A DNA stretch of 64,000 bases, taken from positions 1,084,001-1,148,000 of the forward strand of contig CANXME010000784.1 in assembly GCA_948144175.1 (NCBI GenBank). Direction: 5' to 3'. The DNA comes from Closterium sp. NIES-65 (taxonomy: Eukaryota > Streptophyta > Zygnematophyceae > Desmidiales > Closteriaceae). Positions 1-64,000 of this stretch are shown here, piece by piece. A model generated the notes under the pieces. That model had not been told where the DNA came from and did no database searches. It saw nothing but the letters and a program-made list of their open reading frames with translations. Position 1 is the first letter of the stretch. Every line of letters begins with the position of its first letter. The position numbers were made by a program, and so were the translations under genes.

Positions 1-2987
1 TGGTGTACAGCCAACCCCCCTCCTGTCCCCAAAAACACCACTCGCCCCCAGTGCCCACCCCAACAGCCCACCTCTTCCTGTCGACCTGCAGCTTATCCAG
101 AGCGTCGATCCTGTTGATCTTGATGCCGGGAGTGTATTCCATCACCAGCATCTGTGGCGTCGTGTATCTCTGCACGCGCACCCTTGCCCCTCCCCCTTCC
201 ATCCCACACTTCCATACCACCCAGACCACAAGGAATCCATTCCGTACCTCTTCCTGTCGACCTGCAGCTTATCCAGTGCGTCGATCCGGTTGATCTTGAT
301 GCCAGGCGTGTATTCCATCACCAGCATCTGCGACGTGGTGTACTGCCAGTATATCTTGGGCACCTTCACATAGTCCATGTCTTTAAAGTTCTCCCGGAAC
401 CTATCAGCATTCTTGCCCTCCTTCATGTAGTCGATTTCCTGTGAGTGGGCCATGGCAGGGTAATTGGGTTGGGTTGGAAGGGGAAGACAGGGTGCGGCAT
501 CTTTGGCTACCTCAGGCACCAAAGATGCGCACACAACGTAGACGGCAACACACCCCCGACAGACCCTCTAACGCCGTCTGTTTCGGCCAACACTTCGCTA
601 CAATCACATACCACTACAATCACACGCCACCACACGCACACCCACCTCATACAGCACGGACGCGCACTCGTCATAGATGGCCACCCAGTCCCGCTTAGCC
701 CCATCCGACTTTGGATCGATCTTCTGCAGGTTCACGGCGAGCACGCGGAGGTTCTTGAGGTCGATGTCAAACAGGTCCTTGAGCCCCGGCCGCTGCACCT
801 TCACCACCACCTCCCTGCCCTGCAGCCGCGCGCGGTGCACCTGCCCCAGGCTGGCCGCTGCGATGGGGTCGCGGTCGAACCGCTCAAACACCTCGTAGAT
901 GGGCTTGCCCAGCTCCGATTCGACGATGGCCAAAGCTGTGTCGGATTCGAACGGCGGCACTTGGTCCTGCGGGATGGCAGAGTGGGGGAGGGGGTGAGAG
1001 TGGTGAGAACGCGATGGGGTCGCGGTCGAAGCGCTCGAACACCTCGTAGATGGGCTTGCCCAGCTCCGATTCCACTATGGCTAGAGCCGTGTCCGACTCG
1101 AACGGTGGCACTTGGTCCTGCAGGAGGGAAAGGTGAAAGTGGGTGGAAGGCAGGGAGCGACGGATGGAAGCGAGGGGAGAACACGATTGGATGAAAGCAG
1201 GGAGAAGGTCAGATAGGGGAAACTCTCGGCCCAGTCTCTGACCTCCAGCTGTGAGAGCTCTGCGATGTGCTCCTGTCCGAGCGGGTGGAGAACTGCTGGC
1301 AACTGGAAGGCTAGTCCCAGCGTCTCTCACCTGCAGCTCTGAGAGCTCGGCGATGTATTCCTGAGCAAGGAGGTCGGAGCGAATGGAGAACTGCTGGCCG
1401 ATCTTGATAAACGTGGGGCCCAGCCGCAGCAGCCCCTCCTTGAGCCAAACAGACCAGGAACCAGCGATCTAGTGAGGAAACTCCGACACTCAGACCAACG
1501 CCCATCCCAGCCCCTCACCTGCAGTTCTGAGAGTTCCGCAATGTATTCCTGAGCCAATAGGTCCGAGCGGGTGGAGAACTGCTGGCCGATCTTGATGAAG
1601 GTGGGGCCCAGCCGCAGCAGCCCCTCCTTGAGCCACCGCGCGAGCTCCCGCCGCCGCTCGCCCTTCTTCGCGTCCGTAACTCCGCCGCGGTACATCCAGG
1701 GGCGGTTGATCAGCCACGCCTGAGACGGGAGAAGGTGCGCGGGAGACATGCGGGTGAAAGTAGAGGAAGCGAGGGGGTGAGCGAAGAGGAAACGTCGGAA
1801 CTGCTGTTTGTTGTCTGTTCGTCGCGTGTGCCCGCTGATAGTCGCCTAGACCGTGTGATGAGCGGCAAAGCCTTTGAGCGCGGTTAAATAGCGGTCTCGA
1901 TATCTGCTTTGATATGCCCGCGTGCTTGATTTCGATTTCCTTCCGTACAGTAACTATGTACTTCCTGAGCGATTCCGAATCGTACAGATGTGCCAGTGTG
2001 ATTTCCATTCCACTTCGTTCCTGATGAACACTAAGCGTATCACGCACCCGACAGCCCCTTATATTGCGTACCTTGACGAGGAAGACAATAACGAAGCTCC
2101 AAATCTCGAAGGTGCGCTGGATGACGGAGTACGTCTTGAAGTGGTTCCACCGTCCGCCTGGCGCCACGGACACCTGTAAACCACGTCAAAAGAATCCAAG
2201 ACGTCTTATTTCAAGCAATTATTCAGGAATCGACCCCCTTCTGGCTTCGAAGACTCGAAGCTACACTAGAAGCGAGACCTGCAGGACCATATTATGCTAC
2301 GGACGCTGTACTAAGAGAGACACCACTTATCACAAGGACATTGTGAAAACGAGTCGATTGATAACGAGGACGAACCTGCACATTGCTAGCCCGAGCCTTC
2401 TCGAACCACGGGCGATCCTCCACTGTAAGCTCCTCCACGCCTTTCGAACCTTCGCCGATCTTCTCCTCCACAACAACAGCAGCAGCCTTTGCTGCGCCGT
2501 TTGTCGCGCCGTTCGCTGCGCCGTTCTTACCGACCTCGTCAGCGAGAACCATCTTCACCGCGCTTCCGTTGCTGGTAGCGATAACCGTCGCTCCGACGAC
2601 TTTCGCTTCTGATCCGTTTGACGACCTTCCCGACGCGCTGTAAAGCGCGCGACCGCCTTCTTCTTCCTCCGGGGTCCATGGGGAGGAGTTATCGCCTTGT
2701 CTAACGCTTCCGTTAGGAGGTGCTTCGATAACAGCGTTAACGCGAAGAGCAGACGAGGAGCGTACACGGTTAAGGGAAGACCTCGCTGGGAGAAGCAATC
2801 TCCCGGCTGGCGTACTAAGTTTTCCAAGAAACGGACTCTTTTGAACGACGAGCCTATTGCGAGTCTGGCCATCTCGACGCGAGGAAGAAATGTCGGTTGG
2901 GGTGCTGCTCGCTGCTCTCACGGAGGAGAGCCCTGAGCGAAGGGCTTGGCTGGTGGAAGCAGCCATTGGAGCTCGAGGTCCGTACAC
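1..2987 (-). CDS. ABC1K8: ABC1K atypical kinase, ABC1K8/OSA1-like, plastid type (3' exons beyond window)
   Basis: Five exons are visible on the minus strand: 2987-2376, 2173-2072, 1719-1519, 966-646 and 438-248. All have GT donors and AG acceptors. The first four contain whole codons; exon 5 ends in phase 2, so the gene continues past the window start. Exon 1 is Ser/Ala/Asn-rich like a plastid transit peptide, with a possible second start seven codons downstream. The following exons read PGGRWNHFKTYSVIQR, KLGPTFIKIGQQFSTR-like (here LRLGPTFIKIGQQFSTR), DQVPPFESDTALAIVE, AAASLGQVHRARL (the ABC1 Ala-rich loop), VVVKVQRPGL (the VAIK-type lysine), and EYTPGIKIN. Motif order and wording match Arabidopsis ABC1K8/OSA1 very closely. 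That family acts in plastid membranes in prenyl-lipid and oxidative-stress homeostasis. The C-terminal kinase lobe is outside the window. The introns contain extra copies of pieces of exons 3, 4 and 5. Confidence 0.9.
72..170 (-). repeat. Diverged copy of the 3' part of ABC1K exon 5
   Basis: This stretch repeats the last ~100 nt of exon 5 (248-345), including the words coding MLVMEYTPGIKIN and the exon-end splice donor (GAG|GTGGGC). It lies downstream of the true exon in transcript direction. There are several substitutions, so it is not an assembly duplicate. It could be a pseudo-exon or an alternative exon end. Confidence 0.8.
1011..1117 (-). repeat. Diverged copy of the 5' half of ABC1K exon 4
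   Basis: It repeats the splice acceptor and first ~105 nt of exon 4 (966 downward), coding DQVPPFESDTALAIVE through DRDPIA. It lies about 45 bp upstream of the true exon in transcript direction. The copy stops just before the conserved AAASLGQ segment and so cannot replace the whole exon. Confidence 0.85.
1243..1447 (-). repeat. Two diverged copies of the 3' part of ABC1K exon 3
   Basis: Copy one (about 1243-1308) and copy two (about 1331-1447) repeat the end of exon 3 (1519 upward), which codes LGPTFIKIGQQFS and AQEYIAELSELQ. Each ends in its own GT donor. With the true exon this makes three successive donor-bearing versions in a row. The shorter, first-listed copy is the more diverged. Confidence 0.8.
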
Positions 2988-3988
2988 CTATGGGAATACG
3001 GAACTTGAGCTTCGAGCCAAGAAAATGGACTGGTGTAATTAGAACCTGTAGGTTCTCCTGTGTGGACTCGGCCCGGCGCCGGCTACTGTGTTTCTGAAAA
3101 TCCCTAGAAACACCGACGCAATGCTGAGCAAGAGAGGGGACCTCGAGATTGGAAAGTGAAAAGAGATGTGAGAGATGGATGAAGAAATGGTCGAAACTCG
3201 ATTGAAGGAAGCGTGACGAGGAGACGAATGTGCTGTGCTGTGCTGTGCTCCAAGCTCAAGGCTGGCTGCCAGTTCTGATTGCTGGGCAGAGAAATGTATG
3301 GGGAGGGGACTGCGAAAACAAACATTTTCACTAATGGACCGACTTTCAGGCCCTGTGCTTTTGCCACTCAGCAGACATCCCCAGGTTGAAATAGTAAATT
3401 ACTGGATGAGAAACGATTTATGTGTGCTAGCACAGGTTCTGTACGGTGATGATTCTCTGGCGTTCATGCAGAGCCTTCGTCCGGACTTCTGCTCCACCAT
3501 GCCCTCAAGTGCTCTGCACTTGGCCGTTCTGAACTGGATTCTGAACTGTTTTGCCCAGAAAAAAAATATCAGCCCCAAAGAGAAAGAATCTTTAGGCCCT
3601 CCGCGACGCGAGTTTGCTAGGCTGAAAATGAAGACCACATGGGGATGAAATCCCCAACTTCAGGACACTTTGCGAAGAGACGGCCACGTGTAGTCGCGAT
3701 TTGCTCACACGTTTCTGACCACGAAAGTCATGTGCTCAGCTGGAATGGATGCTGGGGGGATGGGGCGTGAGGATAAATGCTGAACCCGATATATGAAGAG
3801 TTAGATAATCAAAATGTACACTCTTCAAAGCACACATGAGAGTTACATTTCTAGAAACACTCTTCGATGCTTCGGACAACATCTGCTGCTGACACTGATC
3901 AGAACTCCTCCATAACATGACGTCAACCCCAAACACGTGGGCGAGTAGTTTCCGTTGACGCTTTTCCGGATCGCATCAGCAACCGTCC
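2988..3988. promoter_or_regulatory. Divergent intergenic region between ABC1K and CCR4-like genes
   Basis: About 1 kb separates two start codons pointing away from each other, so it should hold both promoters. I see no convincing TATA element. A short GTGCT microrepeat lies near 3230-3250. A 137-codon open frame at 3235-3648 matches nothing I recognise and has no splice or family support. Confidence 0.5.
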
Positions 3989-6900
3989 ATGGTCACCATT
4001 TCTCGCTCCGGATCTTCAGCGCTGAAAGCCGCTGCGGCTATCCAGTACCTGCGATGCGATGCTCTCTTAACCGCACATTCCGTGTCCCGCGCTCCAACCG
4101 CAGTTACCAGTAGTCGCCTGTCGCTACTCATCAGCCCGCGCGGCTCGAAGAGTCTCGATTTCAGCAGCTTCCGCGTTGCCAGAAGCTGTCCAGATTCCCG
4201 TCTCTCCCCTTCTCGGCTTACTTATTATAATCTGGCTTGTTTGTTCCCGAGATTCACACTCGTTTCCTTAACACCGCCTGAAGTTACTACTTTCAGTGCT
4301 AGTAACGCTTCGTGCACTGAGGTTCCTCGACACAGGTTGTTTAGTCGGCGCGCAGGCCGCTGTGCGGACATGGGTTATGAGAACAGCAGCCCTGGGATCC
4401 CGGGAAAACTGCCGGGAGGTGCGGAGGCGGTGGATCGAAGTCAAGCCGGATCAGGAATCGGAACTGAATCAACGCCCCCCCATAGCTCGAACGGACTGGA
4501 TCAACGGCCGGGGGTTCCCGCACGCGGGGAGTTTGCGGAAAACGGGGAAGCCACGGGGAAGTTCGAAGCTGGGAAGGGAAGGAAGGGAACGAGGATCGGG
4601 GAGCGGACAAGCGGGGGAGTGGGGAAGATGGGCGAGGGTGGAGGGGAAGAGGGAGGCGAGAGGAGAAAGGGAGAGAAATTTAGGCGAGTGAAGGAGAAAG
4701 GGAATCGGGAAAAGGCTGAAAAAATGACAAATGGGGGGAAGCGCGGGGAACGGGGGGGGGAACGCGGACGCGGAGGCGGAGGCGGAGGGGAAGGAGCAAC
4801 ATTGATGATTCCGGAGTTTCAGGCTGTCGGTGGGGAATCAAGGGCAATGGGGAAGGAGGGTGAGTGAGGACATGAGCAGATAGTGATGCGATGATTGGAG
4901 AATGCTTTGTTTTTTATTGGTTGAGCGGGATTTGGGGTTTTGAGAATTCTTACAAGTGATTCCAATACAACTGGGGATTGGGTTTCGATGGGGAGGGATG
5001 CATGGCGATGATGGGTCATACAGTTGGGATTCTATTACTCTTCTTCCATTCGCGTTCTTTCCCATACCATTCTGTCTCTTCCTGTCCGTCGCCCCTCCCC
5101 TCTTCTCTCCCTCGCCTCTCTCCCATTATTGCTCCCTTCGGCAGGCCTGTCACTTCGTGTCATCTCCTACAATATCCTGGCGCAGGCATGTGGTGTGAAG
5201 GGGTGTGGTGTGGTGTGGTGTCGTGTGGTATATTGTGGTGTGGAGTGGTGTGGTGTGGTGGTGTGAATGTGCATTTGAAGTCCATGTCATGTCATGTAAA
5301 TCTGGACGTGATTTTCATGTCCGTGTGCGTGTGCATTTTTCTTTGCATGCCACGACTTGCATATGTGTGTGTTCATCATGTGTTCATGTCAAATCCATGA
5401 CAATGTGCAGTGCATAAGCCCTCTCACATGTGTGTCATCTCATCTGCATAACTCACTCTCTCGCAGGCATACGTCAAGAGCGAGCTTTTCCCCCACTCAC
5501 CGCCACAGTCCCTCAGGTACTGTTGTTGTTGTGAGCTTTTACCGTACGGCAACACAGCGCCTTCCTTGCTTTCCCCGCCTCCTTACCATTTCCCCCCTTC
5601 AATACTGGAACTATCCCTTCACCAGGAATAATTTTGCATCTCGTCCGCCTTATTTTGAGTCGACTTAAAGCTCATCGCCTTCCTTGCTTTCCCTGCCTCT
5701 CTTCCATAATTCTTCCCCTATTTATTATCAAACTATCCCTCCACCAGCAAGAATTTCTCATATCGCCTTCCTACTTTTGCTTCCTATCTCATGCTGAAAC
5801 GTTCCCTTCCCCAAAAGCGTCTTCCGCCCTCCTCCGCCCCCCCCCCCCCCACCCCCAACCTCCCCGCCCTTCTTGCCACCACCAGGCAGAGGAATCGGAT
5901 CAAGGTGCTTCTCACGCTGCTGTCGGCCCTTTCTGCTGACTTCCTCTGTGTTCAGGTGACCCGTGCTCCCTACTTGCCCCATGCTCTCCCCTCTCCCCCT
6001 CCCTCCTCCCGCCTACCAGGCAGAGGAATCGGTTCAAGGTGCTTCTCACGCTGCTGCCGGCCCTCTCTGCTGACTTCCTCTGTGTTCAGGAGATGGACGA
6101 GTACGAGGCAGTGTATCGCCAGCCGATGGCAGCTGCGGGCTGGGAGAGTGTGTATGTGAAGAGGCCAGGCAAAAAGAGGGACGGAAGCGGCATCTTTTAC
6201 CGATCTAGCAGGTGAGCGTGGGATGAATGAAAACTCATTTCAGAATCAAGGCTGGTTTGAGGAAACTCATAAGATGCAGGGAAGAATGTGGGATGAAATG
6301 AGTAATTTTCTGGCTTCTCTACTGGTCGAGTGACTGATATAGGAAGTGTGAGTGCAGTGCGACATTTTTCTGATGGTTTCTCCGAATCGCTGACATTCGG
6401 TGTCGGTCGGCTCATCCGTGTCTGCTTCTGGCTTCCCCGAATTGCTTCCTGATGGTTTCTTTTCCCTTGCTCCCCCAGATTCCGCCTGCTTCGCTGGCAA
6501 CCAATCAACTTCAACGACCTCGTTCCCCCAGACCACCCAGACCAACCAAACCAGCCGGCCCAAGCAGACACTCCCAGTCCCGACTCGTCCGAAGAAACCC
6601 GAGACCTATCCGCCTCCCATGTGTCGGAGGCGACTGAGAAACCAAGTGCCGGTGCTGACCTGTCTGAATCGCGTGACCTGCATGATCCGCGTGTTCGCTT
6701 CAAGCGCGACTGTGTCGCCATTGTTGCGGCGTTCCAAGAAAGAGCGAGTGAAGAAAAGGAAGGAGAGGAGGCAGAGGATGGGGAGAGCATGGCAGGAAGG
6801 GAGGTGGTTAGGGAAGGGAGAGGAGGAAGAGGAGGAGAGAGAGGGCAGCAGGGAGAGGGGCGAGTGGTGGTGGTGGCGTCATCTCACATATTCTGGTCCG

Positions 6901-8535
6901 TATGTGTGGCGTGTCATTTTTTTTTTCTCAACACCAAAAACTGGTTTGTTATCAACCAGAGGAATTTTCTTGTTATCTTGTGGTAGCTTTTTTTCAGCTG
7001 CCCACACATGTTGTACCATACATAGCATGCCATTATGCCACACCTCCATACCATACCATTCACACATGCACCATCCACCATCCCACACCCCCCCACACCC
7101 CCCCAGAGATCTATCATGTGCAGATGTGAAGCTGGCTCAAGCACACTACCTGCTACAACAGGAGGCATGGCTCTTCTGAGTCGACTCAACAGTCAGCATC
7201 ATACACACCATTTACACTCATCATGCACCATCCACCATCCCACTTCACCCCAGGGATCCAGCATGTGCAGATGTGAAGCTGGCTCAAGCACACTACCTGC
7301 TGCAGCAAGTGGCACAGTTCCGATCCTCTATAGTCCCCTCCGCACACAGTCACACATCTGCTAGTGTCACAAGTGCGGCAGGCAGCACACCGGTTACCAT
7401 CATCTGCGGCGACTTCAACTCTCTTCCCGGTGACCCTGTAAGTAATTTTATTGAAGTCCCGGCCCCTCTATACAGTCAGCTCTGACCCGTGCTAGGCACA
7501 TCATGCCCTTCTGCCAGTGCCACTAGTGCGCCAGGTAGCACGCCAGTCACCGTCATCTGCGGCGACTTCAACTCTCTTCCCGGTGACCCTGTAAGCTCAA
7601 CTCTTGGCCCATGGTGACTTTAACTCGCTCCCTGGCGTCATGGTGCCCGGGCGCGTCATGGTGCCCGGGCGCGTCATGGTGCCCGGGCGCGTCTGCAGCT
7701 GCAGATTCCCCTGCGCCTGGAGCTGCAATTCATGGTGCCCGCCCGGGCGCGTCATGGTGCCTGTCAGACCTGCTATCATCACATCCGCATGCAGTCATCC
7801 TATGTATGAAGCCGAATATCTGTGTGTGTGCGTGGGTGTGTGCAATAGGTAAGCACCCAATTGTTTTCATTGTTTACCCACCCATTGCAGGTGTATGAGT
7901 ACCTGACATCAGGCCAGGTCCTCCCCACAACACTAGCAACACCACCGGAAGCAACAGCAACATCAAGAGCACCAGATGACTCAGCACCAGAAGCAGCAGC
8001 ACCAGAAGCATCATCAACAGATGCACCTGCATTTCCAATCGCACCCATACCACTGGCAAGTCTTAATGCTACAGCTGTCAGCAGAGTATTGGCTGCTGTA
8101 CCAGTTGATGCTGCAGAAGCACGAGACGCAGCCACAGCAGCAGAAGCAGGAGAAGCAACAACGGGGCGAGTTGCAGCAGGAGAGGTTGGAGGAGCAGCAC
8201 CAGCAGAATCAGAGGCAGTGGGATGCGATGGCAAGAAACAGGAGGATGGTAGTACATCGGTCCATGAGGCAATGAAATCTGCCGGTAACAGTATCAGAAT
8301 GGAAGATATGGTTGAGGGACGAGGTTGTGGGCAAGAACCGGAGCTGACAACGTTCAACCCGCCCTTTTGTGGAACGATTGATTATGTGCTTGTATCGAAG
8401 GATGCAATGCCATTTTCGGTTACGTCAACCTTATGGCTGCCAAGCAGGGAAGATGCTAGGCTTGGGATGGGCCTTCCGAATTTGTATTTCCCGAGTGATC
8501 ACCTTCCGATTGGTGGGGACATTATATTCGAATAA
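3989..8535 (+). CDS. CCR4-4-like EEP (endonuclease/exonuclease/phosphatase) family nuclease, probable deadenylase
   Basis: The seven-exon model is 3989-4859, 5145-5185, 5467-5516, 6020-6211, 6479-6895, 7254-7437 and 7891-8535, giving 799 residues with every junction in frame. Exon 1 gives a ~290-residue Ser/Ala then Gly/Glu/Lys-rich leader that may hold an organelle-targeting peptide. The nuclease domain follows: VISYNILAQ (catalytic Asn), YVKSELFPHSPP, DFLCVQEMDEYEAVY (metal-binding Glu), KRDGSGIFY, DPRVRFKRDCVAIVAAF, SSHIFW/DP (catalytic His), ADVKLAQAHYLLQ, ICGDFNSLPGDP (Asp and Asn), GTIDYVLVS and PSDHLPIGGDI (Asp-His). This order matches plant CCR4 homolog 4. That family shortens poly(A) tails with Mg2+. 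Acidic and Gly-rich inserts and a long Ala-rich stretch between the GDFNS and DYVLVS blocks make it longer than the Arabidopsis protein. Intron 2 appears to use a GC donor. The stop codon lies inside an AATAAA. Confidence 0.9.
5196..5275 (+). repeat. GTGTG-type simple repeat in CCR4-like intron 2
   Basis: A G/T-only stretch with a roughly five-base beat (TGGTG/GTGTG) starts a few bases after the inferred GC donor. It looks like ordinary microsatellite sequence. Confidence 0.7.
5562..5760 (+). repeat. Tandem duplication inside CCR4-like intron 3 with palindrome at the junction
   Basis: About 85 bp starting CGCCTTCCTTGCTTTCCC occurs twice (about 5562-5645 and 5674-5760) with substitutions and small indels. 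Between the copies, at 5653-5669, is TTTTGAGTCGACTTAAA, an imperfect version of the palindrome in the DUF819 array. Confidence 0.65.
5886..5955 (+). repeat. Diverged copy of the 5' part of CCR4-like exon 4
   Basis: Seventy bases repeat the head of exon 4 (6020 onward), with the same CACCAG acceptor context and NRxKVLLTLL...DFLCVQ coding. The copy then has its own donor (CAG|GTGACC) exactly where the true exon continues into the metal-binding Glu. Splicing it in would break the catalytic core. Confidence 0.85.
7107..7172 (+). repeat. Diverged copy of the 5' part of CCR4-like exon 6
   Basis: It repeats the acceptor and first ~65 bases of exon 6 (7254 onward, coding ADVKLAQAHYLLQ). It is followed at 7174-7199 by a palindrome-bearing sequence, and then by a second copy of the intron tail (CACCATCCACCATCCCAC) leading into the true exon. 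The duplicated unit is therefore intron tail plus exon head. Confidence 0.85.
7520..7590 (+). repeat. Diverged copy of the 3' part of CCR4-like exon 6 (GDFNS motif)
   Basis: It repeats the last ~70 bases of exon 6 including ICGDFNSLPGDP and the GTAAG donor. A third, shorter echo (GDFNSLPG) starts near 7614. The active-site block thus occurs about three times in 240 bp, but only the copy at 7437 joins in phase to the last exon in the model. Confidence 0.85.
7635..7692 (+). repeat. 18-bp tandem repeat in the last CCR4-like intron
   Basis: CGTCATGGTGCCCGGGCG is repeated three times in tandem, with another partial unit near 7733-7762. It directly follows the third echo of the GDFNS segment. Confidence 0.85.
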
Positions 8536-8615
8536 AAATGTCTTCTGGAATAATGTCTATTCTGTTAAGCTTGTAGTGTCACCATAGAAGTGGTTAATCT
8601 GAAGAGATTCTCTTA

Positions 8616-8764
8616 GGGCGTATTCCTATCCTCCTATCAAGAAAACCTCCTATCAAGCTCTCACTGGAAAATTCCCTAAACCCAAAATCTCTCGCTACTT
8701 TTACCAGGCAAAATGTACAATCTTGATAGGAGGTTTCTTGATAGGAGGCCGTAGGAATACGCCC
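8616..8764. mobile_element. 149-bp MITE, PIF/Harbinger-like, TSD TTA
   Basis: The ends are inverted repeats starting GGGCGTATTCCTA and flanked on both sides by TTA (8613-8615 and 8765-8767). Inside each arm CTCCTATCAAG occurs twice, so almost the whole element can fold into one hairpin of about 45 bp per arm. A 3-bp TWA target duplication and GG-start ends are typical of Harbinger MITEs. There is no coding capacity. It sits about 80 bp after the CCR4-like stop codon. Confidence 0.8.
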
Positions 8765-8767
8765 TTA

Positions 8768-9538
8768 GTGTTGATATTTGCAGTGTCGGCAGCAACTGTA
8801 TTCGGAAAATAAGCTACTAATTTGTCTAGAATCTGGTGTACCTTTCTTGCAAATACGCGTATCGAAATCTGTTAAAGCGAGCCGCGAAAAGAGCGCGGGA
8901 AAAATGTCGGCATCCTTATCCACACGGAGTATTTAGACGGCTTCATGATCAGCCCAGCAACAGCAGCAGCAAGTATTGACCTTTCGTTCGTCTCTGTTCT
9001 GGGAGCCTGGAGTGTCAGTGGGTTGAATCCACTCATTATCCAGCCCAAGTACACCAGCTGTTGTGGAAAGAGCTGGTCAGGAGGCTCATGAACGTCCAGG
9101 AGTAATGCTTGGCGTTTAATTTTTTATTCGAACGTTCAGCGTGATTTCGTGGGCTATGGACCTGTTCTCGTCGCATTTTTTCAGGTCCTAAACGCTGAAT
9201 TCCTTCTTTTTCTCACGTGGTGGCGAAGAAAAGGCTCATGAGTATCACGCTCACCTCAGAATGACACACAGTTTCATGATTACTCATTTTCATTTATAAC
9301 ATTGCTAAAGAGCCGACTCAAAAGCAGATTATTATCCATTTTCTGTTATAAAATTCCGAACCATCCTCGCGAGGAGCATTCTTTCCTGATAGTACCGGCG
9401 CTCGAATCTTCTCATCCTGATATACCCGCAGCTAGGACGCATTGACGAGTTTGTCTTCTCCTCATTGTCCTTTTGAGGCGCCTCAATAACAGTTTTAGGA
9501 CGAATTGACGGGTTAGTCTCCTCCTCTCCTCCTCAGTC
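8768..9538. promoter_or_regulatory. Upstream region of the DUF819 gene
   Basis: This is AT-richer, non-coding sequence between the MITE and the DUF819 start. It should contain the DUF819 promoter and 5' UTR. I see no clear TATA box or long repeat. Confidence 0.4.
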
Positions 9539-12500
9539 ATGCCATTCCGGTCTGTAGCAGCAGCGGCGCCGTTTCATCAGGCTGCCGCCACAGCCGCTGC
9601 CGCCACATCCGCTGCCGCTAGATGCTCTAGCAGAGAGGATTTTACCCGGAGACGCACATGCTGTAGCAGAGGAGGTATAATATTTAGCCGTAGCATTGAC
9701 AACCTTGGCTGTAGCAGAAGCATTCACAATCTAGATGCGACAGGCTGTAGCAGAGAGCGTGATGGGAGCCGCCGTGCCAGCAGCCTGGCTGCCGAGACCG
9801 CCGACGGCTGTAGCATTGGGGATTCCAGGAAACCACGTGCCGCCCACGAGTCAGTTCGGACAACCGGGCGCGGCTGTAGCATTGCGGCTTACAGGAAGCC
9901 ATGTGCCGGCCACGTGGCGGTTGGGAATGGGACGAACAGCGGATGTAGCGCAGCTGCTACAGCCGCAGGGGCGGGTTCGTTGGGCGTGCTGATCGCGATT
10001 GCATGCGGCGCGGCTGTAGCAGGTGTTGCCATGCCGGTTCATGCTGCTACGGCTGTCGCTGCTGCCACTGGTGCTGCTACAACTGCCGCTGCTACAGCCG
10101 CCGCGGCCACCGGTGCTGCTACAGCTACAGCCGTCGCTGCTGCAGGCGACGGGCTGTCAGACGGAGCGGTCTGGGCGGTGCTGTGCGCGTGCGCCGCTGG
10201 CGCCCAGGTGACTATAACGAGCGTGCTCAACTCACATCGTGATTTCTATTCTCTCACCACGACTAGTAAATCCCAAGTCAATAATCACTCTGTTTTCCCT
10301 CCTCTCCTCCTCCCCCTTTTCCCCACCATCTAACTCCGAGCAGCGCACAGAATACGGCTAACAGGTGACTTGGGTTACCAAAGTCACTCCGTTCACTCTA
10401 AACGCTCTCTCTCCCTCTTTTCCCCAGAGTCACTTCCTCTGCCCCATTCTGCCCCTCAAAATTGAATCTGTACCCATGGCCATGCTGTGTGCTCTCTTGT
10501 CTCTTTCTTCACTATGTGCTCCCTGTGTTTCCCACATCCACCCGTCTCCCCTCCTACTCCCCTCAGCTGCTAGACCAGCGCACGGCATGGGGCCAGCAGG
10601 TGTCGTCAGTGCTTCTAACCATGCTGTGAGCTCCCCGGTCTCTGTCTTAACTGTCTGCTCACTGCATTCTCCCCATCCACCTCCCGCCCTTCACACCCCT
10701 CAGCTGTTGGAGCAGCGCACGTCATGGGGCCAGCAGGTGTCATCGGTGCCTACCACTACGCTGACTTTTGAGTCGACTCAAAAGTCAGCAGCGCACGTCA
10801 TAAGGCCAGCAGGTGTCATCGGTGCCTACCACTATGCTGACTTTAGAGTCGACTCAAAAGTCAGCAGCGCACGTCATAAGGCCAGCAGGTGTCATCGGTG
10901 CCTTCCACTACGCTGACTTTAGAGTCGACTCAAAAGTCAGCAGCGCACGTCATAAGGCCAGGAGGTGTCATCGGTGCCTACCACTACGCTGACTTTTGAG
11001 TCGACTCAAAAGTCAGCAGCGCACGTCATAAGGCCAGCAGGTGTCATCGGTGCCTACCACTACGCTGACTTTTGAGTCGACTCAAAAGTCAGCAGCGCAC
11101 GTCATAAGGCCAGCAGGTGTCATCGGTGCCTACCACTACGCTGACTTTAGAGTCGACTCAAAAGTCAGCAGCGCACGTCATAAGGCCAGCAGGTGTCATC
11201 GGTGCCTACCACTACGCTGACTTTAGAGTCGACTCAAAAGTCAGCAGCGCACGTCATAAGGCCAGCAGTGTCATCGGTGCCTACCACTACGCTGACTGCT
11301 CACCGGATTTTGTTCCAAGGTCTCCTCTCACCTTTTCCCCCTTCTCATTCCCCGATCATCCACCTCCCGCCCTTCAGCTGCTGGAGCAGCGCACGTCATG
11401 GGGTCAGCAGGTGTCGTCGGTGCTGCTAGCCATGCTGTGTGTTCACTGTATTCTGATTGAAGGTCTTTCGTCTCCCCTTTTCCGCCTTCCCCATTCTCCC
11501 CATCATCCACCTCCCGCCCTTCAGCTGTTGGAGCAGCGCACGTTGTGGGGTCAGCAGGTGTCGTCGGTGCTTCTAGCCATGCTGCTCAACCTCTAAATTC
11601 GTGAGGTCTCGCGTCCCCTCTTCTCCTCCCCCCTCGTCTCTCCAACCTCCTCCCCCATCCCCCTTCCCCCCCTCAGCTGTTAGAGCAGCGCACGTCGTGG
11701 GGTCAGCAGGTGTCATCGGTGCTTCTAACCATGCTGTGAGGCCTCTCGTCTCGTTTCCCCATCCACCCCTCACCCCCTCCCCTCTCCTGTCCCACCCCTC
11801 AGTTGCTGGAGCAGCGCACGTCGTGGGGCCAGCAGGTGTCGTCAGTGCTGCTAGCCATGCTCGCAGCAGCCGTGCTGGCCTCCCTCTCAGTGCTGCCCAC
11901 CGCCTCTCCCGTCTATGATTTTGTAAGCGAGCGGCAAAAATATCGTGAGCGCACGTCGTAACGTTGAGCACGCCGTGAAAATATCTTCGCAGCCGAGTTG
12001 TCTTTTTGTTCGTTTGTTTTCTTTACTTCCTGTGCTCACGATTTTGTGAGTTCCTCTTCTTTCTGTGCCTGCCAATCAGGTGTGGACACGTGTCATGCCC
12101 ATGGCCGTGGCTCTGGTGCTGTTAGAAACAGATGTGACGTCAGCATTCACACAGTCAGGTGAGGCATACATCATCCCGTGCCATTCTATGCTATGCAGGA
12201 CCTCACAACAAGCTACCATATGTCATCCCATGCCCATGCCATGTCCATGCCATGCCAACAATGCCATCCAATGTCATGCTGCCTCGCCTTATCACATGGA
12301 TTACGCCCTCTCTCTCCCGCTCTCTCCACCCCCACTCCCTTGCCTATCCCAATCAGGCCGGCCTGCTAGCCTTCCTTCTGGGCGATTTTCGAAACGTCTC
12401 AAAATCGTCTCTCTCCTCTCCCCCCCTTCCCCTGCCTTCCCCTCCAATCAGGTCCCGGCCTGCTAGCATTCCTGCTGGGTGCAGCGGGCACGATTGCAGG

Positions 12501-15351
12501 GACACTTGTCGGCTTCTCATTGGCCGGGCCCTCCCTTGGGGTGGAGGGGTGGAAGGTGGCGGCTTGCTTCTGTGCGACGTACATCGGTGGTAGTGTTAAC
12601 TATGCTGCCACTGCTAAGGTGAGGAGAGAGGGAGAGGCAGAGGGATGAAGGAGAGACAGAGAGAGAGTACTAGGAAAATGAAGGGTGCCGGCCTGCTTCT
12701 GTGCTGCGTACATTGGGAGGAGCGTGGACTACACTGCCACTGCTAAGGTGAGGAGAGAGGGAGAGGCAATGGAAGAAGAGAGTTGAGTTTCAAGAACCTC
12801 CTCGTAGCCGCCTACTCTCCCTACTCTCCGTCCCTCTCGCTGAATCTCCTCTTCTCACCTGTTCACACATCCACCAGGCTCTAGGCATGGACATCACAGC
12901 AGGGGCAGCAGCAGCCAGCACGGGAGCCAGCCTACTCACAGCAGGCATGGCGGTGGACAACCTCCTCGTGGCTGCTTACTTCTCGGTGCTTGCTGCTCTC
13001 TGCCTCCCTCCCCTCTCACCACCACACACCACAGGCTCTAGGCATGGACATCACAGCAGGAGCAGCAGCAGCCAGCATGGGGGCCAGTTTTCTGACAGCA
13101 GGCATGGCGGTGGACGATCTCCTCATGGCCGCTTACTTCTCAGTGCTCTATGTCTCCCTTGCTCCTCCCGTCCGTTCCTTCCTGTATGCACATGCATATC
13201 AGGCCCTGGGCATGGACATCACAGCAGGAGCGGCAGCGGCCAGCACGGGAGCCAGCTTACTCACAGCAGGCATGGCAGTCGATAACCTTCTCATGGCCGC
13301 TTACTTCTCGGTGCTTGCTGCCCTCCCGGACTCCTGGCCCAAGCCGTGGGGTGGGGAGAGGTGGGGAGGGGTGAAGATAGGAGGCAATTCTGATGAGTCG
13401 GAGAAAAAGCTAGATACAGGGCTTTCGGCTCCTCTCCTCCACTCCTCCCCGTCTCCTTCCTCTCCTTCTCCTTCCGCCTCTTCTTCCTCTTCCTCATCCT
13501 TGCACACTCCTGCTCCTCTGCCGTCTCCCTCCCCTCCCTCCTCATCCTCCTCACACCTCACTCACTCTCCACCCCCCGCCCCCTCGGTGGAGTCCCTCAC
13601 TCTCTCCATTGCCGCTGCCGCCTCAGCATGCGCGCTAGCGGACAAAATTGCTGTCCACCTGCCGCCCGTGATGGCCTCGGCACAGCTGGCGCTTGCCGCC
13701 CTGCTGGCCTCCCTCCTGTCGACTGTAGCAGCCAGGCTGACAGGGCGGGGGGAGAAGAGAAAGGAGGGAGAGGAGGGAGAGGAGGGAGGTTCACTGTTCA
13801 CAGGAGCAGAAACGCTTGGAAACTCCCTGATGCTGGTCTTCTTTGCAAATGTAAGCTTATTTTCCAGGCGCCTAAAAAATTCACTGTTCACTGTCCACAG
13901 GAGCAGAGACGCTTGGGAACTCCCTAATTCTGGTCTTCTTTGCAAATTTAAGCCTTCCTGCGCGCCCATAACCGAGCAAGTTAATAGTCACCCCCTTTCC
14001 TTCATGGGCATCAATCAGCGTTTTCCAGGTACCCTTGAGATGTCCGAGGGCAGTAGGATTTCGGGCTTTAAGCTAGTACACAAGATGGTGCTGCAACCGT
14101 TGGTGCTACCTAATCCGTCTTGACCATTTAGCTACCCTTTACCCTTTCTCTGGCAGATAGGAGCGTCAGCAAGTGTGTCTGAAGCCATGTCCGCTGGTGG
14201 TGGTCTGCTTGCATTCGTTGCAACTGTGTTAATGGTATGTCATGGCTGCTGCTCATTGGTGATGGCTCCTGAAAATTGTAGTTTGAAGGAGTCGTTCTTT
14301 CCACCACAAGTTGCAATCTATTCCCTTTAGTTGTTTTGTTCTCTGTTCTCTGTTTTCCCTCAGCCACTCGTAGGCATTTCCAAACTCCTGATCTTTCCCC
14401 CTTTTCCATTTCTTGCTGCACGATCCGCCCGCCACATCAGGTTCACATTGTAGTAGTTCTTCTAGGGGGAAGACTTCTCAACATCCCACTTGATATTGTA
14501 AGTGCTGCATCCTTTTCCTTATGCAAGCTTTTATTAGCGCTGATGCTCTGGCTCCTTACCCTCTTTTTTTGTCCATCTAGTTCCCATACAGAAACTTGCG
14601 GAACAATGTGGAGTCAGTTAAAAACACACTGTCACAGCATCACATATGTTTTTCCGTATAGTGATTTCCTATGCAGATGAATGGAGCAAAGAAAACAAAA
14701 AAGAACGAAAAAAAAAAAAAGAGAAGAAGAAGAAGGTGTTCTGTCTTGTTACTCTTCTCCTTCTACCCCTCTGGTCCCTCATTTCGTTCCTTCCCTAGCA
14801 TCTCTTCCATGGCTGCTTCGAGACGCCAAATAACCTCCCTTATGTCGCTTCCCTCCTTGCTTCTCCATCCTTTCCCATCCCCCCCCAATCAGCTAATGGT
14901 AGCATCCAATGCCAATGTGGGGGGTCCTGCCACTGCTGCTGCTATGGCCAGTGCCCGCAATTGGCCCCAACTGGTGAGACCAGCTACAGTGTTCAGGTTT
15001 TTTGTTGGGTTTATCGTCTAGAAACCTGCACTGTCTGTACTGGTAACACATGGGGTTTCACAGTGTGAGCGATTTCATGGTACAATATACATTCCACTGG
15101 TCCATCCAACTGCCACTCCCTATCCTCTCTTCACTTGCATCAGCAGCATTGCTTCATTCAGCCCAGAACATTCAACAATATGTTTCTGCTGTAACAAAGA
15201 AAACCCATTGCTGTATCCCTTGAATTTTCAGGTGCGTCCTGCAGTGCTACTGGGGACATTTGGCTATACCATCGGAACAGCCATTGCCTTTCTACTTGGA
15301 ATCAACGTGCTACAGCCCATGGCAGCAGCTGCTTTTGCCCAAGTACTGTGA
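9539..15351 (+). CDS. DUF819 family integral membrane protein, probably plastid-targeted
   Basis: The nine-exon model is 9539-10207, 11803-11922, 12080-12158, 12452-12618, 13203-13850, 14157-14234, 14441-14497, 14893-14973 and 15232-15351, about 672 residues. Every exon except the 79/167-nt pair is phase 0. Blocks match the plant DUF819 proteins (Arabidopsis At5g52540/At5g24000 type): SDGAVWAVLCACAAGAQ, PMAVALVLLETDV, LLAFLLGAAGTIAGT, YIGGSVNYAATAKALG, LTAGMAVDNLLMAAYFSVL, ASNANVGGPATAAAMASA and GTAIAFLLGINVL. The family is a multi-pass membrane protein of unknown function. Exon 1 codes a long Ala/Cys/Ser/Arg-rich N-terminus that may be a transit peptide, though its reading is repetitive and less certain. 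A Ser/Pro-rich loop (about 13430-13590) separates two membrane blocks. Introns carry copies of exons 2, 4 and 5. Confidence 0.88.
9550..10145 (+). repeat. Dispersed CTGTAGCA/TGCTACAG octamers in DUF819 exon 1
   Basis: CTGTAGCA or one-base variants occur at least eight times between 9552 and 10020. The inverted form TGCTACAG or close variants recurs four or so times from 9950 to 10130. Spacing is irregular and the reading frame of the motif changes, so this is a DNA-level repeat rather than a protein repeat. Confidence 0.6.
10567..11739 (+). repeat. Serial copies of DUF819 exon 2 head in intron 1
   Basis: The first ~60 bases of exon 2 (11803 onward, coding LLEQRTSWGQQVSSVLLAML) recur after CAG acceptors at about 10567, 10704, 11378, 11525 and 11677, each in CT-rich intron context. 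Between the second and third lies the 76-bp array. All copies stop before the exon's second half, so the copy at 11803-11922 is the complete exon. Confidence 0.85.
10716..11300 (+). repeat. Eight-unit 76-bp tandem array derived from DUF819 exon 2, with palindromic spacers
   Basis: Units begin GCGCACGTCATAAGG at 10716, 10791, 10867, 10943, 11019, 11095, 11171 and 11247, an almost exact 76-bp period. Each has ~45 bp of exon-2-like sequence plus a spacer. The spacer contains a palindrome, for example 10760-10789, 30 bp centred on GTCGAC. Some units carry a one-base variant (TTTAGAG instead of TTTTGAG). The array ends where a unit lacks the spacer. Confidence 0.9.
12357..12384 (+). repeat. Short copy of DUF819 exon 4 head
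   Basis: After an AATCAG acceptor, 28 bases repeat GGCCTGCTAGC-TTCCT-CTGGG of exon 4 (12452 onward, coding GLLAFLLG) and then diverge into intron sequence. Confidence 0.7.
12681..12747 (+). repeat. Diverged copy of DUF819 exon 4 tail
   Basis: This repeats the end of exon 4 (coding ACFCATYIGGSVNYAATAK in the true exon), including the GCTAAG|GTGAGG donor. It lies ~65 bp downstream of the true exon end. Confidence 0.8.
12878..13150 (+). repeat. Two diverged copies of DUF819 exon 5 head
   Basis: Copies starting at 12878 and 13035 follow CAG acceptors and repeat ~115-130 bases of exon 5 (13203 onward), coding LGMDITAGAAAAS and AGMAVDxLL. Neither has an obvious donor at its end. The third version continues into the rest of the exon and is taken as the used one. 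Confidence 0.85.
13880..13950 (+). repeat. Diverged copy of DUF819 exon 5 tail
   Basis: It repeats the last ~60 bases of exon 5 (coding GAETLGNSLMLVFFAN) about 30 bp after the true donor. Its own donor position reads TTTAAG rather than GTAAG, so this copy looks unspliceable at that point. Confidence 0.75.
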
Positions 15352-16065
15352 ATTGCCAACAATATATCAGAAGTCTTTTCTTTTGAGGACGAACGCCTGG
15401 CATGCAGCCAATGGTTCTCTGTTGACAAAATTATGCCCTGGCCGTTTCAGTTTATGTCAAAGAAGTAGCCCGGGGGGCACCTGGAAAGTATGCAAAGGCC
15501 CTCAAATAAATTACAAAATGGGGTGATTAATCACAACAATACTTAGTGTAGCCAAGCGTTGCTATCCTGCAAGTGCACACATTTCCTAAACATTAGTATT
15601 GTCCATCGATACTTCAGTAGCCTGGTACTGTGCGTCTAACCCGACGCAGTCTCATTCTGTGTCTCTCCGCGCCTTGCGGCGCGTCTGGCGCGGACCTTGG
15701 GCATGATCTTCTTCGCAAGGCGCACTATCCAAAGCCACATGATGTCGTGCGACGCGCGACGCGGAAATTTTACGCGTTGGACGCTTCCCCCTCTGAGTGA
15801 ATAGGTTATTTAACGGGAGTTCGCGAGAGCGCTGACGTTCAGACGGTGCAGTGGGTTAGGCTGGGAGAGGAGGAGGTAGACTGAAAAAGTACTGCGATGC
15901 ACTTCAGATGCTGAGGAACACTGAGCACCGAGAGGACTTTTGAGGCACGCAACGCAGGAGCTAAGGATCAGAGCAGTGAATGGAAAACAGAAAAGCAAAG
16001 GAACCAGCCAAATGTCGACGTGAACTAGCTTCTGATTCGCATCACCCCAACAAACTGCTTATGTA
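15352..16065. other. 3' flank of DUF819 gene; no gene seen
   Basis: An AATAAA at 15505-15510 may serve as poly(A) signal. The remainder is unique-looking non-coding DNA with a GC-rich patch near 15660-15780. I see no further gene. Confidence 0.4.
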
Positions 16066-16397
16066 CACCGAAACTGCGATAATTCCACACCCCGTACGCT
16101 TCCCTAGCCAGACACCCTAAATAGTTTTTGGTTCGAAGACACAGGCACCCTGAAAATATGGGTCTATAATTAAATTACCGGAACGTCCAGCCTCACGAAA
16201 CTTACACTTCACAGTCAGATTGAGAGGGGAAAATCTCCACATCATGCTTGTACTTTGGGAAATCCCGCCACGGGATTGCGTGAGTGTAACCTATATAAAT
16301 CAAATAATGTTGTGAGCCACTCTCAAAATCAGACTAAATGAGGGTGGCTACCCTCGGGCATAAAGATAAGGGGTGTGGAATTATCGCAGTTTCGGTG
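16066..16397. mobile_element. 332-bp inverted-repeat element (MITE-like), TA target duplication
   Basis: Perfect terminal inverted repeats of 28 bp (starting CACCGAAACTGCGATAATTC) are flanked by TA on both sides (16064-16065 and 16398-16399). The interior is AT-rich and non-coding. The TA duplication would suit the Tc1/mariner group, but the terminal sequence is not one I recognise. Confidence 0.7.
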
Positions 16398-16767
16398 TAT
16401 ATTCAAGAAAGCAAGGGAAGAACAAGAATCATGAGAGGAACTAGGAGAACAAGAATCACGAGAGGCAAGGGACTCGACTCGATTAGCGGGTGTTCGAAGC
16501 GAACGTCAACATCCGTTGACAAAACTTCGGGGATGTCGGTAAATGGAAGCCCTCGGATTGAGGGTTCCGACCGTCAGGATCTGTCGACATCCGTTGACGT
16601 CCCACTTCAGACTCCATTGCACACCGCCGACACGACTCACATCGCAAGAGCAGCATTTTCCTGGTGAAACGACAGAAGCACAAGCACATGGGTCTCGCAT
16701 CCATTCTTGGGATTTGGTTGACGGATGCATTTAGGAATAAGAATATATTAAGATCGTAATCAGTTAC
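16398..16767. other. Unique sequence between the MITE and Gypsy-A
   Basis: Short direct repeats (GAACAAGAATCA-GAGAGG type) and a 110-codon open frame without recognisable similarity. It is taken as the host flank of Gypsy-A. Confidence 0.35.
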
Positions 16768-17094
16768 TGTTACAGGCGAAATGAATCTAAGTAGCGAGAA
16801 TTGCACCTAGGTGTCAAACGAGTACAAAATGTGAGCGAAGGCATGAACGAACATTTATATGCGAAACATGCAAACGGTAACGCGGTGCGTGCGAGCTAGC
16901 TAGTGCTACGCTGGAAGCGAGGCTCTGGCTTGTCCCGAAGCGTAGGCCGACACGGCCGGTCCAGCAGTGCGAGGTTTGGTAAAACAATGCGCGCTAAGTC
17001 GGCGAAGCCCCGTTAGCAATAACGGGCGAACAACGGCTGCAGCTGTACGCGGTGTTGCAGGGTGCGCTAAGGAATATTGAGAAAATTCCTTACA
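16768..17094 (-). repeat. Gypsy-A left LTR (3' LTR)
   Basis: 327 bp, TGTTACAGG...TTCCTTACA, about 92% identical to 60971-61297. A C/T-rich polypurine-tract complement follows it inside the element. Confidence 0.88.
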
Positions 17095-17615
17095 CTACCC
17101 CTCCCTCAAGAAGCCCCCTCCGCTCCGCGAGTGCGTGTATATTGCGGAAACCCCGGCTCCTCAGGTACACTTGCAGGACAGGGTGGTTTTCGATGTTGGC
17201 CAGGGGCACCCAGCTATCTTCAGTAGGCGTGCGATCCTTCCAGCGAACGAGGAATTCAATCCTCTTGATTCCCGTGGCCTGTCGAATCCGATGGCTCAAG
17301 ATTTTTTCTGGCTCAATGATCGGCTCCGATGCAGGGCGAGTCATGGATGGTGGGCGGTGACGAGGCAGTTCGCTTGTGGTTGGGACATATGGGCGAACCA
17401 GGCTGACGTGGAATGAAGGGCTGATGTACCACTCCGTCGGCAACAGTAGGAGGGCTTTCACTAAGGTATTCATGTGGCTGATTTGGAATGGTCCACAGTA
17501 GCGGGGTCGCAATTTTGGTACGACGGGCAGTCTTAAGTTCTGTGTCTCGAGCAGTATGTAGTCTCCTGACTGGTGCGTGACTGAGCTGCGGTGGCGGTCA
17601 GCGTTGCGCTTAGCA
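17095..17615 (-). pseudogene. Gypsy-A integrase tail and chromodomain
   Basis: Minus-strand coding contains RPRYCGPFQI and WYISPSFHVSLVRPYVP, the usual C-terminal integrase region. These are followed by IEFLVRWKDR and EDSWVPLANI, a chromodomain. Chromodomains direct integration to particular chromatin in chromoviruses. This is part of the fossil Gypsy-A. Confidence 0.8.
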
Positions 17616-19114
17616 TGTCAGAATGTTATAATTGTGTAGCCTGCAGTGGGGTACTCTATAGCGAGTACAACCCAATTAGGGTTTCCTATATGTATGCCAA
17701 CTGCTGCTAGTGCAAATCCTCCTTTTGCTCACTCTTGTTGATGCTAACATGGTATCAGAGTAGGTCGACCCTCCTGGGTCGATCCTGTGGGTGGGCCCCA
17801 CCCGATGCTTCAGCTGCTCTACTGCTGTCGCGCGCCCCGGGCGCGCGACCCTATCTTCCTGCCGCGCGCTCGGAGCGCGCGGCGTTTTTCATCCCGCCGT
17901 GCGCTCAGGGCGTGCGGCGGTTTTCTGCCCGCCGTGCGCCCCGAGGCGCGCCTGCTCGTCATGGCGACCCCGGGGACCTGCGCACTGCCCTCCGTCGTCC
18001 TCCTCCCGTCGCCTCGTTGCGGCGCCCTGGGGGCCCGCGCGCCGGCCCCTTCCGTCGCCTCTTCGCGGCGCCTTGGGGGCCCGCGCGTCCCCCCTCTCCC
18101 GTCACCTCGTCGCAGCACCTTGGGGGCCCGCCCGTCGCCCCCCTCCCGTCGCCTCGTCGCGGCGCCTTGGGGGCCCGCGCGCCGCCCTCACCCGTCGCCT
18201 CGTCGCGGCGCCTTGGGGGCCCGCGCGCGGTCCCTTCCGTCGCCCGTCGAGCCGCCCTCAGGGGCCCGTGCGCGGCCCCCCTCCCGTCACCCGCAGTGGC
18301 GCCCTCGGGGGGCCCGCGCCCTGCTCTTTCTTGGCGCCCAGGAGACCCCCCGACGCCACCCTTTCCCTTTGTGAAGCGCCCCTGCTGCTTCCCGCGCTCC
18401 TGCCTTAGTTAGGGTTTGGGGGTGGCGGGCATGGGGGTGACCGCTGTGGGTAACCTGCAACTCCTCCTCCTTCTCTGTCTCCCACTTCTGCAGCTGCCGC
18501 TGAGGGGGGTGGGTGTGTGGGAGCCGAGGGTTTAGGGTTTAACGGGGGTGACGTGGGAGTGGAGCTAGGGGTGCAGCAGGGGGTGTGTGGAAAGGAGGTG
18601 GGACTGTTTGGGGAGGCTGAGAGGAGGCCGCCGTCGTGTCGTCCGCAGCCCCTGTAGTCCGGAGCCCTCACGCTCTCGGTAGCCCAGAGAGCCTTGCTGT
18701 GCCAGTCGCCTGTGGGTCCGTTGCTCCTACCGCTCGTCGTAGTCGCAGAGCCAGATACTCCCATAGTCCGGTGCCATCGTGCGCTCGGTAGCTACTGTGT
18801 CAGTCCTCCTGGTGCCCGTGTGTCTGCAGCTTCAGCCGTCGTCTCCCATCTTCTCTCCCCTCACAATTCCTCCTCCTCCTCACTTGCCCTCTGTGATCGC
18901 CTCTAGCTTTGCTTATAATTGTGAACTATTACGATGCTTGCTCATTGTGCTGATTACACCCCACTTTGGCTATGGGGATGTGTCAGAATGATATAATTGT
19001 CTAGCCTGCAGTGGGGTACTCTATAGCGAGTACAACCCAATTAGGGTTTCCTATATATATGCCAACTGCTGCTAGTGCAAATCCTCCTTTTGCTCACTCT
19101 TGTTGATTCTGACA
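17616..19114 (+). mobile_element. TRIM-a: 1.5-kb non-autonomous LTR element, TSD TAGCA
   Basis: LTRs of 134 bp lie at 17616-17749 and 18981-19114 (about 5 differences), flanked by TAGCA on both sides. The primer site TGGTATCAGAG follows the left LTR directly, and a polypurine tract (CTATGGGGATG) precedes the right LTR. The 1.2-kb interior is GC-rich and non-coding, with tandem GTCGCCTCGTCGCGGCGCC-like units at about 17990-18310. LTR ends, primer hairpin and polypurine tract resemble the copia elements in this window, so it was probably moved by their proteins. It lies inside the Gypsy-A integrase region. Confidence 0.85.
17750..17805 (+). promoter_or_regulatory. TRIM-a primer-binding site and adjoining hairpin
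   Basis: TGGTATCAGAG follows the LTR. Arms TCGACCC and GGGTCGA around a TCCT loop come next, then GGGCCCCACCC. The position matches the copia elements, but the stem sequence is different. Confidence 0.65.
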
Positions 19115-19119
19115 TAGCA

Positions 19120-19473
19120 ATGACATTGGCTTTTTTTAATTGCTTCTGCGGCTCTAGTGCGGGCAGCTTCCAGGATTTCGGCGAATTGCTGTGCACGTGG
19201 TGTTGGGTTGTCTGGACTCGGCGTCATGGGCACTGTAGGGTTTTGCCCGTAGTTCAGGTAGAAGGGGGACTGCTGCGTCGTTGCTGACGTGGCGTTGTTG
19301 TACGCAAACTCGATCAGCGGCAGCTGCTGCTCCCAAGTGGTAGGGTCGTCGCACGTGGCACGATTCAACTGCTCCATCGTCTGATTCGTCCGCTCCGTTT
19401 GACCGTCGGTCTCAGGGTGGTACGACGAACTGAACTGTAGCCTGGTCCTGAACTGTAGCCTGGTCCTGAACTA
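19120..19473 (-). pseudogene. Gypsy-A integrase fragment between TRIM-a and Copia-B
   Basis: Minus-strand coding with EQLNRATCDDPTTWEQQLPL and FAYNNATSATTQQSPFYLNY is typical of the integrase region after the catalytic core. This is part of the fossil Gypsy-A. Confidence 0.8.
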
Positions 19474-19598
19474 TGTCAAATTGAACGAGAATGAAATGAC
19501 TAAGGGAAAGTTGGGTACAAGTACAAACCCTAGAAAGCTGTACCCCATATGTGCTACCCCACTATAGCCTACAGTAGCTGTGTCATATAAATCTGACA
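19474..19598 (-). repeat. Copia-B left LTR (3' LTR)
   Basis: 125 bp, TGTCAAATTG...ATCTGACA, followed inside by the complement of a polypurine tract. Confidence 0.9.
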
Positions 19599-19806
19599 CA
19601 CCCCCACAGGCAAAGTGGGGGAGAACAAGGGGTCACAAGACCAGTCAAGCAAAACAAAGCAAAGCTCAGGGTGGATCACAAAGTCACCACACATTCCGAG
19701 CACAAGTTCAAGGCCACAAGGCCAGTTCACATGCAGGATTACATATATATATAGGGCTAGACAAGCGAGAGCAGGTGTATATATATATGCAACAATACAA
19801 ACAAGG

Positions 19807-22800
19807 TCAAGGGGTGAGCAAGTGAGGCAAGGTAGGCACAAGACCCAGCTGAGTACAGAAGCGCTGGTGACCACAAGGCGCAAGTGCCTTGGTGAAGATA
19901 TGAGCAGTGTTGGCCTCAGAGGCCACGTACGCAAGGCGCAGCTGACCACGATGCTGTAGCTCACGGGCAAGGAAGTAGCGGAGAGCAATGTGCTTTGTTC
20001 TGTGCTCCAGTCTCTGCTCTCGACACAAGGCCAGCATGGCCTTGTTGTCTACGTACAACACTGGAGGAGAACAAGGCGGCTCTCCGAGGTCAGTCAGCAG
20101 GTAGGTGAGCCAGCAAAGCTCCTGTGCAGCCATGGCCCCGGCGTAGATCTCAGCCTCACAACTAGAGCCGAGAACAGAAGATGAGCGGGTAGCCCGCCAC
20201 GAGATAGAGCCGGAACCAAGGGTGAAGGTGTAACCCTGTGACGACCGCTGCGTAGCCTGGTCCTCAGCCCAAGAAGCGTCTGCGTGCCCAGTGAGGACCA
20301 CTGGACTCTGCCCTCCAAGCACAAGCCCCATGCCCGACGTACTGCACAAGTAGCGCAACACCCTCTTCGCTGCAGCCATGTGCTCCGGTATGTGTCTCCC
20401 AGGAGCAACATAGCGTGCTAGAATGCTAAGAGGGTATGCAAGGTCAGGTCGTGTGCAGGTCATCAGGTACATGAGGCAGCCAACAAGCTCTGGGTACGGG
20501 CCACTCGACTCTACGGACTCATCCGAAGGCAGAGCTGAGAGCGAGTGGCGAGTAGGCAGAGGAGTGGCCTGAGGCGAGGAGTACGTGCAGCCGAAGCGCT
20601 GAAGGACCTGTTGCACCATGTGTGACTGAGTCAGGGTAATGGTGCGGCGTGCTCTGTCCCGAGTGATCTGCAAGCCAAGGTAGCTGCGCAGTTCACCCAG
20701 GTCTGTGCACGTGTGTCTCTTCTGCAGCTCGGACTTCACGTGGGCGAGTCCAGCAGTGTCAGCAGTGGCAAAGACCAAGTTGTCGATGTACACGAGGATG
20801 TAGAACGGCGGCAAAGATGTGTCGGTGCGCAAAAACAGCGACGGGTCGGCAGTAGAAGGAGCAGACCCAAGAGCCGCAAGTGTAGTCCTCAGTGTGTCGT
20901 GCCACTCACGCGCTGCCTGGCGAAGACCGTAGACTGGCGGCCGGAGGCGCCACTGGGTACCAAGAGGGAACGACCTAGTGAAGCCAGGTGGGCGGCGCAG
21001 CCAGATCTCCTCGTGCAGGCTGCCCTGCAGGAAAGCTGTGCTGAAGTCAAGAGAGTGAAGCTCGTAGTCGCGCTGAGCGGCTATGTGCAGCAGCACCCGA
21101 AGAGTGGTCATCTTTGGGGTGGGAGAGAAGGTCCGAAAGTAGTCAACTCCCTGTCACTGACTGAAGCCTCGAGCCACGTAACGCGCCTTGAAGACAGGCG
21201 GAGAACCCGGCGGCCGCTTCACCCTGAAAATCCACATGCCACTGACGATGTTCGCCCAAGGCGGGGGAACCTTGTCAACGTAGGTGCCTGTGGACTTTGA
21301 GGAAGCCATCTCTGTGTCTATAGCTGCGTGCCTTTGAGAGGAGTAGGGACCCTCTATCGCCTCCGCGTAAGAGCGCGGAGTCGGGATGTCAAGTGCATCC
21401 AAGTCTCCCTCAGGGGTAAGTAGTACGGACACGAGATGAGGTGAAGCAGCAGCCAAACACTGGAACTCCTCCTGCCTGTCCTCAAGGACGTCCGTGCCAA
21501 GGGCACACTCACCCCTGACGGACAGAGGACAGACAGACTCAGACTCAGCGACAAGACTAGCAGCGTAGTCTAGACGACAGCGAGCAGCGAAGTCGACGAG
21601 CTCAGCAACTAGGGCAGACGCAGCAGTGGACTCAAAGGAAGGGTCAGTGACAACAGTAGCAAGGAGACGCGTGACAGTAGGACTGGCAGCACGACGAGAG
21701 TCCGACTCCGGGTCGGCAAGAGCAGGAAGCGAGGACTCAGGAGGAGAAGGCAAAGAGGCACGCAGAGGAGCAGTGGACGGACGTAGAGACATCCGGTGCG
21801 TGCCACGTACAGGAGGAGGACGCTGACGCGAACCACGACCACTAGTGCGAGCAGGACGGACAGGCGACGCAAGGCAAGACGCAGGCTCACGACGCTCAGC
21901 AAGACCTCCAGTAGGACCAGTGTAGGGCAAAGGAGCAGGCAATGGGGAGGCCGGCTAGAACTGTAACTTTGACGGGACAGGTTATGGACACTCTAAGGGA
22001 GGAGGAGGACCAGTAGAAGGCGAGAGACCAAGAACCTGCTGAAGGAGCGGAACGAAGTATGGCCGAGGCCGCGCGGCTACTCCAGAAACAACAGGGACAG
22101 CACCAGTACCCCCAGCGGCAGCACCAGCACCAGCAGCACCTCCAGCTCCAGTACCCCCAGCAGCACCAGTAGCACCCCCAGCAGGACCTCCTCCAGGACC
22201 GACAGCAGTAGCCTCAGCGCCAACACCCTCAGCAGCTCCAGCTCCAGTCGTAACCGCAGGCCCAGAAGCTCCAGTACTCCCAGTACGAGCACCTCTAGGA
22301 CCCGCGGCACCAGCACCCTCAGCAGCCGAAGAACCTCCAGCTCGAGCAGCACGCCTCCAGCTCCAGGCAAACCACTCGCGCAGCTCCTGTGGAGAGAGTG
22401 GCTCCCGCCGAGACGAAGCACCCGGAGAACCTCCAGGCCCAGCTCCCTCAGGCTCCGCACCCCCAGGCTTAGCACCTCAAGGCGGAGCACCCCCAGGCTC
22501 AGCACCCCCAGGCGTAGCACCCCCAGGCTCAGCACCCCCAGGCTCAGCACCCTCAGTGGTAGCACCCCCAGCGTAAAGGTCTGGCGGATGCCTCGTGCAC
22601 GACAGTAGGCTCGCAGAAGGCCAGAGGAGAACTCTGCGCCTTTGTCAGAGTGCAGACGCAGAACAGGAAAGTCCGAGCTGAAGCTCTGCCTGAGCTGGAG
22701 ACGAGCTGCGCGGATCCAGTCGATCAACACCTCAGTGACATCACCGTTGCTGCGCAAGGGGAAGACTGTGGTGTAACGCGAATAGTCGTCAACCACCAGT

Positions 22801-24015
22801 AGGAAGTAGCGCTCGTGACCCTGTCCACGGACGCGGGCCGGGCCCCACACGTCCATGTGAAGCGTCTGCAGCGGGGCCTCTGTTGGAGGAAACTGGGAGG
22901 AGTGAGGGGCAGCCCGCTGCCGCCCCTCGACACAGGGGACGCAGGTAGGGGCGGGCCCCGAAGGAAGGGGAGGGAGGGAAAGGGGAAGACCAAAGACAAG
23001 GACACGAGAGGCCATGCCTCGGAGACGGAGCAGGGAGGGGTGACCAAGACGGTGGTGCCAGAGGAGAGTCTTGTGAGACAGGATGCGACACGAGCAGGGG
23101 GCAGACTCAGGACCAGACCTGGACGCTGCAACAAACAACTGACCCGATGCAGCTGCCTGACCAGACGTAGTGACTGGAGGAGACGCAGTGGTCAGTGTGT
23201 ACAGGCTCGACCCTGGCCGGCGTGTAAACGTGGCCAGGTGTCGGCCTGTCCTAGCGTCCGTGCAGTGGGTCACCCGCTGACTCGCAGGACTGAACTGGTG
23301 AACCCCCGCATCCTGTAGGTCAGCACCACTCACCAAGTTCGTAGAGAACGAGGGGAGGTAAAGGCCAGACAGGGTTCCAGAGGGGGCCGCCAATCACGGG
23401 AGGACAGTGGAGAAGTGAGCAAGGATTGGACCCCTAGAGGGGTCTGCCAAAGAGACTGCAACTGGCCGGCCAAGCGGCGTGAGTATGGTGCGGTCTCGAA
23501 AGAAGGAGCGAGAAGCCCCCGAGTCAAGGGTGAAGGTGTGGGAGGCCGAAGCCGACGCAGTACCTGAGAGAGCAGACTCACCAGCACCTGAGGGAGCAGA
23601 CGCACGAGCACCTAGAGCAGCAGCCTCGCTAGCACCTAGAGCAGCAGCCTCACCAGTACCTAGAGCAGCAGTCTCAATGCCCGGGTCGGGCGGAAAACAC
23701 CGGTAACAGTCACCCTCATCACTTATAGTCGCAGCATACATGGCAGCAAGAATAGCATCAAAGTCAAGGTCAAAGACACCTACTCTCGCCCTAGACAACT
23801 CGCCCTAGCGGAGGATCTCAGCGGCCTCCTGGAACTGGTGACGCCAAGCGTCCGTCAGGCGGCCAAAGCAGCGCTGGGTGGAGTGCGCACCCCCGCACTG
23901 CTCACCCGCGCGGTCGCTGGTGCGTAGGACGTAGGTGCACGGACCAGTACCCCCACCCCGCTGGCGTGCAGCGTACCACTCACGGCGCTGCTGAGGGGGG
24001 GGAATGTCACGAGTG

Positions 24016-24047
<32 letters not shown>

Positions 24048-25082
24048 CTGACCACCACCGGAGCCGACCCTCTGCGCAGCGCCACCCCGACGAGCTCCAC
24101 CTCCTCCGCCACCGCCTCCTCCACCGCCGCCACCTCCGCCACCTCCGCTCCCACCGCCACCACCGCCGCCGCCTCCGCCTCCACTGCCGCCACCGACACC
24201 TCCACCCCCGCCACCACCCCCACCGCCACTCCCACCCCCTCCGCCGCCTCCACCGCCGCCTCCACCGTCCCCGCTAGCTCCTCGAGCGCCCCTGCCCCCC
24301 TTGCCCTTGCCAGGGCGGCGTCTCCCGCTAGGGGTAGACGCCGCACCGACCGACTCAAGATTAACGAGGTCGGCTGCAGCAGTAGAGGCAATAAAGGGCA
24401 AAAGGGGGGAGGGAGAACACCCCTCAAAGATGGGGGTGCGAGGGTCACCACGAGAGGCTCCTACAGCTACTATGCTCTTCTCTGCTGCTAGGAGGGCCTT
24501 CTCGAGGAGGTCAATGGTGAGAGTGGTGGGGCAAACTGAGAGGAAGTGGTCCCTGACTACGCGAAGGGAGTCAGGGAGCCGGGTGACTATGTAGTAGAGG
24601 GTGATGTACATGGGGGGAGGGTTCTTGGTGCAGAACTCAGCAGGAAGCGCAGCGCGGTAGCGAGTGTCACTAGTTCGGAGGTGCGTAATGAGGTCGGCGA
24701 CTGTGGGAAAGGCAGCAAGGTCAGGGAAGAGGTACGGTAGCATGAGGCGGCTCAGTGCAGCAGTGGCAGGGGAGGAGTAGCGTGCAACTACAGCGTCGTA
24801 CAAGGTCAGAGCACTCTTGTACTGACTAAAGTGCGCACGCTCAGAGGTAGGCAGGTGGCGACGCACAGCAAGACGTGCAGCAGCATCGCGTGTGGCCCAC
24901 TAGGAGTGAAGAGTGGCGTCAGCATCAGCAGCAGGGGCAGGAGAGGCACCAGAAGTGAGGTCAAAGAGGGAGAGACCGTGTGCCCTATCGCACTGTAGGA
25001 AAAGCTGCAGGTCATCTACCCAGACGTCTAAGTCAATGGCCCGACCCTCAGCGTCAAAAGCGAGGACACTAGGGGTAGCCAT
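19807..25082 (-). pseudogene. Copia-B Gag-Pol region
   Basis: The Gag start reads MATPSVLAFDAEGRAID, followed by an Ala-rich UBN2-type Gag, a poly-Gly tract, the Cx13Cx3Hx4C motif, protease, integrase, linker, RT (FKARYVARGFSQ) and RNase H ending near LGLVPTLPHLLTP. Fossil, several breaks. Confidence 0.8.
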
Positions 25083-25119
25083 GACAGCAGTAGACTAGCA
25101 GCGCGAACAGTAGGGTAAG

Positions 25120-26060
25120 GGCAGTGCAGGGACAGAGGCGCTGCTCTTACCAGACAGGGCGGCTCGGGCGGCTCGGCGGTTCGGCGGCTCGGCGGCTCGG
25201 CGGCTAGGGCGGCTCGGCGGCTCGGCGGCTCGGCAGCAACTGCGGCTTGGCGACTCGGCGGCGCTGGCGGCTCGGCGGCTCGGCGGTACAGCGGCTCGGC
25301 AGCTCAGCGAGGCGGCGGCTCGGGCGGCTCAGGTGGCGCGGCGGCTTGGGCGGCTCGGCAGTAGGTCGGCGGCGCCGGCGGCTCGGTGGTGACGGCGGGG
25401 CTGCGTGGGGACGGCAGCGAGGCTGGTAGAGGCAGCACCGTGGCCGGGAAGGGTAGCGCCGGGGCCGCAGGGTAGGCGACGAGGCCAGCAGAGGCGGCGC
25501 CGGGGCCGGGAAGGGCGGCGCCGGGGCCGGGAAGGGCGGTGCCGGGGCCGCAGGGGTAGGCGACGGGGCCAGCAGAGGTGGCGCTGGGGTCGGGAAGGGC
25601 GGCGCCGGGGCCGGGAAGGGCGGTATCGGGGCCGCAGGGGTAGGCGACGGGGCCGCAGGGTAGGCGCCGGGGCCGCAGGGGTAGGCGTCGGGGCCGCAGG
25701 GTAGGCGATGAGGCCGCGAGAGTAGGTGCCGGGGCCGCAAGGGTAGGCGACGGGGCCGCGAGGGCGGCTTGGAGGGGTCGCTAGGGCGGCTCGAAGAGGC
25801 CGCGAGGGCGGCGCGAAAGGGCCGCAAGGGTGGCGTGACGCGACGGGGCCGCGAGGGCGGCGGAACGGGGTCGCGTGGGCGGCGCGACGAGGCCGCGAGG
25901 GCGGCGCCACGGGGTCGCAAGGGCGACTCGACGGGGCCGCTAGGGAGGCGCGAAACGACGGGGCCGCAAAGGCGGCGCGACAGGGTCGTAAGGGCGGCGC
26001 GACGGGATCGTGAGAGGGGAGCGCGACTCGGGCAGAGGCTAAGCGCGCTCCGGGCAGGGA
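25120..26060 (-). repeat. GC-rich tandem-repeat leader of Copia-B
   Basis: Degenerate GGCCGCAGGGGTAGGCGACG-type units and, closer to Gag, CGGCGGCTCGG units. Long open frames across it on both strands are composition artefacts. Confidence 0.7.
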
Positions 26061-26069
26061 AAAAAAAAA

Positions 26070-26116
26070 CGGTGGGCCCTAGGAACAGTTCCCACGGGGG
26101 AACCTGCTCTATACCA
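26070..26116 (-). promoter_or_regulatory. Copia-B primer-binding site and adjoining hairpin
   Basis: On the minus strand: TGGTATAGAGCA, then arms GGTTCCC and GGGAAC around CCGT, then AGGGCCCACC. Confidence 0.65.
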
Positions 26117-26241
26117 TGTGAAATTGAACGAGAATGAAATGACTAAGGGAAAGTTGGGTACAAGTACAAACCCTAGAAAGCTGTACCCCATATGTGCTAC
26201 CCCACGATAGCCTACAGTAGCTTTGTCATATTAATCTGACA
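26117..26241 (-). repeat. Copia-B right LTR (5' LTR)
   Basis: 125 bp, TGTGAAATTG...ATCTGACA. The complement of TGGTATAGAGCAGG (primer site) abuts it inside. Confidence 0.9.
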
Positions 26242-26246
26242 AACTA

Positions 26247-28055
26247 CTCCTTGAGGCTTTTCCAGAAGTTGCTGGTGAACTTCGTGTCGCGGTCGATGAT
26301 TATCGTGGCTGGTATCTCGTGCAGTGGAATGACGGTTGCGATGAACAGACGAGCGGTTTCTTCGGCTGAGATCGACTTCTTGCACGCAACGAAGTGTGCC
26401 ATCTTCGTCAACCTGTCAATGACGACCATAACTGTGTCGTTACCCCCAGGGTTAGAAAGTAACCCCGGGACAAAATCCATGGTAACCTGCTGCCAGGCAC
26501 GCTCAGGCGGTGGAATCGGCAGCAACTGACCAGCCTTTCTTCTTCGCGAGCTCTTCATCACCTGACACGTAGGGCACGAGCCCACGTGGTGTTGTACATC
26601 GGTCAACAGCTCCGGCTAGTAGTAATACCGCTGCAATTTCTGTCGCGTTTTTTCTACCCCGATGTGTCCCGAGGTAATCTCGTCGTGTGCCTCCTGCAGT
26701 AACAGTTCCCTCAGATGCGGTTGGTGCCTGTTTTTACATAATAGACGCCTTTGGCCTTTGCCAGTTGCTGTGAGTTTCCGGTCATGAAAAATGGGTCGGT
26801 AATGTATCCGTGGGTGAATAGGCCTGCTAATAGCGTGTTGGTTTGGGCGAGTAGGATGACGTGGAGTTGGGCGGTGGGGCGTGTGAGTGCGTCGGCGATG
26901 TTGGATGCGCCTTTTTTGTACGTGACCGTGTTGTGGAAGTTGGACTCCAGATAGTCCAACCAGCGGATCTGTCGTGGGTTGAGATTCGGTTGGGCGCGAA
27001 GCTACTGTAGGGATCGGTGGTCTATCCATACTGTCACGTCTGCTCCCGTGAGGTAACATCGCCACACCTTGAACGCGTGCACGATTGCCAGCATCTCGCG
27101 GTCGTGTATCGGGTAGTTGCGTTCGGGCGGGTGAAGCTTGCGGGACTCGTACGCGATTGGCTGAAGGCCATTCCCGAAGTCCTGCAACACTACTGCTCCC
27201 ACAGTGATGTCGCTAGCGTCGGTGACGAGCTCGAACGGACGCTGCGGATCTGCGATGTGAAGCACGGGCGGTGAGCACAAAATATTTTTGAGGGCCGAGA
27301 AGGCAGCTTGCTCTTTCTCCCCCCACGTGTACTCAACCCCCTTCCTCAGCAGGTCGGTCAACGGGGCAGTCAGCTTCACCATGTCGGGGACGAACCGGCA
27401 CACGTAGTTGACAAACCCCAAAAGACCCGGCAGCTCAGTCAAGTTGGTCGGCGCGTGCCATGCTTGAATCATCGCGATCTTCTTCGGGTCTATTTCCACT
27501 CCTGCAACTGAAACGATGTGTCCCAAAAATTCCAGTCGGTCCTGTAAAAACTCACACTTAGACGCTTTTGTCAGTAGGCGGTTCTCACTCAGTATTTTAA
27601 AAACTGCTTCGATGTCCTATAAGTGTTGTGCTCTGTCTGGGATGTACTTCAGTATGTCGTCCAGATACACCATGACGCACTAATCTAAAAGCGGGCGGAA
27701 GGCTTCGTTCATGGTCATTTGAAAGGTGGCGGGGCCGCTGGTCAGTCCGAAGGGCATGGCGGTGTATTCGAAAGATCCGTAGCGTGTTCGGAAGGCTGTC
27801 TTGGGGCAGTCGGGTGGGCTGACGCGAATCTGGTGGTAACCTCCCCGAAGGTCAATTTTCGAGAAGACCCGGGCTGTGCGCAGTTGGTCGATCAGTTCGC
27901 CGGCTCGCGGGATGGGGTTACGAGATTTGATGGTAACCCTGTTAAGTGCTCTGTAAACTATGCACATGCGAAATCCCCCGTCCTTTTTCGGTGTGAACAG
28001 TATCGGTGCTCCGAAAGGAGACGAATTAGGACGAATGAACTCTTTCTCCAGCAGG
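26247..28055 (-). pseudogene. Gypsy-A integrase core, RNase H and RT
   Basis: Minus-strand blocks are SCPTCQVMKSSRRRKAGQL (zinc-binding start of integrase), WQQVTMDFVPGL and IDRLTKMAHFV (core). RNase H gives PFELVTDASDITVGAVV and YPIHDREMLAIVHAFKVWRC. RT gives [35 protein letters not shown] and [17 protein letters not shown]. Order and motifs are those of Ty3/gypsy. This is part of the fossil Gypsy-A, between Copia-B and Copia-C. Confidence 0.85.
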
Positions 28056-28183
28056 TGTGAAAGAATGAGGAATGAAATGACTAAGGGAAAAGTTGGGTAC
28101 AAGTACAAACCCTAGAAATGTGTTGTACCCCATATGTGCGACCCAACTATAGCCTACATAGGCTAAGTCATATAAGTCTGACA
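28056..28183 (-). repeat. Copia-C left LTR (3' LTR)
   Basis: 128 bp, TGTGAAAGAATG...AGTCTGACA. A polypurine-tract complement (CACCCCCATAGGCAAAGTGG) follows it. Confidence 0.9.
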
Positions 28184-28380
28184 CACCCCCATAGGCAAAG
28201 TGGGGGAGAACAAGGGGTCACAAGACTAGTCAAACAAAGCAAAGCAAGCTCAGGGTGGATCACAACGTCACCACACAGTCCGAGCACAAGAGCAAGGCCA
28301 CAAGACCAGTTCACATGCAAGATCATATATGAAGGTGAGCAAGCAAGTGCAGGTATAGAAAGATCACAGTACAAGCAAGG

Positions 28381-31300
28381 TCAAAAAGTGAGCAAGTGAG
28401 GCCAAGTAGGCACAAGACCTAGCATCGTACAGAAGCGCTGATGATCACAAGGCGGAAGTGCCTTGGTAAAGATATCAGCACTGTTGGCCTCAGAGGCCAC
28501 GTAAGCAAGGCGCAGCTGACCACGCTGCTGCAGCTCACGAGCAAGGAAGTAGCGAAGAGCAATGTGCTTCGTTCTGTGCTCCAGTCTGTGCTCCCGACAC
28601 AAGGGCAGTATGGCCTTGTTGTCTACGTACAGAACTGGAGGAGAACGAGGCGGCTCTCCTAGGTCCGAGCACAAGAGCAAGGCCACAAGGCCAGTTCACA
28701 TGCAAGATCATATATAAAGGTGAACAAGCAAGTGTATGTATAGAAAGATCACAGTACAAGCAAGGTCAAGAAGTGAGCAAGTGAGGCCAAGTAGGCACAA
28801 GACCTAGCATCGTACAGAAGCGCTAATGATCACAAGGCGGAAGTGCCTTGGTAAAGATATCAGCACTATTGGCCTCACTGGCTACGTAAGCAAGGCGCAG
28901 CTGACCACGTTGCTGCAGCTCACGAGCAAGGAAGTAGTGAAGAGCAATGTGCTTCGTTCTGTGCTCCAGTCTATGCTCCCGACACAAGGCCAGCATGGCC
29001 TTGTTGTCTACGTACAGAACTGGAGGAGAACGAGGCGGCTCTCCTAGGTCAGTCAGCAGGTAGGTGAACCAGCGTAGCTCCTGTGCAACCATGGCCCCCG
29101 TGTAGATCTCAGCCTCACAGCTGGAGCCGAGAACAGAAGACGAGCGGGTAGACCGCCACGAAACAGAGCCGGAGCCAAGTCTGAAGGTGTAACCCTATGA
29201 CGACCGCTGCGTAGCCTGGTCGTCAGGGAGGAAGCGTCTGCATGCCAAGTGAGGACCACTGGACTCTGCCCTCCAAGCACTAGCCCCATGCCCGACGTAC
29301 TGCACAAGTAGCGCAACACCCTCTTCGCTGCAGCCATGTGCTCTGGTCGGTGTCTCCCAGGAGCAACATAGCGTGCCAAGATGCTAAGAAGGTATGCTAG
29401 GTCAGGTCGTGTGCAGGTCATCAGGTACATGAGGCAGCCAACAAGCTCTGGGTACGGGCCACTCAGCTCTACGGACTCATCCGAAGGCAGAGCTGAGAGC
29501 GAGTGGCGAGTAGACAGAGGAGTGGCCTGAGGCGAGGAGTACGTAAAGTCGAAGCACTAAAGGACCTGCTGCACCATGTGTGACTGAGTCAGGGTAATGG
29601 TGCGCTGTGCTCTGACCCGGGTGATCTGCAAGCCAAGGTAGCTGCGCAGTTCACCCAGGTCTGTGCACGTGTGTCTCTTTTGCAGCTCGAACTTCACGTG
29701 GGCGAGTCCAGCAGTGTCAGCAGTGGCAAAGACCAAGTCGTCGACGAACACGAGGATTTAGAACGGCGGCAAAGAGGTGTCGGTGCGCAGAAACAGCGAC
29801 GGGTCGGCAGTAGAAGGAGCAAACCCAAGAGCCGCAAGTGTAGTCCTCAGTGTGTCGTGCCACTCACGGGGCGCCTGGCGAAGACCGTAGACTAGCCGCT
29901 GGAGGCTCCACAGGGTACCAGGAGGAAACGACCCAGTGAAGCCAGGTGGGTGGCTGACTGCCACTGAGAGGAGTAGGGACCCTCGATCGCCTCAGCGTAC
30001 GATCGAGGAGTCGGGATGTCTGGTGCATCCGGGTCTATCTCAGGGGCAATCAGCGTGGACACGAGATGAGGCAAAGCAGCAGCAAAACACTGGAAATCCT
30101 CCTGCCTGTCCTCAAGGACGTCTGTGCTAAGAGCACACTCACCCCCGACGGACGGAGGACAGACAGACTCAGACTCAGCAACAAGACTAGTGGCGTAGTC
30201 TACACGACAACGAGCAGCAAAGTCGACAAGCTCAGCAACTAAGGCAGACGCAGCAGTGGACTCAAAGGAAGGGTCAGTGACAACAGTGGCCAGGAGACGC
30301 GTGACAGTAGGACTGGCAGCACGAAGAGAGTCAGACTCCGGGTCAGCAAGAACAGGAAGAGACGACTCTAGAGGAGACAGCAACGGGACACGCAGAGGAG
30401 AAGTGGAAGGACGCAGTGCCATCTGGTGTGTGCCTGGGACCACAGGAGGACGCGGACGCGGAGCACGACTACTAGTGCGAGCAACACGAACAGGCGACGC
30501 AAGACGAGACGCAGGCTCACGACGCTCAGCAAGACCTCTAGTAGGACCAGTGTAGGGAGAAGGAGCAGGTAGGGGGGAGGCGGGCTGTAACTCTGACCGC
30601 GAGTGGACAGGCTGTGGACCCTCTAAGGGAGGAGCAGGACCAGTAGAGGGCGGGAGACCAAGAACCTGCTCAAGGAGCGGAATGAAGTACGCCCGCAACC
30701 GCGCAACGCCTTTAGAACCAGCAGGGACAGCACCAGCACCCTTAGCGGCAGCACCAGCACCAACAGTACCTCCAGCTCCAACAGCGCCAACTCCAGCACC
30801 CCCAAAAGCACCAGCGCCAGCAGCACCACCAGTGCCAACACCTCCAGCAGCTCCAGCTCCAGCAGCTCTTGCAGCACCAACTCCAGCAGGACCGTCAGCT
30901 CCAGTACCGCCAGCAGCTCTAGCAGTACCTCCAGCAGGACTAACTCCAGTAGCCCCAGCAGCACCCCCAGTCCCAGCAGCTCAAGTACCGCTAGTACGAG
31001 CACCTCCTGGTTCAGCAGCAACATTAGTACCTCCAGCTCCAGCAGCACGGCTCCAGCGCTGGGCAAACCACTCGCGCAGCTCCTGAAGAGAGAGTAGCTC
31101 CCGCCTCGACGAAGCACCGCCTGAGGCCACACGAGCCGACCCAGCACCCCCAGGCTCAGCACCCCCAGGCTCCGCACCCCCAGGCTCAGCACCCCCAAAC
31201 TCAGCACGCCCAGGCTCAGCACCCCCAGGCTCTGCACCCCCAGACTCAGCACCCCCAGACTCAGTAGTCAGTGTGTATAGGCTCGACCCTGGCCGACGGG

Positions 31301-31773
31301 TAAACGTGGCCAAGTGTCGGCCCGTCCGAGCACACGTACAGTGGGTCACCCGCTGACTCGCAGGAGTGAACTGGTCAACCCCCCTATCCTGTAGATCAGC
31401 ACCACTCACCAAGTTTGTAGAGAACGAGGGGAGGTAGAGACCCGACAGGGTGCCAGAGGGGGCTGCCGGACACGGTAAGACAGTGGAGAAGCGAGCAAGG
31501 ACAGGACCCCTAGAGGGGTCCGCCAGGGAGACCGCAACCGGCCGACTAAGCTGCGTATGCGTGGTGCGGTCTCGAAAGAAGGAGCGGGAAGCACCCGAGT
31601 CAAGGGTGAAGGTGTGTAAAACGTGAGCCGACGTGGTACCTAAGAGAGCAGACTCACCAGTACCTGGGGCAGCAGACTCACCAGCACCTGGAGGAGTAGA
31701 CGCACTGGCACCTAGAGCAGCAGCCTCACCAGCACCTAGAGCAGCAGCCTCAATGCCCGGGTCAGGCGGAACA
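28381..31773 (-). pseudogene. Copia-C Pol remnants
   Basis: Minus-strand coding shows RNase H (VLYVDNKAMLALCREHRLEH, repeated), RT (YLGLQITR, MYLMTCTRPDLAY), the region before RT, a long GGAEP/low-complexity linker (30700-31260) and a protease/pre-integrase piece (NLVSGADLQD, RRPGSSLYTLTT). Fossil, several breaks. Confidence 0.75.
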
Positions 31774-31905
31774 TGTCACCCATTATATATGTTCTACTTG
31801 TTTAGGCTACAGTGGGTTAGCCTATAGGGGGTACACAATTCTAGGGTTAGGTACTTGTACTGTTTTCACTGTTAGTTCATTCATTCCTGTTCATTCATTT
31901 CAACA
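31774..31905 (+). repeat. Copia-D 5' LTR
   Basis: 132 bp starting TGTCACCCATTATATATG and ending TTCAACA, immediately before the primer-binding site. The shared inner words GTAGGCTA-type/GGGGGTACA and TAGGGTT tie it to the other copia LTRs here. Confidence 0.85.
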
Positions 31906-31958
31906 TGGTATAGAGCAGGTCCTTCCTAGGACCGATTTTTTAGGGCCCACCACTACCT
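31906..31958 (+). promoter_or_regulatory. Copia-D primer-binding site and adjoining hairpin
   Basis: TGGTATAGAGCA, then arms GGTCC and GGACC around TTCCTA, then AGGGCCCACCAC. Confidence 0.65.
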
Positions 31959-31959
31959 A

Positions 31960-32540
31960 CCTACCTACCTGCGCCCTAGGGCGCCTCGGTTTTCACGGCC
32001 CTCTAAGGCCCCGCGACCCGCCGCGACCCGCCCCTTCGCGACCCGCGACCCGCCCCTTAAGGCCCCGTCGGCCCACGCGCTTGCCCCTTACGGCCCCGCA
32101 CTCGCCCCTTTACGGCCCCACGCTCGCCCCTAGAGGCCCCGAACGGCCCACGCGCTCGCCCCTAGCGGCCCCTGTCGACCCCGCGATCGCCCCTAACGGC
32201 CACGTCGGCCCCGCGCTCACCTCCCTAGAGGCCCCTTATGGCCCCGTCGGCCCCGCGCTCACCCTCCTAGAGGCCCCGAACGGCCCCTTCGGCCCCTAGA
32301 GGCCCCTTTGCGGCACCGCGCTCACCTCCCTAGAGGCCTCAAATGGCCCCGTCGGCCCCACGCTCACCGCCCCTAGAGGCCCCGAACGGCCCGTGACCGC
32401 CACAGCCCAGGACCGAACCGAGCCGCCCAGGACCGAACCGAGCCGCGCGACCCGAGCCGAGCCACGCGACCCGAGCCGAGCCGCGCGACCCGAACCGAAC
32501 CGCGCCGCCCCACCCGAGCCGCGCCGCCCTACCTGCTTCA
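31960..32540 (+). repeat. GC-rich tandem-repeat leader of Copia-D
   Basis: Units of the type CTAGAGGCCCCGAACGGCCC recur, then GACCGAACCGAGCCGC units near Gag. Confidence 0.7.
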
Positions 32541-32589
32541 TCCTCCTACTCCTACTGCTACTCCTACTGCTCCTCTGGCTAGCCCACAG

Positions 32590-34002
32590 GTGCTAGTTTT
32601 CGATGCTGAGGGCCGCCCAGTGAAGTTTGACACCTGGCTAGACGACCTGCACCTCTATCTACAGCTCACAGCCAAGGACGACATCTCACTGTACGACCAC
32701 GCCCTAGGCCATGTCACTGCCCCTGCTGCTACTGCTGACAGCATTGCCCGCTCACAGTGGCAGACTCGTGATGCCCACGCTTGCTTCGCTATTCGCAACT
32801 CCCTGCCGATAGATGAGCGCGAGCACTTTGGCCAGCACAAGACTGCACAGGCACTGTACACAGCTGTCGTTGCTCGCTACTCCTCACCTGCCTCTGCCGC
32901 CCTAGGCCGTCTCTCCCTCCCCTACCTGTTTCCCGACCTGGCCTCGTTCCACACAGTCGCTGACCTCTTCACGCACCTCCGTACAAGTGAGGCCCGCTTC
33001 CGTGCCGCCATGCCTGATGAGTTCCTTGCCACGCACCCCCCCCCCACTCTCTGCCACCTAGTCACCCGCCTCCCTGACAAACTGCGTGCTGTTAGGGATC
33101 ACTTCCTAGCTTGCTGCCCCACTGAGCTCACCATTGCCCTCTTCGAGAAGGAATTGCTTGCAACTGAGGCTAGCATCGTAGCTGTAGGTGCCTCTCGTGG
33201 CGAACCCCGTACCCCGTTCTTTGAGGGGTGTTCTCCTTCCCCCCTTCTTCCCTCTGTCACCTCTTCTGCTGCTGTCGACCTCCTTGGTGCTGAGAAGGTC
33301 GGTACTGCGTCTGCTTCAAGCGGGCGCCGCAGCGGCAAGGGCAAAGGGGGCAAGGGAGGAGGTGGTGACGGCGGGGGAGGCGGCGGTGGGGGTGGTGGCG
33401 GCGGTTGGGGTGGTGGTGGGACTGGTGGGGCTAGTGGTAGCGGTGGGGGTGGTGGCGGCAGCGGCGGGGGAGGTGGCAGGGGCGGAGGCGGTGGTGGGGG
33501 TGGCGGTGGACGCGGCGGCGGCAGGGGTTGGGGTGGTCGAGGAGGTGGCGGCGGCAGTGGTGGTCGTGGAGGCGCTGGCGGTGGCCAGGGCCAGCAGCAC
33601 ACTCCGTCGCCCCAGGAGGTCCGTGAGTGGTACTCACAGCACAGGGGGGGGGGGGGGGGGGTTGGCTTTAGCTGCACGTACGTCATTCGCACAGGTGACC
33701 GCACTGGTCAGCCGTGTGGGGGATCGCACGCCACACAGCGCTGCTTCGCTCGTCTCAACGATGCTTGGCGTGTTCAGTTCCCTCAGGCCACTGAGCTGCC
33801 CCGCTGGCTTGATCTCCTGAGGAAGGGGATTGATATCTATGCTCTAGACTTTGATGCTATTCTATCTACTATGTATGTGATGTCTACTAGTGGAGAGGGT
33901 GCTGAGTACCTGTGTGTGCCGCCCGACCCGGGCATTAGGTCTAGAGTGTCTGCCGCTCCAGGTACTCGCGTGTCTGCTACCCCAGGTGTTGGTGGGGCCA
34001 CT
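32590..34002 (+). pseudogene. Copia-D Gag
   Basis: It reads VFDAEGRPVKFDTWLDDLHL, then an Ala-rich UBN2-type Gag, a poly-Gly stretch of ~80 residues (33330-33590), VREWYSQH and the zinc-type motif CTYVIRTGDRTGQPCGGSH (C at 33672, 33714 and on). Gypsy-E follows after the CCACT target site. Fossil. Confidence 0.8.
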
Positions 34003-34404
34003 TGTCACAGGATCGAATTCTCAATCGAAACTTGTGACTAAAACTGAACACAAGGCCTATTTATACTCGGAAAGTACAAGGATAAACGAGATAAAACGAA
34101 CCTTCGGGAACACACCCTTCTCGATACTACAATCACAAGTGCGCATAAGCACGCAAGTCTATTGGCACTTGGGATTACGCCCAGATTACACCGTATACAC
34201 CACTGTCGGCGCTGTCGGTGCCGTATAATAGGTATGTCGGTGGGAAAAGTAGGAAATAAGAGAAATAAATAGAAGGCTCTAGGAAATAGAATAGTAGGCT
34301 GATTGAGATGAGATAAAGACCAAAATAAAGAGGAGAAAAGGGAGAATGGGATAACGGAAAAATATAATAGTGAGAAAATATTATAACGGGGACGTCCTCT
34401 CACA
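34003..34404 (-). repeat. Gypsy-E left LTR (3' LTR)
   Basis: 402 bp, TGTCACAGGATCG...CGTCCTCTCACA. Confidence 0.92.
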
Positions 34405-34414
34405 CTTCCCCCCC

Positions 34415-37400
34415 TCAAAGCTGGGTGGTAGAAGTAACACCCTGCTTGACAAGGTAGTCCTGTAGAGGACGGCGGGCGTTATCCATGTCATGTTCAGGTA
34501 CCCAGGTATCCTCGAAAGGATCATAGCCTTTCCAACGAATCAAGAGCTCCAAGGTGCCGCTACGTCGTCGCCGGTGCGCCAGAACGGCTTCGACTTCGTA
34601 CTCGGGTTCCCCATTAACGATCACTGGCAGTGGCGGCGGCGGCTGGCGACCTTTGAAGACCGTGTTTGGGTCCCGATAGGGCTTGAGAAGTTGAACATGG
34701 AAGGCATTGTGAATTCTCCAGGTAGCTGGTAAACGCAAGCAGAAGGTTACTGGAGTGACCTGCGCCTCGACAAGAAAAGGTCCGCAGAAGCGAGGTCGGA
34801 GCTTAGACGGAAGATGGCTAATGTCGAGATTGCGTGTATCCAAAAGCACCTGATCGCCAATCTGGATGGAATGATCGTTGCGACTCCGATCAGCGAGCTT
34901 CTTTTGTTGCTGCTGGATAGTCAGAAGACGTTTATGCGTGCGCTCCCACAATTGGTGCATAGTGGAAATGAAGTCATGTGCGGGTTGCACCGTGGCGGGT
35001 ACTGTTGGTTTGTGAGGCGTGAGTGGGTTGCGACCGTAACAGAGGAAAAAAGGAGTTTGCCCTGTTGCGGCGTGCGTGGCGTTGTTATACGCAAACTCGA
35101 GAACTGGCAGATGTGCATCCCATTTAGAGATATCGTCCTTACACGCTGCTCGCAGAAGCTGTTCGACAATCTGGTTGAGGCGCTCTGTCTGACCATCCGT
35201 TTGGGGATGATAGGCTGATGACATGGCGAGTTTGGTCCCCATGAGCGACATGAGCTCCTTCCAGAATTTACTCGTGAATATCGGGTCTCTGTCGGAGATC
35301 AGTGTTGTTGGAATGCCATGTTGCGAGATGACGTAGCGGAAGAATATTTGCGCTGTCTCCTCGACGCGAGCCGTTGTGTGTGTCGGAATGAAGTGTCCCA
35401 TTTTGGAGAATTTGTCGATGACGACTAGAATGGCGTCGTAACCAGCTTTGGTGGGTGGTAACCCGGTGATGAAGTCGAGGCTAACCACTTGCCAAGGCTG
35501 TTCACGGACTGGAAGAGGCTGTAGTAATCCTGCTTTCTTCTTTTTGCTGCTCTTCATCCGTTGGCATGTGTCGCACGAGGTGACGAATTTTTGTACGTCA
35601 TCCGCCATGTGGGGCCAATAATAATGCTTCGCAATACCGGCAAGCGTCTTGTTACTACCGAAGTGGCCCGCGTAGAGAACATCATGATATTCTTCGAGCA
35701 GTAACTGGCGTAAGGGAGGGTAATTAGGTACCCATATTTTTGTGGAGCCCTTGCGGTATGCGATGTCTTGATCCCAATGTAGAAGATGGCGTTTTTCTGC
35801 TACAGAGACTTCGGGGTCGATGGTGTATCCATGCGTGAAGAGTCCCTTCAAAAGTGGGTTCATGCCATCGATTTGTAAGGCGGCAACATGTGCAGGGCGA
35901 CTCAGTGCGTCTGCCTTGTTCTTGTGCCCCGGCTTATACACGATATCGTAATGGAAGTGGGTTTCGAGAAAGTCAATCCACCGGACCTGCCGCCTGGAGA
36001 GTGTTGGTTGGGTCTTCAGGTACTTGAGGCTGCAGTGGTCGGTGTAGACAGTCGTTTTTCTTCCTTTGAGATAACACCTCCATGCCTTAAATGCGTTGAC
36101 GATGGCGAGGGCCTCTTTGTCATGGATGGGGTAATTGAGTTCTGCCCCGTGAAGTTTTTTACTGAGGTATGCAATGGGTTGCAGTCCCTTCCCTTGATCC
36201 TGCATGAGTACTGCGCCCACTGCTTGATCGCTAGCATCGGCCTCGATGACATAGTCAAGTTCAGTGTCTGGCAGGATAAGAACAGGTGCGGACGTGAGTG
36301 CGGTTTTAAGTTGTTCCACGGCTTCCTGGTGCTTCGCCTCCCATTGATATGGTGTATTCTTCTTCAACAGGTTCGTTAATGGTGCGGCAATCTTAGCGTA
36401 GTTCGGTACGAACCGGTTGTGGTAGTTGGCGAATCCAAGGAACTGTTGTAACTCCTTCACGTTCTCAGGGGTCTTCCACGTTCGCACTGCTTCGATCTTC
36501 TTAGGATCCACGTGAACTCCTTGAGCGCTCACCATATGTCCAAGGAACTGGACTTTTTTCAACGCAAACTCGCTCTTGGATAGTTTCACGTAGAAGCGTT
36601 CTCGTCGAAGAATTTCAAACACCCGTCATAGATGCTCAACGTGCTGCTTCATATCTTTCGAGTAGATCAGGATATCGTCCAAATATACCACCACGCACTC
36701 GTCCAGAAGGGGCCGAAGGATGTGGTTCATTTCCGCCTGAAATGTGGCTGGTGCGTTAGTGAGTCCGAATGGCATCACGAGATACTCGTATGACCCGTAC
36801 CGAGTTCGAAAAGCGGTTTTGTGGATAGAGTTGTCCGCCATACGAATTTGCCAGTATCCCGATCTGAGGTCGAGCTTGGAGAATACCGTAGCACCGCGAA
36901 GTTGATCCAGTAAGTCGTCGATCCGTGGTATCGGGTATTTATTTTTTACAGTCTGCTTGTTCAAGGCACGGTAGTCGATGCACATTCGTAGACTTCCGTC
37001 TGGCTTCGGAGTGAAGAGAACTGGAGCTCCGTACGGCGAAGTCGAAGGTCGAATCAGCCCTTTCTCCAGGAGATACTCTATTTGTTTTTTCATATCGGCA
37101 AGCTCTGTCGGGCTCAGCCGGTATGGTGCTCGAAATGTTGGCTTGGACCCCGGCTCTTCTACGATCTCGTGTTGATGTGTCCGGTATGGCGGTAGTTGAT
37201 CAGGTAAATCGTCAGGGAGAACATCGTGGAACTCTTCAAGAATTTTCTTGACTGCTGGAGGAAGTTCTTGGGTCTGCTTCTCTCCGTTGTCTGCCTCGTT
37301 GACTATCGCCATGAATCCCGCCGTGGTTTGTTTGACGTCTTTTTCAAAGCGTGCGAGTGTCTCGACTGGAATATTTCCCGTGTCGTCCCATTTGGGAAGG

Positions 37401-39415
37401 CTGATTTTCCTCCCGTTGTTGTTGATGTTGGCCGTCTGGTTAACCCAGTTGATCTCGGGGTTGAACTTTTTAAGAAAGTCTCTCCCGAAGATTACGTCGA
37501 GTCCTTTGATATTTGTGACGGGGAGAGCAGGCTTCCATCGAAGGGGTCCAATATGGAGTAGCAACCGTGTTTCCCTGTAGATAGGTAGCTTACTGCCATC
37601 CACCATCGTTGCAGAGAAGCTTGAGGACTTGATGTCACTTCCGAGTCGATCGATTGCCTTTTTGTCATAGACGCTGTGCGATGCCCCGCTGTCCAGGAGT
37701 GCTTGGAGGCGCTGTCCGTTGCAGATCACCTCGAGCAGGAGTGGTGAGCGTTGCTCGGAGTACCCAAAAATAGTCTCATTAATAGGATCATAGGGTACAT
37801 CCCAATATTCAGTACACACCGTGGTTCCACTGCTTTCTTCTGGACAACTAGCTGGCTTGGGCTGCGTGGAGAGGCTCTTCTCCAACGCCAGGAGTAGAGG
37901 TAGTAACCGTACAAGTTGACCCTGAGGGGGTGGATCCGGTCGACGCCTGTGATCCACTGGATGCATCCTTGAGGGGTTTTCGGAGTTTCTGCAGCTTCTT
38001 TTGAACTCCCAGCTGCCTCTTCAGCTGCTTCAGCTCCATAGATTTCTTCCCTGGGGAGTGGAGAGTCGTCTTGGGCTGGTTTTGGGAGAGGACGTTGACG
38101 CCGTGAAAAGGTCTACTCCTTTCCACACTCCTTAATTTTTTCCCCAGCTCCGTAGGCACCGGTACCACTTCTTTAATTGTCTGCTTCCTCTGGAGTTCTT
38201 CCCGGAATTTGTTTATGGCTCCGGACCCGCGAAAATCGCCAGTCTTCATTAAAGCATCTTTGAAAGATAACATTAACGAATTCTGTTTTTTTCCAGGGTC
38301 GAATTGGAGAGTTCCGGTCTTGGTCGAGTCTGTTTTCGCGGAGGTTTTCTTTTCCTCGGCAAATTCCTCTGACAAATTTCGGTCAAGGGGCTTGGGATTT
38401 TGCCATTGATTCTCCAAATCTCGCGCCCAATGCTGTCCTTCAATTTCGATTCGGTCCAGATTGCGCTGACGCTTTCGGATCTGCTTTTCCTCGCCAGCCC
38501 GATCCGCAATCACTGGCGAGATCCGTTTTTTGACCTTTTGTCTTTAGTTTTGCCACTCCCACGAGCTCGGAATGCCGCACGTGCAGATTTCATGTGAAAA
38601 CAGTCGACAATGCGATGTCCGTTTCTGCCGCAAAATTCGCAAAGTGTTTTGTTTTTTGCAGGACGTGAACTCGCGTCGAATTTGTCGACTTCCATGGGGT
38701 CGGCGAACGTGGTTGAAGCCGAGCGATCCCCTTGTCGTGATCCGACGACGTGGGGTCGTCGTGTCCCGGAGTTGACCAAGTCAAAACGCTCCGCGGCCGA
38801 TACGATTTCGCTGTAGCTGCTGCAATTCGCTGCTGCAACCTGGCGCCGAATGTCGGTTTTCAGCCCCGCGATGTAGGACTGAATTTTTTCGCCCTCGGTA
38901 ATGTCGGGAATGCGATTATAAAATTCCTCCATCTGCTGCGTGTATTGCGCGACACTCCCGTATTGCCTATGGTGATGTAATTTTTCGTGCGCAATATAAG
39001 TGAAATTAATCGGCTCAAAACGTTTGAGAAGGTCTGCCCGGAACTGCTGCCACGTGGCTTCGCCCTGGAAAATGCTACTGTTGCTTCCGAGCCACTCAAG
39101 AGCTGGACCGCGCATCAACGTTGTCGCGAGACGAATTTTCTCGCCGTCGTACTCCGTTGTCGTCCATCCGATCGCCGCGAAATAAATTTCCATCGTCGCG
39201 AGCCACCGCCTGACGTCGGATTTTCGATCGCTAGGGTCGAACGATTCCGGCGAGCGAAGTTTCGGAACCTCGAACTGACGCTGCGACTGCTGCGAAGTCG
39301 TTGAAGCAGGAATGTTCATAGTCGAGAGGAGTTGCGTAACGCGCTGCAGTTCGTTTCGCATCTGCTCGTTCTCCAATCGCGACCGTTCAGTCGTCGCTCG
39401 CATCTCCGCTTCCAT
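34415..39415 (-). pseudogene. Gypsy-E Gag-Pol region
   Basis: Gag begins MEAEMRATTERSRLENEQM and carries the retrotransposon Gag block (AMEWLG-like, here ALEWLGSNSSIFQGEATWQQ) and a CCHC knuckle. Pol shows protease, RT ([27 protein letters not shown]), RNase H (LDYVIEADASDQAVGAVLMQ), integrase (HHYYWP-type KHYYWPHMADDV, CDTCQRMKSSKKKKAGL, LDFITGLPPTKAGYDAI) and chromodomain. Fossil, a few breaks. Confidence 0.85.
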
Positions 39416-39527
39416 CTTGGCGATTTGCGCGAAGAGCTGCTGCTAACGTCGTTGGTTGCCGGCGAATCCATCCTGTTCAAAAACCACGCGAGGGGGTTAA
39501 TTCGAAAAGCGCGGAACTGGTACTTAC

Positions 39528-39661
39528 TGTCATAACATTATAGCTTACTTATTTTTGTAGGCTATAGTGGGGTATCCCATAGGGGGTACAACCCAGTTAG
39601 GGTTTCCTATTTGTACTCACTTCGTTCATAGTTCACTCATTCTCTCGTTTACTTCTTCTCA
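39528..39661 (+). repeat. Copia-F 5' LTR
   Basis: 134 bp, TGTCATAACATT...TTCTTCTCA, directly before the primer site. Confidence 0.93.
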
Positions 39662-39712
39662 TGGAATCAGAGCAGGTTCCCCTGTGGGAACTGTGCTTAG
39701 GGCCCACCACCT
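39662..39712 (+). promoter_or_regulatory. Copia-F primer-binding site and adjoining hairpin
   Basis: TGGAATCAGAGCA, then arms GGTTCCC and GGGAAC around CTGT, then AGGGCCCACCAC. Confidence 0.65.
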
Positions 39713-39719
39713 AGAACTT

Positions 39720-40600
39720 TTTTTTCTGCCCTAGCGCCCGCCCTAGCGCCCGCCCTAGCGCCCGCCCTTTCGAGCCGCCCGTTAGCGCCGCCCGTTAGCG
39801 CCGCCCGTTAGCGCCGCCCGTGCGGCCGCCCGTTCGCGCCGCCCGTTAGCGCCGCCAGTAGCGCCGCCCGTGCGGCCGCCCGTAGCGCCGCCCGTGAGCC
39901 GCCGCCCGTGAGCCGCCGCCCGTCGCGCCACCCGTTAGCGCCGCCCGTGCACCGCCGCCCGTGAGCGCCGCCCGTGACGCCGCCGCCCGTGAGCCGCCGC
40001 CCGTGACGCCGCCGCCCGTGACACCGCCGCCCGTCACGCCGCCCCCCCCGTGACGCCGCCGCCTGCCACGCCGCCCGCCCGTGAGCCGGCGCTGCCCGCG
40101 AACCGCCCACCCGTGGGCCTTCAGCCCGCTCGTGAGCCGCCGACGCCGCCGACGCCGCCCACGTCGCCCGTGAGCCGCCGACGCCGCCCGTGAGCCGCCG
40201 ACGCCGCCGAAGCCGCCGAAGCCGCCCTTAAGCAGCCGACGCCGCCGACGCCGCCCGTGAGCCGCCGACGCCGCCGACGCCGCCCGTAAGCCGCCGACGC
40301 CGCAGACACCGCCCGTGAGCCGCCGACGCCACCGACGCCGCCCGTGAGCCGCCGACGCTGCTGCCGCCGCCGCCGCCCGTGAGCCGCCGACGCTGCCGCC
40401 GCCGCCCGTGAGCCGCCCTGGCCGCCCGCCCAGCCGCCCGTGAGCTCCCCGCGCGCCGTCCCAGCCGCCCGTGAGCCGCCTGAGCCGCCCGAGCCGCCCG
40501 GGCCGCCCGCGCCGCCCTAGCCACCCGAGCCGCCCGAGCCGCCCGAGCCGCCCGAGCCGCCCGAGCCGCCCGAGCTGCCCGAGCCGCCAGAGGAGCTGCA
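39720..40600 (+). repeat. GC-rich tandem-repeat leader of Copia-F
   Basis: GCCGCCCGTGAGCCGCCGAC-type units form most of this stretch, ending in GAGCCGCCC hexamer-like runs. Confidence 0.7.
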
Positions 40601-40697
40601 CTCCTGCTCCTGTCGGGCTACTGCTGCTCCTGGGCTGTGTACCTGCGCCGCTGACCTACCCGACTCTTCCTGCCCGGTGAGACTGTCAGCTGCTGTC

Positions 40698-43600
40698 ATG
40701 GCCACCCCCAATGTCCTAGCTTTTGACGCTGAGGGTAGAGCCATTGACTTTGCAGTCTGGATTGAAGACCTGCAGCTGTACTTACTGTGTGATGCGATCG
40801 ATGAGGTCTCTCTCTTTGACTTTGTCTCTGGCGCTGTCCCTGCCCCTCCTGCTGATGCTGATTCCGCCGTTCGCTCCAAGTGGGCGACCCGCGATGCTGC
40901 TGCACGTCTTGCTGTGCGTCGCCACCTCCCTTCCTCCGAGCGTGCCCACTTTAGTCAGTGCAAGACCGCTCAGGCCTTGTACGACGCTGTAGTTGCACGC
41001 TACTCCTCCCCTTCCTCCGCTACGCTGAGCCGCCTCATGCTACCTTTTCTCTTCCCTGACCTCGCTGCCTTTCCCACTGTCGCTGACCTCGTTACCCACC
41101 TCCGCGCTAGTGACGCTCGCTACCGCGCTGCCCTTCCTGCTGAGTTCCGCGCCGCAAACCCTCCTCCCATGTACATCACTCTCTACTTTCTCGTCACCCG
41201 TCTTCCTGAGTCCCTTCGTGTCGTTAGGGACCAGTTTCTCTCTGTCTGTCCCACCACCCTCACTGTCGACCTCCTTGAGGAGTCCCTGCTAGCGGCTGAG
41301 AAGAGCATAGTCGCTGTAGGGGCCTCTCGGGGTGACCCTCGCACCCCCATCTTTGAGGGGTGTTCTCCTTCCCCCCTGCTGCCCTCTGTCGCCTCTGCCG
41401 CTGCGGCCGACCTCGCTGGTTCTGAGTCGGTCGGTGCGGCGTCTGCCCCCAGCGGTAGACGCCGCTCTGGCAAGGGCAAGGGGGGCAAGGGAGCGGGTGG
41501 AGCTAGAGGAGGCAGTGGCGGAGGAGGTGGGGGTGGCGGGGGGAGTGGGGGTGGCGGTGGAGGTGGTGGCGGGAGTGGAGGTACTGGTGGAGGCGGTGGA
41601 GGCGGAGGTGGCGGCGGAGGCGGTAGCGGAGGAGGCGGGGGCGAGGGTACCGGTGGGGGCGGTGGCGGTGGAGACGGGGGTGGTGGTGGAGGCGGGAGTG
41701 GCGGTGGCGGCGGGGGTCGGAGTGGCTCGTCCCAGCGGAGCAGCTCTGGGGGTGGTCAGCGCCAGCAGCAGCAGCAACAGCAGCAGCGCTCTCGCACCGT
41801 CCCCGCCCCTCAGCAGCTCCGTGAGTGGTACTTGCAGCGTCAGCGTGGTGGTGCGTTTGGTCCCTGCCCCTACGTTCTTCGCACCGGCGACCGTGCGGGG
41901 GAGAGGTGTGGAGGCACCCACACAGCCCGCCGCTGCTTTGGCCGCCTGACCGACGCCTGGCGTCAGCAGTTTCCGGAGGCCGCTGAGATCCCCCGCTGGG
42001 GGGAGCTGTCTAGGGCTGGTGTAGCCATTTATGATCTTGACTTCGATGCTATTCTTTCTGCTATGTATGCTGTGACTGGTAGTGATGAGGATGACTGTTA
42101 CCGGTGTTTCCCGCCCGACCCGGGCATTGGTACTGCTGCGTCAGGTACTAGTGAGGCTGCTGCTCTAGGTGCCAGTGCGTCTGTGCTCTCAGGTACTGGT
42201 GAGTCTGCCCTCTCAGGTACTGTGTCGGCTTCGGCCTCTCACACCTTCACCCTTGACTCTGGAGCGTCTCGCTCCTTCTTTCGGGACCGCACTACTCTCA
42301 CGCCGCTGAGTCGGCCGGTTGCGGTGTCCCTGGCTGACCCCTCTGGGGGGCCTGTCCTGTCTCGCTTCTCCACGGTACTTCCGTGTCCGGCGGCCCCCTC
42401 TGGCACCCTGTCTGGTCTCTACCTCCCCTCGTTCTCGACGAACCTGGTGAGTGGTGCTGACCTACAGGATGCGGGTGTCCACCAGTTCACTCCTGCTCGT
42501 CAGCGAGTGACCCACTGCACGGAGGCTAGCACGGGACACCACCTGGCTACGTTTACACGTCGGCCAGGGTCGAGCCTGTACACACTGACCACTGCTTCTC
42601 CTCCAGGTACTGAGTCTGGTAGGGTCCCTTTGTCTGGTCAGGTGTTTGCCGCAGCGTCCAGGTCTGGTCCTGAGTCTTCCCCCTGTTCGTGTCGTCGTCT
42701 GTCTCACGAAACCCTCCTCTGGCACCACCGCCTTGGCCACCCCTCTCTGCTTCGGCTCAGAGGCATGGCCTCCCGTCTTCTTGTGTCTGGTCTCCCCCGG
42801 TCTCTACCTCCCCTTCCTCAGGGCCCTGGCCTTGCCTGTGTCCCCTGTGTCGAGGGGCGCCAGCGTGCTGCCCCTCACTCCTCCCAGTTTCCTCCGACAG
42901 AGGCCCCGCTGCAGACGCTTCACATGGACGTGTGGGGCCCAGCCCGCGTCCGTGGACAGGGTCAGGAGCGCTACTTCCTGCTCGTTGTTGACGACTACTC
43001 GCGTTACACCACAGTCTTCCCCTTGCGCAGCAAGGGTGAGGTTACTGAGGTGCTGATCGACTGGATCCGCGCAGCTCGTCTTCAGCTCAGGCAGAGCTTT
43101 GGCTCCGACTTTCCTGTGTTGCGTCTGCACTCTGACAGAGGCGGAGAGTTCTCCTCTGGCCTTCTGCGTGCCTACTATCGGGCGCGAGGCATCCGCCAGT
43201 CCTTCACGCTTCCGGACTCCCCGCAGCAAAATGGGATTGCTGAGCGCCGCATTGGCATGGTCATGGGCGTCGCCCGTACGTCCATGATGCATGCGGCTGC
43301 CCCCCATTTTCTGTGGCCGTTTGCGGTCAGGTACGCAGCGCATCAGATCAACCTCCACCCCAGGGTCTCCAGGCCGGAGACCTCCCCAGCCCTGCTGTGG
43401 ACGGGGAAGGTTGGCGATGCGTCGGCGTTCCGGGTCTGGGGATCTCGGGCGTTTGTCCGCGACTTGTCTGCGGACAAGCTGTCCCCTCGCGCTGCTCCCT
43501 GCGTCTTCCTAGGGTTCCCCCCCCGACGCCCCTGGGTGGCAGTTCTACCACCCCTCCTCTCGACGTGTTCTGTCCTCCCAGGACGTCATGTTCGATGAGT

Positions 43601-46590
43601 CGGTACCCTACTACCGCCTCTTCCCCTACCGCACTCCGTCCCTCCCCCCACCCCCGCTCTTCTTGGTACCAGGTCCCCCCCCGGTAGTCCCCCTCCCCCC
43701 TTAGGGTCCTGCACCTTCAGGTGTGTCCCAGGTAGATGCGGTCGAGCCTGTCGAGGACACTGGTGACTCTGGTGCTGCTGCGGGAGCTGAGCCTGGGGGT
43801 GCGGAGTCTGGGGGTGCTGAGCCTGGGGGTGCTGAGCTTGGGGGTGCTGAGCCTGGAGGTGCTGAGCCTGGGGGTGCTGTGCCTGGGGGTGCTGAGCCTG
43901 GAGGTGCCGAGCCTGGGGGTGCTGTGCCTGGGGGTGCTGTGCCTAGGGGTGCTGAGCCTGGGGGTGCTGAGCCTGGGGGTGCTTCGTCTCGCCGGGAGCC
44001 ACTCTCCCCACAGGAGCTGCGTGAGTGGTTTGCCATGCGCTGGAGGCGTGCTGCTGGTACTGGTGGTTCTTCGGCTGCAAAGGGTACTGCTGCCGCGCGT
44101 CCCGGCGGTGCTCGTACTGTGGGTGCTGGAGCTGCTGGGTCTGAGAGTTCTCCTGCAGCTGGTGCTGCTGAGGGTGTTGGCGCTGAGCCTGCCGCTAGCG
44201 GTCCGACTGACAGTGCTCCTGGTGCTGCTGCTGGAGGTTCTGGAGCTTTTGGTGGTGCTGCTGGAGGTGCTACTGGAGTGGGTGCTCTTGCCGGGGGTGC
44301 TGGTGCTGTTCCTACTGTCTCTGGCGTCGCCGCGCGGCCCCGACCGTACTTCGTTCCGCTCCTGCAGCAGGTTCTTGGTCTTCCACCTCCTCCTCCTCCC
44401 TTAGAGGGTCCGCAGCCTGTCCGGTCACAGCCACAGCTACAGCCTGCCTCCCCTTTGCCTGCTCCTTCTCCCTACGCTGGTCCGACTGGAGGTCTTACTG
44501 AGCGTCGTGAGCCTGCGTCTCGTCCTGCGTCGCCTGTTCGTACTGAGCGCGCTAGTGGTCGCGGGTCGCGTCAGCGTCCTCCTCCTGTCCCTTGCACGCA
44601 CCGGATGTCACTGCGTCCGTTCACTGCTCCTCTGCGTGCCCCTTTGCCTTCTCCTCCTGCTTCCTCTCTTCCTGCTCTTGCCGACCCGGAGTCGGACTCT
44701 CTTCGTGCTGCCAGTCCTACTGTCACGCGTCTCCTTGCTACTGCTGTCACTGACCCTTCCTTCGAGTCTTCTGCTGCGTCTGCCCTTGTCACTGAGTTTG
44801 TCGACTTTGCTGCGCACTGTCGTCTAGACTACGCTGCCAGTCTTGTCGCTGAGTCTGAGTCTGCCTGTCCTCCGTCCGTCGGGGGTGAGTGTGCCCTCGG
44901 CACGGACGTCCTTGAGGACAGGCAGGAGGAGTTCCAGTGTCTGGCCGCCGCTTCACCCCATCTCGCGTCTGTACTGCTAGCCCCTGAGGGAGACCCGGAT
45001 GCACCAGACATCCCGACTCCGCGCTCTTACGCGGAGGCGATAGAGGGTCCTTACTCCTCTCAGTGGCAGGCAGCTATGGATGCAGAGATGGCTTCCTGGA
45101 AGTCCACAGGCACCTACGTCGACGCTGTCCCCCCTCCTGGGGCGAACATCGTCAGTGGCATGTGGATTTTCAGGGTGAAGCGGCCGCCGGGTTCTCCGCC
45201 TGTCTTCAAGGCGCGGTACGTGGCTCGTGGCTTTAGTCAGCGGCAGGGGGTTGACTACTTTCAGACCTTCTCCCCCACCCCGAAGATGACCACTCTTCGG
45301 GTTCTGCTGCACGTTGCTGCTCACCGTGACTACGAGCTGCACTCTCTCGACTTCAGCACAGCTTTCTTGCAGGGCAGCCTGCACGAGGAGATCTGGCTGC
45401 GCCGCCCACCTGGCTTCACTGGGTCTTTCCCTCCTGGTACCCAGTGGAGTCTCCGGCGTCCAGTCTACGGTCTCCGCCAGGCGCCACGTGAGTGGCACGA
45501 CACACTGAGAACTACGCTCGCGGCACTTGGGTTTGCTCCGTCTACTGCCGACCCGTCGCTGTTTCTGCGCACCGACACCTCTCTGCCGCCGTTCTACATC
45601 CTCGTGTACGTCGACGACTTGGTCTTTGCCACAGCTGACACTGCTGGACTTGCCTACGTGAAGTCCGAGCTGCAGAAGAGACATACGTGCACTGACCTGG
45701 GTGAACTGCGTAGCTACCTTGGCTTGCAGATCACTCGGGACAGAGCGCGCCGCACCATTACCCTGACTCAGTCACACATGGTGCAGCAGGTCCTTCAGCG
45801 CTTCGGCTTCACGTACTCCTCGCCTCAGGCCACTCCTCTGCCTACTCGCCACTCGCTCTCAGCTCTGCCTTCGGATGAGTCCGTAGAGTCGAGTGGCCCG
45901 TTTGCAGAGCTTGTTGGCTGCCTCATGTACCTGATGACCTGCACACGTCCTGACCTTGCATACCCTCCTAGCATTCTCGCACGCTATGTTGCTCCTGGGA
46001 GACACCGACCAGAGCACATGGCTGCAGCGAAGAGGGTGTTGCGCTACTTGTGCAGTACGTCGGGCATGGGGCTAGTGCTTGGAGGGCGCAGTCCAGTGGT
46101 CCTCACTGGGCACGCAGACGCTTCTTGGGCTGACGACCAGGCTACGCAGCGGTCGTCACAGGGTTACACCTTTAGCCTTGGTTCCGGCTCTGTTTCGTGG
46201 CGGGCTACCCGCTCGTCTTCTGTTCTCGGCTCCAGTTGTGAGGCTGAGATCTACGCTGGGGCTATGGCTGCACAGGAGTTACGCTGGCTCACCTACCTAC
46301 TGACCGACCTTGGAGAGCAGCCTCGTTCTCCTCCAGTCCTGTACGTAGACAACAAGGCCATGCTGGCCTTGTGTCGAGAGCATCGACTGGAGCACAGAAC
46401 GAAGCACATTGCCCTCCGCTACTTTCTTGCTCGTGAGCTGCAGCAGCGTGGACAGTTGCGACTTGCGTACGTGGCCTCTGAGGCCAACACTGCTGATGTT
46501 TTCACTAAGGCACTTGCGCCTTGTGATCATCAGCGTTGTTGCACGCAGTTGGGTCTTGTGTCTGTCTTGCCTCACTTGCTCACTTCTTGA
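40698..46590 (+). pseudogene. Copia-F Gag-Pol region
   Basis: Gag starts MATPNVLAFDAEGRAIDF with a UBN2-type domain (40720-41330), poly-Gly (41490-41740), a poly-Gln patch, PQQLREWYLQRQRGG and the Cx13Cx3Hx4C motif (41866-41940). Then come protease TLDSGASRSFF (42250), pre-integrase HHRLGHPSLLRLRG (42730), integrase HMDVWGPARVRG to FRVWGSRAFVRD (42920-43470), a GGAEP linker with SPQELREWFAMRWRR (43790-44060), RT (45060-45990, YVDDLVF) and RNase H (46090-46540, ADASWADD). About one break; treated as a fossil. Confidence 0.88.
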
Positions 46591-46803
46591 CCTTGCTTGT
46601 ACCTTCACCTATATATACTCTTGCTCTTACTTGCTTGACTCTTGTATATCTTTATATATGATCTTGCATGTGAACTGGCCTTCTGGCCTTTTGAACTTGT
46701 GCTCGGAATGTGTGGTGACTTTGTGATCCACCCTGAGCTTTGCTTTGCTTTGCTTGACTGGTCTTGTGACCCCTTGTTCTCCCCCACTTTGCCTATGGGG
46801 GTG

Positions 46804-46937
46804 TGTCAGAACATTATAGCTTACTTATTTATGTAGGCTATAGTGGGGTATCCCATAGGGGGTACAACCCAGTTAGGGTTTCCTATTTGTACTCACTTCG
46901 TTCATAGTTCACTCATTCTCTCGTTTACTTCTTCTCA
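46804..46937 (+). repeat. Copia-F 3' LTR
   Basis: 134 bp, TGTCAGAACATT...TTCTTCTCA, directly after the polypurine tract. Confidence 0.93.
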
Positions 46938-47050
46938 CTTACCAGAAATCGGCGTCGAATAGGTCGCCCCCGGCGGTTTTTCGAGGCGATTTTTTCCGCG
47001 ACCCCTGCTTAGCCGAGAGTTGTCGAGTGAGAACGGCTCTGATTACCAAG

Positions 47051-47452
47051 TGTCACAGGATCGAATTCTCAATCGAAACTTGTGACTAAAACTGAATACA
47101 AGGCCTATTTATACTCGGAAAGTACAAGGATAAACGAGATAAAACGAACCTTCGGGAACACACCCTTCCCGATACTACAATCACAAGTGCGCATAAGCAC
47201 GCAAGTCTATTGGCACTTGGGATTACGCCCAGATTACACCGTATACACCACTGTCGGCGCTGTCGGTGCCGTATAATAGGTATGTCGGTGGGAAAAGTAG
47301 GAAATAAGAGAAATAAATAGAAGGCTCTAGGAAATAGAATAGTAGGCCGATTGAGATGAGATAAAGACCAAAATAAAGAGGAGAAAAGGGAGAATGGGAT
47401 AACGGAAAAATATAATAGTGAGAAAATATTATAACGGGGACGTCCTCTCACA
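47051..47452 (-). repeat. Gypsy-E right LTR (5' LTR)
   Basis: 402 bp, over 99% identical to the left LTR. The complement of the primer site lies just inside. Confidence 0.92.
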
Positions 47453-47457
47453 CCACT

Positions 47458-50400
47458 GCTCTAGGTGCTTGTGCGTCTGCCCCCCCTGGTACTGAGTCAA
47501 CTGCAGCACTACACACCTTCACACTGGACTCAGGTGCTTCCCGCTTGCTCGGCCAGTTGCTGTCTCCCTCGCTAACCCCTCTGGGGGTCCGGTCATTGCG
47601 ACCTCCTCCACTTTCCTTCCCTGTCCTGCGGTCCCGTCGGGCACACTGTCAGGTCTCCACCTCCCCTCGTTCTCTACGAACCTGGTGGCACGATGTGCGC
47701 TCCAGGACGGGGGTGTTCACCAGTTCACCCCTGCCTACGAGCGCGTGACACTCTGCACGTGTGCTCGTACGGGCCGCCACTTGGCTACCTTCACTCGGCA
47801 GCCGGGGTTGGACCTGTACACACAGACCACTGAGTCCCCTCAGGTCGCTGCGTCTGCGTCTGCGTCCGCGTCAGGTCAGCTGTCTGCCCCTTGCTCGTGT
47901 CGCTCTCTGGCGCACAAGACTGTCCTCTGGCACCACCGACTTGGCCACCCGTCTGTGCAGCGCCTTCGTGCCATGCACTCCTGGTACCTTGTCTCTGGCC
48001 TTCCTAGAGTCCTTCCTCCCCTCCCTCCCTCACCTGCTCCTACCTGTCTTCCCTGTGTCGAGGGGCAGCAGCGCGCCGCTCCTCACTCCTCCTCGTTTCC
48101 CCCGACGACTGCTCCCTTGCAGACGCTCCACATGGACGTGTGGGGCCCAGCCCGCGTCCGTGGTCAGGGTCAGGAGAGGAACTTCCTGATAGTTGTTGAC
48201 GACTACTCGCGCTACACCACGGTCCTCCCCTTGCGCACCGAGGGTGAGGTCCCTGATGTCTTGATCCCTTGGATCCGCAGAGCCCGTCTCCAGCTCAGCG
48301 AGCGTTTCCACTCGGACTTTCCTGTCCTGCGCTTGCACTCTGACAGAGGTGGTGAGTTCTCCTCCGACCTCTTGGCAGCCTACTGTGCTGAGCACGGCAT
48401 TGAGCAGACGTTCATGCTTCCGGCCTCACCACAGCAGAATGGGGTTGCGGAGCGCCGCATTGGCCTGGTCATGGAGGTCACCCGTACCTCCTTGATCCAT
48501 GCGGCTGCCCCCCACTTTCTGTGGCCGTTTGCGGTCCGGTACGCTGCGCATCAGCTCAACCTCTGGCCCCGTGTCTCCTTGCCAGAGACCTCGCCCACAC
48601 TGCTGTGGACGGGGGAGGTTGGCGATGCGTCGCGTTTCCGAGTCTGGGGATCTCGAGCTTTTGTCCGCGATACGTCTGCGGACAAGCTCTCCTCCCGTGC
48701 TGTTCCCTGCATCTTCCTCGGCTTTGTCCCGGACGCGCCTGGTTGGCAGTTTTACCACGCCACCTCGCGCCGAGTCTTGCCCTCTCAGGACGTCACTTTT
48801 GACGAGTCCGTCCCCTACTACCGCCTCTTCCCCTACCGCACTGCCCCGCTCCCCCCCCCGCCTCTCTTCCTCGCGCCAGGTGCTGCTGTCGTGGACCCCC
48901 TCCCCCCTCAGGGTGCCGCTCCCACAGGTGTGTCTCAGGTAGACCCGGTTGAGCCTGTTGAGGTAGCTGTCGACTCTCGTCCTGCTGCGGGTGCGGAGCC
49001 TGGGGGTACTGAGCCTGGGGGTGCTGAGCCTGGGGGTGCGGAGCCTGGGGGTGCTGAGCCTGGGGGTGCGGAGTCTGGGGGTGCTGAGCCTGGGGGTGCG
49101 GAGCTTGGGGGTACTGAGCCTAGGGGTGCTGAGCCTGTAGGTGCTGAGCCCGGGGGTGCTGAGCTGCAGAGTCCGGAGTCTGGGGGTTCTGAGTCTGGTG
49201 GTGCTGAGCCTCGTAGTCCTACACCTGGAGGAGCCCATTCCTCGGAGCAGCTGCGTGAGTGGTACTTACAGTACTGCAGCCTCAGGAGAGGTACCTCTAG
49301 AGCCAAGAGTACTACTGGGACTGGTGCTAGTGCTTCTCCTCCTAGTCAGGAGCTCCCCTCCCGTGAGCGGATCGGTGAGTGGTACGAGCGGCGCTGCACT
49401 CTTCGGAGTGGTGCGCCTCGTGTCGCGGACCCCACTGCTGCTGGTGCTGCTGCTGGTGCTGCGGACCCGGGCGTTGGAGCTGCTACTGGTGCTGAGGACC
49501 CGGGCGTTGGAGCTGCGGCAGGTGCTGAGGACCCGGGCGTTGGAGCTGCGGCTGGTGCTGAGGACCCGGACGCTGGTGCTGCTGCTGGTGCTGAGGACCT
49601 GGGCGTTGGAGCTGCGGCTGGTGCTGAGGACCCGGACGCTGGTGCTGCTGCTGATGCTGAGGACCCGGGCGTTGGAGCTGCGGCTGGTGCTGAGGACCCG
49701 GACGTTGGTGCTGCTGCTGGTGCTGCGGACCCGGGCGTTGGGGCTGCGGCTGGTGCTGAGGACCCGGGAGTTGGAACTGCTGCTGTTGTAGAGGACCCTG
49801 GTTCTGGAGTCACCGCACAGTCGCGGCCGTACTTCGTTCCACTCCTTCAGCAGGTTCTTGGTCAGCTCCCTCCTCCTTGTCCTCCTCCCTCCTTAGGGTG
49901 TCCTCTGTCTGTCCAGCTGCAGTCGCAGCTACCGTCTGCCTCCTCTCTCCCTGGTCCTACTCCTTACACTGGTCCGACTGGAGGTCTTACTAAGCGTCGT
50001 GAGCCTGAGTCCCGTCCTGCGTCGCCTGCGTCTCGTCGTGCGTCGCCTGTCCGTGCAGCTCTCACTGGTAATCGTGTCCCGCGTCAGCTTCTTCCTGCTG
50101 TCTCAGGCACTCACCGGATGGCGCTTTGTCCCTCCACTGCTCCACAGCGCGTCCCACTGCCTTCTCCTCCTGCGTCCTCTCTTCCTGCTCTTGCTGACCC
50201 GGGGTCAGACTCCCCTCGTGCTGCCAGTCCTATTATCACGCGTCTCCTGGCTACTGTTGTCACTGACCCTTTTTTTGAGTCCGCTGCTGCGTCTGCCTTA
50301 GTTGCCGAGCTTGTCGACTTTGCTGCCACCTGTCGTCTAGACTACGCCGCTAGCCTAGTTGCTGAGTCTGAGTCTGTCTGTCCTCCGTCCGTCGGGGGTG

Positions 50401-50714
50401 AGTGTGCTCTTGGCACTGACGTCCTTGAGGACAGGCAAGCGGAGTTTGAGTGCTTTGCTACCGCTTTGCCCCATCTCGTGTCCATGCTTGTTGCCCCTGA
50501 GGGAGACCCAGATGCACCAGACATCCCGACCCCAAGCTCTTACGCAGAGGCGATGGCCGGTCCCTACTCCTCTCAGTGGCAGTCAGCCATGGACACACAG
50601 ATGGCTTCCTGGAAATCCACAGGCACCTACGTTGACGAGGTTCCCCCGCCTCGGGCAAACATCGTCAGTGGCATGTGGATTTTCAGGGTGAAGCGGCCAC
50701 CGGGCTCTCCGCTG
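47458..50714 (+). pseudogene. Copia-D protease, integrase, linker and start of RT
   Basis: This part resumes right after Gypsy-E. Protease words (FTLDSGASR) lie near 47513, pre-integrase at 47930-48060, integrase core and C-terminal FRVWGSRAFVRD to about 48850. The linker has about a dozen GGAEP units, then SSEQLREWYLQY and an Asp-Pro/Gly-Val-Gly-Ala repeat (about 49450-49800). The RT entrance GMWIFRVKRPPGSP is near 50700. Fossil. Confidence 0.8.
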
Positions 50715-50999
50715 ACGGCGCTGGAGTTGCATCTGGCCACGCCAGGAGCAGCAGTAGCAATAGAAAGAGCAGTACTAGCAAGAGCAGCAGTAACAGCAGT
50801 AACAGCAGAGCTCACCAGTGGCAAGAAGGGCAAGAGTACGACAGCGGCAATGGTGAGGCCGCCACTACCACAGGGCGAGGGCTCCGCGGTTGTTGCAGAA
50901 CTGCTGCTCAAGAGGCCAGGGGCGGCTGCTCCAGGGGCCAGGGGCAGCTGCAGCAGCGGCGGCTGCTCTAGGGGCCAGGGCGCCGCGATGCGCAGGGGC

Positions 51000-51740
51000 G
51001 GCGGCGGCTGACACGGCAGCGGCGGCGGCGGCTGCTGGTGTCGGCGGCGGCGGCGGCGGCGGCGGCTGCTGCTTTCGGCGGCGGCGGCTGCTGCTGCCAG
51101 TGGTGGCGGCGGCTGCTGCGGCCGAGGCAGGGGCGGCGGCGGTGGACACGACAGCGGCGGCGGCGGTTGCTACCGTCGGCGGCGGCTGCGGCAGCTGCTG
51201 TCAGCGGCGGTGGCGGCTGCTGCGGCCGGGGGAGGGGCGGCGGCGGCTGAGAAGGGGCCGCGGGGCCACTAGGGGCCGTGAGAGGGGCCGCGAGGGGCCG
51301 CGAGGGGCCGCGAAAGGGCCGTGAAGGGGCCACGAGAGGGGCCGCGAGGGGCCGCGAGGGGCCGCGAAGGGCCGCGAGGGAGCCGTGAGTGGGGCCGCGA
51401 GGGGCCGCGAGGGGCCGCGAGGGGCCGCGAAGGGGCCGCAAGAGGCCATGAGAGGGGTCGCGAGGGGCCGCGAGGGGCCGCGAGGGGCCGCGAGGGGCCG
51501 CGAGGGGCCGCAAGGGAGCCGCGACAGGGCCGCGAGGGGCCGTGGGAGGGGCCGCGAGGGGCCGCGAGGGAGCCGCGAAGGGGCCGCGAGGGGCCGTGAG
51601 AGGGGCCGCGAGGGAGCGGCTAAGGGGCCGCAAGGGGCCGTAAGAGGGCGCGACGGGCCGCTAAGGGGAGGGGACGCGAAGGGAGGGCAGGCACACGGGG
51701 CGCGAGTCGGGCAGGGGCGAAGCGCGCTCCGGGCAGGAAA
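51000..51740 (-). repeat. GC-rich tandem-repeat leader of Copia-C
   Basis: (GGCGGCGGC)n-type sequence, then long runs of GGGGCCGCGA decamers, with no reading-frame support. Confidence 0.7.
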
Positions 51741-51757
51741 GAAAAAAAAAATCGATT

Positions 51758-51806
51758 TTCAGTGGGCCCTAGGAAACGTTCCCACTAGGGAACCTGCTCT
51801 AAACCA
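51758..51806 (-). promoter_or_regulatory. Copia-C primer-binding site and adjoining hairpin
   Basis: On the minus strand: TGGTTTAGAGCA, then arms GGTTCCC and GGGAAC around TAGT, then AGGGCCCAC. Confidence 0.65.
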
Positions 51807-51934
51807 TGTGAAAGAATGAGGAATGAAATGAGTAAGGGAAAAGTTGGGTACAAGTACAAACCCTAGAAATGTGTTGTACCCCATATGTGCTACCCCATTA
51901 TAGCCTACATAGGCGAAGTCATATAAGTCTGACA
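51807..51934 (-). repeat. Copia-C right LTR (5' LTR)
   Basis: 128 bp, about 96% identical to 28056-28183. The complement of TGGTTTAGAGCAGG (primer site) lies just inside. Confidence 0.9.
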
Positions 51935-51939
51935 GCAGG

Positions 51940-52539
51940 TAGTCCAACTGCTTCCTCAGTTCGTCCAGTTCGGGTTGGGTTAGTTGGAACTGTCACTGTA
52001 CTGTTGGCTGTGCCCCCGGTTCTAGTTCTATCTTGTGGTCGTGCGGTCGCTGAGGTGGCAGTCCCGTCGGTAGGTCGTCTGGGAAGATGTCACTGTACTG
52101 CTTCAACAGTGCTGCCAGATCACCCGATACGTCGCGTAGCAGATTCTGTAAATCCCCTCTTTTGTCTGCTGCCTCGGCTTCCCGAATGTCAACCGCATAC
52201 ACGGCAGCTCCTGCCGCTACGGCACGTTTCATCGTGATCGCGTTGACACACACCGATGAAGACTCAGGCGAGCCCCAGCGAGGTAAGGCGATGTTGTTAC
52301 GGTTCACTCGCACAGCGCAGTCACCCGTCGTCCAGTCGATTCGCGGGTTGTGTCGTCGCACCCAATCACGCCCGAGTAAAATATCGGTTTCGTCGAGGGT
52401 CGTTGCGAGCATTTCTTGACTAAACGTGAAGTTACCCCCGCATCGAATCCGAACTCGGTCCACGCGTTCCCGTATCGCCAGTGGCGTGCCGTCGACCAGT
52501 CTTGCGTCGATCTTAGGTAAACATCTTTCTAGTGGAAGT
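51940..52539 (-). pseudogene. Gypsy-A protease and entrance to RT
   Basis: Minus-strand coding shows IDARLVDGTPL, DILLGRDWVRRHNPRIDW, DIFPDDLPTGLPPQRPHDHK and ELEPGAQPTVQ. These are the Ty3/gypsy protease-to-RT connection. It lies between Copia-C and Copia-G, and is part of the fossil Gypsy-A. Confidence 0.85.
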
Positions 52540-52675
52540 TGTGGAGAATAGAGCGAGAATGAATGAACTATGAGTGAAGTGAGTACAAATGGCAAAACCC
52601 TAATTGGGTTGTACCCCCTATGGTATACCCCACTGTAGCCTACACAACAGCATAAGCTACATATATGTTCTGACA
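52540..52675 (-). repeat. Copia-G left LTR (3' LTR)
   Basis: 136 bp, TGTGGAGAATAGAGCG...TATGTTCTGACA. Confidence 0.93.
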
Positions 52676-52883
52676 CACCCCCATAGGCAAAGTGGGGGAG
52701 AACAAGGGGTCACAAGACCAGTCAAGCAAAGCAAAGCAAAGCTCAGGGTGGATCACAAAGTCACCACACAGTCCGAGCACAAGAGCAAGGCCACAAGGCC
52801 AGTTCACATGCAGGAGTACACACATATATATATAAAGCTAGACAAGCAAGAGCAGGTATATATATGTGACAGTACAAGTAAAG

Positions 52884-55800
52884 TCAAGAGGAGAGCAAGT
52901 GAGGCAAGACAGGCACAAGACCCAGCTGGGTGCAGAAGCGCTGATGGTCACAAGGCGCGAGTGCCTTGGTGAACACATCAGCAGTGTTGGCCTCAGAGGC
53001 CACGTACGCAAGCCGCAACTGTCCACGCTGCTGTAGCTCACGAGCAAGGAAGTAGCGAAGAGCAATGTGCTTCGTTCTGTGCTCCAGACGCTGCTCTCCA
53101 CACAAGGCCAGCATAGCCTTGTTGTCTACGTACAGCACTGGAGGAGAACGAGGCGGCTCTCCAAGGTCAGTCAGCAGGTAGGTGAGCCAGCGAAGCTCCT
53201 GTGCAGCCATGGCCCCTGCGTAGATCTCAGCCTCACAACTCGAGCTGAGAACCGAAGACGAGCGAGTAGCCCGCCACGAGACAGAGCCGGAGCCAAGGCT
53301 GAAGGTGTAACCCTGTGACGACCGCTGCGTAGCCTGGTCGTCAGCCCAAGAAGCGTCCGCGTGACCTGTAAGTACCACTGGACTCCGCCCTCCAAGCACT
53401 AGCCCCATGCCCGACGTACTGCACAGGTAGCGCAATACCCTCTTCGCTGCAGCCATGTGCTCTGGTCGGTGTCTCCCAGGAGCAACATAGCGTGCAAGAA
53501 TGCTAAGAGGGTATGCAAGGTCAGGTCGTGTGCAGGTCATCAAGTACATGAGGCAGCCAACAAGCTCTGGGTACGGGCCACTCGACTCTACGGACTCATC
53601 CGAAGGCAGAGCTGAGAGCGAATGGCGAGTAGACAGAGGAGTGGCCTGAGGCGAGGAGTACGTGAAGCCGAAGCGCTGAAGGACCTGCTGCACCATGTGT
53701 GACTGAGTCAAGGTAATGGTGCGGCGTGCTCTGTCCCGAGTGATCTGCAAGCCAAGGTAGCTGCGCAGTTCACCCAAGTCTGTGCACGTGTGTCTCTTCA
53801 GCAGCTCGGACTTCACGTAGGCGAGTCCAGCAATGTCCGCTGTGGTAAAGACCAAGTCGTTGACGTACACGAGGATGTAGAACGGCGGCAGTGAAGTGTC
53901 GGTGCGTAGAAACAGCGACGGGTCAGCAGTAGAAGGGGCAAACCCAAGGGCCGCAAGTGTAGTCCTCAGTGTGTCGTGCCACTCACGTGGTGCCTGGCGG
54001 AGACCGTAGACTGGCCGTCGGAGGCTCCACTGGGTGCCAGGAGGGAAAGTCCCAGTGAAGCCAGGTGGACGGCGCAGCCAGATCTCCTCGTGCAGGCTCC
54101 CCTGCAAGAACGCAGTACTGAAGTCGAGAGAGTGAAGCTCGTAGTCGCGCTGAGCGGCTATGTGCAGCAGCACCCGAAGAGTGGTCATCTTCGGGGTGGG
54201 AGAGAAGGTCTGAAAGTAGTCAACTCCCTGCCGCTGACTGAAGCCACGAGCGACGTACCGCGCCTTGAAGACAGGTGGAGAGCCCGGCGGCCGCTTCACC
54301 CTGAAGATCCACATGCCACTGACGATGTTCGCCCCAGGAGGGGGAACCGCGTCAACGTAGGTGCCTGTGGACTTCCAGGAAGCCATCTCTGCATCCATAG
54401 CTGCCTGCCACTGAGAGGAGTAGGGACCCTCTACGGCCTCCGCGTAAGAGCGCAGAGTCGGGATGTCTAGTGCATCCGGGTCTCCCTCAGGAGCAAGCAG
54501 TACAGACGCGAGATGAGGTGAAGCAGCAGCCAGACACTGGAACTCCTCCTGCCTGTCCTCTAGGACGTCCGTGCCAAGAGCACACTCACCCCCGACGGAC
54601 GGAGGACAGACAGACGCAGACTCAGCAACAAGACTAGCAGCGTAGTCTAGACGACAGCGAGCAGCAAAGTCGACGAGCTCAGCGACAAGAGCAGACGCAG
54701 CAGCGGACTCAAAAGAGGGGTCAGTGACGACAGTAGCAAGCAGACGCGTGACAGTAGGACTGGCAGCACGAAGGGAGTCCGACTCTGGGTCGGTAAGAAC
54801 AGGAAGGGAGGACTCAGGAGGAGAAGGCAAAAGGGCACGCAGAGGAGCAGTGGACGGACGCAGAGACATCCGGTGCGTGCCAGGGACAGGAGGAGGACGC
54901 GGACGCGAACCACGACCACTAGCGCGGGCAGCACGAACAGGCGACGCGGGACGAGACGCAGGCTCACGACGCTCCGCAAGACCTCTAGTAGGACCAGTGT
55001 AAGGAGAGGGAGCAGGCAGTGGGGAGGTAGGCTCCAACAGGGACTGCGACTGGACAGGCTGTGGACACTCTACCGGAGGAGAAAGACCAAGAACCTGCTG
55101 CAGAAGCGGAACGAAGTACGGCCGAGGCCGCGCGGCAGCTCCAGACTCAGCAGGGACAGCACCAGCACCCTCAGCGGCAGCACCAGTGCCACCAACACCT
55201 CCAGCGGCAGGACCTCCAGCAGCACCAGCAGCAGAACCACCGTCAGGACAGACAGCAGCAGACTCAGCACCAACGCCCTCAGCAGCCCCAGCTCCAGTAG
55301 GACCCGCAGGCGTAGCACCTCCGGGACCGGCGGCACCAGTACCCTCGACGGTCGAAGAAGCTCCAGCTCCAGCAGTACGCCTCCAGCGGCGAGCAAACCA
55401 CTCGCGCAGCTCCTGTGGAGAGAGGGGCTCCCGCCGAGACGCAGCACCAGGAGAAACCCCAGGCTCAGCGGCTCCAGACGTAGCACCCCCAGGCTTAGCA
55501 GCCCCAGACTCAGCACCCCCAGGCTCAGCAGCTCCAGACTCAGCACCCCCAGGCTCAGCAGCTCCAGCTCCAGTAGGACCCGCAGGCCCAGCAGCTCCGG
55601 GACCGGCAGCACCAGCACCCTCAGCAGTCGAAGGAGCTCCAGCTCCAGCAGCACGCCTCCAGCGGCGAGCAAACCACTCGCGCAGCTCCTGTGGAGAGAG
55701 CGGCTCCCGCCGAGACGGAGCAACCGGAGAGCCCCCAGGTCCAGCAGTCGCAGGCTCCGCACCTCCAGGCTCAGCACCCCCAGGCTCAGCAGCTCCTGAC

Positions 55801-58202
55801 GTAGCACCTCCCGGCTCAGCATCCCCAGCAGCAGCACCCCCAAGCTCAGCATCCCCCGGCCTCGCACCCCTAGGCTCAGCACCCCCAGCAGCAGCACCCC
55901 CAAGCTCAGCACCCGCAGGCGTAGCACCCCCAGACTTTGCACCCGCAGCAGGACCAGACTCAGCAGCAACCTCGACTAGCTCGACTGTGTCTACCTGGGA
56001 CACACTTGAAGGGGCACGAACCTGAGGGGGGAGGGGGTCTACCAGGGGGGGAACTGGCACCAGGAAGTCCGGTGGGGGGGGGAGGGAAGGAGTACGGTAG
56101 GGGAAGAGGCGGTAGAAGGGGACTGACTCGTCGAACGTGACGTCCTGGGAGGACAGAACACGACGAGAGGAGGGGTGGTAGAACTGCCACCCTGGAGCGT
56201 CAGGGGGGAAGCCAAGGAAGACACAGGGAGCAGCACGGGGGGACAGCTTGTCCGCAGACAAGTCGCGGACAAACGCCCGAGATCCCCAGACACGGAACGC
56301 AGACGCATCGCCGACCTTCCCCGTCCACAGTAACACTGGGGACATATCGGGCCGAGAGACCCTGGGGTGAAGGTTGAGCTGATGCGCCGCGTACCGAACC
56401 GCAAACGGCCACAGAAAATGGGGGGCAGCCGCATGCATCATGGACGTACGAGCGACATCCATGACCATGCCAATGCGGCGCTCAGCAATCCCATTTTGCT
56501 GTGGAGAGTCCGGAAGCGTAAAGGTCTGGCGGATCCCCTGTGCACGACAGTAGTCTCGCAGAAGGCGAGAGGAGAACTCCCCACCTCGGTCAGAGTGCAG
56601 ACGCAGAACAGGAAAGTCCGAGCCGAAGCTCCTCCTGAGCTGGAGACGAGCCTCGCGGATCCAGTCGATCAGCACCTCAGTGACAGCACCCTTGCTGCGC
56701 AAGGGGAAGACTGTGGTGTAACGCGAGTAGTCGTCAACCACCAACAGGAAGTAGCGCTCGTGACCCTGCCCACGGACGGGGGCCAGGCCCCACACGTCCA
56801 TGTGAACTGTCTGCAGAGGAGCCTCTGTCGGGGGAAACTGGGAGGAGTGAGGAGCAGCCCTGAGGCGCCCCTCGACACAGGGGACACAGGAAGGTCCTGG
56901 TCCCGAAGGAAGGGGAGGGAGAGACTGGGGAAGACCAGAGACAAGGACACGGGAAGCCATGCCCCGAAGACGGGGCAAGGAGGGGTGGCCAAGACGGTGG
57001 TGCCACAGGAGAGTCTCGTGAGACAAGAGGTGACACGAGCAGGGGGCAGACTCAGGACCAGACCTAGACGCAGCAGCAAACACCTGACCTGACGCTGCTA
57101 CCTGACCGGACGCAGGGACAGGAGGAGACTCAGTGGTCAGGGTGTAGAGGCTCGACCCCGGCCGACGCGAGAACGTGGCCAGGTGCCGGCCTGTGCGTGC
57201 GTCCGTGCAGTGGGTCACCCGCTGACTCGCAGGAGTGAACTGGCGAACCCCCGCATCCTGCAGGTCTGCACCACTCACCAAGTTCGTCGAGAACGAGGGG
57301 AGGTACAGGCCAGACAGGGTGCCCGAGGGGGCAGCCGGACACGGGAGGACAGTGGAAAAGTGAGCGAGGACAGGACCCCCAGAGGGGTCAGCCAGGGAGA
57401 CTGCAACAGGCCGACCAAGCGGCGTGAGTGTGGTGCGGTCCCGAAAGAAGGAGCGAGAAGCCCCAGAGTCAAGTGTAAAGGTGAGGGAGGCCGAAGCCAA
57501 CGTGGTACCTGAGAGCGCAGCCTCACCTGCACCTGAGGAAGCAGACTCACTAGCACCTAGAGCAGCAGCCGCACCTGTACCTGGAGCAGGAGACTCACTA
57601 GCACCCAGAGCAGTAGCAGCCTCACCAGTAGCTAGAGCAGCAGGTCCTATACCCGGGTCAGGCGGTACGCACAGGTGACCGGCACGGTCAGCACTAGTAG
57701 GCAATGCATACATGGCAGTGAGAATAGCATCATAGTCAAGAGCAAATATATCTACCCTCTGCCTAAGCAACTCCACCCAGTCGGGGAGCTCAGCCTCGTC
57801 GCCAAACACGGTACGCCAGGCGTCGCTCAGACGGGCAAAGCAGCGGGACTGTGTATGACTAGGTGTCCCACAAGGCTGACCAGTCCGAGCACCAGTGAGA
57901 ATCACGTAAGAGCAGCGAACAGAACTGAGAGACCCTCCACTTTGAGCGTACCACTCACGAAGCTGCTGAGGCGTGAGAGACGCGCGGGGGGGTCGCGGGA
58001 GCTGCATCTGGCCGCCACCAGTAGTAGAAGCAGCAGGAGTGGTAGCAGTAGTAGCGCCACCACCCCTACAGCCCCAACCAGCGTACCACTCACGCAGCTG
58101 CTGGGGCGTGAGGGACTCACGCAGACGTCGATGGGGCCGCATCTGGCTCCGCCAGTAGAGGCAGGAGCAGGAGTAGCAGCAGTAAGGCAGGCAGCCAGGC
58201 AA
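52884..58202 (-). CDS. Copia-G Gag-Pol polyprotein
   Basis: One open frame of 1772 codons. Parts in order: two LTPQQLREWYA modules, zinc-type motif CSYVILTGARTGQPCGTPSH (Cx13Cx4Hx4C), protease FTLDSGASRSFFRD (about 57470), pre-integrase HHRLGHPSLPRLRG (about 56980), integrase HMDVWGLAPVRGQGHER with DDYSRYTTVFPLR and NGIAERRIGMVMDV (56830-56250). A linker follows with GGAEPxGA repeats and two SPQELREWFARRWRR modules (55990-55380). RT is IFRVKRPPGSPPVFKARYVA to MTCTRPDLAYP (54320-53520), and RNase H is HADASWADDQ to VFTKALAPCD (53360-52950). The true start codon is uncertain. It is an element protein, not a host gene. Confidence 0.85.
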   Translation of the reverse strand: MPGCLPYCCYSCSCLYWRSQMRPHRRLRESLTPQQLREWYAGWGCRGGGATTATTPAASTTGGGQMQLPRPPRASLTPQQLREWYAQSGGSLSSVRCSYVILTGARTGQPCGTPSHTQSRCFARLSDAWRTVFGDEAELPDWVELLRQRVDIFALDYDAILTAMYALPTSADRAGHLCVPPDPGIGPAALATGEAATALGASESPAPGTGAAAALGASESASSGAGEAALSGTTLASASLTFTLDSGASRSFFRDRTTLTPLGRPVAVSLADPSGGPVLAHFSTVLPCPAAPSGTLSGLYLPSFSTNLVSGADLQDAGVRQFTPASQRVTHCTDARTGRHLATFSRRPGSSLYTLTTESPPVPASGQVAASGQVFAAASRSGPESAPCSCHLLSHETLLWHHRLGHPSLPRLRGMASRVLVSGLPQSLPPLPSGPGPSCVPCVEGRLRAAPHSSQFPPTEAPLQTVHMDVWGLAPVRGQGHERYFLLVVDDYSRYTTVFPLRSKGAVTEVLIDWIREARLQLRRSFGSDFPVLRLHSDRGGEFSSRLLRDYCRAQGIRQTFTLPDSPQQNGIAERRIGMVMDVARTSMMHAAAPHFLWPFAVRYAAHQLNLHPRVSRPDMSPVLLWTGKVGDASAFRVWGSRAFVRDLSADKLSPRAAPCVFLGFPPDAPGWQFYHPSSRRVLSSQDVTFDESVPFYRLFPYRTPSLPPPPDFLVPVPPLVDPLPPQVRAPSSVSQVDTVELVEVAAESGPAAGAKSGGATPAGAELGGAAAGGAEPRGARPGDAELGGAAAGDAEPGGATSGAAEPGGAEPGGAEPATAGPGGSPVAPSRREPLSPQELREWFARRWRRAAGAGAPSTAEGAGAAGPGAAGPAGPTGAGAAEPGGAESGAAEPGGAESGAAKPGGATSGAAEPGVSPGAASRREPLSPQELREWFARRWRRTAGAGASSTVEGTGAAGPGGATPAGPTGAGAAEGVGAESAAVCPDGGSAAGAAGGPAAGGVGGTGAAAEGAGAVPAESGAAARPRPYFVPLLQQVLGLSPPVECPQPVQSQSLLEPTSPLPAPSPYTGPTRGLAERREPASRPASPVRAARASGRGSRPRPPPVPGTHRMSLRPSTAPLRALLPSPPESSLPVLTDPESDSLRAASPTVTRLLATVVTDPSFESAAASALVAELVDFAARCRLDYAASLVAESASVCPPSVGGECALGTDVLEDRQEEFQCLAAASPHLASVLLAPEGDPDALDIPTLRSYAEAVEGPYSSQWQAAMDAEMASWKSTGTYVDAVPPPGANIVSGMWIFRVKRPPGSPPVFKARYVARGFSQRQGVDYFQTFSPTPKMTTLRVLLHIAAQRDYELHSLDFSTAFLQGSLHEEIWLRRPPGFTGTFPPGTQWSLRRPVYGLRQAPREWHDTLRTTLAALGFAPSTADPSLFLRTDTSLPPFYILVYVNDLVFTTADIAGLAYVKSELLKRHTCTDLGELRSYLGLQITRDRARRTITLTQSHMVQQVLQRFGFTYSSPQATPLSTRHSLSALPSDESVESSGPYPELVGCLMYLMTCTRPDLAYPLSILARYVAPGRHRPEHMAAAKRVLRYLCSTSGMGLVLGGRSPVVLTGHADASWADDQATQRSSQGYTFSLGSGSVSWRATRSSSVLSSSCEAEIYAGAMAAQELRWLTYLLTDLGEPPRSPPVLYVDNKAMLALCGEQRLEHRTKHIALRYFLARELQQRGQLRLAYVASEANTADVFTKALAPCDHQRFCTQLGLVPVLPHLLSS

Positions 58203-58269
58203 GCCAAAAAGGGAGGCAGGCAGGCAAACAGGCGACGGGCAGCGTGCTAGCAGGGCAGGGGCTCACCAG

Positions 58270-59300
58270 TGGTGGGTAGAGTAGGCTCGGCGACTCAGAG
58301 GCTCGGCAGCACGGCGGCTCTGCGGCTCGGGCGACTCGGGCGGCTCGGCGGCAGGGCGGCTCGGCAGCAACTGCAGCTCGGCAGCTCGGCGACCCGGCGG
58401 CGCGGCTGTAGGGCGGCTCGGCTGCTGGGAGGCTCGGGTGTAGAGCGGCTCGGCTGCAGGGCGGCTTGGCTGCTGGGAGGCTCGGGTGTAAAGCGGCTCG
58501 GCGGCGAGGCGGCTCGGCTGCAGGGCGGCTCGAGACGAAGGAGGAGGAGAAGTAGGGGAGACCACACACCTGCCACCCCACACCTGCGACGGGCGACGGG
58601 AAAAAGGGGGGGGGGGGAGGCGGCTCGGGCGGCTCGGGCGGCTCAGGCGGCTCGGGCAGCTCGGGCAGTCAGCGGCACAGGCGGCTCAGGCGGCTCAGGC
58701 GGCTCGGCTCCTCAGCTGCGTAGACGGCTCGGGAGGCTCAGGCTGCACGGCGGCTAACGGGCGGCGTGGGGGGCCAGGACGGCGGCGTGCAGCAGGGACG
58801 GGCGGCGCACGGGCAGTGTGAGGCCGGGACGGGAGCGCGCGGGCGGCTAGGGGCCGGGACGGGCGCGCGCGGGTGGCTAGGGGCCGGGACGGGCGGCGCG
58901 CGGGCGGCTAGGGGCCTGAACGGGCGGCGCGCGAGCGGCTAGGGGCCGGGACGGGCGGCGCGCGGGCGGCTGAGGGCCGGGACGGGCGGCGCGCGGGCGG
59001 CTAGGGGCCAGAACGGGCGGCGCGCGAGCGGCTAGGGGCCGGGACGGGCGGCGCGCGGGCGGCTAGGGGCCTGAACGGGCGGCGCGCGAGCGGCTAGGGG
59101 CCGGGACGGGCGGCGCGCGGGCGGCTAGGGGCCTGAACGGGCGGCGCGCGAGCGGCTAGGGGCCGGGACGGGCGGCGCGCGGGCGGCTAAGGGCCGGGAC
59201 GGGCGGCGCGCGGGCGGCTAGGGGCCGGGACAGGCGGCGCGCGGGCGGCTAGGGGCCTGCAGGGCAGGCCGAAAGAGTGAGAGCGAGGGCCCGGAGCGCG
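58270..59300 (-). repeat. GC-rich tandem-repeat leader of Copia-G
   Basis: Decamers of the GGCGGCTCGG kind near Gag are followed, at 58780-59270, by about eleven ~45-bp units of GGGCCGGGACGGGCGGCGCG type. Confidence 0.75.
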
Positions 59301-59327
59301 CTCCGGGCAGAAAAAAAAAGTTTAAAA

Positions 59328-59375
59328 GTGGTGGGCCCTAAGCACAGTTCCCACGGGGGAAGCTGCTCGATACCA
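59328..59375 (-). promoter_or_regulatory. Copia-G primer-binding site and adjoining hairpin
   Basis: On the minus strand: TGGTATCGAGCA, then arms TTCCC and GGGAA around CCGT, then AGGGCCCACCAC. Confidence 0.65.
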
Positions 59376-59511
59376 TGTGGAGAATAGAGCGAGAATGAAT
59401 GAACTATGAGTGAAGTGAGTACAAATGGCAAAACCCTAATTGGGTTGTACCCCCTATGGTATACCCCACTGTAGCCTACACAACAGCATAAGCTACATAT
59501 ATGTTCTGACA
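59376..59511 (-). repeat. Copia-G right LTR (5' LTR)
   Basis: 136 bp, no difference from 52540-52675 by eye. The primer-site complement lies just inside. Confidence 0.93.
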
Positions 59512-59516
59512 GAAGT

Positions 59517-60970
59517 CGCAGTTTTCGTGCTGTGGCAGTGTTGATAAGGCTGTGGCTGGCCCCTCTGTCTACGAAGATTTTACGAAGTCCGTCATGATTT
59601 TCCCACTAAGCAGTATAGGGTTGTCTACCGTAGTACCCTCCTTATTCAGCCGGGTGTGGTCGATTGCGTGAACCGGCACAATCACTCGGTGAGGGTCGGT
59701 TGGGTCGGGCGAGCGGCGTGACATGTCCGTAGAGGGCCCGTCTGCTACTGACTCCCGGCATTTCCCTGCTGCTTGGTCTGTTTCTGCTGCTCGGCTTCCC
59801 CCTTTCCCTTAGCATTTTCCAGGCATTCGCTCTTGCGGTGTCCCGGCCGATTGCACGCAAAGCAGCGCCCTTTGAATGGTGCGGCAGCGGCATTTGCGGC
59901 AAAGGTACATATCGTAGCGCCCTCGTTCGTCCCCAAATGCTGCTTCCATAGGACCCCGGTCTCGGACGGCGGAAGAAATCGAGTTTCTCCGCCATGGCGA
60001 GAATCTCCTGAAAGTCGGTGACGCCGCGAAGCTGGATTTCCTGAGCGATGTCCTGCATCAGGCCGCCGATGTAGCGGTCGATGCGCTCGCTCTCATGCAT
60101 GTATCCCACCTGCTCGCATAGCGCCAGAAATCCGCTCGTGTAGTCTTGGACAGAACGGAGTTGGCGCCAAGTGCGAAGCTTCTGTCGCGCCGCGATCGAG
60201 GCCGCAATTCGCTCGAAACAAGCGCGCAGACCTGCACACCACGCATCCCACGTGCGATACTGGGGCACCTCCACGAAATACGATGGCGCCCAGGGTCCGG
60301 TTTGTCCTTCGCGTGTCGGTAGAGTCGCGTAGTTCACCAGCTTCGTGACGATGACACGCCACCAGTCCATGGCGGGTCCTCGCAGCAACGACACGGCGTA
60401 ACAAATCTTCGCCGTATCCTCCGAGACGTAGTTCGCGTCGAAGAAAACATTCAACGTGAAGAGCCATGCCTGAACGGTGGGACCACCTCGTTGACTCGGG
60501 TCAAAACACGGCGGACGCTGCGGCTTCAGCGGCATCGGCGGCGGTAGAGTCGATTCGTCGGGCGGCACGGAAATCGTGACCCGAGGCTGATTCTTGGCCG
60601 CATTCGTCGCGTTGGGGTGTGTCGTGCCGTGGTCGTCGTCTCCGTCATGGCGGACGACGCCATCACTGGCCGCGCTCGCGGGTTGCCCCACACTTCCGTG
60701 TTGCGATCTGTGGTGGGGCTGTATCGGAGTGCCAGGTGCTTGGGATTGTGCTCGTGCGAGATCATTTTGCAAGGAGGTGCGTTCCGCCATTAATGCTGCG
60801 ATTTCTTCGGAGCTTTCGTGCAGTTGTCGCAGCAGCTCGTCCAGGTGGTCATGCGTGAGGGTGGTAACGTTGATGCGTTTGGCCATTCCGAAGGGCGTCG
60901 GCTCATCTTAGTCTAGGCGCAGTCGTGGCTGTACACATTTACAAGAGAACGCGAGGCTCTGGATACCAAG
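59517..60970 (-). pseudogene. Gypsy-A Gag and primer-binding site
   Basis: Minus-strand coding from 60886 reads MAKRINVTTLTHDHLDELL, then a central Gag block (PPCFDPSQRGGPTVQAWLF, AMDWWRVIVTKLV, YIGGLMQDIAQEIQLRG). A CCHC knuckle CFACNRPGHRKSEC is near 59860. Primer-site complement lies at 60955-60970. Part of the fossil Gypsy-A. Confidence 0.85.
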
Positions 60971-61297
60971 TGTTACGGGTGCAATGAATCGAAGTAGCGA
61001 GAATTGCACTAAGGTGTCAAACAAGTACAAAATGTGAGCGAAGGCATGAGCGAACATTTATACGCAAAACATGCAGACGGTAACGCGGTGCGTGCGAGCT
61101 AGCTAGTGCTACGCTGGAAGCGAGGCTCGGGCTAGTCCCAAAGCGTAGGTCGACACGGCCGGTCCAGTAGTGCGAGGTTTGGTAAAACAGTGCGCGCGAA
61201 GTCGGCGAAGCCCCGTTAGCAGTAACGGGTGAACAACGGCTGCTGCTGTACGCGATGTTGCTGGGCGCGCTGAGGAATATCGAGAAAATTCCTTACA
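60971..61297 (-). repeat. Gypsy-A right LTR (5' LTR)
   Basis: 327 bp, TGTTACGGG...TTCCTTACA. The primer-binding site complement lies immediately inside, at about 60955-60970. The sequence just outside resembles the inner edge of the left LTR (see findings). Confidence 0.88.
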
Positions 61298-61320
61298 CTA
61301 CCCCCCCTATCAAGAGTTAG

Positions 61321-63617
61321 TGTTACACTGATTTATAAGTGTATCGACGCAGGCCACACGGATGCCTTGGGGTAATTCTCCCTTTGCGAAGATTACACTG
61401 AAGAGCGTACAGGGACCCCCCCCCCCTCCCCCTCTTCCCCGAAATTTGCCAGATTGTGAATTCCGATAATCATGCAAGTACCGAGGATTTTTTCCGTGTA
61501 GTACGAGCGTGGCCGCAGTGTCGTGTCCGATTGGTCAATTAGGGGGTGTGCACTAGGGGTTCGAACTGGTGTCTAAGTTAGAACATTTAGAGAGGTACTA
61601 CTCGTTACGATACTATTGAGAGATGTTTCGTTACGGTGCAAAGCGGTTGATGTTTGAAATTTGACACATTTCGCCAAAAGACACACGCCCTCAAGAATGA
61701 TTCCCTTTTCAGCACGCCACGAAACCGAACCTAGGTGTTACCTGTAATAGTTTAGGACTTGGTGAACATCTGTCAGTGTTTGAAAAAAAACCACACTGAT
61801 GATGCAGGGTAAAATTTTCAAAACCTAATGTTACACTGTTCTATCAGTGTAACAAAAAAGTACACACTGCCCATAAGTGTAATGAATGTGAATTCAAGAC
61901 TGTAGAGGCTACTCCTAGCGAGGACAGCCCGAACTGTTTGCGTCAGTTTGGGTTCGGCCTACACTTCGGCCCGAACCACTTCCGAGTCGCCCCACACCAA
62001 TCGCAACACTTCCAAGCCTCGCACGTCCCGAGGTCCTCGCCTACCACGGTTTCGACCCTATAAATGCATGCCTCTTGATCATTCTCGTCATTCTGTAGTT
62101 CTTATCCTTTTTATAAAGTCTTCCGCGCACTCTTCTGAGTATCACTCATAACACTTGGTATCAGAGCCTAAGTTCCTAGGTTCCCCGTTTTTTAGAGTGT
62201 ATTACCCCTCGAGGGGGGGGGGGGACAGGGAAGGGTGCCGTGGTGATAGGAGCAGCGCAGTAGTTGGCCAGGAGAACGAATAGTTGCTCCTAGCGGCCAT
62301 GTTTTTACGGGTGCTCTTGCTGCACCGACGGATCCTTGCCCTCGACGGTCGAGATGGACCGTGGCCTCCCTCCCCCCGGGTGGTGGACAGCTTTTGCTGT
62401 CGTCGCATTTAATTACGTGAGTAAATTTCATCGTTTCCGTTAATCTCGGCGCTGTTTTTTTGCGGCAGTTGGCGTCAGGACGGTTGTCGTCACTGCATGC
62501 CCGAGATTCTCGGAGCAGCTGGTCTTGCGAGTTGAAGTTTTCACGTGGTTGTCAGCTGCGCACGAAGAAATCGGAGCTAATGTGTGCGGCAAGTGGCGTC
62601 AGGCGTTTTCGTCAAGTTGCGCACGAGAATCACGAAGGTCTTCGGCACGTTGTGAGCATCGTCACTGTGCTCGAAGATTTCGGGTGGCTTCACGGCAGAA
62701 ACGACAGCTGGCCGGAGAGGCCAAGCGCATGGTGATTTGCGTCGGAAAATGCAAACGGTGAGGAGAGACGGCGTGACGACTGCCCAAAGAAAGCGGGGGT
62801 CTACCGTCGTTCCGCCCGGATGTGGCCGGTGTGGCTACAGGAGGGTGTGTCTTTGGCGTTTTTGGCAGGTGCGGCACAGTGTGGGACGGAAGTTATTTTC
62901 GAACCGCCGAAAAGTTTGGAAAAGGCCGCCTACGACTAGACTGTCTACGTTAGGGTCACTTCTGCGCCTGCAACAAGGTCGGCCGAAATTTTCGGAGCAA
63001 CAGCAGCAGACAGGGCAGTACAAGGGAAGCTGCGCCGCAGACAGGGCAGTACACCGACGGGACAACGGTTTATCGCAGCGTCTAGACCCGCGAATTTCGC
63101 CTGGTCTACTGGTCCCAATAAACGGAGTTGCGACAAATATGGGTCTGGCAAGAGAAACGGATTCCGAGCTTCAGGAGGGGCGAAAACGACCTACTACGAC
63201 GACTTTTTGCTGAGGGCCGAGTTTTGCGGCTAAGCGGCGGTAGCAGAAGGAGCTCCCTACCGGCCAAAGTCTACCGAAGTTTCACATACCTCACGCCCAG
63301 AAGGCCTCGAAGGCAAGGAGTAAGTCCTATTGGCCACTGGATCCAAAGGTGGGGCCCTGTGTTTAGCCCTGTGCTGGCTAAAAAGCGCGGGTATTGCGCC
63401 AGTTCGACAGCTGGGCGTACAAGAAATTTTTTGGGAGCGACACTGTTTCGACCCCGACAAAACAGGACCATCGGCAGCAGTTACCCCACCGAAAAAGTCG
63501 GAGCTGAAGCAGTTGGTGCAGCTGTCGGAGTATCTCTTGATTCAACGGTCTACCCGACGGCGGTGTAGCGGCGAAGAAGGGATTTCCGAAGCTGAGGAGT
63601 TTTAAACGCGATAGACG
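61321..63617 (+). mobile_element. LTR element I (partial, probably gypsy-like), plus strand
   Basis: A primer site CTTGGTATCAGAGCC at 62154-62168 follows a TG...CA-type LTR end (ATCACTCATAACA, 62153). This is the same ACA|CTTGGTAT arrangement as in Gypsy-A and Gypsy-E. The LTR may start at TGTTACACTG (61321), giving about 830 bp, but this start is uncertain. The interior to 63617 contains short repeats (GGCGTCAGG and GCAGACAGGGCAGTAC pairs) and no domain I recognise. It is interrupted or ended by Copia-H. Confidence 0.5.
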
Positions 63618-64000
63618 TGAGAAAATGAGAACGAGAATGAATGAACTATGAAAACAGTTGGGTACAAGTACTAACCCTTATTGGGTTGTACCCCATATGG
63701 GCTACCCCACTATAGCCTACACAAAAGCTTAAGCTATAATGTTCTGGCACACCCTCATAGGAAAAGTGGGGCAGAACAAGCGGTCACAAGACCAGTCAAG
63801 CAAAGCAAAGCAAAGCAAGCTCAGGGTGGATCACAAAGTTACCACACATTCCGAACACAAGTTCAAGGCCACAAGGCCAGTTCACATGCATGAGTACATA
63901 TATATAGAAAGCTAGACAAGCAAGAGCAGGTGTATATATATGTAACAGTACAAGTAAGGTCAAGAGGTGAGCAAGTGAGGCAAGACAGGCACAAGACCAA
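63618..64000 (-). mobile_element. Copia-H: 3' LTR and 3' non-coding end, runs out of the window
   Basis: An LTR of about 132 bp (63618-63749, ...GTTCTGGCA) is followed by the polypurine-tract complement and by the conserved 3' non-coding sequence seen in Copia-B, C, F and G (CTCAGGGTGGATCACAAAGT and neighbours). The coding region lies beyond the window. It is closest to Copia-G by its LTR words. Confidence 0.75.

Follow-up and report, generated by a model that had tools for sequence, protein, structure and literature searches.

Why do three neighbouring genes of Closterium sp. NIES-65 carry diverged pieces of their own exons in the adjacent introns? The window (the whole stretch of 64,000 nucleotides analysed) holds, within its first 15.5 kb, three intron-bearing genes: an ABC1-type kinase gene (ABC1K) on the minus strand, and a CCR4-like nuclease gene and a DUF819 membrane protein gene on the plus strand. 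A sequence-only reading had reported exon-piece copies in all three, and a self-comparison of positions 1-15500 confirms them. The answer that we favour, and to which we give about an even chance, is that tandem duplications crossing exon borders have arisen here recurrently, some of them tied to a short palindrome, and that the older copies may still be exchanging sequence with functional homologues.

Once its exons are spliced, the ABC1K protein aligns with solved ABC1 kinases continuously across the exon joins, and solved relatives of the CCR4-like protein include PDE12, angel homolog 2, CNOT6/6L and nocturnin. The gene models, on which the border counts rest, were built from sequence alone, without cDNA (Table 1; in our script labels, ABC1K e4, e5 and e6 are exons 1719-1519, 966-646 and 438-248, and CCR4 e3 is exon 6021-6211). 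Rfam gave 0 matches in positions 1-16000 at gathering scores, and among viral contigs we found neither a relative of the ABC1K protein nor an exact match to a 40-base stretch of exon 2.

Much of the remaining window resembles, to the eye, what we take to be LTR retrotransposon sequence. A possible small non-autonomous LTR element at 17610-19115, with ends of ~120 bp, internal repeats of 47 bp and TAGCA on either side, appears by eye to be nested inside another retroelement. The retroelement part holds a tandem duplication of 385 bp at 28278-29050 (95% matches), and long G+C-rich minisatellites lie beside retroelement coding stretches at 39728-40592 and 51253-51668. Between the CCR4-like and DUF819 genes sits an inverted-repeat element (8612-8768; arms of ~47 bp) that looks MITE-like, with TTA ends (by eye).

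Table 1. Host genes, exon-piece copies and palindrome-associated repeats (window coordinates; S and N, synonymous and nonsynonymous differences)
Feature	Position	Strand	Details
ABC1K-like gene, partial	248..2966	-	runs past window start; PF03109 194.7 bits; PDB ABC1/COQ8 relatives
ABC1K exons	2966-2376, 2173-2072, 1719-1519, 966-646, 438-248	-	splice sites read from sequence
Copy of tail + donor of ABC1K exon 438-248	71..169	-	downstream; 92.8%/97 bp; 32 codons S=6 N=1
Copy of head of ABC1K exon 966-646 with own acceptor CAG	1013..1117	-	upstream; 89.8%/118 bp; 35 codons S=10 N=0
Copy 2 of tail of ABC1K exon 1719-1519	1243..1300	-	shorter, deletion, donor GTCAGA; 74-75%; last 29 nt S=4 N=3
Copy 1 of tail + donor of ABC1K exon 1719-1519	1331..1447	-	88.7%/133 bp; 38 codons S=10 N=2
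CCR4-like endonuclease/exonuclease/phosphatase gene	3989..8535	+	7 exons (model); Exo_endo_phos PF03372 38.8 bits
Intron-only duplication, CCR4-like gene	5555..5779	+	5555-5657 / 5673-5779; palindrome 5653-5670 at junction
Copy of head of CCR4-like exon 6021-6211 with acceptor	5887..5955	+	ends CAG/GTGACC; 89.1%/101 bp; S=1 N=2
Copy of head of CCR4-like exon 7254-7438 with acceptor	7106..7167	+	81.0%/121 bp including intron; S=2 N=2; palindrome 7174-7191 follows
Copy of tail + donor of CCR4-like exon 7254-7438	7510..7595	+	89.5%/86 bp; S=6 N=3; 43-nt identical tract p=0.0022
24-nt fragment encoding GDFNSLPG, CCR4-like gene	7613..7636	+	against true exon, 6 synonymous, 0 nonsynonymous
Direct repeat around palindrome 9306-9323	9276..9355		upstream of DUF819; 22/28 bases alike, 2 and 4 bases away
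Direct repeat 9433-9463 / 9496-9526 around palindrome 9471-9488	9433..9526		upstream of DUF819
DUF819 gene	9539..15351	+	9 exons (model); PF05684 92.6 bits
Array of head copies of DUF819 exon 11803-11922, intron 1	10567..11736	+	clear copies 10567, 10704, 11378, 11525, 11677
Perfect palindrome TTTTGAGTCGACTCAAAA	10766..10783		repeats with 76-bp array, 7 occurrences, 10766 to 11222
Copy of intron end + head of DUF819 exon 12452-12618	12320..12382	+	7 codons S=2 N=0; then palindrome 12387-12404
Copy of tail + donor of DUF819 exon 12452-12618	12684..12782	+	83.2%/101 bp; S=7.5 N=5.5; 35-nt identical tract spanning donor, p=0.0008
Copy 1 of head of DUF819 exon 13203-13850 with acceptor	12878..13000	+	37 codons S=11 N=1
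Copy 2 of head of DUF819 exon 13203-13850 with acceptor	13035..13148	+	37 codons S=13 N=3
Copy of tail of DUF819 exon 13203-13850	13886..13953	+	91.2%/68 bp; S=3 N=2; palindrome 13861-13878 precedes; donor lost, TTAAGC in place of GTAAGC

At E<=1e-6, the self-comparison of positions 1-15500 returned 47 direct repeats, 28 of them with a shift below 500 bp, and 12 inverted repeats; each of ten dinucleotide shuffles gave 0 at the same cut-off. Direct pairs number 19, 20 and 39 in three other 15.5-kb pieces of the window, all retrotransposon parts. What sets the three genes apart is thus not that they hold repeats but that the repeats lie across exon borders. Across the three gene models, 11 of 37 borders bear copies (9 of these 37 borders belong to ABC1K, 12 to the CCR4-like gene and 16 to DUF819), and at all 11 the head copies lie upstream and the tail copies downstream of their own exon, just as the sequence-only reading had described heads with acceptors before the exon and tails with donors after it. 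Its counts (at least four in ABC1K, four in the CCR4-like gene, at least ten in DUF819) also hold, at 4, 4 (one being the 24-nt fragment 7613-7636) and 17. The 17 DUF819 copies comprise five clear exon-2 heads, seven further units of a 76-bp repeat (spanning 10787-11297 in intron 1), a head and a tail of exon 4, and two heads and a tail of exon 5. The 76-bp unit, an exon-2 head fragment plus the palindrome, forms a minisatellite of 7.7 copies at 10711-11297 with 97% matches. By eye only, two smaller remnants can be made out at about 10338 and 12794, and tblastn with the exon peptides gave, among the matches listed, no convincing copy at other borders.

The copies are direct, adjacent and in the same orientation, as tandem genomic duplications are, and the duplicated unit clearly includes intron sequence at the CCR4-like exon-6 head, the DUF819 exon-4 tail and the exon-2 array, but beside DUF819 exon 5 the intron match is at chance level. 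The self-comparison also shows similar duplications away from the borders: one lies within an intron (Table 1), the other (9805-9860 / 9871-9926) in a coding exon. These are the same kind of event as the border copies. The earlier proposal of a process that duplicates segments across exon-intron borders is thus well supported, by the layout of the copies and by these two duplications alike.

How could such duplications survive in genes? Small tandem duplications, with shifts of ~60-190 bp, would be frequent in this stretch of the genome, and one that spans a border would be tolerated when the outer splice site remains in use. If an intron end and exon head are duplicated, the last acceptor would join the rest of the exon, leaving a dead head upstream; if an exon tail and intron start are duplicated, the first donor would join the exon body, leaving a dead tail downstream. 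Since the mRNA would be unchanged in both layouts, the geometry would need only frequent small duplications and the loss of harmful ones. Selection would presumably purge other placements in coding sequence, so that those spanning a border, those lying within introns and harmless in-frame ones survive; the geometry is seen directly, and the filter is what we envision behind it.

Could the assembly itself have produced the copies? The earlier reading had argued from their substitutions that they are not assembly duplicates. The differences are mainly synonymous in many copies, and on their own they do not exclude an assembly origin, since diverged haplotypes would differ too. Pieces of diverged haplotypes or homoeologues joined end to end would account for the synonymous divergence, the intact splice sites and the introns that fail to align, with no need for new biology, and the copies, at ~70-130 bp, have lengths in keeping with this. 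Yet the window contains 0 N, and two or three haplotypes fail to explain five clear exon-2 heads together with a 76-bp array at 97%; nor do they account for exon 5 in three states, the loss of a donor or a palindrome common to the junctions of different genes. We regard such an artefact as rather unlikely.

The codon-level differences tell more about the history of the copies. A neutral copy drifting beside a conserved exon is expected to accumulate many replacement differences. Such decay was simulated with equal time on both branches and a neutral copy (400 draws each, giving a p floor of 0.0025) for 17 copies, the seven array units, the ABC1K copy 1243-1300 and the two remnants being left out. 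Neutral decay was rejected at p<=0.05 in 11 of the 17. The differences are almost purely synonymous in the ABC1K copies, the DUF819 exon-5 copies and most DUF819 exon-2 copies, and when intron copies are compared with one another, 8 of 23 differences are nonsynonymous where ~16 would be expected (p=0.0002-0.001). To the eye, the intron-only duplication shows no significant codon-phase pattern (5, 5, 9).

Plain border-spanning duplications that decay neutrally, with the synonymous bias as a sampling accident, would match the geometry. Individually, six of the 17 copies do not reject neutral decay: in the CCR4-like gene the exon-4 head (p=0.86), the exon-6 head (0.60) and the exon-6 tail (0.08), and in DUF819 the exon-4 head (0.27), the exon-5 tail (0.37) and the exon-2 copy c10567 (0.16). 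In fact, plain decay fits the CCR4-like exon-4 head and exon-6 tail and the exon-2 head c10567, and also the three palindrome-linked copies open to the codon test (joint p=0.47, with one of the three offering seven codons only). It fails over the set, in which nonsynonymous change does not run at the neutral rate: Fisher's combined p is 2.7e-8 for 12 representatives and 2.5e-7 when each family is represented by its worst member, and it is still 5.3e-6 without the 24-nt fragment and 4.4e-4 without ABC1K. Moreover, the introns beside the DUF819 exon-5 heads are identical at only 17-20 of 50 positions, which is chance level, while the heads themselves keep 86-89%. Decay of this plain kind is therefore an improbable account of the whole set.

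Two other sources of the synonymous bias were dropped: CpG transitions, because transversions are common among the ABC1K copy differences, and, by reasoning, simple back-conversion within one chromosome, because it would lower silent and replacement differences alike.

Are the copies then kept in place for the protein that they encode, as alternative exon ends or small whole exons that are sometimes spliced? The synonymous bias, between copy and exon and between copy and copy, is what such constraint would leave. Of the 17 splice dinucleotides examined, 16 are intact (acceptors in 11 of 11 heads, donors in 5 of 6 tails; neither the 24-nt fragment nor any array unit has a splice site to count). 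Copy 5887-5955 could be spliced in, since it ends in a donor of its own and the homologous point of its true exon reads, by eye, as a matching acceptor, TTCAG/GAG; the tail copy 1447-1331 has an open frame with TTTCCTCACTAG just before it (by eye). Most other copies, judging by their ends as read by eye, apparently could not be spliced into a normal protein: they are exon pieces that lack a partner in frame, each DUF819 exon-2 head would end at 59 nt, before GTGAG, and so break the frame, and among the other shifts 151 and 157 bp are not divisible by three. An exon of eight codons with six silent changes, as fragment 7613-7636 would be, is hard to imagine. Constraint in place is unlikely; mutually exclusive exons fail as well, the copies being heads or tails of longer exons (phase by eye).

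The introns beside the copies were compared as well. Next to the DUF819 exon-2 heads, 24-38 of 60 intron positions are identical; unrelated acceptors give 14-33 of 60. With intron identity so low and the splice sites intact, exon pieces and splice signals have been kept and intron sequence has been lost. In 3 of 10 alignments, identical tracts of 35-43 nt adjoin diverged sequence (p 0.0008-0.002), and the other seven show no clustering of differences. These long tracts suggest patchwise exchange.

We thus return to recurrent duplication followed by exchange. Many older copies have diverged so strongly at synonymous positions that they would have spent most of their history in a functional version of the gene, or been copied from one. 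In our view the most probable route is exchange, whether by gene conversion or by unequal crossing-over, with alleles or homoeologues of these genes that are diverged but functional. We infer that such exchange fits the silent differences, the intact splice signals and the lost introns together. Two layers of copies are likely: a younger one, partly palindrome-linked and decaying, and an older one whose exon part is still protein-like. Several facts speak against exchange. No donor homologue was seen in the sequence analysed; none of the copies (0) is identical to its own exon, as recent local exchange should sometimes make them; at ~0.3-0.5 per site, the synonymous differences are very large for alleles; and DUF819 exon 2 would require several distinct donor lineages. 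In the portion of the Closterium genome study available to us, the genomes are described as hybrid and multi-copy (PMC10407611).

What, then, does the palindrome contribute? TTTTGAGNCGNCTCAAAA occurs at seven independent sites, and at every one of them it sits immediately between the two copies of a direct repeat. Counting as a match at most three mismatches to TTTTGAGNCGNCTCAAAA, there are 13 matches in positions 1-15500 and none in 15501-64000; the 13 amount to seven independent sites because the 76-bp array repeats the palindrome. Allowing four mismatches gives 16 matches, against 0-5 in shuffles, and palindromes in general show no excess (37, against 26-42 in shuffles). A match lies in 5 of the 13 gaps between paired copies and is missing from 8. 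The centre reads TCGA, GCGC or ACGT; with the bases changing and the symmetry staying, the palindrome has been kept despite base changes. It is found, as read from the sequence, only between the copies and is absent from their outer ends, and was therefore added rather than duplicated.

At all seven sites direct repeats of 28-121 columns abut the palindrome within 9 bases on both sides, though six of the seven were noticed through lying at junctions, so that the independent check is site 9306 only (base rate 0.7-1%). Such abutment on both sides occurs at 266 of 5040 scanned positions (5.3%) and at 25 of 3447 (0.7%) outside known duplications. Under a simple flank-score null the palindrome sites do not stand out (p 0.08-0.29), since the duplications themselves are among its random positions. 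Junction sequences are alike in 11 of 105 pairs; random sets average 1.9, and 1 of 300 attained this number. At the two weaker matches to the motif (4938, 6255), no repeats abut. No exact match to CTTTTGAGNCGNCTCAAAAG was found among viral contigs, nor were the palindrome strings found in the literature searched.

The palindrome sites resemble a ~30-bp insertion with very long target duplications. In a subset of the events, a ~30-bp palindrome may have been inserted with a long target duplication, or may have provoked a break; the association is directly visible, and either mechanism is a proposal. A bolder reading, which we consider doubtful, joins the two observations: an ultra-short palindromic element with long target duplications would accompany intronic exon-end copies under purifying selection at the protein level. 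The element would be TTTTGAGNCGNCTCAAAA with its arms, ~26-32 bp, and its target duplications ~28-121 bp. Insertion near an exon edge would repair itself by duplicating the splice site, leaving an exon-end copy in the intron, and unexpressed copies would trade sequence with the functional exon, which would make a bad copy dangerous.

If the recurrent duplications that we favour prove genome-wide, this genome would be a natural laboratory for intron lengthening and for the gain of decoy splice sites. That non-coding exon pieces keep their protein sequence would then be a trace, open to measurement, of ongoing exchange between intron and exon, or of unnoticed splicing. As a candidate mobile sequence the palindrome would rank among the smallest, and its target duplications would be unusually long.

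How do these copies compare with known systems? Introners are reportedly insertions with target duplications that come to lie inside introns. Here, related ~30-bp inserts with direct repeats are found at seven sites, two of them upstream of a gene; unlike in introners, it is the exon edge that is repeated, and no more than ~30 bp of insert is shared. A published survey of vertebrates found exon pieces matching introns of the same gene, more commonly than full-exon duplications (~4-7% of genes); the part of that survey available to us does not describe synonymous constraint or junction palindromes. Small tandem duplications can arise through fill-in of staggered breaks by CST/Pol alpha-primase (PMC8355091). 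As described in the accessible part of that report, they are, like ours, direct, local and without homology at their ends, but come from Cas9 breaks in mammalian cells, are mostly <100 bp and have no shared palindromic insert. In the potato RNA-dependent RNA polymerase gene, a tandem genomic duplication crossing a border yielded a new intron, seen by RNA-seq (PMC4974935). As far as the available part of that report goes, an intron end and exon head were tandemly duplicated there as here, with ten differences between the copies and a second duplication, of 83 bp, in the neighbouring intron. The potato case is one event in one gene, whereas here 11 borders in three genes are involved, with both heads and tails, and the copies are much older, synonymous-biased and, at some junctions, accompanied by a palindrome.
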